Below are positions 1 through 64,000 of a DNA stretch of 64,000 nt, in pieces. Under the pieces are notes generated by a model. That model ran no database searches, was not told the DNA's origin, and saw nothing but the letters and a program-made list of their open reading frames with translations. Both the position numbers and the translations under genes were made by a program. The stretch is from Chloroflexota bacterium (lineage in GTDB: Bacteria; Chloroflexota; UBA11872; VXOZ01). The DNA lies in NCBI GenBank assembly GCA_958295775.1, contig CATQHC010000002.1:62001-126000 (forward strand), read 5' to 3'. How positions within the stretch are numbered: position 1 is the stretch's first letter; each line of letters begins with the position of its first letter.

Positions 1-93
1 GTAGCAGTAGCCATCGCTGCCATTCGAGCTGTAATGGCGGCCGATGAGGATGCGCAGCCGCAGTATGCGGCGGCGCCAATGAATTCTGCTTGA
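1..93 (+). CDS. 3' end of an unrecognised gene upstream of prfA (partial)
   Basis: An open frame runs from the window edge to a TGA at 91-93 and gives 30 residues ending in PMNSA. The visible part is alanine-rich, with an [10 protein letters not shown] stretch followed by an Asp/Glu/Gln-rich tail. It ends 16 bases before the ATG of prfA on the same strand, so it could be co-transcribed with it. Nothing identifies a family from 30 residues. The call rests on the open frame, the GC-rich codon choice and the short spacing. Confidence 0.4.
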
Positions 94-109
94 GGACTTG
101 AGAGAGACC

Positions 110-1180
110 ATGATTGAAAAACTCGCCGAAATTGAAGCACGCTACCAGGAACTCAATCAGCTTATGGCTGAGAGCAGTGACAACATACCTCAATTGACTG
201 CGTATGCGAAGGAGCATGCGTCGCTGCAAGAGGTGGTGCTCCTTTACAACGATCTGCAGCGTGTAGAACGAGAGACAAAGGGGGCCGAAGAACTGCTGGC
301 GGAAGAGGATGATGCTGATCTGCTTGAGATGGCGCGCCTTGAGATTCAGCAGCTTGAACGTGAGAAAGAGTCGCTGCTCGAGCGCGTGCGGGCTGCCCTG
401 GTGCCCAAAGACCCAAATGACGACCGCAACGTGATCATGGAGATACGCGCCGGCACGGGCGGCGATGAAGCGGGGCTCTTTGCTGCGGACCTCTTCCGCA
501 TGTATAGCCTCTTCGCGGAAAAGCAGGGCTGGAAGACGGAATTCCTGTCATCCAGTCCGACCGGCATCGGTGGATATAAGGAAATCATCTATTTGGTCAA
601 AGGGCAAGGGGCCTTTAGTCGGCTGAAGTTTGAGGGCGGCGTGCACCGTGTGCAGCGCGTTCCCGTAACCGAGACAAGCGGCCGCATTCATACCTCGACC
701 GCCACGGTCGCAGTTCTGCCCGAAGCGCAGGAAATCGACGTCAGCATCAACGCGGAAGATCTTTCAATCGACGTCTATCGCGCCAGCGGCCACGGCGGCC
801 AAAGCGTGAATACTACCGACTCAGCCGTGCGCATTACCCACCTCCCGACCGGTCTGGTGGTCACGTGCCAGGATGAACGATCGCAGCAGCAGAACCGCAT
901 GCGGGCGCTCGCAGTCCTGCGGGCGCGCCTCCTCGAATTGGAGCAGCGCAAGCAGCGAGATAAAGAAACCGCCATGCGCCGCAGCCTGGTGGGAACGGGG
1001 GAGCGGAGTGAGAAAATTCGCACCTACAACTTTCCGCAGAATCGCCTGACCGACCATCGAATTGGTCTTACTGTGTACAGCTTGGACCAGATCATGGACG
1101 GTAACTTGGAGAGCACTGTGGATGCCCTTACGACCACGTACGAGTCGGAGCGCATGGCTACCGCCGGTGCGGGGACTTAG
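110..1180 (+). CDS. prfA: Peptide chain release factor 1
   Basis: This 356-residue protein ends translation at UAA and UAG codons. The GGQ motif that triggers peptidyl-tRNA hydrolysis is at residues 229-231. The codon-recognition tripeptide is PVT at 185-187; this PxT form is that of RF1, where RF2 has SPF, which settles the assignment. Length is normal for RF1. I chose the ATG at 110 ([10 protein letters not shown]), which matches the usual RF1 N-terminus; a TTG at 98 is in frame. The PrmC methylase that modifies the GGQ glutamine follows 109 bases downstream on the same strand, the usual bacterial arrangement. Confidence 0.97.
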
Positions 1181-1289
1181 GGCTGCAGACAATTGTCGTG
1201 CGATTATTCTTTAGAGACTTGCATGACTTCCCCTGGCAATTACCTCCCTGCTGATCAACCCCTAATTCGACCCCGGGCATGGCGCAACC

Positions 1290-2234
1290 GTGTCAGCATC
1301 TGACGACAACCGGACGTCGCTCGACCCGCGAGAGGCGCTCCGCTGGGCCTCGCATCAGCTTGAGACAAGCGGCATTGACTCGCACGCCCGTGATGGGCGC
1401 ATTCTCCTGCGGCACGTGCTCGACTGCACCGAAGAGCAGTTGGCCGGAGGGAACGTCGCCCCGCTCTTGCCCGCACAGGTTGCCGCACTGCGCGGCCTGA
1501 TAAAGCGGCGTCGGCAGGGCGAACCTATCGCCTACATCGTTGGCAAGAAAGAGTTCATGGCGCTGGAGTTTGCCGTAGACCGGCGGGTGCTCATCCCGCG
1601 ACCCGAAACTGAGCTTCTTGTTGAAAAGGCGTTAGATCTCTTTGCTTGTGACGGCGAAGACGACCGCGTTCCGCAGGAATCGCCAAGGCTAAATGAGGTC
1701 TCGCGCCCGCTCATCGCCGACATCGGCACCGGCAGCGGTGCGATTGCCGTGAGTATTGCCAAGTACCTGCCGCATGCTATTGTCTACGCCACCGATATCG
1801 CGAGCGAAGCGCTGGCGGTAGCCCGCAAGAATGCCGCCGCCCACGGCGTGGCGGAAAGGCTCGTCCTGTTGCAGGGCAGCTACCTGCAGGCGCTGCCGCA
1901 AGCGGTTCACATGGTTGTCTGCAACCCGCCGTATATTCCGCAAGGTGAGATTCCCGGGCTTGACCGCGACGTGCGGGAGTTCGAGCCGCGCATCGCGCTT
2001 ACCGGCGGCAGCGACGGCCTGGATGCATATAGAAGGCTGTTTGCGGAGCTTCCGGCCTCCCTCCTCCCTGGCGGCATCGGGCTCTTTGAGATAGGATTTG
2101 ACATGGCCGCGCCCTTACGCAAGCTGGCTGCGCGGCGCCTGCCCGGCGCGCATTGTGAGGTGTTTCAAGACTTGGCCGGCTTTGATCGCATTCTGCAAGT
2201 GTCCCAAGTTGCGCCGACCGGCCGGAGCGAGTAG
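1290..2234 (+). CDS. prmC: Peptide chain release factor N5-glutamine methyltransferase
   Basis: This 314-residue SAM-dependent enzyme methylates the GGQ glutamine of release factors. An N-terminal helical domain (about 1-90) is followed by a Rossmann methyltransferase fold. The SAM loop is IGTGSGAIAV and the catalytic NPPY motif is at residues 212-215. The start is a GTG at 1290 (MSASDDNRTS); no in-frame ATG lies near it. An extra low-complexity segment of about 15 residues sits just before the SAM loop. It lies directly downstream of its substrate gene prfA, which supports PrmC over other N5-glutamine methylases such as PrmB. Confidence 0.95.
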   Translation: MSASDDNRTSLDPREALRWASHQLETSGIDSHARDGRILLRHVLDCTEEQLAGGNVAPLLPAQVAALRGLIKRRRQGEPIAYIVGKKEFMALEFAVDRRVLIPRPETELLVEKALDLFACDGEDDRVPQESPRLNEVSRPLIADIGTGSGAIAVSIAKYLPHAIVYATDIASEALAVARKNAAAHGVAERLVLLQGSYLQALPQAVHMVVCNPPYIPQGEIPGLDRDVREFEPRIALTGGSDGLDAYRRLFAELPASLLPGGIGLFEIGFDMAAPLRKLAARRLPGAHCEVFQDLAGFDRILQVSQVAPTGRSE

Positions 2235-2294
2235 AGAAACCTTGGCGGAGTTGAGAATGTGGATGGCAGTCTCGCCACACTAGGATAGACACAT

Positions 2295-3581
2295 ATGCGC
2301 ATTACCAACGTACGCGCAATCTGCACAGCGCCGGAAGGCATCGCCCTCGTCGTCGTCAAGATCGAGACCAGTTCTCCCGGTCTCTACGGGCTGGGCTGCG
2401 CCACGTTCACCCAGCGTCCTCTTACTGTCGTAACCGCGGTGGAGCAATACCTGCGACCTTTCCTTGTCGGCAAAGACCCTGCGGCAATCGAGGACATCTG
2501 GCAATCGGCGTACGTCAGTTCGTACTGGCGCAGCGGGCCGGTCCTGAACAACGCGCTGGCAGGTGTGGATGGTGCGTTATGGGATATCAAGGGCAAGTGC
2601 GCCAACTTGCCGCTCTATCAGCTCTTTGGCGGTAAGTGCCGCGACTACGCCGCGCTCTACGCCCACGCCGCCGGCGAGAACGTACACGAAGTGGAAGAAT
2701 CCGTACGCGCATACATGGAGCAAGGGTACGGCTATGTGCGGTGCCAAACGGCAGTGCCGGGCTTTGCCACGTATGGCGCCCGCCGAAACGTCACCAGGTG
2801 GCAGCGTTCAGCCCAGGGCGAACCCGGTGACGGCAACCGGGAACAGGCCGATCCAGAGCGGGATGCCGGTGAAGAAGCGCATAAGGCATTGGAGGGCGCC
2901 TGGGAGCCGATGCCGTACACGCGCCTCGTGCCGCGCCTCTTCGAGCACCTGCGCAACCAATTAGGCGATGGCGTGGAATTGCTCCACGACGTGCACGAAC
3001 GGATTCCGCCGGTGCAGGCGCTTGGCCTGGCGAAAGAACTTGAGCCCTACAATCTCTTCTTCTTGGAAGACCCGCTGGCGCCGGAGGACTGCGGGTACTT
3101 TCGCACCATGCGGCAGCAGACCACCACGCCCATCGCCATGGGCGAACTCTTCGTCAACCAAGCGGAGTATGTACCGTTGATCGAGGGACGGCTCATCGAT
3201 TTCATCCGGGTCCACGTCTCCGACATTGGCGGCATCTCAATGGCGCGCAAACTGGCGGCCTTCTGCGAGTTTTACGGAGTGCGCACCGCCTGGCATGGGC
3301 CCGGGGATGTCTCGCCTGTGGGTCACGCCGCCAATTTGCACCTCGATCTGGCCTGCTACAACTTTGGCGTCCAGGAGCAGCACGTCTTCAATCAAGCGGC
3401 GCAGGACGTGTTTCCCGGCACTCCCGAAATCCGCGACGGCGCGCTCTGGTCGAACGACCGTCCCGGATTGGGCGTGGAGTTGGATGAAGAATTGGCTGCT
3501 CGCTTCCCGATACCGGAAACGCCTTACGGCGGCGGCTGGCCGCCCATTCGCCGCGCAGACGGCACGGTAGTTCGCCCCTAG
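2295..3581 (+). CDS. Enolase-superfamily dehydratase, D-mannonate dehydratase (ManD/RspA) type
   Basis: This 428-residue protein belongs to the mannonate dehydratase branch of the enolase superfamily, Mg2+-dependent sugar-acid dehydratases. The conserved N-terminal capping domain carries SGPVLNNALAGVDGALWDIK. The barrel shows the family active site: HDVHER (His231, Asp232, His234), FLEDP (Glu258, Asp259), GELF (Glu284) and AWHGPGD (His334). Together these keep the metal ligands and the general acid/base residues. Many family members have low or no mannonate activity, so the substrate is uncertain. The middle section after the VRCQ motif is lower in similarity. The ATG at 2295 lies 60 bases after prmC; no sugar-acid operon surrounds it, so the pathway cannot be read from context. 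Confidence 0.85.
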   Translation: MRITNVRAICTAPEGIALVVVKIETSSPGLYGLGCATFTQRPLTVVTAVEQYLRPFLVGKDPAAIEDIWQSAYVSSYWRSGPVLNNALAGVDGALWDIKGKCANLPLYQLFGGKCRDYAALYAHAAGENVHEVEESVRAYMEQGYGYVRCQTAVPGFATYGARRNVTRWQRSAQGEPGDGNREQADPERDAGEEAHKALEGAWEPMPYTRLVPRLFEHLRNQLGDGVELLHDVHERIPPVQALGLAKELEPYNLFFLEDPLAPEDCGYFRTMRQQTTTPIAMGELFVNQAEYVPLIEGRLIDFIRVHVSDIGGISMARKLAAFCEFYGVRTAWHGPGDVSPVGHAANLHLDLACYNFGVQEQHVFNQAAQDVFPGTPEIRDGALWSNDRPGLGVELDEELAARFPIPETPYGGGWPPIRRADGTVVRP

Positions 3582-3798
3582 GCAGGCGGTGGCGCTTCGT
3601 GCACGACTGGGCAGTCAATCTTGAGGCTAGGCTGGGCTCAGGCGGGAGGTGCTCAGACATTGCGGGTCTCAAATTTCGCTTGATTTTCCGGTCACCCGGC
3701 TAGCCTGAGACAGAGATACCTTCACAGACCTTGCGCAATTGCCCATTTTCGGTGCAATGGGCTTGCGCACTACTCGCGGTGTTCGACCTCTTGCCTGC

Positions 3799-3804
3799 TA
3801 TAAT
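3799..3804 (+). promoter_or_regulatory. -10 box for the tRNA-Arg gene
   Basis: A perfect TATAAT lies 18 bases before the first base of the tRNA. I see no good -35 hexamer at 16-18 bases upstream, so only the -10 is claimed. Confidence 0.55.
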
Positions 3805-3821
3805 TAACAAGCAACCAGCTT

Positions 3822-3897
3822 GCGCCTGTAGCTCAGTGGACAGAGCATCGGTCTTCGGAACCGAGGGTCGGGGGTTCGAATCCCTCCAGGCGTACCA
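3822..3897 (+). tRNA. tRNA-Arg (anticodon TCG)
   Basis: The sequence folds into a full cloverleaf. The seven-pair acceptor stem joins GCGCCTG with CAGGCGT, with one G-T pair at the end. The anticodon stem TCGGT/ACCGA encloses the loop CTTCGGA, giving anticodon TCG, which reads CGA arginine codons. The T arm has the standard TTCGAAT loop. The discriminator base is A3894 and CCA is encoded at 3895-3897. It is the only tRNA gene I find in the window. Confidence 0.96.
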
Positions 3898-3920
3898 GCC
3901 GCTTTAGCAGTCTGATCCAT

Positions 3921-3940
3921 TCGGGGAGCCGTCTCCCCGA
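3921..3940 (+). terminator. Hairpin after tRNA-Arg
   Basis: A perfect 8-bp inverted repeat (TCGGGGAG, loop CCGT, CTCCCCGA) lies 23 bases after the tRNA CCA end. There is no T-run after it, so it could be a processing or weak termination structure rather than a standard rho-independent terminator. Confidence 0.45.
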
Positions 3941-3952
3941 AGCTCTCTTGGG

Positions 3953-4939
3953 ATGTCCCCAACGGCTAGCAATCCCCAATTCTCGTTGTCTCGGTTCAAA
4001 GGAGCGGATGTGAAGGGCCAGAGTGACGGGCCTGTAATTCGCGCGACGGGCATATCTAAGCAGTTTGGCGAGACCGTCGCAGTGGACGGAGTTTCTTTCG
4101 AGGTTAGCCGCGGCGAGACCTACGGCCTGCTCGGCCCGAACGGCGCGGGCAAGACCACCACCATGCGCATGGTAAGCGGCTTATCTCCTTTGACTGCAGG
4201 GGAACTGACTGTTGCAGGTATCGACGTGTCCCGGCAGGCGAGAGAAGTCCGCAACATCCTGGGTGTCGTTACCCAGGAGGACGGCCTCGATACTGATCTT
4301 GATGCCAAGAGTAACCTCACTACGTACGGCTTCATCGCCGGGCTTTCACGCAAGGAAGCCGAAAAGCGAGCGGACGCCGTGCTAATGTTCTTCGACTTGA
4401 CCGACAAGGCGGATGGGGAAATCGACTATCTTTCCGGTGGCATGAAGCGGCGTCTCGCGATAGCCAGGGCCTTCATGACGAACCCGCAAGTAATCGTGCT
4501 CGACGAGCCCACAACCGGCCTAGACCCGCAAGGCCGCAATCGCGTCTGGCAAGAGTTGGATACGATGAAGCAGGCAGGCGTGACTATTCTCATGTCCACG
4601 CATTACATGGATGAAGCCACGGCCTTGTGCGACCGGCTTGCCATTATGCACCACGGCAAGATCCTGGCTGAGGGCGCGCCGGACGAAGTTGTAAACAGGC
4701 ACGCGGGGCCGGAGGTGGCGCAGGTACGGGTGTCTAACGGCGTACGGCAAGACGTTGTGGGCTGGATCGAAGGCGCCGGATTCGACTATCGGGAAGCCGG
4801 CGCGATAATCACCGTAACATCCCGTAACGGCGAGCGTCCCGATCTCTCCGGCTTGGAAGGTGTACGCGTCTCCTACCGGTCTTCGAATCTCGAGGACGTT
4901 TTCTTGGCCATGGCGGGCAGGAAGCTGACGGACGAGTGA
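3953..4939 (+). CDS. ABC-2 type exporter, ATP-binding protein (DrrA/NodI-like)
   Basis: This 328-residue cytoplasmic ATPase powers the permease encoded next. Walker A GPNGAGKTTT starts at residue 61, the signature LSGGMKRR at about 160, Walker B is IVLDEP and the H-loop is in MSTHYMDEA. A C-terminal domain of about 80 residues, typical of the DrrA/CcmA class, follows. The first 25 residues are poorly conserved, and a GTG at 4010 could be the true start. Its stop overlaps the start of the permease. The substrate could be a drug, lipid or polysaccharide; the sequence does not say which. Confidence 0.9.
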   Translation: MSPTASNPQFSLSRFKGADVKGQSDGPVIRATGISKQFGETVAVDGVSFEVSRGETYGLLGPNGAGKTTTMRMVSGLSPLTAGELTVAGIDVSRQAREVRNILGVVTQEDGLDTDLDAKSNLTTYGFIAGLSRKEAEKRADAVLMFFDLTDKADGEIDYLSGGMKRRLAIARAFMTNPQVIVLDEPTTGLDPQGRNRVWQELDTMKQAGVTILMSTHYMDEATALCDRLAIMHHGKILAEGAPDEVVNRHAGPEVAQVRVSNGVRQDVVGWIEGAGFDYREAGAIITVTSRNGERPDLSGLEGVRVSYRSSNLEDVFLAMAGRKLTDE

Positions 4940-5727
4940 ACATCGCCGCTCCCAACACCTACCTCGCCGGTTTCAGGCTGCGCAGCATTACCGGGATTTG
5001 GTACCGGCACGCCCTGGTGCTCAGGCGCAACTTGCTTACATCCTTATCTTGGTATTTCGTAGAGCCATTCGTCATCCTCATGGCCATTGGCATCGGTGTT
5101 GGCACGCTGGTGGATAGTGTCGATGGGGTACCGTACGCAAAGTTCGTTACTCCCGGAGTCATCATTGGCTCTGCCATGTTCCATGCCATTTTCGAGTGCG
5201 CTTGGGGTGGATTCATGCGCATCCAAAAGGGTGTGTATGAAACAACGCTGACCGCACCGGTGAGCACGCGTGAGATTGCTATGGGCGACTTAGCCTGGTC
5301 CATGACCAGGGCGGTCCTCACGGCTGTGTGCATCGGGACGGTGGCGGCACTGTTTGGGTGGATTGACAACGTGTCCGGCGTGGGCGTCCTGCTGGCAGCG
5401 GCGCTGGTTGGCATGCAGTTTGGGGCGCTGGGCCTCATATTCGCCGCGCTCTCGCCAAATGTGCACATCCTCTCCCTGACGTTTACGGTGGTGGCGAGCC
5501 CCCTATACTTCTTCAGCGGCGCATTCTTCCCCATTTCCGTCATGCCGGACTGGGTGGAGCCGCTTGCGTGGGCCGCGCCCCTAACTCCCTCCGTGCATTT
5601 GGCACGGGGATTTGTGACCGGGGACTTGGGAATGTCGCACCTGTATTCCGCTCTCTACGTAGTCGCCCTAACCGCCGTGCTGTTCCCTATCGCCGCCAGC
5701 CTCTTGCGCAGACGTCTGGTCAAGTGA
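4936..5727 (+). CDS. ABC-2 type exporter, permease (DrrB/NodJ-like)
   Basis: This 263-residue membrane protein has about six hydrophobic segments spread over its length and belongs to the ABC2_membrane family. The first loop runs LTSLSWYFVEPFVIL, and the conserved segment near the C-terminus is LYFFSGAFFPISVMPDW, both typical of NodJ/DrrB permeases. The GTG start at 4936 overlaps the TGA of the ATPase gene by four bases, so the two are translationally coupled and form one exporter. The partner assignment is firm; the cargo is unknown. Confidence 0.88.
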   Translation: MNIAAPNTYLAGFRLRSITGIWYRHALVLRRNLLTSLSWYFVEPFVILMAIGIGVGTLVDSVDGVPYAKFVTPGVIIGSAMFHAIFECAWGGFMRIQKGVYETTLTAPVSTREIAMGDLAWSMTRAVLTAVCIGTVAALFGWIDNVSGVGVLLAAALVGMQFGALGLIFAALSPNVHILSLTFTVVASPLYFFSGAFFPISVMPDWVEPLAWAAPLTPSVHLARGFVTGDLGMSHLYSALYVVALTAVLFPIAASLLRRRLVK

Positions 5728-6069
5728 GCCGGGCCGCCTGCACTTGACTGAAGAATTGCCCTGCTCTGTGAGTGGAGAATACCTCGAGGCTATGCTCGCC
5801 GTAATGTGGGCAATGGGCTTGCCACGAGCTGCTTGCCAAGTATTCCGCTACTCGCCAACCAGACGCGGGCAACTGTAAGCGAAGCTACACAAGGTCCACC
5901 GTCAAGGTGCTACAGTGGAAATAATAGCGTACTGGACTGGTGTCAGGCCGGAGTGTGCGACAAAGCCTGTTGTGCGGCTAGGTTGATCTGCGTTCCAGCG
6001 CTGAGCCAGCGCGAACCGTTCCTAGAAAACACCGGCGTTTTCTTGTAACTCTTCCAAGGAGGAAGGACT
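5728..6069. other. Intergenic region before the peptide-binding lipoprotein gene
   Basis: No gene is supported in these 342 bases. A short hairpin, GAAAAC and GTTTTC around a six-base loop (6025-6042) followed by TTGT, lies shortly before the ribosome site AAGGAGGAAGG of the next gene. It may be a leader hairpin or a weak terminator. I see no clear sigma-70 promoter. Confidence 0.5.
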
Positions 6070-7992
6070 ATGCGACTCTTTCGGAAACCTGCGCCACAGA
6101 ACCGGCGCGCTACGCTAGCGCCGCAGGCCGGCGGCCTGTGGCGGGCAGGGCTGCAGCCGCATGCGATCGTTCTCGCCCTGCTGGGTCTCATGGCCGTGCT
6201 GGTCCTGTCCTCCTGCGGCGTATACACCACGGTTGAACCTACCTTACAGCCCGACCATGTCGAGCATGTCGACACTCACGACCATGAGACCGTCGTGGCC
6301 GAACTCAAGGAAAGTGCCAAGGGGTTTGCGTATGCAATCGGCAAGCACGGCGGACAGGCGACCTACTCTACCATCGGCGAACCGCTGACTTTCAACTTGG
6401 CGCTTGCCAATGACGCTTCGTCATCCGGCTATCTCAGCTATCTCTTCGAGGGCCTCACTGAGACCTCGTGGTTGACGAATGAGGTCGAACCGGCGCTGGC
6501 GGAGTCCTGGGAGCATTCCGAGGACGGCCTGACGTGGATCTTCCATTTGCGCAAAGACGTGACGTGGCACGACGGTGAGCCTTTCACGGCCAGTGACGTA
6601 GACTTCACTTTCAACCGCATCATCTATAACGACGAAATTCCCACCAGCGACCGTGCTGCTTTTACGTTTCGCTACATCGATGAGGAAACCGGCGCATGGA
6701 CTGAAGGCCGCATGACTGTGCGGGCGCTTGATGAGTACACAGTCGAGTTCGTGCTTCCTATTCCTTTTGCGCCGTTCCTCCGCTCCATGGGCGCGGCAAT
6801 CTATCCAAGGCACATCCTTGAATCATATGTGAATGACGGCACCTTTGAATCCGTATGGGACATCGAGACGGACCCGCGTGATGTCATTGGCACCGGGCCG
6901 TTCACCATCGAGCGTTACGACACCGAAGAGCGGCTGGTGCTGCGCCGCTACCCGAATTACTGGCTCAAAGACGCCGCGGGCAACAGCCTGCCGTACCTGG
7001 ATGCCATCGTCTATCACATTGTGGAGGACTTCGAGACCGAACTTGAGATGTTCAAGGACGGTGTAACGGACGTCCACGGTGTCTTGGGCGAAGAGTATGC
7101 ACACCTAAGGCCGTTTGAGGCGGAGGGCAACTTTACCATCTACCGTCGCGGCCCCGGGTTTGGGACTTCGTTCCTCACCTTCAACCTGAACCCCGGCGCC
7201 AACGCCGAGACCGGTGAACCCTACGTTGCGCCGGAAAAGCTGGCGTGGTTTCAGAATACGCAGTTTCGCCGGGCGATTGCCCACAGCGTCGACAAAGCCG
7301 CAATAGTTGCGGAGATCCAGCATGGGCTCGGCTACCCGCAGTGGTCGTCCGTCAGTCCGGCGGCCGGCGATTTCCACAATCCCGGCGTGCGCCGCTATCC
7401 CTACGATATCGCCGCGGCCAAGCAAATCCTGGATGAACTCGGCTGGGTGGATACCAACGGCGACGGCATCCGCGAGGACCAAGACGGCAACACCATCGAA
7501 TTCACTTTGGCGACGAACGGTGACAATAGCGTGCGCGCGGCGATATCTCAGCGCATTGCTGAAGGCTTGGTGGCAATCGGCATCAAGGCGAACTATGAGT
7601 CGGTAGAATTCGGCGAGCTTGTCGGCCAATTGACGGCTTCCTACGATTGGGAGGCCATCGTCATCGGCTTGACCGGCAGCACGGACCCGTATAGCGGCAT
7701 TGTCATCTGGCATAGCAGCGAGTCCCTGCACCTGTGGCACCCCAACCAGCCGGAACCCGCCACAGAGTGGGAAGCCGAGATCGATGATCTCTATATCCGG
7801 GCCGCCCAGGAACTCGACCACGCCAAGCGCGTGGAGCTCTACCACCAGGCCCAAGACATCATCGCCGAAAACCTCCCCCTTATCTACACCACCCAGTCCG
7901 AACGCCTCACCGCCTCCCGCAACGTGTTTGGGAATACAACCCCGACGCTCTACGGGCTGTGGGATATTCGGTATCTGTATCGGTTGGATTAG
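6070..7992 (+). CDS. Peptide ABC transporter substrate-binding lipoprotein (SBP_bac_5 family)
   Basis: This 640-residue solute receptor is of the DppA/OppA class (family 5). An unusually long n-region of about 33 residues precedes a hydrophobic core ending in the lipobox LSSC, with Cys49 as the lipidated residue. A histidine-rich stretch follows (His63, 66, 70, 72). The mature domain shows the family block LRKDVTWHDGEPFTASDVDF and the later FRRAIAHSVDK. A strong ribosome site (AAGGAGGAAGG) precedes the ATG. No permease or ATPase genes adjoin it, so it must use transporter parts encoded elsewhere. Peptide is the default ligand, but family 5 members also bind nickel, heme or sugars. Confidence 0.9.
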   Translation: MRLFRKPAPQNRRATLAPQAGGLWRAGLQPHAIVLALLGLMAVLVLSSCGVYTTVEPTLQPDHVEHVDTHDHETVVAELKESAKGFAYAIGKHGGQATYSTIGEPLTFNLALANDASSSGYLSYLFEGLTETSWLTNEVEPALAESWEHSEDGLTWIFHLRKDVTWHDGEPFTASDVDFTFNRIIYNDEIPTSDRAAFTFRYIDEETGAWTEGRMTVRALDEYTVEFVLPIPFAPFLRSMGAAIYPRHILESYVNDGTFESVWDIETDPRDVIGTGPFTIERYDTEERLVLRRYPNYWLKDAAGNSLPYLDAIVYHIVEDFETELEMFKDGVTDVHGVLGEEYAHLRPFEAEGNFTIYRRGPGFGTSFLTFNLNPGANAETGEPYVAPEKLAWFQNTQFRRAIAHSVDKAAIVAEIQHGLGYPQWSSVSPAAGDFHNPGVRRYPYDIAAAKQILDELGWVDTNGDGIREDQDGNTIEFTLATNGDNSVRAAISQRIAEGLVAIGIKANYESVEFGELVGQLTASYDWEAIVIGLTGSTDPYSGIVIWHSSESLHLWHPNQPEPATEWEAEIDDLYIRAAQELDHAKRVELYHQAQDIIAENLPLIYTTQSERLTASRNVFGNTTPTLYGLWDIRYLYRLD

Positions 7993-8162
7993 TGAGGGTC
8001 TTTTGACTGGTTGCCAAATTACGGAGCGACGCTGGCAAGTGAACTGTCAGTGTCGCTCCGATCTATGTCATTGCACATCGGGGCAAAAACAGCCAAAGAG
8101 ACTAGCGCTTTAGTTTCCGACAGGGCTGTTGCTACCTCCAGATGCACTTCCATGTCATGCCA

Positions 8163-8168
8163 TATAAT
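8163..8168 (+). promoter_or_regulatory. Candidate -10 box for the DUF4338-nurA-herA operon
   Basis: A perfect TATAAT lies 44 bases before the TTG start of the first gene of the operon. No convincing -35 box is seen at the standard spacing. It stands within the 219-base gap after the lipoprotein gene, which otherwise has no gene. Confidence 0.4.
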
Positions 8169-8211
8169 GGATGTAATTCAGCTAAAACAGAGCGCGAAAT
8201 GAGACTGGCAT

Positions 8212-9390
8212 TTGTCGGCTAACCCTGACATCACTGAGAAGAGTGACCCAGAACTCCTTAAGGCTCGCATTTTGGCGTCCCTTGAGAAGCAAGGTTTTGT
8301 GCTGAGGGATAACCAGTTCTACTTGCCCAGCGACTTGGATAAGGACACGATTAGATCCCTGCATTCTGAAGCAGTTTGCCATAAATTGAGTCAGCGCAGG
8401 AAAGGACTTATCAAGCATGAACCCTCACTATTGCAACGTTTTGCTTCTGGCAAAGACATTGAAATCAATAAAATGTACCCCAGGCTGGTCGAGGTTCATC
8501 CGAATTCAGATGATGAATTGTTATTCCGATATGCGAGTTTGCACTGGAGCATTCCGGTATCTTCGGGGTATGGGCGAAGATTGAGATTCCTCGTAGTGGA
8601 TCAAAACTCGGACAAGCTGATGGGCCTATTCGGACTAGGGGATCCCGTATTCAGTTTAAGGAACCGGGACCAGTGGATAGGTTGGGAAAAGGAAGGTCGA
8701 ATTGAGAGGCTTCACCACGTTGTAGATGCTTACGTGCTGGGAGCGGTTCCCCCGTATTCTTTCTTGCTAGGAGGCAAGCTCATTGCTTTGCTGGCCTCAA
8801 GCAATGAAGTGCGAGAGGCATTTAGGGTCAAGTATGAAGGAAGGGCATCCTTAATTCAGCAAAGAGAATTACCCGGGCAGATTGCTTTGGTTACAACAAC
8901 CTCTGCTCTGGGTAGGTCGTCGCTCTATAACCGTTTGAGATTCAATGATCGATTAGTGTTCAGGTCGGTAGGGTTCACTCGTGGATATGGTGAATTTCAC
9001 ATTTCCAACGGGATTTACGAGTCTATGGTGGAGTTTGCTAGAACAAATTCAAGAGCTACTGCTAAGCATGAATCATGGGGAAATGGATTCAGGAACAGAA
9101 GAGAGGTACTTCAAAAGGTGCTCACTGCATTGGGGTTGCCGCAGGAATGGCGGAATCATGGAATCAATCGAGAGATATTCGTCTCTCCGTTGGCGGAGAA
9201 TGCTCGCCAATTCCTAAGTGGTGGTGCCTCGAAGCTGGACTACTATGATCAACCTGTAAGCGAACTCTTCGGTTGGTATCGTGAAAGATGGCTGATGCCA
9301 CGTAGTCAACGTGAAAAAAGGCACATTGACTGGAGCCCTCAAGAGTTGCAGCTATGGTCAAACGGAGAAGGCAATGGACGAACAGTCTAG
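8212..9390 (+). CDS. DruA-like DUF4338 protein, candidate anti-phage component
   Basis: This 392-residue protein looks like a member of the DUF4338/DruA family, known from the Druantia phage-defence system. The recognisable core includes SLHWSIPVSSGYGRRLRFLV (from about residue 109), RDQWIGW (152-158) and the later TTTSALGRSSLYNRL (from 228). The molecular activity of the family is not known. The start must be a TTG at 8212, because a TGA is in frame at 8200 and the first in-frame ATG is 84 codons in. Codons are visibly AT-richer than in the flanking genes, suggesting transfer. Its 3' end overlaps the start of the nurA gene by 17 bases. None of the helicase partners of known Druantia types (DruE) is here; HerA takes that place. 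Confidence 0.75.
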   Translation: MSANPDITEKSDPELLKARILASLEKQGFVLRDNQFYLPSDLDKDTIRSLHSEAVCHKLSQRRKGLIKHEPSLLQRFASGKDIEINKMYPRLVEVHPNSDDELLFRYASLHWSIPVSSGYGRRLRFLVVDQNSDKLMGLFGLGDPVFSLRNRDQWIGWEKEGRIERLHHVVDAYVLGAVPPYSFLLGGKLIALLASSNEVREAFRVKYEGRASLIQQRELPGQIALVTTTSALGRSSLYNRLRFNDRLVFRSVGFTRGYGEFHISNGIYESMVEFARTNSRATAKHESWGNGFRNRREVLQKVLTALGLPQEWRNHGINREIFVSPLAENARQFLSGGASKLDYYDQPVSELFGWYRERWLMPRSQREKRHIDWSPQELQLWSNGEGNGRTV

Positions 9391-10534
9391 CTTTAGGGAA
9401 TTGCCAAAGTCGCTTGTTGACGAGGTGCTTAGCCGAACAAAGGGAATTGGGAAAGAACTATTGGAATCCTTTGAGGAGTTACGCAAGAAAAAGCAAGAAT
9501 GGCGCGACCAGCTAGTTGACTCTGGCAAGGCAAAACGTGACTCCAGCCTGCCACGAGTGCAAAGCCCCACCACTTGTGGCGTAGACGGGTCTTATGCCGT
9601 TGAAAGACTGCTCGCCACGGATTTGGTCGTAGCGGGCGCGGTAGCGGTCGAAGGTTTGACTCCTCCTTCTGAGAAACGGTTCTGGCCCGAGCCCACTCAC
9701 TTTGTTCATGTCGAGACTGAAGCCCATAATCCTGATACTGGGTCTGTCTTGCGCGCAGGGATGATTGGTATGGAATTGCACTTGGCCGCAGACGCCCCTC
9801 ACGAGCTTGTACTTTTGGATGGTTCATTTACCACGCCAGCCATATACTTCAATCAAGGATTCAACAAAGCTAGAGAGTATCCAAACCTCAAGACCGTTGA
9901 AGAATACTTAATCAGGAAAGTCAGGTTTTTCTTGGATGCTTATTGTACTGTGTTAGCAGCCCAGCGTAGTGACCGTCAGTGGGTAGCGGTGCCGAAGTAC
10001 ACAACTCGTCGAGAAATAGGGAGTGAATTGGGCTGGCCAGAGTCTTATGATGACCGTGGGCTACTTAGCTCTGTCTTGGAAGCAGGCGAATACACGTCAC
10101 CTACTCAACTATTGCAACCTTCTCAGCCATGGCACATCGACACTTCAGTGGTCGATGGTAATGTCGAAAACGCTGAACGAGATGAAATCAACAAACTGGT
10201 CGCCCAAGTAACTAGTCTCTTGGGCGACATCTATGTTCTCTACTATCGTCCCCACTCCTATATGCCAGCTTTGCGGTTGGAGATGAGCCGAGCCATTGCC
10301 AACAATCAAGGTCGGTTGAGTATGGTTTTGCAGGGCGTCAAGGATCAATGTGGTACCGCGGCCATCATGGAACCATACCCACTCTATCTGGCGGACAGAA
10401 TGGTAAAGCACTTGCCCCAAGCTGTTCCTGCATTTCGCCAAATTGCCAGTCAGTATCTTGCTGAAGACTACCAAGGTAACATTGATGATGTATTCGTTGG
10501 CCTTCATAGCTATCGGACAGAGTCAGGGAGGTGA
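9374..10534 (+). CDS. nurA: NurA-domain nuclease
   Basis: This 386-residue protein has the NurA 5'-3' nuclease fold. The two metal-binding aspartates sit in GVDGSYA (Asp71) and LLDGSF (Asp149). The C-terminal part has YYRPHSYMPALRLEM and EPYPLYLADRMVKHL, as in NurA proteins. In archaea NurA acts with the HerA translocase in DNA-end resection; in bacteria such pairs are found mostly in defence loci. The ATG at 9374 is preceded by GGAGAAGG, better than longer in-frame starts that would overlap the previous gene further. The coiled-coil-like N-terminus (about residues 15-50) is charged. It overlaps the helicase gene by four bases. Confidence 0.85.
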   Translation: MDEQSSFRELPKSLVDEVLSRTKGIGKELLESFEELRKKKQEWRDQLVDSGKAKRDSSLPRVQSPTTCGVDGSYAVERLLATDLVVAGAVAVEGLTPPSEKRFWPEPTHFVHVETEAHNPDTGSVLRAGMIGMELHLAADAPHELVLLDGSFTTPAIYFNQGFNKAREYPNLKTVEEYLIRKVRFFLDAYCTVLAAQRSDRQWVAVPKYTTRREIGSELGWPESYDDRGLLSSVLEAGEYTSPTQLLQPSQPWHIDTSVVDGNVENAERDEINKLVAQVTSLLGDIYVLYYRPHSYMPALRLEMSRAIANNQGRLSMVLQGVKDQCGTAAIMEPYPLYLADRMVKHLPQAVPAFRQIASQYLAEDYQGNIDDVFVGLHSYRTESGR

Positions 10535-12300
10535 GAGTGACAAATCAGAAACTGAGCCAGTTAGCTGACCAGTCTGAGAGAATAGGCGTAATAGGCTCTC
10601 CGTCTTCTACTTCGGAACTCTCTCTTGACATCTTGGCTAGTGCAGTTAGTAAGAAGCTTGTAGGTGAGCTGGCTTTATTTCGCTATTTGCAAGATAACTC
10701 TGATCACTATGCGCTTGGACAGATCACTGAGATTGTGCTGCGAAACATCTGGCATGAAGACCCTACTATGCGGAGCCTGATTCGCCAGCGTGGCACGGTC
10801 GATGCTGTGAGTGAACGGCAGGATACCCACCAAGGTGAGATGGGCGTCAGCGCAGTTTTCTCTGACCAGAATGGAATGTACCGCCCCAGCAGTCTTGGGA
10901 CAGTCCCGGCTACAGGAACGCTCGTTCATCTAGTTGATGATCAGGTCCTAGATGTGTTGCTCGAACCATACAAGGAACAGATCTTTTATTTGGGTCATGT
11001 TTACGGCTCTAGACCTAAATTGCCTCTATGGTTCAAGCACTTCGATTCCGGTGTAGATGGAGCAGGTGAAGCCTACCATCTGGGGATATTCGGTAAGACC
11101 GGTTCAGGAAAATCAGTCTTAGCGAAGATGATCATGCTTGCCTACGCCCGGCACAAGAAAATGGGAATTTTCGTGATTGACCCACAAGGGGAGTTCTCTC
11201 AAGATGTTACAGGAACAAGAGCCCGTGGTGGTTTGCGACTTCCAGTAATGGAGACCTTAGAGCGACTCAACAAGCCAACACGGTTGATTGGCGTACGAAA
11301 TCTAGTCTTGGACAGGTGGGATCTCTTTGCTCAAATTCTCTATGAGTCATCCTTTTTTGAAAGACTCACCATGCCAAAAGGGGAGAATAGGGAGTTAGCT
11401 GCAAGTTCCTTGTGTGACAATTTGAAGAAAGCCAAGGTCAAGCTGAAGGCTCTACACTTACGGGAGTCTTTTGACAAAGCTTGGTCAATTCTTGGGCAAG
11501 AGGACGTCCAGAAGGTTTTCTACCGCACGCCTGGATCCCGTGAGCGCTTTAATTCCGTGTTTGCCAGTGCTGACCGGCATGAATTCTACGATGAAATTTG
11601 GGCTCCGATCGCTCGACTATTCGACGCTAGTCGGCCCGATGTGCGAACAGTTGACTCTATTCTGAATGAGTTGTTCGATGCACAGGAAAAGCCTCTGACG
11701 GTAGTAGACTTGTCTGTCAAGAGCGACACTAGTATCTTTTGGAACGATGCTATTCAAGCGTTAGTCATCAAGCGGCTCTTGGAAGGGATTCGCGGATCCG
11801 CAGAACGTGCATACGCTCAAGAGCAAAGCCTCAATACCCTGGTAATGATGGATGAAGCTCACCGTCTGGCCCCCGCCGGGAACCCCGATGATGAAACAAT
11901 GAAGCAAGTCCGCAACATATTCATCGACTCCGTGCGTACTACTCGAAAGTATGGGGTAGGCTGGATGTTTATTTCACAGACCCTATCAAGTTTGCACCGT
12001 GAGATCGCTGAGCAATTGCGCATTTACTTTTTTGGATTTGGTCTTTCAATGGGAACGGAGTTTCAGTCCCTCCGAGATCTCGTTGGCGGACGAAATAAGG
12101 CTCTTGATCTCTACCAATTATTCCGTGATCCCCAGTCATCTTTCGACATAGCTACGCGCGAATACTCGTTCATGACTATTGGACCCGTTTCCCCACTTTC
12201 ATTTGCCGGTACACCACTTTTCCTAAATGCCTTTTCCAGCCCTGAGGAGTTCTTAGGCGCAAATTCAATCTCACTGCAGTCAATCGAAGCACTGCCCTAG
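10531..12300 (+). CDS. herA: HerA-like DUF87 ATPase/translocase
   Basis: This 589-residue protein has an N-terminal HAS-barrel-like part (about 1-130) and a FtsK/HerA-type ATPase core. Walker A GKTGSGKS is at 188-195 and Walker B MMDEAHRL includes Asp441-Glu442. A sensor-like segment, WMFISQTLSSL, follows. HerA hexamers pump DNA and stimulate NurA. The GTG at 10531 overlaps the nurA stop; a second GTG at 10537 is also possible. The tight coupling to nurA and to the DUF4338 gene argues that the three act as one complex or pathway. AT-rich codon use is shared by all three. Confidence 0.88.
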   Translation: MRVTNQKLSQLADQSERIGVIGSPSSTSELSLDILASAVSKKLVGELALFRYLQDNSDHYALGQITEIVLRNIWHEDPTMRSLIRQRGTVDAVSERQDTHQGEMGVSAVFSDQNGMYRPSSLGTVPATGTLVHLVDDQVLDVLLEPYKEQIFYLGHVYGSRPKLPLWFKHFDSGVDGAGEAYHLGIFGKTGSGKSVLAKMIMLAYARHKKMGIFVIDPQGEFSQDVTGTRARGGLRLPVMETLERLNKPTRLIGVRNLVLDRWDLFAQILYESSFFERLTMPKGENRELAASSLCDNLKKAKVKLKALHLRESFDKAWSILGQEDVQKVFYRTPGSRERFNSVFASADRHEFYDEIWAPIARLFDASRPDVRTVDSILNELFDAQEKPLTVVDLSVKSDTSIFWNDAIQALVIKRLLEGIRGSAERAYAQEQSLNTLVMMDEAHRLAPAGNPDDETMKQVRNIFIDSVRTTRKYGVGWMFISQTLSSLHREIAEQLRIYFFGFGLSMGTEFQSLRDLVGGRNKALDLYQLFRDPQSSFDIATREYSFMTIGPVSPLSFAGTPLFLNAFSSPEEFLGANSISLQSIEALP

Positions 12301-12367
12301 ACTGTCAATTGGGCCGACAGAGCCTTACATCCGCGTGCCCAATTAAAGGCCACTCAAGAGAGGGTAC

Positions 12368-12529
12368 TTACTCCAAGCTGCTGAAGCGGTTGGAGAGGAT
12401 TTCGTCGATGATGGCGACGGAGAAGAGCAGGGCGAAGGGGATGGCGAGCATGAGGAAGATCGCGACGAGCGAGATGAAGAAGAGCACGGTGTCGGCTGCG
12501 CTGAGCGTTGACATCCACTGGATAAACAT
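12368..12529 (-). CDS. Small single-span membrane protein
   Basis: A 53-residue protein with one strongly hydrophobic stretch (about residues 13-41) flanked by MFIQWMSTLSAAD and a short polar tail ending in RFSSLE. The ATG at 12529 is preceded by GTGGAGGCAAGGC, a good ribosome site, which is the main support that it is real. It is convergent with the herA-like gene and lies 165 bases from the IS30-family element. I do not recognise a family. It could be a small stress or toxin-like membrane peptide, or a decayed gene remnant. Confidence 0.5.
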   Translation of the reverse strand: MFIQWMSTLSAADTVLFFISLVAIFLMLAIPFALLFSVAIIDEILSNRFSSLE

Positions 12530-12694
12530 GCCTTGCCTCCACTGGCATTGTCGCATGGCAGTGCGGGAGCTCCTCGACACACGGCAATAGCGTCCCGTAC
12601 TTCACGAAAGAGCGTAACAAAGGGCGGCATGCAAGGCAACCGCTGTCGTGGCTGCTACTCTTCCATGCGTGCAGGGCAGAGAAGATAGATTCTC

Positions 12695-13724
12695 TAGACT
12701 CACAAACGAAGTGCAACACTTTGCTAAGGTGTTGCCATGGGAAAGAGATACACGCATTTTACCATTGAAGAGCGGTGTGAAGTGGCCAGACTTCTCGCCG
12801 CGGGGCAGTCGCAGCGGAAAATTGCTACAGCTCTGGATCGCGCGCCATCGACCATTACGCGGGAGGTAATACGCAATGGGTCCGGGAAGCAGGGGTATCA
12901 GGCGAGATATGCCCAGGAACAGGCGTTGGCGCGGCGTTGGGGCGGCGGCAAGCTGGAGCGAGATGCTGCCTTGCGGGAGGTGGTGCTGGGATACTTGCGA
13001 GCTGGCTGGTCGCCGGAGCAGGTATCCGGACGCTTGGCGCGGGACGCCAGCGGCCCGGTCATCTCCCACGAGACCATCTATCGCTTTATCTACGCGCAAA
13101 TGGCACGCACCAAGGACTACACGTGGCGGCACTACCTGCCGCGGGGCAAGTCCAAACGCGGCTGGCGGGGGCGCAGAGGCGGCAGTCCGGCCTCGTTCAT
13201 TGCCCAGCGCCGACCGCTGGCAGAACGGCCCCAGACGGCGGCAGACCGCCAATCCCCCGGTCATTGGGAGGTGGACCTGATGCTCTTTCGCACCTACGGC
13301 CAAGCCGTCTTGACCTTGCACGAGCGCCACTCGCGCTTGCTCATCGCCACGCGACCGCCCGGCAAGGCCGCCGAACCTATCGCCACTGCCATGCACGACC
13401 TGTTCGCTTCCTTGCCTCCAGAGTGGCGTCAAACCGCCACCTTCGACAACGGCACCGAGTTCGCGCGCCACTACCGCCTCCATGACCTGGGGATGCAGAC
13501 CTTCTTCTGCGACACCCACTCTCCCTGGCAGAAAGGCGGCATCGAAAATGCTATCGGGCGCCTGCGGCGCGGGCTGCCGCGCAAGACCGATCTGGCGACC
13601 GTAACCGAGGAACGCTTTGCGCAACTCGTGCAGGCCTACAACCACACCCCGCGCAAGTGTCTTGACTACCAAACGCCAGCAGAAGTATTCATGAACCAAG
13701 TGTTGCACTTGAAATGTGAGTCCA
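12695..13724 (+). mobile_element. IS30-family insertion sequence
   Basis: The element carries one transposase gene between imperfect inverted repeats at 12698-12721 and 13698-13721. Of the 24 positions 20 match, with the four differences adjacent; the outer ACTCACA and the inner AAGTGCAACACTT are identical. The match can be stretched three bases outward, giving the limits used here. The right repeat lies inside the 3' end of the transposase frame. I see no clear target-site duplication. The right flank is a palindromic repeat (13726-13750) followed by a long tandem-repeat array. Confidence 0.85.
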
Positions 13725-13747
13725 CCTTCCCGCGTGCGCGGGCATGA
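12737..13747 (+). CDS. IS30-family transposase
   Basis: This 336-residue DDE recombinase begins with an HTH region typical of IS30 (HFTIEERCEVARLLAAGQSQ). The catalytic triad is Asp180 (HWEVDLM), Asp237 (FDNGTEF) and Glu270 (GGIENAIGR), giving the D-D-33-E spacing of the family. The frame is intact, so the element may be active. The ATG is at 12737. The last residues are encoded by the right inverted repeat and by flanking DNA, as the stop lies 23 bases beyond the presumed element end. Confidence 0.92.
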   Translation: MGKRYTHFTIEERCEVARLLAAGQSQRKIATALDRAPSTITREVIRNGSGKQGYQARYAQEQALARRWGGGKLERDAALREVVLGYLRAGWSPEQVSGRLARDASGPVISHETIYRFIYAQMARTKDYTWRHYLPRGKSKRGWRGRRGGSPASFIAQRRPLAERPQTAADRQSPGHWEVDLMLFRTYGQAVLTLHERHSRLLIATRPPGKAAEPIATAMHDLFASLPPEWRQTATFDNGTEFARHYRLHDLGMQTFFCDTHSPWQKGGIENAIGRLRRGLPRKTDLATVTEERFAQLVQAYNHTPRKCLDYQTPAEVFMNQVLHLKCESTFPRARA

Positions 13748-14614
13748 CGGACGTTGCGCCCTCGCGTTTCCCCCTAGCATTCGCGGGAGTGACGGACGAC
13801 GCGCCCCTCGCGATACCCTCTCACACTCGCGGGAATGACGGACGACGCGCCCCTCGCGTTTCCCCCTCACATTCGCGGGAATGGCGGACGACGCGCCCCT
13901 CGCGTTCCCCCCTCACGTTCGCGGGAGTGACGGACGATGCGAGCCTCGTGTTACCCTCTCACACTAGCGGGAATGACGGACGACGCGTGCCTCGCGATAC
14001 CCTCTCACATTGGCGGGAGTGACGGACGATGCGCCTCTCGCGTTACCCTCTCACATTGGCGGGAATGACGGACGACGCGTGCCTCGCTTTACCCTCTCAC
14101 ACTGGCGGGAATGACGGACGACGCGCCCCTCGCGTTACCCTCTCACATTGGCGGGAATGACGGACGATGCGAGCCTCGTGATACCCTCTCACCTTCGCGG
14201 GAGTGACGGACGATGCGCCCCTCGCGTTACCCTCTCACATTGGCGGGAGTGACGGACGATGCGAGCCTCGTGATACCCTCTCACCTTCGCGGGAGTGACG
14301 GACGATGCGCCCCTCGCGTTACCCTCTCACATTGGCGGGAGTGACGGACGATGCGCCTCTCGCGTTACCCTCTCACATTGGCGGGAATGACGGACGACGC
14401 GTGCCTCGCGATACCCTCTCACACTAGCGGGAGTGACGGACGATGCGAGCCTCGTGATACCCTCTCACACTAGCGGGAATGACGGACGACGCGCCCCTCG
14501 CGATACCCTCTCACATTCGCGGGAATGACGGACGACGCGCCCCTCGCGTTCCCCCCCTCACATTCGCGGGAATGGCGAACGATGCGCCCTTCGGGTTGCC
14601 TTCTCACACTCGCG
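13741..14614. repeat. 46-bp tandem repeat array (minisatellite), about 19 units
   Basis: Units of 46 bases follow one another in direct order, marked by GACGGACG at 13746, 13791, 13837, 13883, 13929, 13975 and so on to about 14574. Only the first and last intervals differ by one base (45 and 47). Units vary at a few fixed positions (for example GCGCCCCTCG against GCGAGCCTCG, and CATTGGC against CACTAGC). The piece CGCGGGAATGACGG is half of the dispersed palindromic repeat seen elsewhere here. The period is not a multiple of three, so no protein repeat is encoded. The array begins at the right edge of the IS30 element. The following 140 bases to moeA hold no gene. Confidence 0.93.
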
Positions 14615-14755
14615 CATTTGCCTGTCATTTGCAACGAACAATTGACGACATTCCTTGCGCAGTTCTCAGGCCGCCGTCGCGCCCGAATCACGTGCGGGGC
14701 AGGGGGTTGTTGGGGTTGTCGAGTTAAGCTATACACTCAATTGTGTGGTTGGCGA

Positions 14756-16390
14756 TTACGCCTCTTCCGGCCAGTCGAGCATCTGCACGGTGACTTCGCT
14801 GCCTGGCTCGACACAATCTGTATGCTCGGAGATGATGGCGAGGCCGTTGGCTTTGGCGAGTGACGTGAGCAGTTGCGATCCCTGCTCGCCAGTGAGACGG
14901 GCAGTGTAGCCGTGGTCGTCGCGCTCGACGATCACGCGCACGAACTGGCGCCGCCCGTGGTTTTCCATGGCGTCCAGGAAGCGGGCCTTGACGGTGGTCT
15001 TGTGCAGGCTGGTGTGGCCCTGCATGACGAGGAGCGCCGGGCGGACGAATTCCTCGAACGTGACGTAGGCGGAGACGGGATTGCCGGGCAGGCCGACGAC
15101 GGGCACCCGGCGGCTGTGGCTTGCGGATGAAAGATGGATTCCCGCTTGCGCGGGAATGACGGGACCAGAATCCTCCGTAGGAGTGACGCCCTCACCCTGG
15201 CCCTCTCCCCCGGGAGAGGGAAGGAAACCCGCTTGCGATGGGATGACGCCCTCACCCTGGCCCGCGCCCTTGGGAGAGGGAAGGATGCCCGCTTGCGGGG
15301 CAGCGATGGAGCCTTGCTCACCCATAGCGGACCCTATATGGTCTTTCACTTGAAACTTCTCAGTTTCCTTGGCCGACGCAAGGGATGACTGGATTCCGGC
15401 TTTCGCCGGAATGACCGAATCGTCCGCTTCCGCAGTGGGTTGATTTTCTATTTCAACCTCTTGAGCGGATGTTTCAATGTATCCAAATGCCAGCGGTTTG
15501 CCGGGCCGCATGCGGATGCGCCAGAAGTCGATTTCACCCTCCGCGCCCAGCACGTTGCGCACCAGATCGTAGTCGCCCATGGAGACACCGCCAATGGTCA
15601 CAATCAGGTCGCAATCGTGGCAGGACTGCAAAGCCTGACGGATTTCCGCCACCGTGTCGCCGACCACGGGCAGGCGACGTGGAAGACCGCCATAGGTTGT
15701 CACCAGCGCTTCCAAGGCATGCGCCGCGCTGTTGCGCACCTGCCCCGGCTGCAGGGGTTCTGTGATATCCACCACCTCATCGCCGGTGGGGATGACGGCT
15801 ACCATGGGCCGCCGATAGACCGTTGCCTGCGCCTTGCCTAGAGAGGCCATTACGCCAATCTCGGCAGGCCGAATGCGCTTGCCCTGCGCGAGCACGCGCT
15901 CGCCAACCTTGATGTCTTCAGCGCGAAAACGCACATTGTCATAATATTCCGGCGGCAGCAGGATGCCGACAGTGGCGGGATCACCGCTCGCGCCGGGCGG
16001 CGTGCCGAACTTCGCCCAGTCGGTGCGGTCGGTATCCTCGAACGGCACCACGGCGTCGCTGCCCGGGGGCACCGGCGCGCCGGTCATGATGCGCACCGCC
16101 TCGCCCGGCCCCAGCGGGTTAGTAGGAACGGAGCCGGCAGCCAGGTCGCCAACGACGCGCAAGTGCACGGGCTGCGCCTCGCTCGCCGCCTGCGTGTCTG
16201 CGAAACGCACCGCGTAGCCGTCCATGGCCGAGTTATCGAACGCCGGCACGTCTTCCGCGCTGATTACGTCCTCCGCGAGCACGCGCCCGAGCGCATCCAA
16301 CAAAGTTACCGTCTCAGTCTCGAGCACAGCAAACTGGGAGACGATGCGCGCAAACGCTTCCTCGACGCTGAGCATACGGTCTTCGGGCAT
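14756..16390 (-). CDS. moeA: Molybdopterin molybdenumtransferase with a repeat-derived insert
   Basis: MoeA inserts molybdate into adenylylated molybdopterin to finish the molybdenum cofactor. This 544-residue version starts at the ATG at 16390 (MPEDRMLSVEEA). Family blocks are present in order: the DNSAMDGYAVR substrate loop, IMTGAPVPPGSDAVVP, IPTGDEV, TIGGVSMGDYD, RPGKPLAFGYI and VVGLPGNPVSAYVTF. Typical MoeA is about 400 residues; the excess is a 122-residue insert between the last two blocks (about residues 306-427), which in other MoeA proteins almost touch. The reading frame through the insert is intact. No other molybdenum-cofactor gene adjoins it. Confidence 0.92.
   Translation of the reverse strand: MPEDRMLSVEEAFARIVSQFAVLETETVTLLDALGRVLAEDVISAEDVPAFDNSAMDGYAVRFADTQAASEAQPVHLRVVGDLAAGSVPTNPLGPGEAVRIMTGAPVPPGSDAVVPFEDTDRTDWAKFGTPPGASGDPATVGILLPPEYYDNVRFRAEDIKVGERVLAQGKRIRPAEIGVMASLGKAQATVYRRPMVAVIPTGDEVVDITEPLQPGQVRNSAAHALEALVTTYGGLPRRLPVVGDTVAEIRQALQSCHDCDLIVTIGGVSMGDYDLVRNVLGAEGEIDFWRIRMRPGKPLAFGYIETSAQEVEIENQPTAEADDSVIPAKAGIQSSLASAKETEKFQVKDHIGSAMGEQGSIAAPQAGILPSPKGAGQGEGVIPSQAGFLPSPGGEGQGEGVTPTEDSGPVIPAQAGIHLSSASHSRRVPVVGLPGNPVSAYVTFEEFVRPALLVMQGHTSLHKTTVKARFLDAMENHGRRQFVRVIVERDDHGYTARLTGEQGSQLLTSLAKANGLAIISEHTDCVEPGSEVTVQMLDWPEEA
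15110..15475. repeat. Palindromic-repeat insertion inside moeA
   Basis: This 366-base in-frame block carries several intergenic-type repeats. Palindromes lie at 15136-15160 and 15391-15415 (arms CCGGCTTTCGCCGG in the latter), both ending in GGAATGAC. A 60-bp direct repeat occupies 15185-15244 and 15245-15304, each with CCCTCACCCTGG and GGGAGAGGGAAGG. In protein they read as SVIPAKAGIQ, VIPAQAGIH and two copies of AGxLPSPxGxGQGEGV, the hallmark of repeat-derived peptide. The block is positioned where an external loop is expected, which may explain why it is tolerated. Confidence 0.88.
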
Positions 16391-16696
16391 TGTTTTCTTG
16401 TGCCTTCCGGTTGGGCTATGGGTGACACCGACTTCGTGAAACGATGCATCTCGCAATGGGCGATGGCCTACCCGCGCGTTGGTCTTCTAAGGCGTGCCGA
16501 GATCTCATTGCCGCAATCGATTGGGCATTGCGCGAAAAGCTCCGCGCTGGACCACTCTTCACAAGAGGCGGGGGACAAGCCCCCGCGCTACAAGCAAGAG
16601 ACCTTTCAAGGTGTCACGGATTGAGCGCTGTTGCGCCAATGTTTCCGAAATTTCTGGGTTCGACAACTCTTGGGTTCGACCGAAACGCGCTACTCT
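16391..16696. other. Intergenic region with a hairpin repeat (16568-16586)
   Basis: No gene is supported in these 306 bases between moeA and the aldehyde dehydrogenase gene. The notable item is a perfect 7-bp inverted repeat, GCGGGGG and CCCCCGC around ACAAG, at 16568-16586. On the plus strand CTAC follows it rather than a T-run. It looks like another dispersed intergenic repeat rather than a terminator. Confidence 0.5.
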
Positions 16697-18145
16697 TTAT
16701 CCTTGCAGGTTGAAGACTACCAGCTTCAGGTCGGTCATTTCTTCAATGACGAACTTGGGGCCTTCGCGACCCATTCCGCTTTCTTTCACGCCGCCGAACG
16801 GCATCTGGTCGGCGCGGTACCGTGATGTGTCATTGATCATCAGCGCGCCGATACGCACTTGCCTGGCGGCTTTCCAAGCCGTCTCCAGATCGTTTGTAAA
16901 GATACCGCCCTGCAAGCCGTAGCGTGAGTCATTTGCAAGAGCAATGGCCTCATCAATGTCGTCAAAGACCGTAACGGTTACTGCCGGGCCGAAGAGCTCG
17001 TCCTTGAAAATCTGCATATCGGAGCGTACACCGCTAACCACGGCCGGTGAGACGAACTGGCCCTCGCGCACGCCGCCGCAGAGCACATTCGCGCCGTCCG
17101 CAGCCGCTTCTTTGAAGCAAGCCTCGACGCGCTCGGCGGCGCTCAGCGTGACCATGGGACCCACGTCGGTGTCGTCTTCGTAGGAGGGCCCTACCTGCAT
17201 CTTCTCAACGTGCGGCACCAGCGCCGCGAGGAATTCCCCCTCCACGTCGCGATGTACCAGGATGCGCTGGGCGGAGGTGCACACTTGGCCGGCGTTCATG
17301 TAGCCGCCTTGTGCGACCGCATCGGCAGCTACGGCCACGTCGGCGGTCTTATCTACAATCACGGGTGAGTTGGCGCCCAATTCCAGGGTGGCGCGGCGGA
17401 GTCCGATGCTGTTGCGCAAATGCCTGCCGACCTCTGGTGAACCGGTGAAGGAATACATGGCAAAGCGCTCGTCTTGGATGAGCCACTCGCCGACGGTCGC
17501 GCCGCCGCCGACTATCAGGTTAAGGTGACCCGGCGGCAACCCGGCGTCGAGAAATGCCTGGCAGATCTTCGCTGCCGTGACCGGCGTGGCGCTGGCGGGC
17601 TTGAGCACCACCGTGTTACCGGCCGCAATTGCGGGCGCGATCTTATGCGCTACAAGAATGGCGGGGAAGTTGAACGGCGAGATGCAGCAGATCACGCCAA
17701 TCGGCTGGCGCAGCGTAAAGGCCAGGCGGTCCTCCGATCCTACCGCGGCCTCCACCGGAATCTGCTCACCGTGGATGCGCTTCGCCTCTTCCGCCGCGAC
17801 CAGGATTGTGCTGGCGGCGCGGGCGACTTCGATGCGCGCCTCTTTGATGGGTTTTCCGCCTTCCATGCTCATGTGGTAGGCGATGTCCTCGACGCGCTCC
17901 AGGAGAAGCTGTGAGACCTTGTGGAGGATTTCATAGCGTTGGTAGGCGGAAAGCTCTTGCTTGTCATACGCGCGCTGTGCCGCCTCGATGGCGGCGTCTA
18001 TGTCGGCTTGTGTCGCTTCCGGCAGCGTAGCGAACACCTGGCCGTCGTTGGGGCTGCGTACTTCCAGCAGCTTGCCGTCGCGCCGTTCGATCCACTCGCC
18101 GTCGATTAGCAATCCAAAATGCTTTGGTTCTGTCGTAACCGCCAT
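16697..18145 (-). CDS. NAD(P)-dependent aldehyde dehydrogenase
   Basis: This 482-residue enzyme of the ALDH superfamily oxidises an aldehyde to its acid. The catalytic cysteine is in GQVCTS and the general-base glutamate in ELGAN. The cofactor-binding ISPFNFP and SFTGSPEVG segments are present. The sequence is closest in style to lactaldehyde, GAPN-like or phosphonoacetaldehyde dehydrogenases, so the substrate is not fixed. The ATG at 18145 (MAVTTEPKHFG) has AAGGAGAAC upstream. It is divergent from the carbonic-anhydrase-like gene, with a 262-base gap that must hold both promoters. No operon partner indicates a pathway. Confidence 0.9.
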   Translation of the reverse strand: MAVTTEPKHFGLLIDGEWIERRDGKLLEVRSPNDGQVFATLPEATQADIDAAIEAAQRAYDKQELSAYQRYEILHKVSQLLLERVEDIAYHMSMEGGKPIKEARIEVARAASTILVAAEEAKRIHGEQIPVEAAVGSEDRLAFTLRQPIGVICCISPFNFPAILVAHKIAPAIAAGNTVVLKPASATPVTAAKICQAFLDAGLPPGHLNLIVGGGATVGEWLIQDERFAMYSFTGSPEVGRHLRNSIGLRRATLELGANSPVIVDKTADVAVAADAVAQGGYMNAGQVCTSAQRILVHRDVEGEFLAALVPHVEKMQVGPSYEDDTDVGPMVTLSAAERVEACFKEAAADGANVLCGGVREGQFVSPAVVSGVRSDMQIFKDELFGPAVTVTVFDDIDEAIALANDSRYGLQGGIFTNDLETAWKAARQVRIGALMINDTSRYRADQMPFGGVKESGMGREGPKFVIEEMTDLKLVVFNLQG

Positions 18146-18407
18146 AGTATTCGTTCTCCTTGCATTGCCTTGTGTGCTTAGTGCGTATTCCATATCACCA
18201 TAGCATAGGCTTTCGCATTCGTACACGCGCTCTTGGCCCCAGAGCGGGTGACCCTGGCGACACGCGCGTCGGTCGCCCGTTGCCAGCAGGCAACAGTGCT
18301 ATCATGGCCGTGATGAGCTGCTACTGAGGGCCACGCCATGAGCTAAGCAAGCAATCTGTTTCTGTGAGATCTGCGCAGCAAAATTCCATCAAGAGGGGAG
18401 AAGACGC

Positions 18408-18941
18408 ATGCCATTATTGCCATATAAAGGCATCATGCCGCGTGTGGGCAAGAATGTCTTTATCGCGGAAAACGCCTATGTGATAGGAGACGTAGAACTC
18501 GGCGACTATGCCAGCGTGTGGTATGGAGCAGTCTTGCGGGGTGACTTTGCGCCCATCATCATTGGACAGCATACGAGCATTCAAGAAAACTGCGTGGTGC
18601 ACACCGACCACGGCTGTCCGTCCAAGGTGGGCTCCCATGTAACAACCGGTCACACTGCCGTCATTCACGGCGCGACCGTGGGCGACCACTGCATCGTGGG
18701 CATGGGCGCGCTGCTCCTCAACGGCGCCACGGTGGGATCTGACAGTATCGTAGGTGCCGGCGCGGTGCTTGCGGAGGGCAAAGAGTTCGCCCCACGGTCA
18801 TTGATCCTCGGTGTTCCGGGAAAGGTGCTGCGGGAGGTGACCGGCCAAGAGATCGAGCGCATTTACAGCAATGCCGAGACGTATTTGGGGTACGCTCGCG
18901 AGTATTTGATTGCGCGGGGCGAGTATGAGGCAGAGGACTAG
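18408..18941 (+). CDS. Gamma-class carbonic anhydrase family protein
   Basis: This 177-residue protein has a left-handed beta-helix built of hexapeptide repeats, ending in a C-terminal helix. Zinc ligands are visible as histidines in CVVHTDHG and TTGHTAVIHG. This arrangement fits the gamma carbonic anhydrase / PaaY / CaiE family; length matches family members. Some are true carbonic anhydrases, others are thioesterases or acyl-carrier helpers, so the enzyme activity is an inference. The ATG is preceded by AAGAGGGGAGAAG. It stands alone. Confidence 0.9.
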   Translation: MPLLPYKGIMPRVGKNVFIAENAYVIGDVELGDYASVWYGAVLRGDFAPIIIGQHTSIQENCVVHTDHGCPSKVGSHVTTGHTAVIHGATVGDHCIVGMGALLLNGATVGSDSIVGAGAVLAEGKEFAPRSLILGVPGKVLREVTGQEIERIYSNAETYLGYAREYLIARGEYEAED

Positions 18942-19088
18942 CTGAGGGCACTTGCTACGGAAGCGGCTGCCGACTCTTTGCGGCGCATGAGGCTGACTGA
19001 TGACGGAAGGTGCGCAAGATTCTTCGACTTCGACCTCGTGCGCCACAGTCGCTGCCGCTGACGGCGCCTTGAGAACCGCACCACTTGT

Positions 19089-19901
19089 CTAGTCTGCCTC
19101 AGCACTCTCCAGGGGCTTGCCGCAGTGGGGGCAAGCTTCGGGCTCTTCCCGGCGTTTATCCATCTCCCGGGCAAAGCCGGAGGCCAGAATACCGGCAGGC
19201 AACGCAAACATGCCGACCCCCATGATGGCGACGATCGCGCCCAGGAATCGACCCAGCGGCGTGATCGGATAGGCGTCGCCGTATCCAACGGTTGTCAAGG
19301 TGGCCACGCCCCACCACATGGCTGATGGGATGCTTGAGAAGACCTCAGGCTGCGCGTCGTGTTCGACAATGTAGAGAAAGCTGGAGCCGATAATGAGCAA
19401 CACGCCGGCGACGAAGAGCGCCACCAGCAACTCGGCGCGTTCGCTGCGCAGCACTTTCCCAAAGATTCGCATCGATTCGGAATAGCGGCTCAGTTTCAAG
19501 AAACGCAGGAGACGGAAGAAGCGCAAGGCCCGGATCATGCGCAGGTCTATTGCCAAGAACATGGGGAGATAGAACGGCAAGATGGCCAGCAAGTCTACGA
19601 TAGCAGGCCATGAACCGGCAAACTTCAGCCGGCCTAATATTGGATGCGCGTAACGCTCATCCTGGGTGCACGTCCAGAGACGCAATACGTACTCGACTGA
19701 AAACACCGCAACCGAGAACACCTCGAAAAAGAGAAAGATGGGCGCGCATTGCGTCGACAGGTCCTCCACAGTCTCCAGAATTACGGCGAGCACGTTTAGG
19801 GCAATCAAGACGAAGAGAAAGAGGTCGGTTACCCGGCTGGACGTGTCGTCCGGGTGGGCAACCTCCAGTAATTCAAAGATTCTCTGCTGGATGCGTTTCA
19901 T
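19089..19901 (-). CDS. Voltage-gated-type potassium channel
   Basis: This 270-residue membrane protein has a six-segment voltage-gated channel layout. An S4-like helix with regularly spaced arginines lies at about 120-139 (RMIRALRFFRLLRFLKLSR). The selectivity filter TTVGYGD is at 203-209, which marks a K+ channel, followed by S6. The short C-tail contains CPHCGKPL, a Cys-x-x-Cys pair that could bind a metal, an unusual end for the family. The ATG at 19901 is used. The 220 bases upstream to the DUF2203 gene show no gene. Confidence 0.9.
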   Translation of the reverse strand: MKRIQQRIFELLEVAHPDDTSSRVTDLFLFVLIALNVLAVILETVEDLSTQCAPIFLFFEVFSVAVFSVEYVLRLWTCTQDERYAHPILGRLKFAGSWPAIVDLLAILPFYLPMFLAIDLRMIRALRFFRLLRFLKLSRYSESMRIFGKVLRSERAELLVALFVAGVLLIIGSSFLYIVEHDAQPEVFSSIPSAMWWGVATLTTVGYGDAYPITPLGRFLGAIVAIMGVGMFALPAGILASGFAREMDKRREEPEACPHCGKPLESAEAD

Positions 19902-20121
19902 TGCGGCTGTATCTCCTTGGCAGTCTTCCTAATCGCGCCGTCTCACCAATAGACAAGAGAAACGCGTCATCGCTTAGTCGCTCAGGTTCGCGAGCTTCTC
20001 TCCCCTGCCTATTCTACCTTTCCACAATGTTCGGTTGAATGGCAGCCGCCTTGACGCGCACAGGTCGCTGTGCAAACATAGTAGGCGTTCCCCTGCCGTA
20101 AGTGAAGCACCCCCTGTTTTC

Positions 20122-20550
20122 ATGTCTTCTCAAGAGCCGCCGCCCGAGCCGCCGCTAAAGCTCTTCTCATTGCGAGAAGCGAATGCCCTCTTGCCGCGCA
20201 TTGCGGCAACTGTCACCCGACTCCAGGAAATCTTTGTCCAATTCAAGGAGTACGCAGAGGGGCAGTCGTACCCAACCTCACTGCTGCGCAGCAACGGCTA
20301 CCCCCCACCCGCGTCTGGATCATCCTTGCCCTCGCTGCGCAAAGTCCAAGCCCTGCGCGCCGAGGCCGAGTCGCTGATAGAGGAAATCGTTGCGCAGGGC
20401 GTTACCCTCAAGGACATCGAGCAAGGGCTGATCGATTTCCCTGCGGAACGCGATGGACGTGTCGTCTATCTGTGCTGGAAGCAAGGTGAGGACGAAATCC
20501 GCTTCTGGCATGAATTAGACACCGGTTTTGCGGGCAGGCAACCCCTCTAG
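20122..20550 (+). CDS. DUF2203 family protein
   Basis: This 142-residue cytoplasmic protein has the DUF2203 pattern. It opens with FSLREANALLPRIAATVTRL, continues through a long helix and has KVQALRAEAESLIEEIVAQG, then VTLKDIEQGLIDFPAERDGR and the conserved end VYLCWKQGEDEIRFWHEL. The function of the family is not known. The ATG at 20122 fits the homology; an upstream in-frame extension to 20035 has no family match. The 167 bases after it hold a copy of the dispersed palindrome and a CCCCTAGAGGGG repeat. Confidence 0.85.
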   Translation: MSSQEPPPEPPLKLFSLREANALLPRIAATVTRLQEIFVQFKEYAEGQSYPTSLLRSNGYPPPASGSSLPSLRKVQALRAEAESLIEEIVAQGVTLKDIEQGLIDFPAERDGRVVYLCWKQGEDEIRFWHELDTGFAGRQPL

Positions 20551-20645
20551 GAGACCTTTGCGATACCTCTTTCCCCTAGAGGGGAAGGTGAGATGGAGGT
20601 GAAATGGATTGACATGATGCTAGTTATAGATGTACAAGCGCTTCT

Positions 20646-20670
20646 GGATTCCGGCTTTCGCCGGAATGAC
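20646..20670. repeat. Dispersed palindromic repeat copy
   Basis: This 25-base palindrome is identical to the one at 15391-15415 inside moeA. Arms ATTCCGGC and GCCGGAAT surround TTTC, followed by GAC. A related repeat (CCCCTAGAGGGG) lies just before it, at about 20573-20584. The unit looks like a REP-type interspersed repeat of this genome. Confidence 0.8.
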
Positions 20671-20717
20671 GGAGTTATGCAAGGGTCTCTCTAGGGAAAG
20701 ATGGCGCCAACCGCCCT

Positions 20718-22508
20718 ATGAAGATTCTCCGTCGACTTCTTGCAGCGTCGTTTAAGCACCGTCGCGTAGCGCTGCTTGCCTATGGGGCGTGGCTCATAAG
20801 TACTCTCTTAAGTCTTGTCGCACCCACACTCTTTAAGGAAGTCATCGACAACGGACTGGTGAAGGGCGACCTGCGCTTCATCGCCGCGATGAGTGGCGCG
20901 ATTGTTGCGGTTGCCGTTCTCGCGGCGCTTTTCCTCTTCGGGAAAGCCTTTTTCACTGCCGTTACCTCCCAGAAGACCGGTTACGATCTGCGCCGGCAGC
21001 TTTACGACCACTTGCAGCACCTTTCCTTTGGATTCCACGACAAGATTCAGGCCGGGCAGATGATTTCGGTCGCATTGAGCGATATCGAATTGGTCCAAGG
21101 CTTTGGCACCCAGGCCATCATCAATATCCTCGACACCTTTCTCCGCTATCTCATGGTGTTGGCCATCATGTTCTTGCTCAGCGGGGAGCTCGCCCTCTGG
21201 TCGCTGCCACTGCTTCCCATCCTGGGTGTCATTGCCTGGTTTTACCACAAAAAGGTGCGCCCGGAATACTCCTGGATCCGGCAGCAGCGCGAGCAGGTGG
21301 TCATAGCGTTGGAAGAGGCAATCAACGGCGCCCGCGTCGTGAAGGCTTTTGCGCGCGAGCCGCACGAGAGACAGAAGTTCGAACGTGAGGGGCGCGAGCT
21401 CGTGCGCCTCATGATGCGCGCGGTCAGCCTCAATGCGACGTTTGGTCCCTTGATGAACATGGTAGCCGTCTCCGGCGTTGTCATCGTGCTATGGCTGGGA
21501 GGGCGCCTCGTGATAACCGGCGAGTTGTCAATCGGCGCGCTCGTCGCCTTCGTGAGTTACTATCAAATGCTCGTGCAGCCGACCCAGCAACTCCCGAGCA
21601 TCATGGACAGTATCGCGACCAGCATTACGAGCGGCGAGCGCCTCTTCGGCGTGGTGGACACGCGTTCGCCGGTGCGCGATCGGACCGGCGCCCATGACCT
21701 GCCGCCAGTTGAGGGAAGTGTGGCGCTGGAAAACGTCACATTTGAGTATGAGCGCGGCCAACCCGTCCTGCACGAAGTCGAAATGGAAGCTGCGCCGGGC
21801 AAGATGGTTGCGATAGTGGGGCCGACTGGCAGCGGCAAGAGCACGTTGTTGTATCTCATTGCGCGGTTCTATGACGTGCAGCAGGGCGCAGTGAGGATAG
21901 ACGGTCACGATGTGCGCGACGTGACTCTCAAGTCGCTGAGAGAGCAGATTGGCGTCGCATTGCAAGAGCCGCTGCTCTTCTCCGAAACCATGGCGAATAA
22001 CATAGCGTATGGCCGCCCCGACGCCACTATGGATGAGATAATTGCCGCTGCCAAAGCGGCCCAAGCCCACGACTTTATCATGGAGTTTCCCGAGGGCTAT
22101 CAGCACCGCATCGGAGAGCGGGGCGCGGGCCTTTCGGGAGGCCAACGCCAGCGCACGGCGTTGGCGCGCACCTTGCTCCTGCGCCGCCCCATTCTCATGC
22201 TGGATGACGCTACTGCCAGCGTCGATACGGAGACGGAATACAGGATTTATCAGACTCTGAAAACGTATATGCAGGACTGTACGACGTTGGTGGTAGCGCA
22301 GCGGGTATCGACCATCAAAGACGCAGACCAAATCCTTGTTATGGAGGAAGGCCGCATCGTGGACCGGGGCACGCATGCGGAGTTGCTCACACGGGAAGGG
22401 TTCTACTCGCGCATCTACGATATCCAGCTTAAGGACCAGGAACGAACGGCGGCGTTGGCGCGAGAGGCCGGGCTAGGCGGGAGAGACATTGGAGCCGCCG
22501 ATGTCTGA
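20718..22508 (+). CDS. Heterodimeric ABC exporter, degenerate-site subunit
   Basis: This 596-residue half-transporter has an N-terminal six-helix type-1 exporter domain and a C-terminal nucleotide-binding domain. It keeps Walker A GPTGSGKST and the signature LSGGQ (from 472), but Asp497 (LMLDDATAS) replaces the catalytic glutamate of Walker B and Gln528 (VAQRVS) replaces the H-loop histidine. So its own ATP site is expected to be poorly active, as in TM287 of the heterodimer TM287/288. The ATG is at 20718. The partner gene overlaps its end by eight bases. The cargo may be drugs, lipids or peptides. Confidence 0.92.
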   Translation: MKILRRLLAASFKHRRVALLAYGAWLISTLLSLVAPTLFKEVIDNGLVKGDLRFIAAMSGAIVAVAVLAALFLFGKAFFTAVTSQKTGYDLRRQLYDHLQHLSFGFHDKIQAGQMISVALSDIELVQGFGTQAIINILDTFLRYLMVLAIMFLLSGELALWSLPLLPILGVIAWFYHKKVRPEYSWIRQQREQVVIALEEAINGARVVKAFAREPHERQKFEREGRELVRLMMRAVSLNATFGPLMNMVAVSGVVIVLWLGGRLVITGELSIGALVAFVSYYQMLVQPTQQLPSIMDSIATSITSGERLFGVVDTRSPVRDRTGAHDLPPVEGSVALENVTFEYERGQPVLHEVEMEAAPGKMVAIVGPTGSGKSTLLYLIARFYDVQQGAVRIDGHDVRDVTLKSLREQIGVALQEPLLFSETMANNIAYGRPDATMDEIIAAAKAAQAHDFIMEFPEGYQHRIGERGAGLSGGQRQRTALARTLLLRRPILMLDDATASVDTETEYRIYQTLKTYMQDCTTLVVAQRVSTIKDADQILVMEEGRIVDRGTHAELLTREGFYSRIYDIQLKDQERTAALAREAGLGGRDIGAADV

Positions 22509-24342
22509 ACGGGAGCGCCAAACATCCCGCAGTCCTACTGACGGCTCCAGCCCCTCGCCTCAGCCTTCTCAGAAATCGCTTGACGGACAGGCGGAAGTCT
22601 CCGGTGAATTCGACTTCAAGATTATTGCCCGTTTGCTTGGTTACACAACGGGATTCCGCCTGCAAATTGCGGGCGCAGTTGGTGTTACGCTCGTCAATAC
22701 CGTGGCGAGCGTCCTCCGACCGTACCTGCTCAAGCTCGCTATCGATGGGCCGCTTGCCAACGGCGACCTGCGTAGCTTGGACATTCTTGTCGTTCTGTAC
22801 CTCGCGGCCGGCATTATTCTGTTCGGCGCTTCAGGGGCGCGGCAATGGATCATAAGCTGGCTCGGCCAACAGTTGCTCTTCACACTGCGCCAAGACCTCT
22901 TCAGACACCTGCAGCGACTTTCCCTACGCTTCTATGACCAGAACCGCGCCGGCAGCGTCATTACGCGCGTAACCAGCGACGTGCGGGATATCAGTAGGCT
23001 CGTGACGAATGGCATCGTGAGCACCTCAAGCGATCTCTTCGTGTTGATTGGCATACTCTTTGTAATGCTGTACATGCATTGGCAACTCGCGCTGCTCACG
23101 TTCATCATCGTCCCCGGATTGGCCGCAGTGGCCTTCTTCTTCAAGGGCAAGTCGCGCAAGGCGTGGCGTGTAGCCCGGGAAGACCGCAGCGTGATGAATG
23201 GTAACTTTGCCGAGAGTATCCTGGGTGTGCGCGTAACTCAGGCGTATTCCCGGCAAGCGGAGAATCTACAGCGGTTCATGGACCTGAGCGACCGCTATGT
23301 TCACTCGACAGTGAAGGCGCAAGGGCTTACGGCGGCATTTTCGCCAACAGTGAGCATCATAAACGCCATCGCTATCGTGATAATTATCTGGTTCGGCGGC
23401 GTGGCTGTCGTCCAGGGGAGCATTACGCTCGGTATTGTGGTCGCGTTCCTCACGTATGTGCAACGGTTCTTCCAGCCGCTACAGAGCATTTCGTCTCGCT
23501 TTAACCAGATGCAGTCCGCCATGGCGGCCAGTGAACGCGTCTTTGCGTTGTTGGACCAGAAACCCGACATTCTGAATGCGCCTGATGCGAGACCGCTGCC
23601 TGCGGTTCGGGGTCAGGTGACGTTTGATAACGTCGTCTTTGGCTACGATCCGGATACGCCTGTCTTGCACGGCATCAGCATGAATGTAAAACCGGGAGAA
23701 TTGATCGCGATTGTCGGCCATACCGGCGCGGGCAAGACCTCAATTATCAACGTACTCTGCCGCTTCTATGACATTCGCTCTGGCGACGTGACTATTGACG
23801 GGCACAGCATCGGCCAAGTAACGATTGAGAGCCTGCGCGACCAGATTGGCCTCGTGCTGCAGGAACCATTCCTATTCTCCGGCACGGTCAAGGAAAACAT
23901 CCGGTACGGAAAGCTCGACGCATCGGATGAGGAAGTCATGAAAGCGGCCAAAGCGGTAAGTCTCCATGACTTTGTAGAGGCGCAACCATTTCGCTACGAG
24001 ACCCTTGTGGGCGAGCGCGGAACGCAGCTTTCCATTGGCCAGAGGCAATTGCTCTCGTTTGCGCGGGCGCTCATTGCGGACCCCCGCATACTCGTCCTGG
24101 ATGAGGCCACGTCCAGTGTGGACACCGAGACGGAGCAGCAGATTCAGGAAGCGCTGAAGGTGCTCATGCAAGGCCGCACGAGTTTCGTGATCGCGCACCG
24201 CTTGTCCACTATCCAAAACGCCCATCAAGTGATAGTGATGGACAGGGGAGAGATAGTCGAGCAAGGCACCCACGAGGAGTTACTGCGGCAGCGAGGCGAC
24301 TACTTCCAGCTCTATACGATGCAGTTTGCCGACCAGGAATAG
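22501..24342 (+). CDS. Heterodimeric ABC exporter, catalytic-site subunit
   Basis: This 613-residue half-transporter has about 35 polar residues before the type-1 exporter helices, then a nucleotide-binding domain. Walker B keeps the catalytic Glu535 (LVLDEATSS) and the H-loop His566 (IAHRLS), but the signature is LSIGQ (from 510), not LSGGQ. This is the mirror image of the upstream subunit: together they form one canonical site and one degenerate site. The ATG at 22501 overlaps the upstream stop by eight bases; an in-frame TTG at 22489 is less likely. Confidence 0.92.
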   Translation: MSERERQTSRSPTDGSSPSPQPSQKSLDGQAEVSGEFDFKIIARLLGYTTGFRLQIAGAVGVTLVNTVASVLRPYLLKLAIDGPLANGDLRSLDILVVLYLAAGIILFGASGARQWIISWLGQQLLFTLRQDLFRHLQRLSLRFYDQNRAGSVITRVTSDVRDISRLVTNGIVSTSSDLFVLIGILFVMLYMHWQLALLTFIIVPGLAAVAFFFKGKSRKAWRVAREDRSVMNGNFAESILGVRVTQAYSRQAENLQRFMDLSDRYVHSTVKAQGLTAAFSPTVSIINAIAIVIIIWFGGVAVVQGSITLGIVVAFLTYVQRFFQPLQSISSRFNQMQSAMAASERVFALLDQKPDILNAPDARPLPAVRGQVTFDNVVFGYDPDTPVLHGISMNVKPGELIAIVGHTGAGKTSIINVLCRFYDIRSGDVTIDGHSIGQVTIESLRDQIGLVLQEPFLFSGTVKENIRYGKLDASDEEVMKAAKAVSLHDFVEAQPFRYETLVGERGTQLSIGQRQLLSFARALIADPRILVLDEATSSVDTETEQQIQEALKVLMQGRTSFVIAHRLSTIQNAHQVIVMDRGEIVEQGTHEELLRQRGDYFQLYTMQFADQE

Positions 24343-24460
24343 GGCGTCCGGAGCGCGCCGGCTGCGAGAAGCCTTCAGCTCAGGCCTCGCGGGCGCAACG
24401 AAATGCTAGTGCGGCCAGGCGCCTTTCAATTCCAAGCTCTCGTGTCCGGCCCTGGGCAAC

Positions 24461-25378
24461 TCAGGTTGGGCTATCCTCGCCATCTTTCTGGCGCTTCTGC
24501 AGCAGCCCAAGAGCAAGCAGAGCGAGCAAGGTGAGCGGCACGAGTCCAGTGATACCGAGCGGGGCGCGAATGAGCGAGTTTGTGTCCTGCAAGAGGAGCA
24601 GCGGTAAGCCGGCGACGGCGTTGAGTAGTCCGTGGCCGAACGCGGCAGCCAGTACGCTGCCTGCTACCTGACGCAGCCACGTAAAGATTACACTCCACCC
24701 AACGGTGAACCAGACCATGAGTAGCGCGCCTGCAAGCGGGTATCCGGGATAGTTGTACCCCATGAAGATGGCTGGGGCGTGCCACACACCCCAGATTAGG
24801 CCGATGAGGATGCTCGCGCGCGCCATGCCAAGCGGCGCCATCTTCGCCAAGAGGAAGCCGCGCCACCCAAGTTCCTCACCAAGCGTAAAGAGGCTGTTGA
24901 GGACCGCCGCTAAGGTAAATGCAACGACGATATTGATGAACGTCACTAAGATCGGATCGTCGAAGGGATAGGGTTGGTCGACAAGCTCGCTCCGCAACGG
25001 CTCCAGAGTTGCATTGACTTCCTGGAAACCGAGACCAACACTCAGACCCATCGCCGCGATGAGAAAGAGTAGAACAAAAAAGTAAATGCTTGCGTAACGT
25101 TCGAGAATGCCGCGGCGCAGGCCGAGTTCGCGCCGGGACATAGGCGTTACATACCTGCTGCAAATGATCGCGGCGATGCCCGGGCACCACATCGCTAGCA
25201 GCGAGCCGGCGGTGAACGCTAGCAAATTCTCCATGCCGCCCAGCAGATAGACTAGCGCCCACACTCCCCACGAGAGACCGAACGCAACGGCGATGAAGAT
25301 CCCAATGCTGCGCCACTCCAAGGCCGAAATGGCGAGGGCCTGTGCCGGTTGCGGCGCGGAAGGCGCGCTTGGACGCAT
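24461..25378 (-). CDS. CPBP family intramembrane metalloprotease
   Basis: This 305-residue membrane protein has about eight hydrophobic segments and the CPBP/Rce1-type glutamic protease motifs. EE and R occur in GEELGWRGFL (Glu168, Glu169, Arg173), and the histidine of the second motif is His200 in IWGVWHAP, with HGLLNA later. Substrate and role are unknown; family members process prenylated or bacteriocin-related peptides, or act as immunity proteins. The start at 25378 is 11 bases after the M24-type gene stop on the same strand, so the two are probably co-transcribed. An in-frame extension upstream would run into that gene. Confidence 0.88.
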   Translation of the reverse strand: MRPSAPSAPQPAQALAISALEWRSIGIFIAVAFGLSWGVWALVYLLGGMENLLAFTAGSLLAMWCPGIAAIICSRYVTPMSRRELGLRRGILERYASIYFFVLLFLIAAMGLSVGLGFQEVNATLEPLRSELVDQPYPFDDPILVTFINIVVAFTLAAVLNSLFTLGEELGWRGFLLAKMAPLGMARASILIGLIWGVWHAPAIFMGYNYPGYPLAGALLMVWFTVGWSVIFTWLRQVAGSVLAAAFGHGLLNAVAGLPLLLLQDTNSLIRAPLGITGLVPLTLLALLALGLLQKRQKDGEDSPT

Positions 25379-25389
25379 GGTGTGGCTCC

Positions 25390-26493
25390 TTAGCGCTGCA
25401 GGATGGCAGCCCGCTCGATGGACTTGCCCTGCCACTCCACGGATATCATCGGCCATTCAGCAGAGGCAGCAGAGAGCACTTCAATGCCTTCCGCGGTAAC
25501 GAGAGTCGTATCCTCGCTCTTTACGCCCGCAATGCTCGGATTCCATGCGAAGGCTTGGTTTAGTTGCACGACTTCGGTGCTCACCGGGGACGCTTTGTAG
25601 TCGCGCGACTCGTAGCCGCAGGCGCCGCCCTGGTGGTGGAACCGCCACTCGTCCGCGTACCCGGCCTTTGCATACTCGTTAGCGGCATCGGCAAAGATGT
25701 CGCTGGCAGGCCGGTCCGGTTCCGAGCCGAGGATGAACGCCGCATCTACTTGGGCGCAGGCAGCCGACTTTTCCTGGATTTCGGCAGGTATTGCACCAAA
25801 GTGCACAAAGCGCGTGACGGAGCAAATCAAGCCGTGCTGCCTGGCGCACAACACGAGCATGGCGTATTTGTCCAGTGTTTTGGCCGTTGGAATCGGATGC
25901 CGGTACTTGAAGATGCGTTCGTCAGTCGCCACGAGTGTGAGAGCCGCTTGCAGGCCCCGGGCGATGGCTTTACCGGCTATTGTCCCAGCAATTGCATGCT
26001 CCGTCATGCCGGGCGCGATCGCGCGCGCGGCCTCCTCGAGAACTTGGGCGGCGGCCTGCCCCAAAGCGCGGTAGCGTACGATTTCTTCAGGTAGAAGCTG
26101 GTAGCGCAGGCGCGCAATGTCACCGATGAGTTTCTGGGCGCCGGGGAAATCGCAGTCACTGCCGGTGCGCTTGCCTTGGGCAACGGTATTCCAGTTGATT
26201 ACTTGCGGCCGGTCAATGTGCCAATGCGGCACTATGGGAGTCCATTCCGGCGGAACAAGACCCTCCTCGTCCTGAAAGCGGGGCATCTCTATCCGGTCCG
26301 CAACCAGTGCCTTCTCGTCAGGCGTGTAGATGAGGTGTGCGGCCGCATGCTCGCCAGCAATCATGATAAAGCCGTCACGCCCGCCGGTGGCCCAGGCGAA
26401 GTTTGCCAAGCGCCCGATCACCAATGCATCGAGATTCCGGTCGTCAAGGAATTGCGCGATGCGGTCGTGTTTGGCTTCGAGTTCCCCAGTCAT
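25390..26493 (-). CDS. M24 peptidase-fold protein lacking both metal-binding aspartates
   Basis: This 367-residue protein has the creatinase N-terminal domain and the pita-bread fold of the aminopeptidase P/creatinase family. In the usual M24 motif two aspartates bind metal (D-x-G-x(n)-D-x-T-R). Here the aligned stretch is MLVLCARQHGLICSVTR, with Val and Ser in those places. The glutamate near the end (KSEDTTLV) is kept. The enzyme is unlikely to be a two-metal peptidase. Creatinase itself works without metals, so a metal-free hydrolase is possible; an inactive homologue is the other option. The ATG at 26493 is preceded by AGAGAGGAAAT. It is followed by the CPBP protease gene. Confidence 0.8.
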   Translation of the reverse strand: MTGELEAKHDRIAQFLDDRNLDALVIGRLANFAWATGGRDGFIMIAGEHAAAHLIYTPDEKALVADRIEMPRFQDEEGLVPPEWTPIVPHWHIDRPQVINWNTVAQGKRTGSDCDFPGAQKLIGDIARLRYQLLPEEIVRYRALGQAAAQVLEEAARAIAPGMTEHAIAGTIAGKAIARGLQAALTLVATDERIFKYRHPIPTAKTLDKYAMLVLCARQHGLICSVTRFVHFGAIPAEIQEKSAACAQVDAAFILGSEPDRPASDIFADAANEYAKAGYADEWRFHHQGGACGYESRDYKASPVSTEVVQLNQAFAWNPSIAGVKSEDTTLVTAEGIEVLSAASAEWPMISVEWQGKSIERAAILQR

Positions 26494-26593
26494 GTGGATT
26501 TCCTCTCTCTGAAGTATGTCCAGTTGTTTGGGAAGCACTTGTTTGGCTGCTTCCGGTCGGCCTTTGGGATACGGAGAAGGGCGGCCAAGCCTC

Positions 26594-27202
26594 TCACACG
26601 TATTGTCGTATGAACGCACGCGCTTTCTCAAGGGCGCGGGCGCGGTGGCTGATGCGATTCTTTTCGTCAGATGAGAGTTCCGCCATGGTCAGTCTGTGTG
26701 CAGAAAGGAAGAATAGCGGATCATAGCCGAACCCACCGTCGCCCCGTGGCACTTCCGCAATGAAGCCTTCGCACACGCCACCCGCTTTGAAGAGAATCTC
26801 ATTGCCCTTTGCCAGCGCCAGTTCACACCGAAAGCGCGCCTGGCGCTGCGGCCAGGGGACGCCCCTTAGTTCGTGAAGCAGCTTTGCGTTGTTTGCCTGC
26901 GCATCGCCTTGGGGGCCGCTGAAGCGTTTTGATAGCACTCCTGGCTTGCCGCCGAGGGCGTCGACTTCCAGTCCGGAATCTTCACCGAGCACCAGATGGG
27001 ACGTCTGCACCGCAACAAACAAGGCCTTGTGTACAGCATTTTTATGAAATGTTGCATATGGCTCATCAGGAGGCAGCCTCAGGCCGAGAGCCGCAGCAGT
27101 TGCAAGTTCCACATCAACATTCTGCAAGAGCTCTCGGAGTTCTACCACCTTGCCGGGGTTGCCGGTCGCTAGGACGAGGCATGGTGTCTCGCGGCGTGTC
27201 AA
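26594..27202 (-). CDS. rdgB: Non-canonical purine NTP pyrophosphatase (RdgB/HAM1)
   Basis: This 202-residue house-cleaning enzyme hydrolyses dITP and dXTP to monophosphates, preventing their incorporation into DNA. The conserved elements are LATGNPGKVVEL at the N-terminus, GEDSGLEVDALGG in the middle, and GGFGYDPLFF and SHRARAL near the end. The start is a TTG at 27202 with AAAGGAG seven bases upstream; there is no in-frame ATG in this region. Its 3' end lies 100 bases from the M24 gene. Confidence 0.94.
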   Translation of the reverse strand: MTRRETPCLVLATGNPGKVVELRELLQNVDVELATAAALGLRLPPDEPYATFHKNAVHKALFVAVQTSHLVLGEDSGLEVDALGGKPGVLSKRFSGPQGDAQANNAKLLHELRGVPWPQRQARFRCELALAKGNEILFKAGGVCEGFIAEVPRGDGGFGYDPLFFLSAHRLTMAELSSDEKNRISHRARALEKARAFIRQYV

Positions 27203-27513
27203 CGGGCGCTCCTTTGCGGCGTCACAAGCCCCGCCTTTTCAGATTGCACAGTTGGCTTGGATGTATCAATGGAGAGTTGCTCGTCCAATGGGCGGAGAAA
27301 GTGTGCGTTGCAGCCTTCAAACTGTAGTGCTTGCACAAGCTCCGTGCACGTCGCCTTGGACTGGCTGGAGCGCACGCGGCAAGCGACGCAGCGAGTGGGG
27401 ACGGTACTGCTGGACGGCAAGCGGTCGAAAGAGATGGGTGCTCGCGCCGATGGGAGGATGGGGCCAAAAGAACCTTTGCAGCAGCGGAGTCTAAATGCTC
27501 CCGTTGGCTTCAA
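27199..27513 (-). CDS. Uncertain 104-residue frame upstream of rdgB
   Basis: This open frame fills most of the 356 bases between dnaA and rdgB. Its stop codon overlaps the TTG start of rdgB (TTGA), as for coupled genes. The middle reads like a plausible protein (ELVQALQFEGCNAHFLRPLD). I do not recognise a family, and the N-terminal part looks like non-coding translation. No ribosome site is evident. The alternative is that the region is untranslated. Confidence 0.22.
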   Translation of the reverse strand: MKPTGAFRLRCCKGSFGPILPSARAPISFDRLPSSSTVPTRCVACRVRSSQSKATCTELVQALQFEGCNAHFLRPLDEQLSIDTSKPTVQSEKAGLVTPQRSAR

Positions 27514-27558
27514 ATCTCGTGCCCGGCCTGGAAAAACCCTTTTTCGCCTCGCGCCGGT

Positions 27559-28947
27559 CTACTGGGCAGGCCGCAAAATATGCCACACGCTGGCCAACTC
27601 TTGCTGGAGTTCGGTGCTGTGCTCAAGTTCCTTGTTTATCTTGTCGCACCCGTACATGACCGTGGTGTGGTCGCGGCCACCGAGAATTCTGCCGATTTCC
27701 GGCAGAGAAACTTGTGTTTCTTCCCGAATCATATACATTGCGATTTGCCGGGGGCGGACGATGGACTTGTCTCTCTTTGGCCCAATGAGGTCGGCTAAGC
27801 GCACACGGTAATGGGTAGCAACGGCGTCCAGGATTTTATCCGGCGTAAAAGCATTCTTGCCCACGTTAAAGAGTAGCCCGTCCAAGACTTCCATCGCCAG
27901 CTCTTGCGTCGGCACTTGGTCGCTCAGTTTCGCAAACGCCAGCAGCCGGGTGAGCGCGCCCTCCAGCTCTCTTACGTTGCTCACTAAGTGGGTCGCTAAG
28001 AACTCAAGGACCTCATCCGATACTTCCGCATTTTCTTCTTCCGCCCGCTTGCTGAGAATTGCGATGCGGGTTTCCAGGTCCGGAGGTTGAATATCTGCAA
28101 TGAGACCCCACACAAAGCGGCTGCGCAAGCGCTCCGTGAGCGTCTCGATGCTATTTGGGGGCCGATCGCTGGAGAGCACAATCTGCTTGCCATATTCGTG
28201 GTACGCATTGAAAGTGTGAAAGAACTCTTCCTGCGTCTGCTCTTTTCCGGCTAGGAACTGTACATCGTCGATCAGGATAATCTCAGCGCTGCGGTAGCGG
28301 TCGCGGAAGTCATCGATTCGCTTGTTTTGAATTGCGCGAATGAACTCGTTCGTGAAAGTCTCACACGTTATGTACACGATGTGACAGTCCGGTCGAGTTT
28401 GCAGAACATAGTTGCTGATGGCATGCAGCAGGTGCGTCTTGCCCAAGCCTGCTCCGCCGTAAATGAACAGCGGATTGTACGCATCCGCTGGCCGTTCCGC
28501 TACCGCTTGCGCGCCTGCGGCAGCCAAGCGATTTCCCGAGCCAATTACAAAGCGATCAAAGGTGAACTTCGCATTCACCATGTTGCGGGTAATGGCGCCG
28601 CGAGACAGTTGCTTCTGGTCGCTCTGCGAATTAGTAGGCGTTCCAGCCGCTGCGCCCGCTGCAGGTGTGCCTTGACGCGTGTCTTCCGGGACAGACGAAG
28701 AAACCTCGTACACAACCGAGACCTCCTGTTGACAGAGGCGTGCCAGAATCTCCTGCACCAAGGTGTGATAGTTCCGCTCGACTACTTCTTTCGCAAAAGT
28801 ATGCGGTACGCCAACTCTGATGGGCGAGCTATTGGCATCAATGAGATTGGTGTTTCTTAACCAGGCAGCAAACTGACCTCGGGGTACCTCTAGTTCAAGT
28901 TCCCCTAATACAGTCTGCCAAAGCGTTCGGGGGTCAAAGTTAGACAT
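27559..28947 (-). CDS. dnaA: Chromosomal replication initiator protein DnaA
   Basis: This 462-residue AAA+ protein melts the replication origin. Domain I (residues 1-80) is followed by a Gln/Ala-rich linker (about 90-118), the AAA+ core with Walker A GGAGLGKTHL (Lys170) and Walker B ILIDDVQF (Asp227, Asp228), and the C-terminal DNA-binding domain with the signature GGRDHTTVMYG. The ATG at 28947 has no Shine-Dalgarno sequence; the leader is pyrimidine-rich (CTCTCCCTTTCCCCCTATTTA). Convergent rdgB and divergent trxA are its neighbours, not dnaN or recF as in many bacteria. Confidence 0.97.
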   Translation of the reverse strand: MSNFDPRTLWQTVLGELELEVPRGQFAAWLRNTNLIDANSSPIRVGVPHTFAKEVVERNYHTLVQEILARLCQQEVSVVYEVSSSVPEDTRQGTPAAGAAAGTPTNSQSDQKQLSRGAITRNMVNAKFTFDRFVIGSGNRLAAAGAQAVAERPADAYNPLFIYGGAGLGKTHLLHAISNYVLQTRPDCHIVYITCETFTNEFIRAIQNKRIDDFRDRYRSAEIILIDDVQFLAGKEQTQEEFFHTFNAYHEYGKQIVLSSDRPPNSIETLTERLRSRFVWGLIADIQPPDLETRIAILSKRAEEENAEVSDEVLEFLATHLVSNVRELEGALTRLLAFAKLSDQVPTQELAMEVLDGLLFNVGKNAFTPDKILDAVATHYRVRLADLIGPKRDKSIVRPRQIAMYMIREETQVSLPEIGRILGGRDHTTVMYGCDKINKELEHSTELQQELASVWHILRPAQ

Positions 28948-29322
28948 TAAATAGGGGGAAAGGGAGAGAGGCTATAATTCTATCAATATATGCTAGCAAA
29001 TCGGTAGTCCACAGGCAAGCATTTGCCTGAGGGTAGTAGAGACTTATTGAAGGCCCAAATACGGTGGTCGGAAGCCAATTGGTTGTCGTGTCGACACGTG
29101 GTTGCGAAGCTAGCCCCACGAGAATGAGATTGCTTGCGAGAAGAGCGAACCGGATGCGCACCAGAATTAGTATTCTTCACCAGTGTACTGTGAGCCCTTC
29201 ACGGGGATTTCGGCGACAGTCCAAGGGGAATCTTAGGGTTGAATTTCACCACGGTCTCTGCCATAGTGAGATTAGGAAGTACGTCACTATGGATACGATG
29301 ACAAGTCGAGAAAGAGGAAGCA
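28948..29322. promoter_or_regulatory. dnaA-trxA divergent region with a 7-bp palindrome
   Basis: These 375 bases separate dnaA and trxA. A perfect inverted repeat CAGGCAA and TTGCCTG around GCAT lies at 29012-29029, about 65 bases upstream of dnaA; such a site could be an operator. TATAAT occurs on the plus strand at 28973, but not at a useful place for dnaA. I find no cluster of exact DnaA boxes (TTATCCACA), only a weak TAGTCCACA at about 29005, so I do not call an origin. Confidence 0.4.
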
Positions 29323-29661
29323 ATGGCTGAACCAATTGTGGTGACTGATGACAGTTTCACGAAAGACGTAACGGAATCCGCTCTTCCTGTAGTGGTCGAC
29401 TTTTGGGCGTCTTGGTGCGGCCCGTGCAAGATGGTAGACCCAATTGTCAAGGAGCTCGCCGGCGAACTTGACGGTAGGGTCGTCTTTGCCAAAGTCAATA
29501 CGGATGACAATTTGGAAACCCCAACGCGTCTGGGCGTGCAAGGAATTCCTACGCTCATCTTCTTCCGAAACGGCCAAGAGGTCGGCCGAGTCGTCGGCTT
29601 CCGTCCCAAGGCGCAATTACTCAAAGCCATCGAAGCCGATCTGCTGCAGACAGCATCGTAG
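29323..29661 (+). CDS. trxA: Thioredoxin
   Basis: This 112-residue cytoplasmic disulfide reductant has the thioredoxin fold and the active site WCGPC (Cys32, Cys35). The conserved cis-proline segment is GIPTLIFF. Length is normal. The ATG at 29323 has AAAGAGGAAG upstream. A strong terminator follows. Confidence 0.97.
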   Translation: MAEPIVVTDDSFTKDVTESALPVVVDFWASWCGPCKMVDPIVKELAGELDGRVVFAKVNTDDNLETPTRLGVQGIPTLIFFRNGQEVGRVVGFRPKAQLLKAIEADLLQTAS

Positions 29662-29696
29662 GTAGATTGCGAGTATACGCTCTCTGAGAAACCAAG

Positions 29697-29728
29697 AAGC
29701 TGGCTGGCTCTCGAGAGCCAGCCAGCTT
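29697..29728. terminator. Bidirectional terminator between trxA and the polyamine synthase-like gene
   Basis: A perfect 14-bp stem, AAGCTGGCTGGCTC and its complement, encloses the loop TCGA and is followed by TTCT on the plus strand. The mirrored A/T edges let it work in both directions, which suits the two convergent genes. Confidence 0.9.
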
Positions 29729-29803
29729 TTCTACTCCCGTCCCACGCGGGGGCGCGGGCAACTCCGTCGCCGGGACAGCCACGCGCACACGAGGCTTCGC
29801 CGT

Positions 29804-31348
29804 TTACTCTCCCTGCGCCACGTCTAGGATCATCGTGTGAATCAACTGTTCGACGGGTGCGAGATCGTCGGTAAAGATCTGCGTTTCCACCGTAGTAATC
29901 TCGCGGTAGTGTTCCGAAGTCACAGCCAGTACCAAACGCAGACGTTCGTCGACATCCTGACTCGAGAGTAGGGGTTGCACATTGTCCAAGAAGTCTTGTG
30001 GTGAGCTAGGCTGATTGGTTGCAATCACAATGCTGTTGATGGTTCCGGGAATGTCGATGATGAAGACGTTCGGAAATACCGACTTCATGTTGCCGGCAAT
30101 CGTATGCACCAATCGAAAGTCGGTTGACGTGCGCCCGACATTGATCACCGCGACCCCGTTTGGCGTCAAGCGATCACGTACGTGCTGGAAGTACTCCTTA
30201 GTAGTCATCTGGAACGGAATGTACGGCTGCTGATACGCGTCCGTGCCGATCAAATCATACTTGCGGTCGTCGGTCATAAGGAAGTAGCGACCGTCCTGCA
30301 CAACTACCTCGAGATTGGGTTCCGTCATATCGAAGTACTTGCGCCCAATCTCGGCAATTCTCGGATCGATTTCCACGCCGACGATGGCGATGGGACCGTA
30401 GATCTGCGTCATCTGCTTTGGCACCGTGCCTGCGCCAAGCCCGATCATGAGCACCTGCTGTAGATCCGAAGGCTCAACGTTGGGAGCAAAGTAGGGCGCC
30501 ACCAGGTAGTAGTCCCAGGGTCCGCCGGTGAGCAGCCGCTCGGGATGGTAAATCGAGTGCGTCGCTTGGCCCTCGTTGAGTTCAAGGTGGCGCGTGCTAT
30601 CGGCCAACTCAATGACACGAATGTAGTTGTAGGCCGATTCTGTTTCCTCGATTACTACGCCTCGCTCTGCGGGCTTAATCGTCACTTGAGGGACAATTGC
30701 CAAGCCAATCACGATGACGAGGAACAGCATTGGATAGAGCTTGCGCTTGCCCAAAGCGATTATTGAGAGAACGAGGAGCGTGACCGCAAACGTGAGAAAC
30801 GTGTTCCGTGTGCCGATGTTTGGGATCAAGACGAGCGTTGGCAAGAAAGCGCCAAGCAGGCTGCCTACTGTTGAGATGGCGTAGAGTTTTCCTGCCACGC
30901 TCCCTGATTGCTTCACGTCGCCGTCTTCAAGGGACAACCTTATCGCGTACGGCGAGACGCAGCCGAGCAATGTAATTGGGACGGCGAGCAGCAGCATTAC
31001 CACCAAGAGCGAGCCCCAGAAGACTCCTAAGGAGTATGTGGCAAACGCCTCCTGGGAGTATTGCAGTATGGGACGCGACACAAACGGCAACAATGCGATC
31101 AGCAACGCCGCCACCGCTGTGAGCTGGTAGAGAATCTCTTCGCGAGGGAACCGGTCTGCCAGACGACCTCCCAGGTAATAGCCCAATGTCAGATAGAACA
31201 GCACAAAGCCGATGACATTGGCCCAGACGAAGAGCGAGGTACCAAAGAACGGTGCGATCAGGCGGGAGGTGGCGATTTCCGTACCAAGACTGGATATGCC
31301 ACCAACGAATACGATAAGAATTAGAAGTGTGCGCGATGTTCCCGACAT
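29804..31348 (-). CDS. Fused membrane/spermidine synthase-like protein
   Basis: This 514-residue protein has an N-terminal transporter-like region of about seven to eight hydrophobic segments (roughly 7-220) and a C-terminal spermidine-synthase-like Rossmann methyltransferase fold (about 225-490). The C-terminal half shows LMIGLGAGTVPK for the nucleotide-binding loop and VEIDPRI. The usual spermidine-synthase polyamine-site residues are partly altered (DAYQQPYIPF). Similar fused proteins are annotated as MFS/spermidine synthases; their reaction is mostly untested. The ATG is at 31348; lgt lies 21 bases upstream of it on the same strand. Confidence 0.82.
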   Translation of the reverse strand: MSGTSRTLLILIVFVGGISSLGTEIATSRLIAPFFGTSLFVWANVIGFVLFYLTLGYYLGGRLADRFPREEILYQLTAVAALLIALLPFVSRPILQYSQEAFATYSLGVFWGSLLVVMLLLAVPITLLGCVSPYAIRLSLEDGDVKQSGSVAGKLYAISTVGSLLGAFLPTLVLIPNIGTRNTFLTFAVTLLVLSIIALGKRKLYPMLFLVIVIGLAIVPQVTIKPAERGVVIEETESAYNYIRVIELADSTRHLELNEGQATHSIYHPERLLTGGPWDYYLVAPYFAPNVEPSDLQQVLMIGLGAGTVPKQMTQIYGPIAIVGVEIDPRIAEIGRKYFDMTEPNLEVVVQDGRYFLMTDDRKYDLIGTDAYQQPYIPFQMTTKEYFQHVRDRLTPNGVAVINVGRTSTDFRLVHTIAGNMKSVFPNVFIIDIPGTINSIVIATNQPSSPQDFLDNVQPLLSSQDVDERLRLVLAVTSEHYREITTVETQIFTDDLAPVEQLIHTMILDVAQGE

Positions 31349-31369
31349 GTTTGCTGCTCTAGCTCCTCC

Positions 31370-32179
31370 CTAGGCTGTCTGAGCGTGCTTATCCTGCGCG
31401 TTCTGGCGCAGCCAGATTGCGAGCAAGATGCCGGCGATCGCAACGAGGATGCCGGTCACCTGTGCCTGTTTTAGTTCCCAGATGACTACTTCATTCAGTC
31501 GCCAAACGAAGATTATAACCTGTGCGAGGGAATATCCAACCAGATAGAGAGCGAAAACCATCCCAGGCGTACTGAAGCGGTGCCGCAACGGCCAGAGTAT
31601 GGCGAAGAGGACGACGTTGCCTAGAAGTTCATAGACTGCCGCCGGATGATATGCGACCGTTGTGCTGGGCGCGAATGTGGCGGGATGGGTGTAGAGAAAC
31701 GCCCACGGTGCTTCAGAAGGGTAGCCGATGACATCGCCATTGACGATGTTGCCGATACGCCCCACCGCCTGCGCGGGCAGCGCGAGCAGCGCCGCCGTAT
31801 CCAGCACCGGCCAGAGCCGGATGTTGGCCCGCCAGCAAGTAACCAAGAGCGCAAGCACAACCCCAAAGATGCAGCCGTAGAAGGCCATCCCGCCTTCCCA
31901 CGTGGCAATGATGCGCCAGGGCTGTTCAAGATACGGGCCCAGCGGCTGCTGAATTACATAGTACAGCCGCCCGCCAATGAAGCCCGCAATCGCTGCCGGC
32001 CAAAAGAGCGTATTGATTTGATCGTCGTTGATGCCGCACTGGTTGGCATACTTGCGAATAATCCACATACCTCCCACGATCCCCAGCACGTACATTAGCC
32101 CGTACCAGCGAAACGCGATCGGGCCAAGCTGGATCAGGACCGGGTCCAGGTGAATTGTTATGACTGAGGGCAAAAGCAT
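31370..32179 (-). CDS. lgt: Prolipoprotein diacylglyceryl transferase
   Basis: This 269-residue membrane enzyme transfers diacylglycerol to the lipobox cysteine of lipoproteins, the first step of their maturation. About seven hydrophobic helices are present. The family signature is GRIGNIVNGDVIG, with the essential arginine in GRIG. The early FRWYGLMYVLG segment also fits. I chose the ATG at 32179; a GTG at 32197 is in frame. The window's peptide-binding lipoprotein is one likely substrate. It is followed by the polyamine synthase-like gene on the same strand. Confidence 0.95.
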   Translation of the reverse strand: MLLPSVITIHLDPVLIQLGPIAFRWYGLMYVLGIVGGMWIIRKYANQCGINDDQINTLFWPAAIAGFIGGRLYYVIQQPLGPYLEQPWRIIATWEGGMAFYGCIFGVVLALLVTCWRANIRLWPVLDTAALLALPAQAVGRIGNIVNGDVIGYPSEAPWAFLYTHPATFAPSTTVAYHPAAVYELLGNVVLFAILWPLRHRFSTPGMVFALYLVGYSLAQVIIFVWRLNEVVIWELKQAQVTGILVAIAGILLAIWLRQNAQDKHAQTA

Positions 32180-32222
32180 GGTGTTGGCTCTTGGCACATC
32201 GCTCCGTGTGCGTCTTGCATGG

Positions 32223-33509
32223 TCATCCGGTGGCTAGTTCACTCACCGTAAGGGCGAGATTTCCGCCTTCGCGCGCGCGGCGCAAGTCGTGCAGGGCATC
32301 TTCGATTGCGGCAACTGTCTCCGCAACGTCGTCTTCCGAGTGCGAATATGTGACGAAGTTACAGCCACCCCGCCGCATGAGCACCCCGCGCTGGGCGCAC
32401 CCGGCGAGCAGGAAGTGCCACATGAGCGCATCCTCTTCGGCATCTACGGCATCGAGAAAACGCTCGCCACTCAATGGCGCCAAGCCATACGCTTCCAGCG
32501 CCACTCCCGCTCGGCGAGCCGCGCCGTTAATGCCGTCCTTGAGTAGTTCTCCGATACTGTGGAGGTGGGCATGGACGTTGTGCGCCCGCATGACCTTCAT
32601 TGTAGCCACCGCGGCGGCCAGCGACAGAGCTTCTCCCCCGTAGGTAATGCTGATCATGCAGTCCGCGGCCGTGCGCATCACCTCTTTGCTGCCGACAACG
32701 GCGGCCAGCGGCATGCCGTTGGCCGTAGCCTTGGCAAACGTCGCCAGGTCCGGGGTCACGCCAAAGAACTCTTGCGCTCCGCCCATGGCCAGACGGAAAC
32801 CGGTGACAATCTCATCGTAGATTACCAGCGCACCCTTGCGATGCGCCAGGTCGTTGAGATCCTGCAGATAGCCCGGCTCCGGCTCTTTGCCGAGGGAGGC
32901 CGCATCCAAAATCACAGCCGCAATCTTGCCGTCGTAGGTGTGAAAGAGGTCTTCCAGGTGGTTGAGGTCGTTGTACCGAAACTGCTTTACGTACGATTCC
33001 AGCGCAACGGGAATCCCACCGTCGTTACGACTCGCATTCCAACCGTCCGACCAGCCGCGATAGCCGTTGTTCAAGATAATCTCGCGCTTGGTGTGGGCGC
33101 GGGCGATGCGTGCCGCCGCATTGTTCGCCTCGGCGCCGCCCTTGAGGAAACGCACCATTTCGGCAGCCGGCACGGCAGCGATGAGGCTATCCGCCACCTC
33201 TACTTCGAGCGGCGACAGCAACCCGTAGATGATGCCTTTGCTCAGTTGCTCGGCAATGGCGGCATCAACTTCGGGGTAGGAATAGCCGAGGACAATTGGG
33301 CCAAGTCCGTTTACGTAGTCTATGTACTCGTTGCCGTCTATATCCCAGATGCGCGAGCCATTGGCGCGAGACGCGTAAATGGGGTAGGCGCCATATGCAT
33401 AGCCACCCGGACGCTTGCTACTTGTCTGGGAACCACCCGCAATTGCCTCTTCAGCGCGAGCGAAGAGCTCCAAGGACTCAGTGAATCGTACGACAGTTTT
33501 CTGTGCCAT
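32223..33509 (-). CDS. Class III PLP-dependent aminotransferase (HemL-like)
   Basis: This 428-residue enzyme has the fold of class III aminotransferases. The Schiff-base lysine is Lys260 (FAKATANGMP), and Asp232 in YDEIVTGFR contacts the pyridine nitrogen. It resembles glutamate-1-semialdehyde aminomutase, but sequence alone cannot separate that from an omega-amino-acid aminotransferase; the adjacent nitrilase argues for catabolism rather than heme synthesis. The ATG is at 33509. The nitrilase-like gene ends six bases upstream, so the pair is likely an operon. Confidence 0.85.
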   Translation of the reverse strand: MAQKTVVRFTESLELFARAEEAIAGGSQTSSKRPGGYAYGAYPIYASRANGSRIWDIDGNEYIDYVNGLGPIVLGYSYPEVDAAIAEQLSKGIIYGLLSPLEVEVADSLIAAVPAAEMVRFLKGGAEANNAAARIARAHTKREIILNNGYRGWSDGWNASRNDGGIPVALESYVKQFRYNDLNHLEDLFHTYDGKIAAVILDAASLGKEPEPGYLQDLNDLAHRKGALVIYDEIVTGFRLAMGGAQEFFGVTPDLATFAKATANGMPLAAVVGSKEVMRTAADCMISITYGGEALSLAAAVATMKVMRAHNVHAHLHSIGELLKDGINGAARRAGVALEAYGLAPLSGERFLDAVDAEEDALMWHFLLAGCAQRGVLMRRGGCNFVTYSHSEDDVAETVAAIEDALHDLRRAREGGNLALTVSELATG

Positions 33510-33515
33510 AGCCGA

Positions 33516-34451
33516 CTACTCCTTATCCATGATTGGAATTTCAGCGGCTGTTTCGCGCGGGTAGCCGTTCTCCACCCAGTATCCGTATTCGGTCAGCTTC
33601 CTGTAAGTTTCCGGCCGGCGGTGCTCCCACATCTTCTCCCGGAAGTTCGCCTCGCCTGAGGCGCCCATGCTGCGTACGATGCGGGGACGGTCCAAGTCAA
33701 TTTCAGCCACCGCAGTGCCCCAGTAGCGTCCCAAGTCCGCCAGGAAGATGCCGTCGGGACCGATGACGCTGCTCCGATTGAGACACATGCCGGGCATCCA
33801 GGGCGCGTCTCCATCGATGCCGTTATTCACGGGACAAACGTACACACAGTTGTCAATCGCCCGTGACATGATAACCGCTTCCCAGCCAACCTCGCCGTAC
33901 ATGCTATACACCGTGGGATGGAAGATGATTTCAGCTCCCTGCAGGGCGAGCACACGAAATCCCTCTGGAAAATTCACGTCATAGCAAATCGTTATGCCGA
34001 TCTTGCCAAAGTCTAGATCGAATACCGGCCAATCTCGTCCCGCCACAATGCCCCATTCGTCGCTCTCAACCTCCGTGAGGTGCACTTTCTGATAGCCGCC
34101 GAGATAGCGGCCGGTGCGGTCGAATACCATCGCCAAGTTGCGGCGTTCACCTTCCTCGATGGCGAGAATTGGCGCAACGACGTTGATGCCGTAGCGCTGC
34201 GCGACGTGCGACATGCGCGTGAAGGTTGGGCCGCCCGGAACGTCTTCGAACCAATTCTGCGCCATGCCGGCACGGCTGATGCCCTTCACGTTGAAGACTT
34301 CAGGCAGGCAGGCGATATCAGCCTGCTGCTCCTTGGCACGCACGATGAGGTCTTCGGCAATGTCTAGGTTGTGCGCGTGTATTTCCGCATCGGAGCCGTC
34401 CGGAACGCGTATCGGCGTGGAACAGACAGCTACCCGAACAGTCCGGGGCAT
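33516..34451 (-). CDS. Carbon-nitrogen hydrolase (nitrilase superfamily amidase)
   Basis: This 311-residue hydrolase has the Glu-Lys-Cys triad: Glu51 (CLPEVF), Lys122 (YQKVHLTE) and Cys156 (ICYDVNFPE). The style is that of N-carbamoyl amino-acid or beta-ureidopropionase-like amidases, which release an amino acid plus ammonia and CO2. Coupling with a class III aminotransferase that could then take the product makes a short degradation route plausible; this is inference. The ATG at 34451 has GGAGG nine bases upstream. Confidence 0.87.
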   Translation of the reverse strand: MPRTVRVAVCSTPIRVPDGSDAEIHAHNLDIAEDLIVRAKEQQADIACLPEVFNVKGISRAGMAQNWFEDVPGGPTFTRMSHVAQRYGINVVAPILAIEEGERRNLAMVFDRTGRYLGGYQKVHLTEVESDEWGIVAGRDWPVFDLDFGKIGITICYDVNFPEGFRVLALQGAEIIFHPTVYSMYGEVGWEAVIMSRAIDNCVYVCPVNNGIDGDAPWMPGMCLNRSSVIGPDGIFLADLGRYWGTAVAEIDLDRPRIVRSMGASGEANFREKMWEHRRPETYRKLTEYGYWVENGYPRETAAEIPIMDKE

Positions 34452-34646
34452 TCAAACCTCCTTGGAATGCATCCAAGCACTAGTCTACAGTACTAGAGAG
34501 CGCATCGCATGTCACCTCGTACTCTTGCTGAACGAAGGTGTAAACGAGCTTGACGGCAAGATGGTGGTTTGTCACCATCGTCCTGTTCCCTCAATCGCTC
34601 CCCAAGCGCAATTCAAGTCGACAACAAGAAGCAGATTAGGCATCAA

Positions 34647-35879
34647 GTGAGCAAGAATAGACGTCTCAGTGAGGTAATCTCCTACTTCTTCGTGCTGGGC
34701 TGCGTGGCGTTTGGCGGACCGGCCGCGCACGTCGCCATGATGCACCGCGAGTTGGTGGAGCGGAAGCAGTGGCTCACAGAGCAACAATTCGTCGACCTGT
34801 GGGCGGCCACCAACCTCATCCCCGGCCCAAATTCCACGGAGATGGCCATCCACATCTCATCTCTGCGCAGTGGCTGGCGCGGCCTCATCGGGGGCGGCAT
34901 AGCCTTTATTCTGCCCGCGGCGCTCATGGTCACCGTTCTGGCGTGGGCCTACACCGAGTTTGGTCACCTGCCACAGGTTTCGTGGATACTCTATGGCGTA
35001 AAGCCGGTCGTCATTGCGATAGTTGTCCACGCGTTGATTGGGTTGTTGGGTACTGCGTGGCGTAGCATTCCGCTGGCTGTGCTGGGCCTCGTCGCAGGCG
35101 GGCTGGCGCTCGTTGGCGTCAATGAACTGCTCGTGCTCTTCGGGGGCGGGGTGCTGGCGGCAGTCGTTGTAAACGGACTGAAGAAACTGCGTGGCGAAAT
35201 TGGAAAAAGCAGTCTGCTCGCGCTGCCGCTTGCCGCTATCGGCGGGTTCTCGCCCATGGCCAAGCCGTTCTTGGCGATCCCGGCGACCTTGCTCGCGCCG
35301 ATTGCCGCGCCGTTTGGCCTCGGCCAACTCTTCTTGACTTTTCTCAAAATCGGCGCCGTGCTGTACGGCAGCGGCTACGTGTTGCTGGCGTTTTTGCACG
35401 GTGACTTCGTTGAGGGTCTCGGTTGGCTGCGCGAAGACCAGTTGCTCGACGCCGTTGCCGTGGGACAGCTAACGCCGGGTCCGCTCTTCACCACCGCGTC
35501 TTTCGTCGGCTACCTCATCGGTTACGAGAATCTTGGGTCAGTCCAAGGGGCATTGCTTGCGAGCGGGCTGGCAACTGTGGGCATTTTCCTGCCGTCCTTT
35601 CTCTTTGTCGCAGCCGTAAATCCACTGATACCAAGAATACGTAATTCGCAGGTCTTTAGTTCTGCGCTGGATGGCGTGGTGAGCGCGGCGATGGGACTAA
35701 TGGGGGCGGTAGCGGTGTTTCTCGGTCAAGCGGCCTACGTGGACATTCCCACCGTGGCCGCGGGCGGCATCGCGTTAGTGCTGCTCTGGCGCACCAAGAT
35801 CAACTCAATCTGGTTGGTGCTTGGCGGCGCAGCCTTCGGTGTGGCGGTGCAGCTTGCCCTGCCCTACGTCTTGCCTTAG
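34647..35879 (+). CDS. chrA: Chromate transporter, long-chain CHR family
   Basis: This roughly 410-residue membrane protein has two homologous halves, as in long-chain ChrA proteins that export chromate. The first half contains FGGPAAHVAMMHRELVERK and LIPGPNSTEMA; the second repeats the pattern with FLKIGAVLYGSGYVLLAF and QLTPGPLFTTA. The start is uncertain: a GTG at 34647 with AGGCATCAA upstream fits family length better than the TTG at 34569. Chromate resistance is the family role; native function may be anion export. No ChrB regulator adjoins it. Confidence 0.88.
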   Translation: MSKNRRLSEVISYFFVLGCVAFGGPAAHVAMMHRELVERKQWLTEQQFVDLWAATNLIPGPNSTEMAIHISSLRSGWRGLIGGGIAFILPAALMVTVLAWAYTEFGHLPQVSWILYGVKPVVIAIVVHALIGLLGTAWRSIPLAVLGLVAGGLALVGVNELLVLFGGGVLAAVVVNGLKKLRGEIGKSSLLALPLAAIGGFSPMAKPFLAIPATLLAPIAAPFGLGQLFLTFLKIGAVLYGSGYVLLAFLHGDFVEGLGWLREDQLLDAVAVGQLTPGPLFTTASFVGYLIGYENLGSVQGALLASGLATVGIFLPSFLFVAAVNPLIPRIRNSQVFSSALDGVVSAAMGLMGAVAVFLGQAAYVDIPTVAAGGIALVLLWRTKINSIWLVLGGAAFGVAVQLALPYVLP

Positions 35880-35953
35880 GCAACTCGCGAGCGCCTGCGC
35901 CTGTTGAGTGTTAGAATGGTGGCAAGTCAGCAGCCAAAGAGGAGTCAGCCATC

Positions 35954-36721
35954 ATGCAGCAAGTTGTGCTCGGAGACTCTGGGATTGAAGTCTCCCGACT
36001 GTGCATCGGCACCGGTACGGTCGGTTGGAGCGGTTCTTCAAACCAGACGCGGAAACTTGGCACTCAGGGACTGATCGACCTCCTGTGCTATGCCTATGAT
36101 GCCGGTGTCCGCTTCTGGGATACCGCCGATCAATACGGTTCACATCCGCACGTGCGTGAGGCTTTGCGCATGTTGCCGCGCGACCAAGTCGTGATTACGA
36201 CCAAGACTACGTCACGGACCCCCGCCGAAGTGCGCGGAGACGTGGCGCGCTTCTTGGATGAGCTTGGCACTGACTACGCGGACATTGTGCTCCTGCACTG
36301 CCTCACGGAGCACGACTGGACGACCCGCTACGAGGACAGCATGGCGGCGCTCTCACAGTGTAAGGACGAGGGCCTGATCCGTGCGGTGGGGGTTTCCTGC
36401 CATGACTTTGCGGCCTTCAAGCTGGCGGCCGTTACGCCCTGGGTGGAGGTGGTGCTTGCGCGCATAAACTATGCCGGCGTGACCATGGACGCCTCGCCCG
36501 AGGAGGTCATTCCCGTTATGGACCAAATGTCGGCGAACGGCAAGGGCATTTACGGAATGAAAGTCTACGGGGCAGGCAAACTCCTAGACGATCGGCGGCG
36601 CGCCCTCGAATATGTGCTCAATCTCGCCAGCGTTGACGCGGTCGTACTGGGCATGGAGAACAAGGCCGAAGTTGACGAAAACGTCGAACTGATGGAAGCG
36701 CTTACCGGCGTACCGGTCTAG
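35954..36721 (+). CDS. Aldo/keto reductase
   Basis: This 255-residue NADPH-linked reductase has the (beta/alpha)8 fold. The catalytic tetrad is visible: Asp and Tyr in FWDTADQYG, Lys in ITTKT and His in VLLHC. It is somewhat shorter than the usual 300 or more residues. The substrate is unknown. The ATG at 35954 has AAGAGGAGTC upstream. It is convergent with hisS, which ends 39 bases away. Confidence 0.88.
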   Translation: MQQVVLGDSGIEVSRLCIGTGTVGWSGSSNQTRKLGTQGLIDLLCYAYDAGVRFWDTADQYGSHPHVREALRMLPRDQVVITTKTTSRTPAEVRGDVARFLDELGTDYADIVLLHCLTEHDWTTRYEDSMAALSQCKDEGLIRAVGVSCHDFAAFKLAAVTPWVEVVLARINYAGVTMDASPEEVIPVMDQMSANGKGIYGMKVYGAGKLLDDRRRALEYVLNLASVDAVVLGMENKAEVDENVELMEALTGVPV

Positions 36722-36759
36722 ATGTGCCGCACCCTGCCATAATCGCGTTCAGTAAGACT

Positions 36760-38037
36760 CTACTGAGGGTCTTGTTCGCCAGCCCGCAACCGCTCTAATG
36801 CCTGCACCAGGTCTGTCGCCGCGACATTCTCCTGTGTGCTCGACTTCAGGTCCCGCAGCAAGACCTGTCCCTGTGCCAGTTCGTCATCGCCAACGATGAC
36901 CGCGCAGTCCGCTGCTTGGTTGCCCGCTTGCCGCAGTTGGGCTTTAAGGCTGCGCTGCTTGTAGGTCAGGAGCGCGCGAATTCCTCGCTGCCGCAGGTCG
37001 TTTGTCAAGCCGATTCCGTACGTGCCGGCCCGTTCGCCAAGGGTCGCGATGTATACGCTAAACGGCTGACGCTCATCCGGCGCAACTCCCTGACGTTGCA
37101 GATTGAGGATGATGCGCTCGATGCCCGTGCCAAACCCAATGCCGGGCACATCTCTCTTGCCAATATGTCGTGCCAACCCATCGTAGCGGCCGCCGCCGCC
37201 CAACGCGCTTTGCCGTCCCACCGCTTCCGGCCAGACCTCGAAGACTGTGCGCGTGTAGTAGTCTAATCCACGCACCAGCGTATGGTTCAGCGTGTACTCG
37301 ATTTCCATAGCATCCAAAGAGCGCTTTAGGGTCGAGAAGTGCGCATCGCAGTCGGCACACAGGTTGTCCAGGGTGTGTGGGGCCTCCTGGATGAAGGGCT
37401 GGCATGAATCTTCCTTGCAATCCAGCAGGCGTAGCGGATTTCGCTCCAGCCGGGCTTGGCAGTTATCGCAGAGGGCATGGACATGAGAGCGATAGTATGC
37501 GGTTAAGTCCTCGATGTATTGCGGACGGCAGGCGGCGTCACCGATGTTATTGAGCTGCAATGAGATACCGGTGAGCCCAACACTGCGGTAGAGGGTAAGG
37601 AGCAGACTAATGATCTCAGCGTCGATGGTGGCCGCTTCTTCGCCGAGAGCTTCAACACCGAACTGATGGTGCTGGCGCAGCCGTCCGGCTTGGGGTCTAT
37701 CGTACCGAAAGATCGAGGCAATGTAGCTGAGCTTTACCGGCTGCGGCAGCCGGTGCATGCCGTGCTCCAGATAGGCCCGTACCACCGGCGCCGTACCCTC
37801 CGGACGCAGCGTCAAGCTATCGCCGCCGCGATCCGAAAAAGTGTACATTTCCTTTTCAACGATGTCTGTGCCTTCGCCCACAGTTCGTTGGAAGAGCCGG
37901 GTGTCTTCGAAAACGGGCGTGCGAATTTCGCCGTACCCGAATGCTTCGCAGATGCTTTGAAAGTGAGCGGTCACGTAGCTCCAATATGCTTGGTCGGCGG
38001 GAAGAAGGTCGGCTGTGCCTCGCGGTGTCTGCAGCAC
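36760..38037 (-). CDS. hisS: Histidyl-tRNA synthetase
   Basis: This 425-residue class II synthetase charges tRNA-His. Class II motif 1 (MLQTPRGTADLLP at the start and FGYGEIRTPVFE), motif 2 (FRYDRPQAGRLRQHHQFGVE) and the histidine-A motif region LVRGLDYYTRTVFEV are present, followed by the C-terminal anticodon-binding domain. The GTG at 38037 has AGGAGAC in the tail of the upstream DUF167 gene. It is the last gene of a yggS-yggT-DUF167-hisS operon on the minus strand. Confidence 0.96.
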   Translation of the reverse strand: MLQTPRGTADLLPADQAYWSYVTAHFQSICEAFGYGEIRTPVFEDTRLFQRTVGEGTDIVEKEMYTFSDRGGDSLTLRPEGTAPVVRAYLEHGMHRLPQPVKLSYIASIFRYDRPQAGRLRQHHQFGVEALGEEAATIDAEIISLLLTLYRSVGLTGISLQLNNIGDAACRPQYIEDLTAYYRSHVHALCDNCQARLERNPLRLLDCKEDSCQPFIQEAPHTLDNLCADCDAHFSTLKRSLDAMEIEYTLNHTLVRGLDYYTRTVFEVWPEAVGRQSALGGGGRYDGLARHIGKRDVPGIGFGTGIERIILNLQRQGVAPDERQPFSVYIATLGERAGTYGIGLTNDLRQRGIRALLTYKQRSLKAQLRQAGNQAADCAVIVGDDELAQGQVLLRDLKSSTQENVAATDLVQALERLRAGEQDPQ

Positions 38038-38040
38038 GTG

Positions 38041-38355
38041 TTAGTCTCCTAGCTCAAGAGCATTGATGCGGTTCGACACAGTAGCGGCGGTAAGGCCCTT
38101 TACGTAGACCAGCTTGCGGCGGGAAGCAGCGCCCCGTCGCAGTTGAACCGCAGACTTCGGCACGCCAAGCTGCTTCGCAAGAAAACTGATGAGTTCCTCA
38201 TTGGCCTTGCCGTCTACGGGAGGCGCCTGCAAACGAACGCACAGTGCTCCGTCAAGCGTTCCGGCAAATTCTGAACGGCGTGATCGCGGTTTGGCGAGGA
38301 CGGTCAGTTCACAGCCTTCTGAGGCATCGTGTATGTGAAGGGCCGTGGGCAACAT
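38041..38355 (-). CDS. DUF167 (YggU) family protein
   Basis: This 104-residue small cytoplasmic protein carries the YggU pattern LTVLAKPRSRRSEFAG, VRLQAPPVDGKANEEL and FLAKQLGVPKSAVQLRRG. The family is widespread and of unknown function, often near yggT and yggS. It has an ATG at 38355, starts just after the YggT gene and ends three bases before the hisS start. Confidence 0.9.
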   Translation of the reverse strand: MLPTALHIHDASEGCELTVLAKPRSRRSEFAGTLDGALCVRLQAPPVDGKANEELISFLAKQLGVPKSAVQLRRGAASRRKLVYVKGLTAATVSNRINALELGD

Positions 38356-38358
38356 ACA

Positions 38359-38622
38359 TCAACTGCAGATCAGTCTGACCAGGACTGTTTCCAGTATCTG
38401 AAGCAGGATGAGCGCAACCAAGGGTGAGAAGTCCATCATGCCCGTACTTGGCATGAAACGGCGCACAGGCCCCACAATTGGCTCGGTAATGTCATGGAGC
38501 ATCTGGACGATGGGATTGCTCTGGTCTTGTACGAACCACGAAGCCAACGCCCGGGCAATGATGGCAAAGATCAGCGCTCGTGTGAGAAACTCGATGAATG
38601 TGCAGACTACTTCGGTTGTCAT
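38359..38622 (-). CDS. yggT: YggT family membrane protein
   Basis: This 87-residue membrane protein has two hydrophobic segments and the YggT signature PIVGPVRRFMPSTGMMDFSPL. Known members help cope with osmotic or ion stress and are usually downstream of yggS, as here. The ATG is at 38622, only 17 bases after the yggS stop. Confidence 0.9.
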   Translation of the reverse strand: MTTEVVCTFIEFLTRALIFAIIARALASWFVQDQSNPIVQMLHDITEPIVGPVRRFMPSTGMMDFSPLVALILLQILETVLVRLICS

Positions 38623-38639
38623 GCGTTCAGGGTATCCAC

Positions 38640-39368
38640 TCAGGTGCTTTGAAGTACGCTATTCGGTTCAGCCTGCGGCTGAATCTGCGGGCGCTCGCCA
38701 AAGAGGGCGCGACCGACACGAACTATTGTAGCCCCCTCCTCAATCGCAATCGAATAGTCATTCGACATGCCCATCGAGAGCTCTTGACAGGGGTGATCGG
38801 TCATGACAGACTTGAGCTCTTCGCGAAGTTGCCGCAGCGCTCGAAACTCAGCGCGCAGCACCGCTTCGTCGTCAGTGAACGATGCAATCGCCATGAGACC
38901 GGCGATGCGTAGACTACGATGCGCTGCAATGTCTTGCGCAACGGTCGGCAGAGCGTCTGGCTCGAAACCGAATTGGCTTTCTTTCCCAGTGACGTTTACT
39001 TGAAGCAGTATGGGAATGCTGCGATCTAAGCCTGCCGCGTGCCGGGCAAGCGCTGCGGCAATCCGCTCACTATCCACGGAATGGATGCAGTCGAAGAGCG
39101 CTGCCGCTTGCCGAGCTTTGTTCGACTGCACATGTCCAAGCATGTGCCATGTAAGCGCTGCAGGGAGCGACGAGATCTTGCTCTCTGCTTCTTGAACACG
39201 ATTCTCGCCAAACACAGTGAGCCCTGACTCAGCAGCTTCCGCTACCGCCTCTCTACCAAAGCCCTTCGAAACGGCTACCAAGGTGACTTCTGTGGGATCG
39301 CGCCCAGCGCTCGCTGCGGCTGCGGCAATACGTGCTTGAACCCGCGTGATGTTCTCCGCTATGCCCAT
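38640..39368 (-). CDS. yggS: YggS family PLP homeostasis protein
   Basis: This 242-residue protein has the single-domain alanine-racemase-like barrel of YggS/PROSC. The PLP lysine is Lys35 in LVAVSKGFG, and the phosphate-binding region reads SMGMSNDYSIAIEEGATIVRVG. It keeps free PLP in balance and has no known catalytic reaction. It heads the operon with YggT, DUF167 and hisS. Confidence 0.93.
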   Translation of the reverse strand: MGIAENITRVQARIAAAAASAGRDPTEVTLVAVSKGFGREAVAEAAESGLTVFGENRVQEAESKISSLPAALTWHMLGHVQSNKARQAAALFDCIHSVDSERIAAALARHAAGLDRSIPILLQVNVTGKESQFGFEPDALPTVAQDIAAHRSLRIAGLMAIASFTDDEAVLRAEFRALRQLREELKSVMTDHPCQELSMGMSNDYSIAIEEGATIVRVGRALFGERPQIQPQAEPNSVLQST

Positions 39369-39662
39369 GGCAGTGCGCGCCTTGCCTTCAAACTCTCAAA
39401 GGACTCTACTCAGAGGGTAGCCTCGACGCCTCTAATGTAACAAATTCTCAGTCATTGTGCATGCCCGCTGCGTAGCTCGAAGTGCTGTGGCCCGCACCGC
39501 CCTGAGCTATAGTCAAAGCGCATGGCCTGGAGTATAATTAACTGCAAAGACCGACAAGTACGCTAGGGAAATGAGTGTTTTACCCTCCAATATAATAGTG
39601 TAGCATATTAGCTTATTTCAAACTCAAACTAAGAATCGTTAATGTTGGCAAGGAGAAGTTCT
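39369..39662. promoter_or_regulatory. yggS-htpX divergent region with two TATAAT boxes
   Basis: TATAAT occurs at 39533-39538 and at 39591-39596 on the plus strand, both pointing toward htpX, with the second about 67 bases before its start. Neither has a good -35 box. The region is AT-rich and has no gene. Confidence 0.4.
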
Positions 39663-40565
39663 ATGCGGCAGAAATGGGTTGGCGACGGCGGGCTGCAGAT
39701 TCGTATGATTATCACGATTTTCCTGCTTGGCGCCGTGTATGTCTTTTTCCTCGCTGCGCTCTGGTCGCTAGGCGCAGGCGCTATGACTATGCTCTTCTTT
39801 GCAGGCGCCCTGATGGCAGCGCAGTACTTTTTCAGCGACAAAATGATTCTCTGGTCCATGGGCGCAAAAGAGGTTACGCCGGAGCAGGCGCCGGACCTTC
39901 ATGCCATGGTGGAGCGTCTTGCTGCAATGGCCGACATGCCCAAACCGCGCATTGCGGTCGTGGAACATTCAATGGCGAACGCCTTCGCAACTGGCAGAGA
40001 CCCAAAGCACGCCGTGGTGGCCGTGACAACGGGTCTCGTCCATCAATTGAATCGTGAGGAATTGGAGGCCGTTCTCGCGCACGAGTTGAGCCATGTGAAG
40101 AACCGCGACGTGATGGTCATTACGCTGGCAAGTTTCTTTTCTACTCTCGCATTCATGATTATGCGCTTTGGGATGTATATCGGCCTATTTGGCGGGTTTG
40201 GTGGACGGGGACGTGACAACCAAGGCAGCGCGATCATCATGGTCTACTTTGTGGCCGTGCTCGTCTGGATTGTCAGCTTCTTGTTGATTCGCGCACTTTC
40301 TCGCTACCGCGAGTATGCTGCCGACCGCGGTTCCGCAATGCTGACGGGTTCGCCTTCTCACTTGTCCTCCGCTCTGCTCAAGATTAGCGGACGGATGCAA
40401 CGTATCCCGCAAGATGACCTGCGGCAGGTGGAAGGCGCCAATGCCTTCTTTATCATGCCGGCTTTTACCAAGAATTCCATGATGGAAATTATCTCTACCC
40501 ACCCTAAGCTCGAGAATCGGCTTAAGCGTCTCGCCGAACTCGAGCAGCAGATGGAGCGGGCATAG
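39663..40565 (+). CDS. htpX: HtpX-type zinc metalloprotease
   Basis: This 300-residue membrane protease degrades misfolded membrane proteins. Two N-terminal transmembrane segments come before the catalytic domain. The zinc motif HELSH (His140 to His144) is in AVLAHELSHVKNRDV, followed by two more hydrophobic segments and the EYAADR motif that supplies the third ligand. The ATG at 39663 has AAGGAGAAG upstream, better than the earlier in-frame ATG at 39642. Its stop overlaps the start of the PspAB gene. Confidence 0.94.
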   Translation: MRQKWVGDGGLQIRMIITIFLLGAVYVFFLAALWSLGAGAMTMLFFAGALMAAQYFFSDKMILWSMGAKEVTPEQAPDLHAMVERLAAMADMPKPRIAVVEHSMANAFATGRDPKHAVVAVTTGLVHQLNREELEAVLAHELSHVKNRDVMVITLASFFSTLAFMIMRFGMYIGLFGGFGGRGRDNQGSAIIMVYFVAVLVWIVSFLLIRALSRYREYAADRGSAMLTGSPSHLSSALLKISGRMQRIPQDDLRQVEGANAFFIMPAFTKNSMMEIISTHPKLENRLKRLAELEQQMERA

Positions 40566-41134
40566 TGAAGTTCCTGGACGCACTGCTGGGCCGCAGCCGC
40601 CCGGTGCGCTCCCACTTGGAACACATGATGAGTATTTCCACTGCCGCGCTGGCCTTTGCGGCGAGTAATGGGCTGGCGTGGACCGGCAGCGCGGGGATTT
40701 GCTTCCGTTCTCTCTCATCCAGCCAGTTTGCCGACCTCCAACGTGAGCTTGCCGCTCTCCTCGACGTGAGCGGCCGAGAGACGGGCACCGATACCCTGAT
40801 CAAGGAAGATTCGTTCGGCTATCACTGGGTGGTGCTGAATGACCCCGACTTCGAAGACCTGGTCACTACCATTCACATGGTAAGCCTCACCCTCTCGGAA
40901 CACGGCTTCCGCGATCAGTTGCTGGCGGCGGCGTTCCACTTTGAGGATGCCGAGAGCACGGGAATCTACTGGATTTATAACTACAAGCGCGGATTGTTCT
41001 ACCCGTTTGTACCTACCGGCGCGCGCACCCGCGACAACGCGCTGGAGCTTCGCATGCAGGCAGTAGCGGATGGGGAGTTACCACTGGAAACCGACCAGTC
41101 GAAGTGGTACGCGCTTTGGGAATTGCCCGTTTAG
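40565..41134 (+). CDS. PspAB family protein
   Basis: This 189-residue protein matches the PspA-associated PspAB family, which often follows htpX, chiefly in Actinobacteria and Chloroflexota. The conserved end reads GIYWIYNYKRGLFYPFVP and the tail LPLETDQSKWYALWELPV. The N-terminus resembles a helical cap. Function is unknown; with HtpX it points to envelope-stress control. The GTG start overlaps the htpX stop by one base. Confidence 0.8.
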   Translation: MKFLDALLGRSRPVRSHLEHMMSISTAALAFAASNGLAWTGSAGICFRSLSSSQFADLQRELAALLDVSGRETGTDTLIKEDSFGYHWVVLNDPDFEDLVTTIHMVSLTLSEHGFRDQLLAAAFHFEDAESTGIYWIYNYKRGLFYPFVPTGARTRDNALELRMQAVADGELPLETDQSKWYALWELPV

Positions 41135-41381
41135 AGTATCGCGCAACTCTGAATTTCGGGACGGCCCCAAGCAGTTTGTCTCAGATTCCCATTGGGTTTG
41201 AGGACTTAGCACTACCACGGTTCGCAGGTTCCGTCCCGCAGCGCCGGTGAAGGTTAAGACACTTCGCCCAAGCGCAACGCGGTCTCGTCGGCGTGGCTGT
41301 TGCGAGCATACTTTCACTTCGGTCAAGTCCGTCGCGGTTACTGCAAGGTGGACTTCTGCCTGACGAGTTCAAGATACGAAG

Positions 41382-41416
41382 AGAGACGAGGTTGGGAATT
41401 TCCCAACCTCGTCTCT
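41382..41416. terminator. Rho-independent terminator after pspAB
   Basis: A perfect 17-bp stem (AGAGACGAGGTTGGGAA and its complement) with a one-base centre is followed by ACTTTGTTTTC. It lies between the convergent pspAB and sugar-ABC ATPase genes. The rest of the 344-base gap (41135-41478) shows no gene. Confidence 0.85.
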
Positions 41417-41478
41417 ACTTTGTTTTCAGCTTCACTCCACGCTAATGGTAGAGCAGTCCAATAGCAGCAAGTCCGCTA

Positions 41479-42588
41479 TTAGAAGATTGATTCTTGTGTC
41501 CGCATGTCGAAGGCGTGGCAATTGTCTACGTCACACACCATCTCGATGTCGCGTCCGACGATTGCCTCAGCGCGCGGATCGAGGCGTGCGACAAAGTCGA
41601 TATCGCCGGCGAGGCAATAAACGTACATTTCAGAGCCAAGGGTCTCTACCACGTCGACGCGAGCCGTCATGGTGTTGCCTCCCGAAATGTCGAGTGCGGC
41701 GGGACGGAAGCGCGGGTCGAACATATCCTCCGGGCGCCAACCGAAGTAAATCTTGTCCACACCCGCCTTTGCCAGAGCGGCTGCCTTATCCGGCGGCCAG
41801 CGGAGCTTGAAGCCACCGGTCTCTACCCACATCTCGTCGGCATCGCCGCTGAGGGTAGCCTCCTGGAAGTTCATCGCGGGGCTGCCAATGAAACCGGCCA
41901 CGAACATGTTGGAAGGATGGTCATAGATGTTCTGCGGCGTGTCTAACTGCTGCAAGACGCCGTCGCGCATCACGGCGATCCGGTGGCCCATCGTCATGGC
42001 CTCAACCTGGTCGTGGGTCACGTAGATAGTCGTAGTTTCCAGGCGGCGGTGAAGCTTGATGAGCTCTGCCCGCGTAGTAACACGGAGCTTGGCGTCGAGG
42101 TTCGAAAGGGGCTCGTCCATCAAGAAGACGGCCGGGTCACGCACAATGGCGCGCCCCAATGCTACACGCTGTCGTTGGCCACCGGAAAGCTGCCGCGGTT
42201 TACGATTGAGCAACTCGCCAATGCCAAGCATTTCAGCACTCTCACGGACACGGCGGTCAATCTCTTTCTTAGGCGTGCGCCGCAGGCGCAGACCGAACGC
42301 GAGATTGTCGTACACCGACATGTGCGGATAGAGCGCGTAGGACTGGAACACCATAGCGATGTCACGGTCCTTGGGCGGCACGTCGTTTACCAAGCGGTCG
42401 CCGATGAAGAGACTACCTTCGGTGATCTCTTCCAGCCCGGCGATCATGCGCAGGGTAGTAGACTTGCCACATCCGGAAGGTCCAACCAGGACTAGGAACT
42501 CCTTGTCCTTCACTTCCAGATTCATGTTGCTTACGGCGACGACCTCGCCAAAGCGCTTTGAGACGGACTCAAGAGTTACACTAGCCAC
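41479..42588 (-). CDS. Sugar ABC transporter ATP-binding protein (UgpC/MsmK/MalK type)
   Basis: This 369-residue ATPase has the CUT1 layout: an NBD with Walker A GPSGCGKSTT, signature LSGGQRQRVA, Walker B FLMDEPLSNLD and YVTHDQVEAMT, followed by a C-terminal OB-fold (MOP-like) regulatory domain. Such ATPases serve several sugar permeases. The GTG at 42588 has AAGGAG upstream. It stands without permease or binding protein, although a GH4 glycosidase lies on the same strand nearby. Confidence 0.92.
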   Translation of the reverse strand: MASVTLESVSKRFGEVVAVSNMNLEVKDKEFLVLVGPSGCGKSTTLRMIAGLEEITEGSLFIGDRLVNDVPPKDRDIAMVFQSYALYPHMSVYDNLAFGLRLRRTPKKEIDRRVRESAEMLGIGELLNRKPRQLSGGQRQRVALGRAIVRDPAVFLMDEPLSNLDAKLRVTTRAELIKLHRRLETTTIYVTHDQVEAMTMGHRIAVMRDGVLQQLDTPQNIYDHPSNMFVAGFIGSPAMNFQEATLSGDADEMWVETGGFKLRWPPDKAAALAKAGVDKIYFGWRPEDMFDPRFRPAALDISGGNTMTARVDVVETLGSEMYVYCLAGDIDFVARLDPRAEAIVGRDIEMVCDVDNCHAFDMRTQESIF

Positions 42589-42823
42589 TTACAGCAACTC
42601 CTTCTTTATTCCTTCGTTTTCCACCCTTTTTGTCACACAACGGCGGCATGACAGTCTATACGCTTCTACCGTGTCGCGCGTGCGCAATACAAACCTACTT
42701 CCGCCCATGCGCGGCACAGTACACGTGAAGTGTAAGGGATAGTTTCACAATCGTCAAGTGCGTCCCCGGCATGAAAGACGAACGGTTTTCCATGCTATTC
42801 CCACGGGCATCGTGCCTTCGATG

Positions 42824-43210
42824 CTATGGGGAGACAATCGCAAAGAACAATACGACCAAGACGAGGAGCACGGTCGCCACGATGATGGCGATGTTGATGG
42901 GCGTCCAAAACCCCAAACTCTCAGGCGCTTGTTGAGAAGGTGGAACTTCGGCGAACTCCGGATGACAATTGCGGTGATATGCCGTAAACGTGCGCGGCGC
43001 GGTGTATCCGACCGGGGCGATTTGGGCGGGTGCGCCAGTTTCGTCGGCTGCAACTACCAGTTCGTCCTTTGACGTGATGGCGCCACCGCACCACTGGCAA
43101 ATGGGGAAGCCCTCAGCGGTTTCATCAATAGAATTGCCCGCCGGTGGCGCGTCATCGGGAGGCCGCTGCGATTCCTCTTCGGCCGACATCTGGGTGGAGT
43201 CACTGCTCAT
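42824..43210 (-). CDS. Zinc-ribbon protein with a C-terminal membrane anchor
   Basis: This 128-residue protein has an acidic, Pro/Ser-rich start, a CQWCGGA motif with a later YHRNCHP that could complete a zinc site, and a C-terminal hydrophobic segment of about 22 residues (INIAIIVATVLLVLVVLFFA). I do not recognise a family. The layout suggests a membrane-tethered metal-binding protein facing the cytoplasm. The ATG at 43210 is chosen. It lies between the GH4 and MsmK-type genes on the same strand. Confidence 0.65.
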   Translation of the reverse strand: MSSDSTQMSAEEESQRPPDDAPPAGNSIDETAEGFPICQWCGGAITSKDELVVAADETGAPAQIAPVGYTAPRTFTAYHRNCHPEFAEVPPSQQAPESLGFWTPINIAIIVATVLLVLVVLFFAIVSP

Positions 43211-43324
43211 TACTGGGCTCTTCCTCTGCGCGAATTCCATTCATTACTCGGCATTGCTTACAACGGTAACCAGGTGCGGCAGCAGTCAATGAGAATCGGC
43301 ACGTCAGACGCCGATGCGCCGCTA

Positions 43325-44698
43325 CTAAATCGTCATGTAGTCCGCGCTAGCCGCAAATAGCTGGTCAGTCATGGCGCGCACGTCCTCCAGCGAACATTGC
43401 GTGGTCGTGAGCGGGTCCAAGGCAATGGCATCGTGAACGCGGCGCCTGTCCTGCTGAAGGATTGCTTGTACCGTAAGCTCTTGTACGTTGACGTTGGTGC
43501 GGTTGATGCCCGCGCACTGCGCCGGCAAGTCGCCCACGTGGCATGGATGCATACCTGCGCTGTCCACGAGGATCGGAACTTCCACATTGCACCCAGCAGG
43601 TAAGTTTGTGATCAGATCCGTGTTCGGCACGTTGCCGTTGAAGCGATAGGGTGTATTCGTCTCCACGGCGTGCAGAATATACGAGCAATACTCGTGGGTG
43701 CGGGTGAAGGGCAAGGGATCGGGGGTCTGCAAGTCGCTCTGTTGCTTGGCAAAGTACTCCTCACGCCGCTCCTGGCGGGCGTACATGAAGGACTCCCGAA
43801 TCTGCGCTTCGTCGTCCAAGTCCTGCAATGCAAACTCTTTGTCAGTCTGCGCATGCTCTTCAGCCCAGCGTCTAAGGTGGTCGGGAATGTACCGTGCGCG
43901 GTCGGCCGCGGTTCTGCGAAACCACGGCGTATACTCCGACATGTGATGGCTCGACTCTGTCACGAAGTAGTCGAAATGGCGAAAGACCTCAAAGCGGACG
44001 CTATCTTTGGCGTAGACATCCGGGTCGTCCATCGCTGTGCGCAGGCGCGGATAGAGGTCTTCACCGCGATAGGTGTTGCGACAGAGCTGTAGGAACCATG
44101 CTTGGTGATTGATGCCGGCCACCCAGTATGATACGTCCTCCGGCGCCATGCCCATGAACTGTGCCAGTCTACTTGCTGTGCCTTGCACGCTATGGCAAAG
44201 GCCCACAGCGCGAATTTTGCTCATTGCGCCAATTAGCCACATGTTGATATTCATGGGATTGGCATAGTTAATAAGCAAGGCATTGGGGCAGAGCTCTTCC
44301 ATGTCTTGCGCGATCGCGGCCAGCACCGGCGCGGTCCGCAGGCCGCGGAAGACGCCGCCGGGACCGATGGTGTCGGCTACCGTCTGATACACACCGTACT
44401 GCGCCGGAATTTGCCAGTCCAGCATGCGCAGGGGCTGGCCGCCAACGTCGATTGCCGTGATGACATAGTCCGCGCCCGCAAGCGCCTCTCGTCGCTCCGT
44501 GGTAGCCGTCACTGTCGCGCCGAGATTCTGTTCTTGGATCAGCCGTTCCACGAACGCCGCCGTAATCGCCAATGTCTCGGCATCAATATCCATGAGCGCC
44601 AGCGAGCTCTCGTTGTGCTCCGGCCATGTCAGAATGTCGGTGAGTATGCGACGCGCAAACGTCACACTACCGGCGCCAATGAAGGCGATCTTTGCCAT
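43325..44698 (-). CDS. Family 4 glycoside hydrolase (alpha-galactosidase/6-phospho-glucosidase family)
   Basis: This 457-residue enzyme belongs to GH4, which cleave glycosides through an NAD+-dependent oxidation and use a divalent metal. The N-terminal Rossmann motif is FIGAGSVTFAR. Metal ligands are Cys168 and His198, in GLCHSVQGT and AGINHQAW. The motif details look closer to the MelA alpha-galactosidase branch than to phospho-sugar enzymes, but the substrate is an inference. The ATG at 44698 has AGGAGAG upstream. The nearby sugar ABC ATPase is on the same strand and may supply its substrate. Confidence 0.88.
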   Translation of the reverse strand: MAKIAFIGAGSVTFARRILTDILTWPEHNESSLALMDIDAETLAITAAFVERLIQEQNLGATVTATTERREALAGADYVITAIDVGGQPLRMLDWQIPAQYGVYQTVADTIGPGGVFRGLRTAPVLAAIAQDMEELCPNALLINYANPMNINMWLIGAMSKIRAVGLCHSVQGTASRLAQFMGMAPEDVSYWVAGINHQAWFLQLCRNTYRGEDLYPRLRTAMDDPDVYAKDSVRFEVFRHFDYFVTESSHHMSEYTPWFRRTAADRARYIPDHLRRWAEEHAQTDKEFALQDLDDEAQIRESFMYARQERREEYFAKQQSDLQTPDPLPFTRTHEYCSYILHAVETNTPYRFNGNVPNTDLITNLPAGCNVEVPILVDSAGMHPCHVGDLPAQCAGINRTNVNVQELTVQAILQQDRRRVHDAIALDPLTTTQCSLEDVRAMTDQLFAASADYMTI

Positions 44699-44792
44699 GA
44701 AGTGTTGCTCTCCTACTCTCACTTAGATTCATGCGCGCATGGTAGTTTAGTTGCCGCAACGGGTCAAGCAGCCGCTGCAGCCCAAGACTGAG

Positions 44793-45875
44793 TTAGCGGG
44801 CAAGACGACGACGGACTTCCGCATAGCGCGGAATGAGCCGGGTGAGCGCGTAGTACGCCGGGGCATTCAACACACGGTCATATGCGCCGTGTCGACGGAC
44901 ATAACGCGCGCCGAATCCAGCCTTGAAGCGATACACTCCCCACAAGGGGTCGCTCTCATTCAACACACTTGGCGCGCCCCAAAGGTCGTACCAGCGGTAG
45001 CCGTGGTCTTTGAGCCATTGCATGGTGTGCCATTGCAAGAGGTAGTTCGGCATCTTGTCGCGTTGCCGCTGGGAAGAGGCTCCCGTGAAGAACCAGCCGG
45101 TGTCGCCAATGTGCATGAGGAAGAGCCCTGCCACGGCCTCACCGCCAACACGGGCGAGAAAGGCCTCTCCCTGGCCTGACTTCTGGAACGAACCCCAGAG
45201 CGCGTGATAATAGCCTTCTTCGCGGATAGCAAAGCCATCACGCTGTGCGGTCTCCGCGTAAAGCTGGAATAGTGCCTGCCAGTCGGTCGTCTGTGTGACT
45301 TCAACGCCGCGGCGCGCTGCCAGGCGAATGTTGTAGCGAGTCTTGGGTTTCATGGCGGCGAGCAAGGCATCCTGCCCGAGACTGAGGTCGAGCATTGCCG
45401 TGTGCGGAAACTGAATCTGCTCCTCACTTTTGCGCCAACCGTGCGCGCGGTAGAGTTGCGTTGCAGTAGCGTTATCGTCCGCAAGGTCGGGGTCTATCTT
45501 TACATAAACCGACCGTAATTTTCTTGCTGTACCGATGGTGTGGTCGAGAACGTCGCGAAGGAGCGGCGTGTCGGCGTAGTCCAGCAGCGGACCCTTGGGC
45601 ACATAGCCGATAGTCCACGGGATCAGCGGCAGCCTGCGGGTGAGTAAGGTGCACGCGGCCACCGTCCGGCTATCGCGTTCAAACAAGATACGTAGGACGC
45701 GCCAGCCGTACTGTCCCTTTAGAGCGCCCCACTCCCACGTTTGGAGGAAATGCGGTGATGGCAAGGCTTGCAGCGCGTCGGTCCAAGCCGCATGCGTAAC
45801 ATTTGTAGTGATATGTAGGGCTGAAGCATTCAAAAGGCTACGTTCTCTAGGCGCGCGGCAGGTGGGGTATTTCAA
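44793..45875 (-). CDS. FemAB-type aminoacyltransferase (peptidoglycan bridge family), copy 1
   Basis: This 360-residue protein carries the FemX/FemAB fold, two GNAT-like halves. The typical start is PHFLQTWEWGALKG, and RYNIRLAARRGVEV, NYLLQWHTMQWLKDHG and YDLWGAPS are family features. Such enzymes add amino acids from aminoacyl-tRNA to peptidoglycan precursors. The start is a TTG at 45875 that overlaps the stop of the second FemAB gene (TTGA). This pair shares a layout, so it arose by duplication. Confidence 0.85.
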   Translation of the reverse strand: MKYPTCRAPRERSLLNASALHITTNVTHAAWTDALQALPSPHFLQTWEWGALKGQYGWRVLRILFERDSRTVAACTLLTRRLPLIPWTIGYVPKGPLLDYADTPLLRDVLDHTIGTARKLRSVYVKIDPDLADDNATATQLYRAHGWRKSEEQIQFPHTAMLDLSLGQDALLAAMKPKTRYNIRLAARRGVEVTQTTDWQALFQLYAETAQRDGFAIREEGYYHALWGSFQKSGQGEAFLARVGGEAVAGLFLMHIGDTGWFFTGASSQRQRDKMPNYLLQWHTMQWLKDHGYRWYDLWGAPSVLNESDPLWGVYRFKAGFGARYVRRHGAYDRVLNAPAYYALTRLIPRYAEVRRRLAR

Positions 45876-46924
45876 AAGCCAGGCAACAGCTTGCGCGCAA
45901 GCGGCGCTAGGCGCTGCCAGATCTGGAAGCGGCGCGAGTCCAGCGCTGCCACGGCAGTGGGAGCATAGTTGATCACCTGCGGTGAAAACCCTTGCTTGAA
46001 ACGATAGACCCCCGCGAGCGGGTCAGCCGGGTCCGGCGAAGCCGGCATACCCCAGAGATCGTATGTGTGACAGCCGCGCGCTCTTGCCCATGTCATGGCG
46101 TGCCACTGCAAGCCGTGCCCCACGCGCACGTCTCGTGCTGCTGTTGCGCTCGCTCCGAACAAATACACAGCCGTGCCGCCATACACTGTGAGGAGCAGAC
46201 CGCCGGCACGCTTGCCGGCGTGCTCGGCCAAGAAGAGTTTCGCAATCCCATTTGTTGCCAGAGTCTCGCGCATCGCCGCAAAGTACGGCCAGGTATGGAT
46301 GCCGAATCCGTCGCGCTCTGCCGTTTCTGTCAGCAAAGAGAAAAACTCCCGCCAGTCCGCCTCCGAGGAACCTTCCCGCACTTCCAAGCCGCGCCGGGTA
46401 GCCAGACGGATATTGCGGCGCATACCGCGGTGAAAGCCGGCGAGCACCCGGTCGCTTTGCGGGCGAAGATCCACGAGGCCCGTCGCGGGCGGCTGAATGT
46501 AGTCAGGGGTAACGGCGAAGGCGGCAGGTAGTGGATGTCCTTGGTCTCTTTCCCAAGGTGGTTCCACCCAGAGCGCGAATGCACCGGCTCGCCGCGCTTC
46601 CACCATTGTTTTCCGGATGGCGAATTTTGCCGAGTCAGGTCTATCGGGCGCAGTTACCGGCCCGCGGGGGATGTACGCGAGCGCGCCCAAGAGAGGAACG
46701 CGACGCCGCAGCCATTGCACGGCGGCCTCAGGCTGCCCGTCACGCAGGCAGAGTAACCGCTCGGTGTGCCAACCGGTTTGAGACTTGAACTCGCCCCAGC
46801 TCCAACTCTGCAGCAGTTGCCCGCCCCAGGAACTGACGAGCCCGTCCCAGTCCTGTTGTGACGGTGAGTTGTCGTAGAGAAGATCGGCCGCCGCAGCGTC
46901 TGCGGCGACTTCTCTATTCTCCAC
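45872..46924 (-). CDS. FemAB-type aminoacyltransferase (peptidoglycan bridge family), copy 2
   Basis: This 350-residue paralogue of the downstream gene has LLQSWSWGEFKSQTGW near the start, RRNIRLATRRGLEV in the middle and HTYDLWGMPAS and GVYRFKQGF near the end. The start is a GTG at 46924, three bases after the stop of the bactofilin-like gene. The two copies are translationally coupled. They suggest a branched or cross-bridged peptidoglycan. Alternative roles in this fold, such as exopolysaccharide modification, are possible. Confidence 0.85.
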   Translation of the reverse strand: MENREVAADAAAADLLYDNSPSQQDWDGLVSSWGGQLLQSWSWGEFKSQTGWHTERLLCLRDGQPEAAVQWLRRRVPLLGALAYIPRGPVTAPDRPDSAKFAIRKTMVEARRAGAFALWVEPPWERDQGHPLPAAFAVTPDYIQPPATGLVDLRPQSDRVLAGFHRGMRRNIRLATRRGLEVREGSSEADWREFFSLLTETAERDGFGIHTWPYFAAMRETLATNGIAKLFLAEHAGKRAGGLLLTVYGGTAVYLFGASATAARDVRVGHGLQWHAMTWARARGCHTYDLWGMPASPDPADPLAGVYRFKQGFSPQVINYAPTAVAALDSRRFQIWQRLAPLARKLLPGF

Positions 46925-46927
46925 AGG

Positions 46928-48094
46928 CTATCCCTCAGCAGGTTGTGCCGCGCCTCGCGGCTGATCATGACGAAGTTTGCCAATGGCGAGCATCAAACCG
47001 CCCAGTCCTAGTATTGCAATGATCAGGGGCGCCCACGATCCCAAGTAGGGCACGAACGAAATGCCGAAGAGTATCAGCAGTCCGATGAGAAGCCCAAAGA
47101 ACTGAATCAAGCGGCGGTTCGCATCAGCAAAGAAGCTGAATATCAGCCTGCCGATGGTCAAGCCGACGAAGACCTGCGCTGAGAAGAGCGCAATGCCGTA
47201 GAGCAACAGCGTAATCAGTCCCAACGGAATCCCGACAACGGTGATCATCACGAGCACGGCAACGATTGGTATAACGATGAGGAAGATAATTCCCATCCCA
47301 ACACTCATCATTGGTCTCTCGAGCAACTGGTTTGACGCCGTCACCGTAAGCCGCGGGAACACAACGAGCAGCACGGTGCCGTAAACTGCGGCCATGATTA
47401 GTCCGGCGATGCCAAATGCTATCGAGTCCAAGGAGAAGCCGGTATCGACTTCCATGTCGTCCATCATCTCAAGGGTCAAGTCACCGCCGATTTCAGCGCC
47501 GCTACTAATCTCAGCTTCTTCATCCGAGCGGTACGTAAGATTGCCGCCAATGCTCGCATCCTCGGTGACGGTGAGTGTTTCGACACTAATGTCAACATTT
47601 GTGTCAACACTACCGTTCAACGTCACCGTTTCAGCGTTTCCGGCTAAGCGACGTTGGACCGAACCATCATGTGTCAACGAAGATACAGTTACGATGAGGT
47701 CACGGCCGATAGTCGCGCTGCCGAGAATGGCTGCGGAGTTGCCGAGCAGCAAAAGGTCTTCGCCAATCGACCCCGAAATCGACACACTGTTCGCGGTTAT
47801 GCGCACTCCCTGAGAAACGGTACCGCTGATGCTCACTTCCTGGCCTAAGAGGTACACGTTTCCGTTTACTGTCCCGTTTACTGACAATGAGTTGCCGGCA
47901 GCAAAAACATCCCCATTGACGGTGCCATTAATCGTGATAGTTGTGCCAAGCAAATACAGGTCGTCGTCTATTACTTCGTCATCGCCAATGCTTATCGAGG
48001 TATCGGTGCGGAAGTCAGCCGCAAAGGCGGCCGGCGCACCGACAAGCGTAAGTAGAAAAGCGACCAAAAGCGCGAGGCTAAGGCGTCGTTTCAT
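46928..48094 (-). CDS. Exported bactofilin-like membrane protein
   Basis: This 388-residue protein has a signal peptide of about 25 residues (cut near AFA-AD), then a right-handed beta-helix of short repeats (GTVNGDVFAAGNSLSVNGTV), as in polymer-forming bactofilins. From about residue 220 four or five hydrophobic segments follow. The repeats would be outside the membrane. Function is unknown; it may be a cell-surface scaffold. It heads the operon with the two FemAB genes, which links it to the cell wall. Confidence 0.78.
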   Translation of the reverse strand: MKRRLSLALLVAFLLTLVGAPAAFAADFRTDTSISIGDDEVIDDDLYLLGTTITINGTVNGDVFAAGNSLSVNGTVNGNVYLLGQEVSISGTVSQGVRITANSVSISGSIGEDLLLLGNSAAILGSATIGRDLIVTVSSLTHDGSVQRRLAGNAETVTLNGSVDTNVDISVETLTVTEDASIGGNLTYRSDEEAEISSGAEIGGDLTLEMMDDMEVDTGFSLDSIAFGIAGLIMAAVYGTVLLVVFPRLTVTASNQLLERPMMSVGMGIIFLIVIPIVAVLVMITVVGIPLGLITLLLYGIALFSAQVFVGLTIGRLIFSFFADANRRLIQFFGLLIGLLILFGISFVPYLGSWAPLIIAILGLGGLMLAIGKLRHDQPRGAAQPAEG

Positions 48095-48146
48095 CGGGAT
48101 CTTCTCCTTGCTGGACAGGTGTGCGATCTATCTGTCTGCTCTTTCA

Positions 48147-48866
48147 TCAGGTTACCTTATTTGCGCTGTGCAGTGCTACCGTTCCAAGTCCAAGGTAGCG
48201 GTACGATACATCGGCGAATCCTGACGCTCGCATTGCCTCGGCCAGGTTTGGCGCATTCGGGAAAGACTGCAGAGAAGTAGGTAAGTACGTGTATGCTTCC
48301 TGATGCCTCACCAACAGATTTCCGAGTACGGGCACGACATTGTTGAAGTAGAGCGCAAAGGCACTGCGGAACACCGGAACGGGGGGATGCGTAATTTCCA
48401 ATGTGATGAATTTACCCCCCGGTCGCAAGACGCGGAGGCACTCGGAAAATAGCACGTTCAGGTCAACCAAGTTTCTGAGAAGGAAAGCATTTGTAATCAC
48501 GTCAATGCTGGCGTCGGGCAGGGGCAGCGAGAGCACATTTGCTTGCAGGAAGACTATCGGAAAGCGATGCTCCGGTAGATTTCCGTGCTTATCTTGGGCG
48601 AGGTTGAGCATCGGACGCGAAAAGTCGGCGCCAAGTATCGTGCAGGGAGCCATGGCTTCCTGCATTACGGCGAAACTCAAGTCACCGGTGCCGCACGCAA
48701 GATCCAGAACTACGAGGGGATCATCGGCGACAATCTGACGAGCTGTGGTGCGCCGCCAAAGATGGTGCGCGCCTGCCGTCATCACGGTGTTCATGAAATC
48801 ATACGTGGGCGCAATGGCGTCGAACATGCGGCGCACGTATGTTGGCTTTTCTTGTTGGTTGACCAT
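48147..48866 (-). CDS. ubiE: UbiE/MenG-type methyltransferase
   Basis: This 239-residue SAM enzyme methylates the quinone ring in menaquinone synthesis. The SAM loop is VLDLACGTGDLSF, and FDAIAPTYDFMN, LADFSR-like DFSRPML and GGKFITLEITHPP are family blocks. The chosen ATG at 48866 removes a 12-residue unconserved extension. A polyprenyl diphosphate synthase gene lies upstream on the same strand, in keeping with a quinone pathway. The M81 gene separates them. Confidence 0.9.
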   Translation of the reverse strand: MVNQQEKPTYVRRMFDAIAPTYDFMNTVMTAGAHHLWRRTTARQIVADDPLVVLDLACGTGDLSFAVMQEAMAPCTILGADFSRPMLNLAQDKHGNLPEHRFPIVFLQANVLSLPLPDASIDVITNAFLLRNLVDLNVLFSECLRVLRPGGKFITLEITHPPVPVFRSAFALYFNNVVPVLGNLLVRHQEAYTYLPTSLQSFPNAPNLAEAMRASGFADVSYRYLGLGTVALHSANKVT

Positions 48867-48934
48867 CGCTCTCTCAGCAGCGTCTGGCGGGCAGGTAGGC
48901 ACGCCGTGATGGCTCCTGGATCCGCGTCAACAGC

Positions 48935-50404
48935 CTAGCCCGCCCGCAACGCGGCAACCACGTTCTCGTCCAGCGGGAAGATCGGCCGCACACAGTGCGT
49001 ATATGGCAGCGCTTCGAGATTGAGGCTGGCGGAGCCTGGAGAGTCCAGGTGGACGATGCGGGCTGCGATGGACTCATACCAGGTGCGAAATCCATTTGGT
49101 GACTTTGCAACGACAATCGAGAAGTCCTGCGGCTCCAGACCAAACGCTTGGAAGACCCTGCGGCCTACAAACAGAATCAATCGCTCGGTGGTAAGCACTA
49201 CAATGTTTCCGATAGCAAGCACTGCCGTACGGCCGGCCTGTTCAATGACACCGTTTTCGTAAGCAAACTCGCCGTCGTGCAAACTCTTTACATATGCTGT
49301 CACCGTAACGGGCGTGTGGCGTCCCGGATCCATGGTGCCGCCGAGTGGCAGCGTGATAGTACTTCCTACCCCGGCGTCAAATGCGGCGGCCACAGCGGGC
49401 GCATCGATCAGCGGGATAAGCGCGCGCCCTGCGTAATCCTGCGCCAGCAACTCCTTCAACACGGCATTGCTATCACCCGGGGCGCCGGAGGACGTCGCGT
49501 CCGCGGCGTCGGAAAATAGGGTAAGGCCGGGGGTCTCTTTCGCCTGGGCAACCGCTTCCGGGAGCGGTGTCAGTTCCGCGAGCCATAGGTCACGGTTCTC
49601 CCACATGAACGTTGCAATTCGTTCTGCCTCTGCTTTAGCGCGCGCCTCGTCACCATCAGTAGACACAATGACGTAGGACTGAAGGTCGGGCACGTCGGTA
49701 AATGGATTGGAGAGATAGATGTTGGCGGCTAATCCTCCCGGGGATTCTTCGAGCGCCTGGCACATGCCGATTGCATCGCCGAAGCGTCCGGTGGCTGTGA
49801 GCAGCTCATCACCTCTGGCCATGAGCGGCAGGCAGACGCGGGCCGTGGTCGGCGTTGCGTTATCTATCAGCATGCGCATGAGATTCCGTGCTGCCCGCAC
49901 GCCTGTTTCATAGAAATCTGTATGCGGATACGTGTGGTAGCCGACCAGCATGTCGGCGAATTGCAGCATGCGGTCCGTAATCACCGCGTGGAAGTCAAGC
50001 GAGGCGACAATCGGGATGGCGCCCACACACGCGCGCACCGCTTCCAACAACCTGCCCTCGGGGTCAAACTCCGTTTCACTTGCCATGGCGCCGTGGAGCA
50101 CGAGCAGCACGGCGTCCACGTCGCGGTTGCGCTCCACATCGTCGAGAATTTCTTGGATGAGCCGGTCGAGAACGGGATCGGCGACTGGGCCGTGGGGCAC
50201 TGCCCAAGCTGCAAAGGTTGGGACAATCTCAACGTCCCCGTGCTCGGCAAAGACGTCCAGCGCCCCCGCAATTTCAGTGTTCGTGCCCCGCAATTCATCC
50301 AAGATGGCTGCGCCGCGCTCGATACGGAAATCTTCGTACTGGGTCAGATGCGGGTTGAAGGTTGACGTTTCTTGTTGCATTTCGGCGATCAGGACTCGTG
50401 CCAT
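48935..50404 (-). CDS. M81 family metallopeptidase (MlrC-like)
   Basis: This 489-residue protein has the MlrC layout. The N-terminal domain has the metal-binding region with ASLDFHAV (Asp, His) and the later GYHTYPHTDFYETG (His). The C-terminal domain follows from about residue 300. MlrC of Sphingomonas hydrolyses linear microcystin to small peptides; in other bacteria the substrate is unknown. The ATG is at 50404. It falls between polyprenyl synthase and ubiE on the same strand. Confidence 0.88.
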   Translation of the reverse strand: MARVLIAEMQQETSTFNPHLTQYEDFRIERGAAILDELRGTNTEIAGALDVFAEHGDVEIVPTFAAWAVPHGPVADPVLDRLIQEILDDVERNRDVDAVLLVLHGAMASETEFDPEGRLLEAVRACVGAIPIVASLDFHAVITDRMLQFADMLVGYHTYPHTDFYETGVRAARNLMRMLIDNATPTTARVCLPLMARGDELLTATGRFGDAIGMCQALEESPGGLAANIYLSNPFTDVPDLQSYVIVSTDGDEARAKAEAERIATFMWENRDLWLAELTPLPEAVAQAKETPGLTLFSDAADATSSGAPGDSNAVLKELLAQDYAGRALIPLIDAPAVAAAFDAGVGSTITLPLGGTMDPGRHTPVTVTAYVKSLHDGEFAYENGVIEQAGRTAVLAIGNIVVLTTERLILFVGRRVFQAFGLEPQDFSIVVAKSPNGFRTWYESIAARIVHLDSPGSASLNLEALPYTHCVRPIFPLDENVVAALRAG

Positions 50405-50433
50405 GGGAACTCCCTGCTTTGAAGAATCACATG

Positions 50434-51459
50434 CTACTGTCGTCGCTCGACGACATAATCTATGAGCATACCGAGGGAATCGCGACTACTGCCGGCAGGC
50501 AATGCGGCGAGAGACGAACGCGCCTGCTCGCCAAAGTGCCAAGCTTTCTCGTAGGCGAGGTCAATTGCCCCGGACCGGCGAATCGCCTCCACTGCTTCAA
50601 GGACAGAGCCCTCCGCACCGGCCTCTTGCTTGAGCAGCCCGGTGACGGCGGCATGGGCCGGCTGTTGGCGCAAGAAGATGATGATTGGCAGCGTTGGCGT
50701 CCCTTCTCGCAGGTCGCCCCCGACCGGCTTCCCCAACTCCTCTTCGGAACCGGCAATATCGAGTATGTCATCCACGATTTGAAAGGCGGTTCCTAGATTC
50801 TCGCCGTACTTGCGGAGCGCACGCCGTTCAGCGTCGGTAGCGCCGCCCACGAAACCACCCGATTCACAACACAACTCGAGCAACGACGCGGTCTTGCCGA
50901 GCACCTTTTGGTAGTACTCGTCCTCCAGACGTTCCACGTGGGCGATGTCTGAGAATGCGGTAGTCTCGCTAGCCACCATGCGCATCACGGTGCGCGCTAG
51001 CAAGCGTACCAGCACGGGATCGCCAAGTTCCGCCACAACGTGAGAGCACTTGGCGAAGAGGTAGTCGCCGGAAAGCACGGCGAGCGCATTGGACCACAGG
51101 GAATTGGCAGTTGGCTGGCCGCGTCTGACGTACGCATTGTCGATAACGTCATCATGAAGCAGCGTGGCCGCATGCAGGACTTCAATGGCCCCGGCAACTC
51201 TTACGGCTCGTGCATCTGCCGGCGCATGGAGCGACGCGCTGAGCAACGTGAGCAACGGCCGCAGCTTCTTGCCACCGGCAGATAATATGTGCCGAACCAA
51301 CTGCGAAAGCGCAGGATTAGGGGACTCTTCCCAAATCGACGCCAGGAAATCTTCTACAAGGTCGAGGTCTGCCACCACCGGCGCGCTTATCTGGGCGATT
51401 GACGCCACAGAGTCAGTGTGCCCCGCGGCGGGGGCTGATTCCGAAGAACGTCTGGGCAT
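50434..51459 (-). CDS. Polyprenyl diphosphate synthase
   Basis: This 341-residue enzyme elongates isoprenoid diphosphates, most likely the side chain of menaquinone. The two aspartate-rich motifs are LLHDDVIDNA and IVDDILD. The length and these motifs fit the octaprenyl/heptaprenyl (IspB-like) class. The ATG at 51459 overlaps the tatD gene by 47 bases; a GTG at 51408 would remove that overlap and the unconserved first 17 residues, so the start is not settled. Confidence 0.92.
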   Translation of the reverse strand: MPRRSSESAPAAGHTDSVASIAQISAPVVADLDLVEDFLASIWEESPNPALSQLVRHILSAGGKKLRPLLTLLSASLHAPADARAVRVAGAIEVLHAATLLHDDVIDNAYVRRGQPTANSLWSNALAVLSGDYLFAKCSHVVAELGDPVLVRLLARTVMRMVASETTAFSDIAHVERLEDEYYQKVLGKTASLLELCCESGGFVGGATDAERRALRKYGENLGTAFQIVDDILDIAGSEEELGKPVGGDLREGTPTLPIIIFLRQQPAHAAVTGLLKQEAGAEGSVLEAVEAIRRSGAIDLAYEKAWHFGEQARSSLAALPAGSSRDSLGMLIDYVVERRQ

Positions 51460-52192
51460 TTCTGTCAGTGATCTCTTCTAGGACTTCCGGCGCAATGCCG
51501 CGCCGTTGAGCAATGGACTCCAACGTATAGCGCATGTGCGCAGGCTCGTTCCGCTTGCCGCGGTAGGGAACCGGCGCCAAATAGGGGCAATCCGTCTCTA
51601 TCAATAGCCTATCCGATGGTACCATTTTTGCCACTTCATGTAACTTCGCCGCCGCTGGAAACGTCACCGGACCTGCAAGCGAGATCATGCACCCGAGAGC
51701 CATGAATGCCGCGGCGTGCTTGGGGCCTCCGGAGAAACAGTGCAGTACCACTCGTGGTGGGGGCTGCGCTTCCGCGAGCATGCGGTAAACGTCTGCGGAG
51801 GATTCGCGCATGTGCACGACTACGGGCAGATCAGACGCCGCGGCAAGGGCGAGTTGTGTTGCAAAGGCATTCTGCTGCGCGGGCTTGGCAGCCAAGTTTC
51901 TGTAATAGTCGAGGCCGGTCTCGCCAATAGCCACTACCTTTGGCGCCCCAACCAGCGCCTCAAGTTCACGCCATGTTGCCGGGGTGCAGGCATCGGCTTC
52001 GTGGGGGTGGACGCCAACCGTCGCCCAGCACATGGGATACCGCGCGGCAATGTCAACAGCCGCTAGGCTCGACGGAATATCTACGCCAACCACAACGATG
52101 TGCCTGATGTTCGCAGCCGCGGCACGCTCGAGTACGGCAGGCAAGTCTTTGGCGTAGCGCGGTGAGTTTAGGTGGGCGTGGGTATCCGTCAT
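51413..52192 (-). CDS. tatD: TatD family metal-dependent hydrolase
   Basis: This 259-residue DNase of the amidohydrolase fold begins with MTDTHAHLN, whose two histidines bind metal. GETGLDYYR, VVVHMRES and LIETDCPYL carry the remaining ligands. The members act as 3'-5' exonucleases. The ATG at 52192 lies 21 bases after the metG stop, and polyprenyl synthase overlaps its end, so the three form an operon. Confidence 0.93.
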   Translation of the reverse strand: MTDTHAHLNSPRYAKDLPAVLERAAAANIRHIVVVGVDIPSSLAAVDIAARYPMCWATVGVHPHEADACTPATWRELEALVGAPKVVAIGETGLDYYRNLAAKPAQQNAFATQLALAAASDLPVVVHMRESSADVYRMLAEAQPPPRVVLHCFSGGPKHAAAFMALGCMISLAGPVTFPAAAKLHEVAKMVPSDRLLIETDCPYLAPVPYRGKRNEPAHMRYTLESIAQRRGIAPEVLEEITDRNAQTFFGISPRRGAH

Positions 52193-52213
52193 GCGCGAAC
52201 CAGCACGGGACGA

Positions 52214-53761
52214 CTACGTGCTCTCCGTGAGCTCCGCCACTTCCAGGCGCGGGAACAGCGGCTTTCCACTCGCAATTGTGCGTCCTGGCGTCAGTATGCC
52301 CCAGGCGAGGCCGCGCTCCCAGGCGCCGTCAGCGAGCACGGGCTCGCCAACTCTCTGCAGGACGGTATCGGCAGTGGCGGGAATGTAGGGGCCCAGCAGC
52401 ACTGCTAATATGCGCACGGCTTCAGTCACGTTGTAAAGCACCGTTCCCAGGCGTTCACGCTGATTGGCGTCTTTGGCGAGTGCCCAAGGCGCATTCTCCT
52501 CGATGTATTGATTAGCCCGTGTGACGAGGGTCCAGATGCTGTCCAGCGCGGCGTCGAGGTCCCAGGCTTCAAGTCCGCGCTCAGCTCCCTCAATTGCACT
52601 TTCGGCAACTTCCCGCAGGGATGCGTCAAGCGGGTTCTCAGGGCCAGGTGCGGGCAGGGCGCCGTCAAAGTAGCGGGAAATCATGGAGGTCGTGCGATGG
52701 ACGAGATTGCCAAGGTCGTTGGCCAAGTCCGCATTGTACCGGTTATAGAAGCTCTCCCACGAGAATACACCGTCCTGGTCGAAGGGGATCTCCCGCATCA
52801 GGTAGAAGCGAACGGCATCGGCGCCGAATTCATCAACCATTTCAAAGGGGTCTACACCCACGCCCCGCGACTTGCTCATCTTCTCGCCGCGAAACATTAT
52901 CCAGCCATGCGCCCAGACGGTCTTGGGGAGCGCCACTCCGGCGGACATCAGCATTGCCGGCCAGTACACGCAGTGAAAGCGAATGATGTCTTTCCCTACG
53001 ACGTGCACGTCACCCGGCCAGTAGCGGGCAAACATGTCATCGTCATGTCCAAAGCCCACGCCGGTGATGTAGTTCGTGAGCGCGTCGAACCAGACATAAA
53101 TGACCTGTTCCTCGTCAAACGGAACGGGGATGCCCCAGGTCTTATTGGCGCGCGAGATACTGAAGTCCCGTAATTCACCCCGCACCATGTTGACCACCTC
53201 ATTCCGCCGATAGTCAGGCAGAACGAATTCAGGGTGCTCCTCATAGAGCGCCAGCAACCTATCCTGGTATTTCGAAAGAGCAAAGAAGTAGTTGTCCTCC
53301 TCCGTCCAATCAGGCACGGCATCGTGGACGGGGCATTTGCCCTCTACCAAGTCGTCATCGGCGTAGAAGGCCTCACACGGGAGGCAGTACCACCCGGCAT
53401 AGGTTCCCTTGTAGATGTCGCCAGCGTCAAAGCACTTCTGTAACAAGAGCCGCGCCGCGTGTTTATGCTGCTCCTCGGTGGTGCGAATAAAGCCGTCAAA
53501 GGAGATGTTAAGCCGCTCCCAGAGATCCCTAAAGTACTCCGCCATTTCGTCGCAGTAGTCCTGCGGATCCCTGCCCTGGCTTCTGGCTTGGCGCTCGACA
53601 TTGAGGCTATTCTCATCGAGGCCCGTGAGGAAGAACGTATCGTATCCCTTCAAGCGTCGATAGCGCGCCTGCACGTCACAGCCGATAGTACAAAAGGCCG
53701 TGCCAATGTGCGGCTTTGCGTTAGGGTAGTAGATCGGAGTTGTCAGATAGTAGGTGGCCAT
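52214..53761 (-). CDS. metG: Methionyl-tRNA synthetase
   Basis: This 515-residue class I synthetase charges initiator and elongator tRNA-Met. The first signature is KPHIGTAF (HIGT, a variant of HIGH), and the second, KMSKSRG, is intact. A zinc-binding knuckle is suggested by CLPCEAF and CPVH. The C-terminal anticodon helical domain is present, with no fused tRNA-binding Trbp111 domain. I chose the ATG at 53761 (MATYYLTTP). Confidence 0.95.
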   Translation of the reverse strand: MATYYLTTPIYYPNAKPHIGTAFCTIGCDVQARYRRLKGYDTFFLTGLDENSLNVERQARSQGRDPQDYCDEMAEYFRDLWERLNISFDGFIRTTEEQHKHAARLLLQKCFDAGDIYKGTYAGWYCLPCEAFYADDDLVEGKCPVHDAVPDWTEEDNYFFALSKYQDRLLALYEEHPEFVLPDYRRNEVVNMVRGELRDFSISRANKTWGIPVPFDEEQVIYVWFDALTNYITGVGFGHDDDMFARYWPGDVHVVGKDIIRFHCVYWPAMLMSAGVALPKTVWAHGWIMFRGEKMSKSRGVGVDPFEMVDEFGADAVRFYLMREIPFDQDGVFSWESFYNRYNADLANDLGNLVHRTTSMISRYFDGALPAPGPENPLDASLREVAESAIEGAERGLEAWDLDAALDSIWTLVTRANQYIEENAPWALAKDANQRERLGTVLYNVTEAVRILAVLLGPYIPATADTVLQRVGEPVLADGAWERGLAWGILTPGRTIASGKPLFPRLEVAELTEST

Positions 53762-54079
53762 GTGCACAAACCGAAAGTCTCGTTAAGAATCAGGAAGAAA
53801 ACCTGTAGATTTGCCGTCACACCATCATACCACGCAGCCTAACAAGACCCAAGAATTCGCGTCTCGATCCCAAAATTCCGCGTCAGTGAGCATGCTTTTA
53901 GCCGCTGGCTCAAAGACGACTACGATTATCTCTGATCCCTTGTTGGCCGAAGCGCTCCCCCCTTCTCATGTCTGAGGCGTCCGCCCGGTATTGACCGCCG
54001 GACTACGGAAGCCTTACCGTTCATATAGTAACCTGGACGCTCTGCTATAGTCGCCAGAATGTCCTGTCAGGAGGCTCCA
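53762..54079. other. Intergenic region before the restriction-modification locus
   Basis: No gene is supported in these 318 bases between divergent metG and the restriction-modification genes. TTGACC at about 53990 and TATAGT at about 54041 resemble promoter boxes but are not spaced as a pair. No hairpin stands out. Confidence 0.4.
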
Positions 54080-54190
54080 GTGATTTTGGGAGAGACTATC
54101 TTCAAGAAACGTCTCCAAGAGCAAGTCGGCGCAGTGGAGAAGGGACATCATGGTCATCGATGTAGTGTCGCTGACCATGAGAGCTACTAG
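54080..54190 (+). CDS. Possible leader peptide upstream of the restriction gene
   Basis: This 36-residue frame opens with GTG at 54080, preceded by the consensus ribosome site AGGAGG at the right spacing. The peptide starts MILGETIFKKRLQEQ and ends in SY. It is too short for a controller (C) protein. It ends inside the 5' part of the restriction gene, in a different frame, so it could couple or delay endonuclease translation. The evidence is the strong ribosome site and position only. Confidence 0.35.
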   Translation: MILGETIFKKRLQEQVGAVEKGHHGHRCSVADHESY

Positions 54191-55181
54191 AAGTCCTCAA
54201 AGGACGGACAACCAAGCAATGGCAGTTAATAGAGACAAGCCAGACCGCTGGAAGGTGGACATCGCTCAATCGGTGGATATGTACAACGACTGGTTCTTGG
54301 AGTTTGCCCCAGATGCCTACAGGAGAACCCGCGTTCAGACCACCAGCGATGTTGAAGCTGCCCTGAAAGCCACCGCAAACCTGACGGGCATCGGGGTCGC
54401 GTTGCTAAGGGCGAATCCTGGTGTCTTACCAACATTGCGCATGGCCACCTGCCCGCCTCTGGCAGCGGACCGGCTTGTCGGGCTTGCTGGAGTACGACCG
54501 AACCTAGTCAAAGTTATGGAAAAAGACAAGAAACTGCCCTCTCGGATGTCGCAGCAGGAAGCGGACATGGCCCTTGGGAGGATAGCTGCGGTAATTCAAA
54601 AAATGGCCGACCCCGACATTCTAGTCTGGCTGGAACGGCGGAATGCGCCTTCGGGGCAGGAGCAATACCGAGCGGCGACGATCATCGCGGACCGCTTGTG
54701 CGGTGCTGTGGCAAATCCTATTATTCGGAACGCTCAGGAGGGGCGGCAACTCGCCGCGATAGAGGCGTGGCTGAAGGAAGAGGGATACGCCCATCTTTCG
54801 GCTGGAGAACGGAAGAGCTATGACAATATGCCGCCGGGGACGTTCTCATTCCGGATGAACGTACCGGCTGAGCAGGAAGGAACCGCTCGGCAGGTCAATA
54901 TACCGATCGATGCGGTCATCATGCCAAAGACATCACGACTAGGAGACTTTCCGTTGCTTATCGAAGCCAAGTCAGCGGGCGACTTCACCAACGTCAAGAA
55001 GAGGCGCAAAGAGGAGGCTGCGAAGATGAGCCTACTGCGACATACCTATGGGGAGGACGTGAGATACGCCCTCTTTCTATGCGGCTACTTCGACAGCGGC
55101 TACCTGGGTTACGAGGCGGCAGAAGGTATAGACTGGGTGTGGGAGCATCGCATCGGAGACCTAAAGGAGTTGGGCTTGTAG
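54150..55181 (+). CDS. XamI-family type II restriction endonuclease
   Basis: This 343-residue protein matches the XamI restriction family; XamI cuts GTCGAC (isoschizomer of SalI). The probable catalytic PD-(D/E)XK site is Asp254 with Glu272-Ala-Lys274 in LLIEAKSAGD. Homology starts at the ATG at 54219 (MAVNRDKPDRW); the ATG at 54150 has GGAGAAGG upstream, so both starts are possible. It ends directly next to its methylase gene, with stop and start touching. Target-site identity is an inference from the family. Confidence 0.83.
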   Translation: MVIDVVSLTMRATRSPQRTDNQAMAVNRDKPDRWKVDIAQSVDMYNDWFLEFAPDAYRRTRVQTTSDVEAALKATANLTGIGVALLRANPGVLPTLRMATCPPLAADRLVGLAGVRPNLVKVMEKDKKLPSRMSQQEADMALGRIAAVIQKMADPDILVWLERRNAPSGQEQYRAATIIADRLCGAVANPIIRNAQEGRQLAAIEAWLKEEGYAHLSAGERKSYDNMPPGTFSFRMNVPAEQEGTARQVNIPIDAVIMPKTSRLGDFPLLIEAKSAGDFTNVKKRRKEEAAKMSLLRHTYGEDVRYALFLCGYFDSGYLGYEAAEGIDWVWEHRIGDLKELGL

Positions 55182-56771
55182 ATGACGGACCCCATGACCA
55201 AGAAGGAGGAGCGTCGGCTTGCGATTCAAGTCAAACTTGATTCCGCCAAAAGCCAGGATGAACGGAACAGGATGGGGCAGTTTGCCACACCCACGGAACT
55301 TGCCTTGGACATCCTCGAATACGCGAGCAGGCGATTGGTCGAGAGTCCGACGGTACGGTTCATTGACCCGGCCATCGGGACAGGCTCCTTCTTCTCAGCG
55401 CTGCTCAAGGTATTCCCGGCGGGCCGCCTGGCAAGTGCTGTCGGTTACGAAGTCGATCCTCATTACGGCGAGCCAGCGGCAAGACTCTGGAACGAGACAA
55501 TCTTGGATCTTCGCCTAGAAGACTTCACCTTAGCAACGCCGTCTTCGGACAGAGACAGGTTTGACCTATTGATCTGCAATCCGCCCTATGTACGACACCA
55601 CCACATCACCAGCAGCGAGAAACTGCGCCTGAAGGCTCTCACAAAAGAGGCTTGCGGCATCGACATGAACGGGCTTGCCGGCCTGTACTGCTATTTCCTC
55701 GGCCTGTCTCACCGGTGGATGGTTAAGGGTGGATTGGCTGGCTGGCTGATTCCAGGCGAGTTCATGGATGTCAACTACGGCGCGTCGGTAAAGAGCTACC
55801 TTCTGGATAAAGTGACATTACGGCACATTCATCGCTTTGATCCGACCGAAGCGCAGTTCGGGGATGCCCACGTATCTTCGTCGGTAGTTTGGTTCAGCAA
55901 TGACGAACCGCTCCCCAACCACAGAGTGCGCATGACCTATGGCGGCTCACTGCTACAACCAAGGCTGGAAAGGGAGGTGCCAGTAGAAACGCTTCGCCGC
56001 GACCCGAAGTGGACGCGCTACCCGTTGAAAGAGACCTGTGCAGAGTTGCCCTGGCCGACACTCGCTGCATTCTTCGACATCAAGCGCGGACTGGCGACCG
56101 GAAACAACAAGTACTTCATCCTTTCAATCGAAGAGATTGAAGAGAGAGGATTGCCTATTGAGGCGTTCCGCCCCATACTTCCAAGCCCCCGATACCTGCC
56201 CGAAACCGAAATCCTTGCGGACGGTAATGGCAACCCCGTGCTGAGCCGCCGATTGTTTCTCTTGGATTGCCGATTGCCAGAGGAAGAAATCAGGGAGCGG
56301 CTTCCAACGCTGGGAACCTATCTTGAGGAAGGAAAGGCAAAAGGCATAGCAGACCGCTATCTGTGCAGGCACCGGACCCCCTGGTATGCTCAGGAGCGTC
56401 GCCCACCCGCTCCGTTCCTCTGTACGTACCTCGGAAGGAGTGACAAGAAGAACGGTCGGCCATTTCGATTCATCCTCAACCACTCACTGGCGACCGCCCC
56501 CAATGTCTACCTGATGCTGTATCCGAGAAATATCCTTGCAAGGGCTATCGCAGAATCTCCTCACTTGAAGCGTCGGGTTTGGGAGTTCCTTAATCGCATA
56601 GGCTCCAAGGACATGCTGAACGAGGGGAGAGTATATGGTGGAGGTCTGCACAAGCTTGAGCCTAGGGAGTTGGGGAGGGTTCCGGCTGGTGCGCTTGCAG
56701 ACTTTCTGCACGATTCGGGTTGGGAGTACGAACCGATACAGTCGGAGTTGTTCGATTGGGTGTCTAGTTAG
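55182..56771 (+). CDS. N6-adenine DNA methyltransferase, partner of the XamI-like enzyme
   Basis: This 529-residue gamma-type adenine methylase has the SAM motif DPAIGTGSFF (Asp62 onward) and the catalytic NPPY at 133-136. The C-terminal half from about 290 is a target-recognition region, with LATGNNKYFIL as in Eco57I/TaqI-like enzymes. It would protect the host site, probably by methylating adenine in GTCGAC. The ATG follows the restriction gene stop without a gap. The R-M pair is self-contained. Confidence 0.9.
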   Translation: MTDPMTKKEERRLAIQVKLDSAKSQDERNRMGQFATPTELALDILEYASRRLVESPTVRFIDPAIGTGSFFSALLKVFPAGRLASAVGYEVDPHYGEPAARLWNETILDLRLEDFTLATPSSDRDRFDLLICNPPYVRHHHITSSEKLRLKALTKEACGIDMNGLAGLYCYFLGLSHRWMVKGGLAGWLIPGEFMDVNYGASVKSYLLDKVTLRHIHRFDPTEAQFGDAHVSSSVVWFSNDEPLPNHRVRMTYGGSLLQPRLEREVPVETLRRDPKWTRYPLKETCAELPWPTLAAFFDIKRGLATGNNKYFILSIEEIEERGLPIEAFRPILPSPRYLPETEILADGNGNPVLSRRLFLLDCRLPEEEIRERLPTLGTYLEEGKAKGIADRYLCRHRTPWYAQERRPPAPFLCTYLGRSDKKNGRPFRFILNHSLATAPNVYLMLYPRNILARAIAESPHLKRRVWEFLNRIGSKDMLNEGRVYGGGLHKLEPRELGRVPAGALADFLHDSGWEYEPIQSELFDWVSS

Positions 56772-56895
56772 AAAGCCGGCAGCCCAGGCGGGCCTGGCGG
56801 GACTCGACCTATGATACACTGCCAGACGTAGGATCCCTAAGATTTCTTGCTAGACTTTTCGTGTTCAATGTCGAAACCAATGGGAGGTACTCACC

Positions 56896-58569
56896 GTGTC
56901 GAGTATTCAGACCCTGGTTGACGCCAAAGTGCCGATGCGGGACGGCGTTGCCTTATCCGCTGACATCTTCTTGCCAGCCGCCACGGCGCCTGCGCCCACC
57001 GTGCTCGTGCGCACGCCGTACGGCAATAATACGGACTTACACATTGAAAAAGGGCGGCTCTTGGCGAGCCGCGGCTACGCCGCCGTCATTCAGGACGTGC
57101 GCGGACGTTGGGACTCTGACGGTTCGTACTACCCGATGGTAAATGAAGCCGATGACGGATACGACACGTTGGAGTGGATAGCGGGGCAGCCGTGGAGCAC
57201 CGGCAAGGTGGGCATGGCAGGTGGGTCGTACCTTGGCATGACGCAGTGGACGGCTGCTTGGCGGGGCAGCCCGCACCTGACCACTATAGTGCCGCGCGTG
57301 GCGCCATGCGACTTCTATGACTCGCCCGGCTACACCCAAGGCGCGCTGCAGATTGGCGTGCTGGCGACGTGGGGCTCGCGCACCCACGGCCGCACGGCGC
57401 AGAACATCGAGTATGAAGACTGGGGGCGGGCGTTTCGCACGCTGCCTGCCGACAAGATTCCCGCCGCAATTGGGCGTGACTTAGATTTCTGGAAGGACTG
57501 GGTGCGCCATCCCCATTACGACGAGTATTGGGAGCAATACAGCAACAGCGGCAAGTGGCAGGACATTAATGCGCCAGCCTACAACATGGGCGGCTGGTTC
57601 GATCTTTATTCCAAAGCCACATTCGACAACTGGAATGAACTGCGCCTGCACGGCGGCTCGCAGGAAGCGCGGCAGAGCCAGCTCATCATGGGCCCTTGGC
57701 CGCACGCGTTATCCCTTTCGCGGGTAACGGGTCAGTTGGACTTTGGCGCGGATTCCATGGTCGATCTCGATGCCGAGGAGTTGCGCTGGTTTGACTATTG
57801 GCTGAAGGGAGAGCAGAACGGCATCCTCGAGGAACCGCCGCTGCGTCTCTTCATCATGGGGCGCAACGAGTGGCGGAACGAGCATGAGTGGCCGCTCGCA
57901 CGTACCGAATGGCAGCCTTGGTATTTCCACTCCAACGGCGCAGCCAACACGCTCAACGGCGACGGTGGACTCTCCACCGCTGGGCCGGCGGATGAAGCAA
58001 CTGACGGCTTTGTGTACGACCCAACAGCGCCGGTGCCAACGTTGGGCGGCAACAACTGTTGCTCGCCCCACATTGTGCCCTGGGGACCGTACGACCAGCA
58101 GAATATCGAGATGCGCCAGGATGTGTTGTGCTACACCAGCGAGCCGCTGCAAGACGACATGGAAGTTACCGGTCCTATCAAGGTAGTGCTGTACGCGGCT
58201 ACCGATAAGCAGGACACCGACTGGACGGCAAAATTGGTGGACGTGTACCCGGACGGCCGGGCGTTAAGCCTCTGCGACGGCATTGTCCGCGCCCGGTTCC
58301 GCGAAGGGCGTGAATCTTCATCTCTCATCCAAGCCGGAAAAATATATCAATACGAGATCGATCTTTGGGTAATTGGCAACGTCTTCCTCAAGGGACATCG
58401 TTTGCGTGTTGAAATCTCGTCGAGCAACTTTCCCCGCTTCGACCGCAACCTCAATACCGGCAGCGAAAACAATGGACTAGAAGACCGCTGGGAGAAAGCG
58501 CGGCAGACAGTCCACCATAGTAAAGCCTATCCTTCCCACATCCTGCTGCCTGTGATCCCTACCGCATGA
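56896..58569 (+). CDS. CocE/NonD family hydrolase (X-Pro dipeptidyl peptidase-like)
   Basis: This 557-residue alpha/beta hydrolase has the S15-type catalytic domain and a C-terminal jelly-roll. The nucleophile is Ser111 in GGSYLG, and a histidine in MGPWPHA fits the triad. The conserved early segments are MRDGVALSADIFLPA and VLVRTPYG. Possible substrates are esters, amides or peptides (cocaine esterase and glutaryl-7-ACA acylase are relatives). The GTG at 56896 has GGAGG nine bases upstream. No signal peptide is seen. Confidence 0.9.
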   Translation: MSSIQTLVDAKVPMRDGVALSADIFLPAATAPAPTVLVRTPYGNNTDLHIEKGRLLASRGYAAVIQDVRGRWDSDGSYYPMVNEADDGYDTLEWIAGQPWSTGKVGMAGGSYLGMTQWTAAWRGSPHLTTIVPRVAPCDFYDSPGYTQGALQIGVLATWGSRTHGRTAQNIEYEDWGRAFRTLPADKIPAAIGRDLDFWKDWVRHPHYDEYWEQYSNSGKWQDINAPAYNMGGWFDLYSKATFDNWNELRLHGGSQEARQSQLIMGPWPHALSLSRVTGQLDFGADSMVDLDAEELRWFDYWLKGEQNGILEEPPLRLFIMGRNEWRNEHEWPLARTEWQPWYFHSNGAANTLNGDGGLSTAGPADEATDGFVYDPTAPVPTLGGNNCCSPHIVPWGPYDQQNIEMRQDVLCYTSEPLQDDMEVTGPIKVVLYAATDKQDTDWTAKLVDVYPDGRALSLCDGIVRARFREGRESSSLIQAGKIYQYEIDLWVIGNVFLKGHRLRVEISSSNFPRFDRNLNTGSENNGLEDRWEKARQTVHHSKAYPSHILLPVIPTA

Positions 58570-58646
58570 GACGTGCCTCTAGGTGAAAGCAGGGCGTACG
58601 CAGAAGATTGCAGGCGGCTCTTGGAGCTACCGCTGTAGAATTGCAG

Positions 58647-58674
58647 AGGGGCAGAGCGTGATCGCTCTGCCCCT
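58647..58674. terminator. Terminator between the CocE-like gene and ftsZ
   Basis: A perfect 12-bp stem (AGGGGCAGAGCG, CGCTCTGCCCCT) around TGAT, followed by TCATTCTCTTT, lies between the two convergent genes and may serve both. Confidence 0.85.
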
Positions 58675-58708
58675 TCATTCTCTTTCGTTACGCCAACCGC
58701 GACGGCAC

Positions 58709-59896
58709 TTAGCGTTCCTGGCGATTGATCCGCTTGCGCAGGAATGTCGGTACTTCGAGGTCGAGGTCCGTCTCCCCTTCATCCAGTTCATCTTGGCTGA
58801 TGGGAACGACCGCAGGACGACCTCCCGAGTCCGGACTGCGTGGTTCGACAGTGCTGCGTATATTACTGCGGCGGATGTCTTGCTCGTCAAAGCCGGTGGC
58901 AATGACAGTGATTTGAATATCGGAACTCATATTCTCTTCAATCACCGAACCGAAAATTATCTGCGCATCCGGGTCCGCCGCGTTAGAGATGATTTCAGCG
59001 GCTTGCGAGACCTCATGGAGGCTCATGTCCGGCCCGCCGGTGAAGTTTAGCAAGATGCCCTTGGCGCCATCTATCGACATTTCAAGCAGCGGATTTGCCA
59101 AGGCATCGCGCATGGCGTCAGAGGCGCGATTCTCGCCGCTGCCATAGCCAATGGCCATGTAGGCAGTGCCGGAGTTCTGCATGATCGCCTTTACATCGTT
59201 GAAGTCGAGATTGATGAGGCCGGGTTGCGTAATGAGATCGGCAATCCCTTGCACAGCTTGGCGCAAGACCTCATCCGCCAACCGAAATGCCTCGGTAATG
59301 GGCGTATTTTTGGGAGCGATCTCAAGAATCTTGTCGTTTGGAATGGTGATGAGCGTATCCACATGTTCGCGAAGTTTGCGAATGCCCTCTTCGCTAATGC
59401 GTCTGCGCGGAACACCCTCCCAGGAAAACGGCCTTGTGACAACGCCGACCGTGAGAGCGGCAGTATTACGGGAGATTTCACCTATTACTGGCGCGGAGCC
59501 CGTACCGGTCCCGCCACCCATGCCCACGGCAATGAACACCATGTCCGAGCCGCGGAGCGCATCCTGCAACTCTTCGTAGGCTTCCTCTGCGGCTTTCTCT
59601 CCAACCTCAGGCTTGCCGCCCGCGCCAAGGCCTTTGGTGAGCTTATCGCCGATGCGGATTTGCCGCTCGGCTTGCGAGCTCATCAGGGTCTGCGCGTCGG
59701 TGTTCACGGCAATGAACTCAACACCACTAACCCCACTCTCGATCATACGGTCAACCGCATTGCCGCCGGCGCCACCGGCGCCAACCACTTTGATCTGAGC
59801 CCAAGATTCCTGTCTCTCTCTTGGATCCGATCTTGCCGGATCGCTACCGGCACTCGACGGAAGTCGAGAAATGCGGTTATCTGCACCATTAGCCAT
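58709..59896 (-). CDS. ftsZ: Cell division GTPase FtsZ
   Basis: This 395-residue tubulin homologue forms the division ring. The tubulin signature GGGTGTG is at 127-133, and the T7 loop contains [11 protein letters not shown]. After a flexible linker the tail ends [19 protein letters not shown], the peptide that binds FtsA. The N-terminal extension of about 32 residues before the core is longer than in E. coli. I chose the ATG at 59896; a GTG at 59905 is in frame. ftsA lies 21 bases upstream. Confidence 0.97.
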
Positions 59897-59916
59897 GCGC
59901 ACCACCCTGCATTAAA

Positions 59917-61158
59917 TTAACTCATTGGGATAAACGATCGCACTAGCGATCCAAGTCTCGCTGCCATAGTCCCAAGGGCAGCGCCAATAGGGGGCTGCGA
60001 CCGCGCCTGTTGCAGTTTCGCAGCGTACATGGTCAAGCCTACGCTGGTTGCAAACTCCGGTCGCCGAATATCCTCACTCATTCCCCTCATCGCTGGGACA
60101 ATCCCCTGTCTCGCGGGTAGTCCGAGCACCGCCGTCGCCAATTCTTCCAGCCCTTGCAGTTCCGAACCGCCGCCGGTAAACACGACACCTGCCGGCAGGA
60201 CATCGAAATGCCCGGTACGCCGGATCTCGTCTTTTATGAGCTCCAGGAGTTCTTCCATTCGCGCCACGACTATAGTGGCGAGATCCCGTTGCTCAAACAT
60301 TGTCCACCTACCGGGATAGAAACCCGGTGCGTCAATTTCCGCTTGATCGTCAAGTGCTCCTTCACCAACGGTAGCGTACTGCAATTTGATTTCTTCCGCA
60401 ACATCCTGTGGGAGCCTAAACCCATATGAAATGTCTTTAGTAATATTTATACCGCCAAGCGGGATACTGGCAGTATGCCACGGAACGCCGTCTGTGTAGA
60501 GCACCATGTCAGTGGTGCCGCCCCCAATGTCCACGACCACGACCCCGAGCTGCTTTTCCTGTTCCGAGAGCACTGCCTCGGCAGCAGCGAGCGCCTGGGC
60601 GGTGAGATCACTGTCCACTGCGAGTTCTGCAGCATTTACGCAGGACGTAAGGTTGCGGATCGGGCCGACGTCGCCGGTTACCAAATGGACTTCCGCTCCG
60701 AGCACATGTCCGTACATACCGGCAGGGTCACGTATTCCCTCAGTGCCATCCAGCATGTAGCTTACGGGAAATGCCGTCAGGACTTGCCGATCATCCGGTA
60801 TTGACGACCGCTCCGCCATGTCCAAGACGTGCTCGATCTCAGCAGGCGTAATCGCGCCTCTGGCTCGTTTCACAACTGTCTCAACCCGCACAATCTGCGA
60901 GCTGATGTTGCACCCACTCACACCCAAGTGTGTAGCAAGCGGCATATGACCGAGCGACTGCCGCAGCGATTGTAGGCAAGCCTGAACTGAACCGGTGGTT
61001 GCCTCCATATCGATCACGGCGCCACGCATCAAGCCATTGGTTGGTGCGATGCCTGCGCCCTTGACCCGCAAGTAGCCACCGGGATCAATATCACAAGCGA
61101 GCGCGCGTGTCTTGGTGGTGCCGACGTCAAGGCTGACGAGAAGGTTGTTCTTAGCCAA
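59917..61158 (-). CDS. ftsA: Cell division protein FtsA
   Basis: This 413-residue actin-like ATPase anchors FtsZ to the membrane. The phosphate-1 motif is SLDVGTTKTRAL, phosphate-2 is VVDIGGGTTDMVLY, and the adenosine motif is VFTGGGSELQGL. The 1C domain lies between (about 85-165). The C-terminal end forms an amphipathic helix (RLGSLVRSFIP) for membrane binding. The start is a TTG at 61158. It is next to ftsZ and has its own upstream promoter. Confidence 0.95.
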   Translation of the reverse strand: MAKNNLLVSLDVGTTKTRALACDIDPGGYLRVKGAGIAPTNGLMRGAVIDMEATTGSVQACLQSLRQSLGHMPLATHLGVSGCNISSQIVRVETVVKRARGAITPAEIEHVLDMAERSSIPDDRQVLTAFPVSYMLDGTEGIRDPAGMYGHVLGAEVHLVTGDVGPIRNLTSCVNAAELAVDSDLTAQALAAAEAVLSEQEKQLGVVVVDIGGGTTDMVLYTDGVPWHTASIPLGGINITKDISYGFRLPQDVAEEIKLQYATVGEGALDDQAEIDAPGFYPGRWTMFEQRDLATIVVARMEELLELIKDEIRRTGHFDVLPAGVVFTGGGSELQGLEELATAVLGLPARQGIVPAMRGMSEDIRRPEFATSVGLTMYAAKLQQARSQPPIGAALGTMAARLGSLVRSFIPMS

Positions 61159-61194
61159 TATCCACTAACTACCTCTTAGGAAAGTAATGCCTAC

Positions 61195-61223
61195 ATTATA
61201 CTTTGGAAGACTCTGATTCGCAA
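61195..61223 (-). promoter_or_regulatory. Sigma-70-type promoter upstream of ftsA
   Basis: On the minus strand, -35 TTGCGA (61218-61223) and -10 TATAAT (61195-61200) are exactly 17 bases apart. The -10 lies 36 bases before the ftsA start. It can drive ftsA and ftsZ independently of ftsQ. Confidence 0.7.
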
Positions 61224-61269
61224 ATCTCGAATAGTCTCGCTGTCAAGAGTTAACTTTGTCTATTTGGCA

Positions 61270-62067
61270 TCAAAGCTTGAATGTTGGGCTCTTGCTGGGC
61301 TGTAAGTCAATTTCAGATAGCACGAGCTGTCGTTCTTGGGCAACGCTGAGTACGGTCAACAGTTCTTGCGTTTTTTCAACAATCCGGCTGGCATTGCCAT
61401 AAATGGCTATCCAACCATCCTCCGAAACTACAGATAGTCCCTCTTTCGCGGAATAGCGAAACGACTTGACATTTATTCCGGCAAGAGCCAAGAGATCGTG
61501 CAGCATGAACGCCATCTGCACAGCGCTGGGGTCCACGCGGTCACCGTAGCGGAATGGGATGCCTGTATGATCGACAATCGTAACCGAGAGTTTCGGCGCA
61601 TCGTCGCTGCCAAGGATCTCACCCTCTCGCGATATCAGGAAGACATTGCCATCGGCAATCCACCGGGCTTCCGGTTGACGTTCCGCCATCTCAACAATTG
61701 CCTGGCCGGGAAGCACGAGAAAGAGTCGCGCATCCGCTACTGCAGGCAGTCGCGCAATCTCTCCGGTCACTTGATGTGGATCAAGCAAGAAGATCGACTG
61801 ACCTACAAGCCCGGTGAAGGATTGGATGCGCACGAGAGAATAATCACCGGCAAGCGTAGGCGGTGTGATTCGCCGAATTTCCACAATAGAAACTTCAAAT
61901 TCAGGTGACGAAAGGATACCCCAGAGGGCAAGTGAGACCAGGGATCCCACCACCAACGAAATCCAGCGGTGGCCGAAGCTGCGCACGCCCCGGCCTACCC
62001 AGCGCAATGCTCGTCCTATTTGGCCGAACAATCCGGGTGTGTCATGTCTTTGCACTACCGCTGCCAT
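61270..62067 (-). CDS. ftsQ: FtsQ-like cell division protein
   Basis: This 265-residue protein has a short cytoplasmic part, one membrane segment (about residues 37-56) and an extracytoplasmic POTRA domain (about 60-130) with a beta domain, as in FtsQ/DivIB. It links early and late division proteins. The homology fits the ATG at 62067 (MAAVVQRHD). A frame continues upstream through insertion-sequence DNA to a GTG at 62232, giving a longer chimeric start, but without support. The insertion sequence ends nine bases before the ATG. Confidence 0.85.
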   Translation of the reverse strand: MAAVVQRHDTPGLFGQIGRALRWVGRGVRSFGHRWISLVVGSLVSLALWGILSSPEFEVSIVEIRRITPPTLAGDYSLVRIQSFTGLVGQSIFLLDPHQVTGEIARLPAVADARLFLVLPGQAIVEMAERQPEARWIADGNVFLISREGEILGSDDAPKLSVTIVDHTGIPFRYGDRVDPSAVQMAFMLHDLLALAGINVKSFRYSAKEGLSVVSEDGWIAIYGNASRIVEKTQELLTVLSVAQERQLVLSEIDLQPSKSPTFKL

Positions 62068-62071
62068 CGTT

Positions 62072-63265
62072 CTAGGAAAGGTCTGAACAACTCTGTGTAG
62101 GCTTGGTGTTAGTGGTGTGTGCGGGATTATGGGGCGTTTTGGGGTGTGTTTTGGCGTTTCGGTGGGGCTGTTTTGCCCGTGTTTTGGCGCTGCTGGGAGC
62201 GTTTTTCGCTCCCGCTCGTGTTTTGGGCGCACTACTGCCGTGTCACGCAGTCACGTAGCGTGCGGCCGTCACCACATTGGTCAGCCCCAGCAGCAACGCC
62301 AGCCGTTGCGTGTTCTTGGACAGACCCCGGTAGCGCACCGTGGCGTAGCCGAAGTGCCGCTTCACCCACAGGAACGGATGTTCGACCTTGGCTCTGACTG
62401 ACGCTTTGCGCTGCTCGGCCAGCGCCGCCGCGCTCTCAGGCGCCAGTTGCCGCCGCTGCCCCGGCTTGAGCGCCACCTGCCACGCTACCGCGCGCCCCTG
62501 ATGCTCCAGCCGCTTCTGCACGCCGATGTACCCGGCGTCTCCCCACACCTGCTGCTCCCCACCGTGCAGCAACGCTCCCGCTTGCGTCACGTCGTGCACG
62601 TTGGCCGCTGTGGTGCTGAAGCTGTGCACGAGCCCCGTCTGTGCGTCGGCGCCGATGTGCAGCTTCATTCCAAAGTAATACTGGTTCCCCTTCTTCACCT
62701 GCCGCATCTCCGGGTCCCGCTGCCCTTCGCGGTTCTTGGTCGATGTCGGCGCTGCGATGATGGTCGCGTCCACGACCGTCCCTGCCCGCAGCCGCAAGCC
62801 TTGCCTCGCCAGATGCGCGTTGATCTCCGCCAACAACCCCTCTCCCAACCGATGCTGCTCCAGCAAATGCCGAAAGTGCAGGATCGTCGTCTCGTCCGGC
62901 AGCGCTGCCGACAGCCGCAGCCCCACGAACCGCCGCACCGGTTCCACCTCGTACAGCATGTCCTCCATCCCAGGATCACTCAGATTGTAGAACAACTGCA
63001 CGCAGTGTACCCGCAGCATTACCGACAAAGGATACGGCCGCCGCCCACGCCCCGCCTTGGGATAGTACGGCGCGATACGCGCCTCCATCTCCGCCCACGG
63101 GAGCAACGCGTCCATGCGCTCCAAGAACTTCTCCCGCCGGGTCTTCCGCTTCTTCTGCGCGTACTCCAACTCGGCAAACGTCGGCTGCTCCATTCCCCAT
63201 CTCCTCGCCATAAGCTGCTTTCTTGCTATCATACTATGCCAAGGGCTTGTTCAGAGTTTTCCTAG
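62072..63265 (-). mobile_element. IS5-family insertion sequence between murB and ftsQ
   Basis: The element spans 62076-63261 (1,186 bases). Its ends are inverted repeats that begin GAAAGGTCTGAACAA and GAAAACTCTGAACAA (13 of 15 match). Both are flanked by the direct repeat CTAG (62072-62075 and 63262-63265), the YTAR-type four-base duplication known from the IS5 family. The right duplication contains the murB stop codon. It carries one intact transposase gene on the minus strand. A GGGAGCG/CGCTCCC hairpin around five bases at 62195-62213 lies after the transposase gene. Confidence 0.92.
62243..63193 (-). CDS. IS5-family transposase
   Basis: This 316-residue DDE enzyme has the IS5 N-terminal part (MEQPTFAELEYAQKKRK) with RMDALLPWAEMEARIAPYYP, then the catalytic domain with VVDATIIAAP, GDAGYIGVQKR and VEHPFLWVKRHFGY, which hold the two aspartates and the glutamate. 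The ATG at 63193 has GGAGATGGGGA upstream; longer in-frame starts exist at 63232. The frame is intact, so the element may still move. Confidence 0.92.
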   Translation of the reverse strand: MEQPTFAELEYAQKKRKTRREKFLERMDALLPWAEMEARIAPYYPKAGRGRRPYPLSVMLRVHCVQLFYNLSDPGMEDMLYEVEPVRRFVGLRLSAALPDETTILHFRHLLEQHRLGEGLLAEINAHLARQGLRLRAGTVVDATIIAAPTSTKNREGQRDPEMRQVKKGNQYYFGMKLHIGADAQTGLVHSFSTTAANVHDVTQAGALLHGGEQQVWGDAGYIGVQKRLEHQGRAVAWQVALKPGQRRQLAPESAAALAEQRKASVRAKVEHPFLWVKRHFGYATVRYRGLSKNTQRLALLLGLTNVVTAARYVTA

Positions 63266-64000
63266 ATTCCCCAATCGCCAAAGAACTCCACCTCGCGCCG
63301 GAGCGTAACGTGCAGACGGGACTTCACGGCTTCTTCTATTTCCTCAATGAGCCCGGCCACGTCAGCCGCGGTCGCAGCGCCACCATTTATGATGAAGTTG
63401 GTGTGCATTTCGGATACGTGTGCTCCTCCTCTTTTTCTGCCCCGCATGCCCGCTGCATCGATGAGCTTCCACGCACTGTGTCCGGGAGGGTTGCGAAATA
63501 CGGACCCCGAGCTCGGCGCGGTGGGTTGTGTGCGGTGCCGCGTTTGCAACCGCTCTGTGATCGTTGCAAGAATCCGGTCTGCATCTCCTCGCACCATACG
63601 CAATTCGGCCCCAAGCACCACTGCGCAACCGGGGTTTTCCTTGATTGAACTCGTCCGATAGCCGTAGCGTAATTCATCGGACGTCATCCAGCGTTCGCCG
63701 TGTCTATCGACCACACGTACACGGGAAACTGAGTCCGCCGCGGTCCAACCGTAGGCGCCGGCATTGTTCACTACCGCTCCACCAATCGTACCCGGTATTG
63801 TCGCAGCTCCTTCCAGACCGGAAAGCCCCAGGTCTGCGGTCCAGCGCGCAGTGCTAATGAGCGAGCAGCCCGCGTCTGTCCAAATTGATATGCCGTCATC
63901 GCACAGCTTGCGTTTCCCGCCATGATTTCGAATTACCAGGCTGCGGATGCCGGCCTGAGCAGCAATGAGATTTGTACCGTCTCCGATAACTCGGAACGGA
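63262..64000 (-). CDS. murB: UDP-N-acetylenolpyruvoylglucosamine reductase (5' end outside the window)
   Basis: This flavoenzyme makes UDP-MurNAc for peptidoglycan. The partial gene gives 245 residues: the FAD site VIGDGTNLIAAQAG, LSGLEGAATIPGTIGGAVVNNAGAYG at the core (quoted in two parts because of length: GLEGAATIPGT and GGAVVNNAGAYG), YGYRTSSIK, GSVFRNPPG and SEMHTNFIINGG with the catalytic glutamate. The stop codon TAG lies inside the CTAG duplication caused by the adjacent IS5 element. Its gene order with ftsQ, ftsA and ftsZ is the normal division cluster. Confidence 0.95.
   Translation of the reverse strand, partial: PFRVIGDGTNLIAAQAGIRSLVIRNHGGKRKLCDDGISIWTDAGCSLISTARWTADLGLSGLEGAATIPGTIGGAVVNNAGAYGWTAADSVSRVRVVDRHGERWMTSDELRYGYRTSSIKENPGCAVVLGAELRMVRGDADRILATITERLQTRHRTQPTAPSSGSVFRNPPGHSAWKLIDAAGMRGRKRGGAHVSEMHTNFIINGGAATAADVAGLIEEIEEAVKSRLHVTLRREVEFFGDWGI

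Follow-up and report, generated by a model that had tools for sequence, protein, structure and literature searches.

A DruA-NurA-HerA gene triad inherited as a mobile unit and predicted to act in defence

A three-gene segment absent from close relatives

The window analysed here (a stretch of 64,000 nucleotides from a Chloroflexota bacterium) carries three genes on the same strand, encoding a DruA protein, a NurA-family nuclease and a HerA-type ATPase in that order (Table 1), each of which scored above its Pfam cut-off (381.8 bits against 27 for DruA, 29.3 against 21 for NurA and 45.8 against 23.2 for DUF87/HerA). The open reading frame of NurA as called mechanically begins at a GTG at 9311, and the ATG at 9374 was taken as its start. 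The coordinates give overlaps of 17 bases between DruA and NurA and of 4 bases between NurA and HerA, as read in the initial annotation, and the AT-richer block that it described is likewise present, the GC content being 0.47-0.51 over the three genes compared to approximately 0.59-0.65 in the flanks.

The triad lies on an inserted segment that is absent from three congeneric genomes (G033, G077 and G213), in each of which its flanking genes lie next to each other on a single contig and the match to the window jumps from 7989 to approximately 12369, with just 150-260 bp (approximately) of unrelated sequence in its place. DruA was found in only 2 of 6 congeneric genomes and 4 of the 6 were without any HerA match, while G033, which has one of the empty sites, carries on a separate contig a second triad, whose NurA-HerA is different. 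An insertion sequence beside the triad had also been pointed out, and an IS30 transposase gene is indeed there, but comparison with the congeners showed its presence to be incidental: a 178-bp stretch (12369-12547) that is approximately 85-94% conserved in the three empty sites, and that is probably a small minus-strand membrane-protein gene, separates the IS30 from the triad, and so the IS30 is a separate insertion outside the unit. On the far side of this stretch, a 46-bp tandem repeat in at least 16 registers (13668-14657) adjoins the IS30 transposase gene, and beyond it a MoeA-like gene (14756-16456) has a low-complexity insert with VIPAKAGIQ and LPSPKGAGQGEG repeats; alignment to some of the congeners breaks in the region of this gene.

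Table 1. Features of the triad and its surroundings, in window coordinates
Feature	Position	Strand	Description	Basis
Inserted segment	7990..12368	.	Approximately 4.4 kb, absent from three congeneric genomes	Comparison with G033, G077 and G213
DruA (DUF4338/PF14236)	8212..9390	+	392 aa, GNAT-fold protein, TTG start	Pfam, PADLOC, AF2 model
DruA residues 177-190, GAVPPYSFLLGGKL	8740..8781	+	Motif-A-like, at the position of a CoA loop	Alignments and model
DruA residues 235-241, RSSLYNR	8914..8934	+	S236, S237, Y239, R241 and the preceding G234 invariant	Alignment
NurA-family nuclease	9374..10534	+	386 aa, ATG start	Pfam NurA, AF2 model, alignments
HerA-type hexameric ATPase/translocase	10531..12300	+	589 aa, GTG start	Pfam DUF87, alignment, PDB profile matches
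IS30 transposase	12737-13747		Beside the triad

Co-inheritance, module exchange and mobility

The initial annotation had staked its proposal on the co-inheritance of the three genes, and this is what was found. When 400 genomes of the home phylum were searched for close homologues of the window HerA, these were present in approximately 19, with NurA adjoining HerA in every informative case and DruA adjoining NurA in 15 of 18 loci, the three exceptions (G126, G182 and G174) belonging to one genus; DruA itself was found in just 29 of the 400. A HerA alignment scan of 84,980 species genomes gave 80 loci that were kept, several of them sharing genomes with the home-phylum set and 8 ending at a contig edge before DruA, and DruA accompanied NurA and HerA in 68 of the remaining 72 informative loci of this HerA clade (counted by hand). 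Judged from their record titles, the 80 loci span approximately 20 bacterial and archaeal phyla, and a Ferroglobus MAG among them represents the Archaeoglobi. When two further phyla were sampled evenly, that of a Bacillota MAG and that of Methylococcus, DruA was present in 9 of 10 loci, a set which takes in HerA proteins just 30% identical to the query. The DruA-NurA-HerA triad is therefore a real inherited unit. No conserved fourth gene accompanies it, as clustering of 595 neighbouring open reading frames gave none present in more than four loci.

The NurA-HerA loci that genuinely lack DruA are those of the single home-phylum genus already mentioned, one with a type I HsdR gene upstream (L182) and one in genome G487. 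A further candidate, in Pyrinomonas (L120), was rejected since its genome has a full triad at another locus, which makes L120 an orphan NurA-HerA copy; an IscB-like RRXRR-HNH protein is encoded near this orphan copy (L120, 1980-3407). NurA-HerA pairs of the Thermomicrobium type, which belong to the same clade, were also seen without DruA (L183, L184 and L042-L044), with a glycosyltransferase gene upstream in L042 and L043 (the same loci as L183 and L184).

That the three genes adjoin by chance, or are what is left of an ordinary Druantia locus after loss of its helicase, is so improbable as to deserve little further thought. The same three-gene order is repeated in dozens of phylogenetically scattered genomes, and this conservation excludes chance adjacency. 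The window DruA does match the Druantia DruA1 model of PADLOC (391 bits, with weak matches for HerA and no match for NurA), which would suit a Druantia remnant, but the DruE-linked DruA proteins of Druantia form a clade of their own (support 100/97) among the triad DruA proteins, in a tree that is unrooted and so does not fix the direction of descent.

Within the unit, DruA and NurA-HerA recombine as two modules, yet stay linked. Distances between NurA and HerA proteins are well correlated (Mantel r = 0.80), compared to 0.58 and 0.50 for DruA against the other two, and individual loci have exchanged one module or the other: compared to the window, L116 has a NurA 80% and a HerA 75% identical but a DruA just 34% identical, whereas in L056, a locus of the window's own genus, DruA is 52% identical and NurA and HerA are only 27% and 35% identical. 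The gene order NurA-HerA-DruA was found in L104 and L105, which have a HerA of a different lineage, and in L247. That the linkage is kept despite exchange, other gene orders and other HerA lineages is as functional dependence predicts. In one locus (L099, 9668-16019) two unknown genes separate DruA from a HerA and a DnaQ-like exonuclease downstream; this is possibly a further DruA-HerA system with another nuclease.

The triad is horizontally mobile and patchy in its distribution. In L251 (8625-16742) it lies directly downstream of the TniA-TniB-TniQ genes of a Tn7-like transposon, and one triad turned up in the alignment scan on a putative viral contig (L230, cut inside DruA); a single-protein HerA scan of viral contigs gave no matches. 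These two copies, together with the service of HerA-like proteins in DNA transfer too, could indicate a selfish, plasmid-targeting or maintenance module, or another conflict module (for example in the control of conjugation or competence) in place of phage defence. We regard this as very unlikely, since no relaxase, toxin-antitoxin or transfer gene is recurrent beside the triad, either in the clusters of neighbouring open reading frames or among the 111 immediate neighbours that were scanned.

When these 111 immediate neighbours were scanned with PADLOC and Pfam, defence genes turned up here and there with no dominant partner. Genes in or beside the operon encode a TmtA-like Sacsin/NOV_C protein (L144 and L152), GmrSD (L140), a BrxD-like ATPase (L172), HsdR (L182) and a type ISP restriction-modification protein (L247), and the link to defence islands is drawn from such individual loci with no enrichment claimed. 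Three of the 111 neighbours are UvrD-PDDEXK helicase-nucleases, which would suit a module for DNA repair or recombination in which NurA-HerA resects ends and DruA regulates or acetylates the repair machinery, as would the end-resection complexes formed by archaeal and Deinococcus radiodurans HerA-NurA (9x1m and 7f6d among the structure matches). This explanation is unlikely, although less so than a selfish module. The patchy distribution, in which three congeners have the empty site and four of the six are devoid of any HerA match, is not that of a stable chromosomal repair locus, and the AT-richer composition, the spread over approximately 20 phyla and the defence genes inside the operon likewise count against it.

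The proteins and the proposed role of DruA

HerA-NurA pairs are established as carrying out ATP-driven degradation of double-stranded DNA, and as judged from alignments both proteins of the triad keep their catalytic residues. In NurA, D71 (9584-9586) and D149 (9818-9820) are invariant in 36 proteins, very distant ones included, E303, E333 and D341 are nearly so, and DG motif I was aligned to PDB 3tai. In HerA, Walker A (GKTGSGKS, 188-195, with K194 at 11110-11112), Walker B (DE, 441-442) and RTTRKYG (469-475) are invariant columns. The AF2 model of NurA (pLDDT 89) aligned with Z scores of 20.8 to NurA 2ygk, 20.4 to the NurA of HerA-NurA 9x1m and 13.4 to the nuclease chain of TdpAB, and the PDB profile matches of HerA are to HerA and TdpA. 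From the family knowledge and the retained residues we infer that NurA-HerA forms an ATP-driven machine which degrades double-stranded DNA, in which the ring-shaped HerA ATPase would translocate the DNA and feed it to the NurA nuclease for degradation. The triad proteins may form a complex.

The AF2 model of DruA (pLDDT 91.1) has a GNAT fold, and its structural alignments are dominated by GNAT proteins (Z 8.4-9.7, over residues 85-347 or thereabouts), while in a Foldseek search with the same model every E-value was above 0.001 and a sequence-profile search brought up no relative of solved structure. DUF4338 has been termed a GNAT domain and is fused N-terminally in some DndF proteins (PMC10853773). 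Among solved structures the model matched Mom of phage Mu best (8bv8; 179 residues, rmsd 4.1, Z 9.7). Other GNATs reached Z 9.2, close enough to count as tied with Mom, and the DruA-Mom profile comparison was not significant (hhalign probability 0.4, E 0.17).

In the motif-A-like segment of DruA, G177, P180, P181, Y182, G188 and K189 are invariant in 36 homologues, and the segment follows strand 170-178 of the model, where GNATs bind the CoA pyrophosphate, so that in the model it could act as an acyl-CoA loop. R122 is also invariant in the alignment. The invariance of R122, K189, S236, S237, Y239 and R241 suggests that DruA is an active enzyme. DUF4338 proteins are encoded by cyanophages and a pelagiphage as well, one of them annotated as "methylcarbamoylase mom", which fits an enzyme of phage self-protection; two are single genes of marine phages (L227, 1063-2361, and L228, 1213-2334), with no NurA or HerA annotated beside either.

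Taking all versions of its mechanism together, we think it likely that the triad is a compact anti-invader (defence) module. NurA-HerA would supply degradation and the role of DruA would concern target choice or activation, with DruA supplying the discrimination between self and non-self and picking the target which NurA-HerA degrades. The slightly preferred reading, which we put forward tentatively, is that DruA marks self DNA: it would chemically modify the DNA of the host in a Mom-like manner and NurA-HerA would destroy unmarked incoming DNA, making a three-gene modification-plus-restriction system parallel to TdpABC, whose third gene TdpC is a phosphorothioation enzyme that marks DNA. In its chemical form, to which we commit ourselves a shade less, DruA may be Mom-like and depend on CoA to give host DNA an acyl-type mark, with NurA-HerA destroying DNA that does not carry it.

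Marking by DruA, rather than sensing, is the most speculative part of this best explanation. Marking is favoured by the GNAT fold and the conservation of its pocket residues, by Mom being the nearest solved match, by the phage-borne relatives and by the TdpABC precedent. It is weakened by the tied lead of Mom and the non-significant profile comparison, and doubt also comes from the existence of NurA-HerA pairs without DruA, which a strict requirement for modification would forbid unless their function had changed, and from the occurrence of DruA beside DruE in Druantia and within DndF, settings in which it is harder to see a separate role in marking. Deletions in Druantia type I lose protection rather than kill the cell, which counts against marking too.

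The alternative within defence, a serious contender that we nevertheless hold to be somewhat less probable than marking, is that DruA is a sensor, loader or activator which recognises invading DNA or a phage protein and recruits or switches on NurA-HerA, its GNAT fold being regulatory or acting on a protein. The initial annotation had taken this view, with DruA recognising the invading DNA. The evidence of co-inheritance and mobility serves it equally, the sharing of DruA by Druantia (beside DruE) and some DndF proteins (PMC10853773) suggests a plug-in adaptor, NurA-HerA exists without DruA, and the two-component DUF4297-HerA system works without a modification gene (PMC11291478). Against a sensor, the invariant Y182, K189, S236, S237, Y239 and R241 near the predicted cofactor loop and the intact GNAT fold point to catalysis, and the phage homologues of DruA at the two loci looked at are without annotated NurA or HerA beside them.

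If marking by DruA is true, a GNAT mark would for the first time underlie a cellular modification-restriction system, this one present in both bacteria and archaea, and Druantia would possibly use the same mark. DruA is a central but unexplained component of Druantia, and the triad offers a small setting in which to learn its role and makes a chemical question testable, namely whether DruA proteins mark DNA. It would also add a compact three-gene defence system of very wide distribution which is unnamed in the catalogues searched.

Comparison with known systems

The initial annotation knew of no described system with this exact triad, and our searches agree, as no description of the triad or of its pairs was found in the open literature, in PADLOC or in NCBIfam. 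In Druantia type I (DruABCDE), too, a DruA from this family is partnered by a DNA-dependent ATPase, and the window DruA is 38-40% identical to those of Druantia loci on plasmids, but DruB, DruC, DruD and DruE are absent from the window locus, where NurA and HerA follow DruA. That HerA and NurA stand in place of the DruE helicase, as had been proposed, is borne out by Pfam and by the absence of any DruE-sized open reading frame from positions 1-20000 of the window (the longest being 640 aa, compared to 1594-1827 aa for DruE in relatives).

In the DUF4297-HerA system a HerA hexameric ATPase and a nuclease are encoded in one operon and give defence without a modification gene (PMC11291478). The coupling of HerA with a nuclease in one operon is common to such systems and the triad, but here the nuclease is NurA and not DUF4297, with DruA as the third gene, and the window HerA scored only 14.3 and 15.6 bits against the NCBIfam models HerA_antiphage and HerA_antiphage_2 (NF042943 and NF042944; cut-offs 800 and 850). 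The archaeal and Deinococcus HerA-NurA end-resection complexes share the NurA fold (2ygk and 9x1m) and the HerA central domain with the triad, which differs in being mobile, patchy, linked to DruA and absent from most close relatives.

Mom of phage Mu, which modifies DNA adenine, resembles DruA as the best solved match of its model but differs in having no significant profile similarity to it, with other GNATs within 1 Z, and DruA has an extra N-terminal helical part and a C-terminal extension. In TdpABC of Thermus the HerA-like TdpA and the NurA-like TdpB (TdpAB, 8wfd/8wet) are related to the NurA-HerA pair described here, while the third gene of the triad encodes the GNAT-fold DruA and not TdpC, with no sign of phosphorothioation. 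The triad is thus distinct from Druantia, as it is without DruB-E, from the described HerA defence families, as its HerA scores are far below the cut-offs, and from TdpABC, as it has DruA where that system has TdpC.
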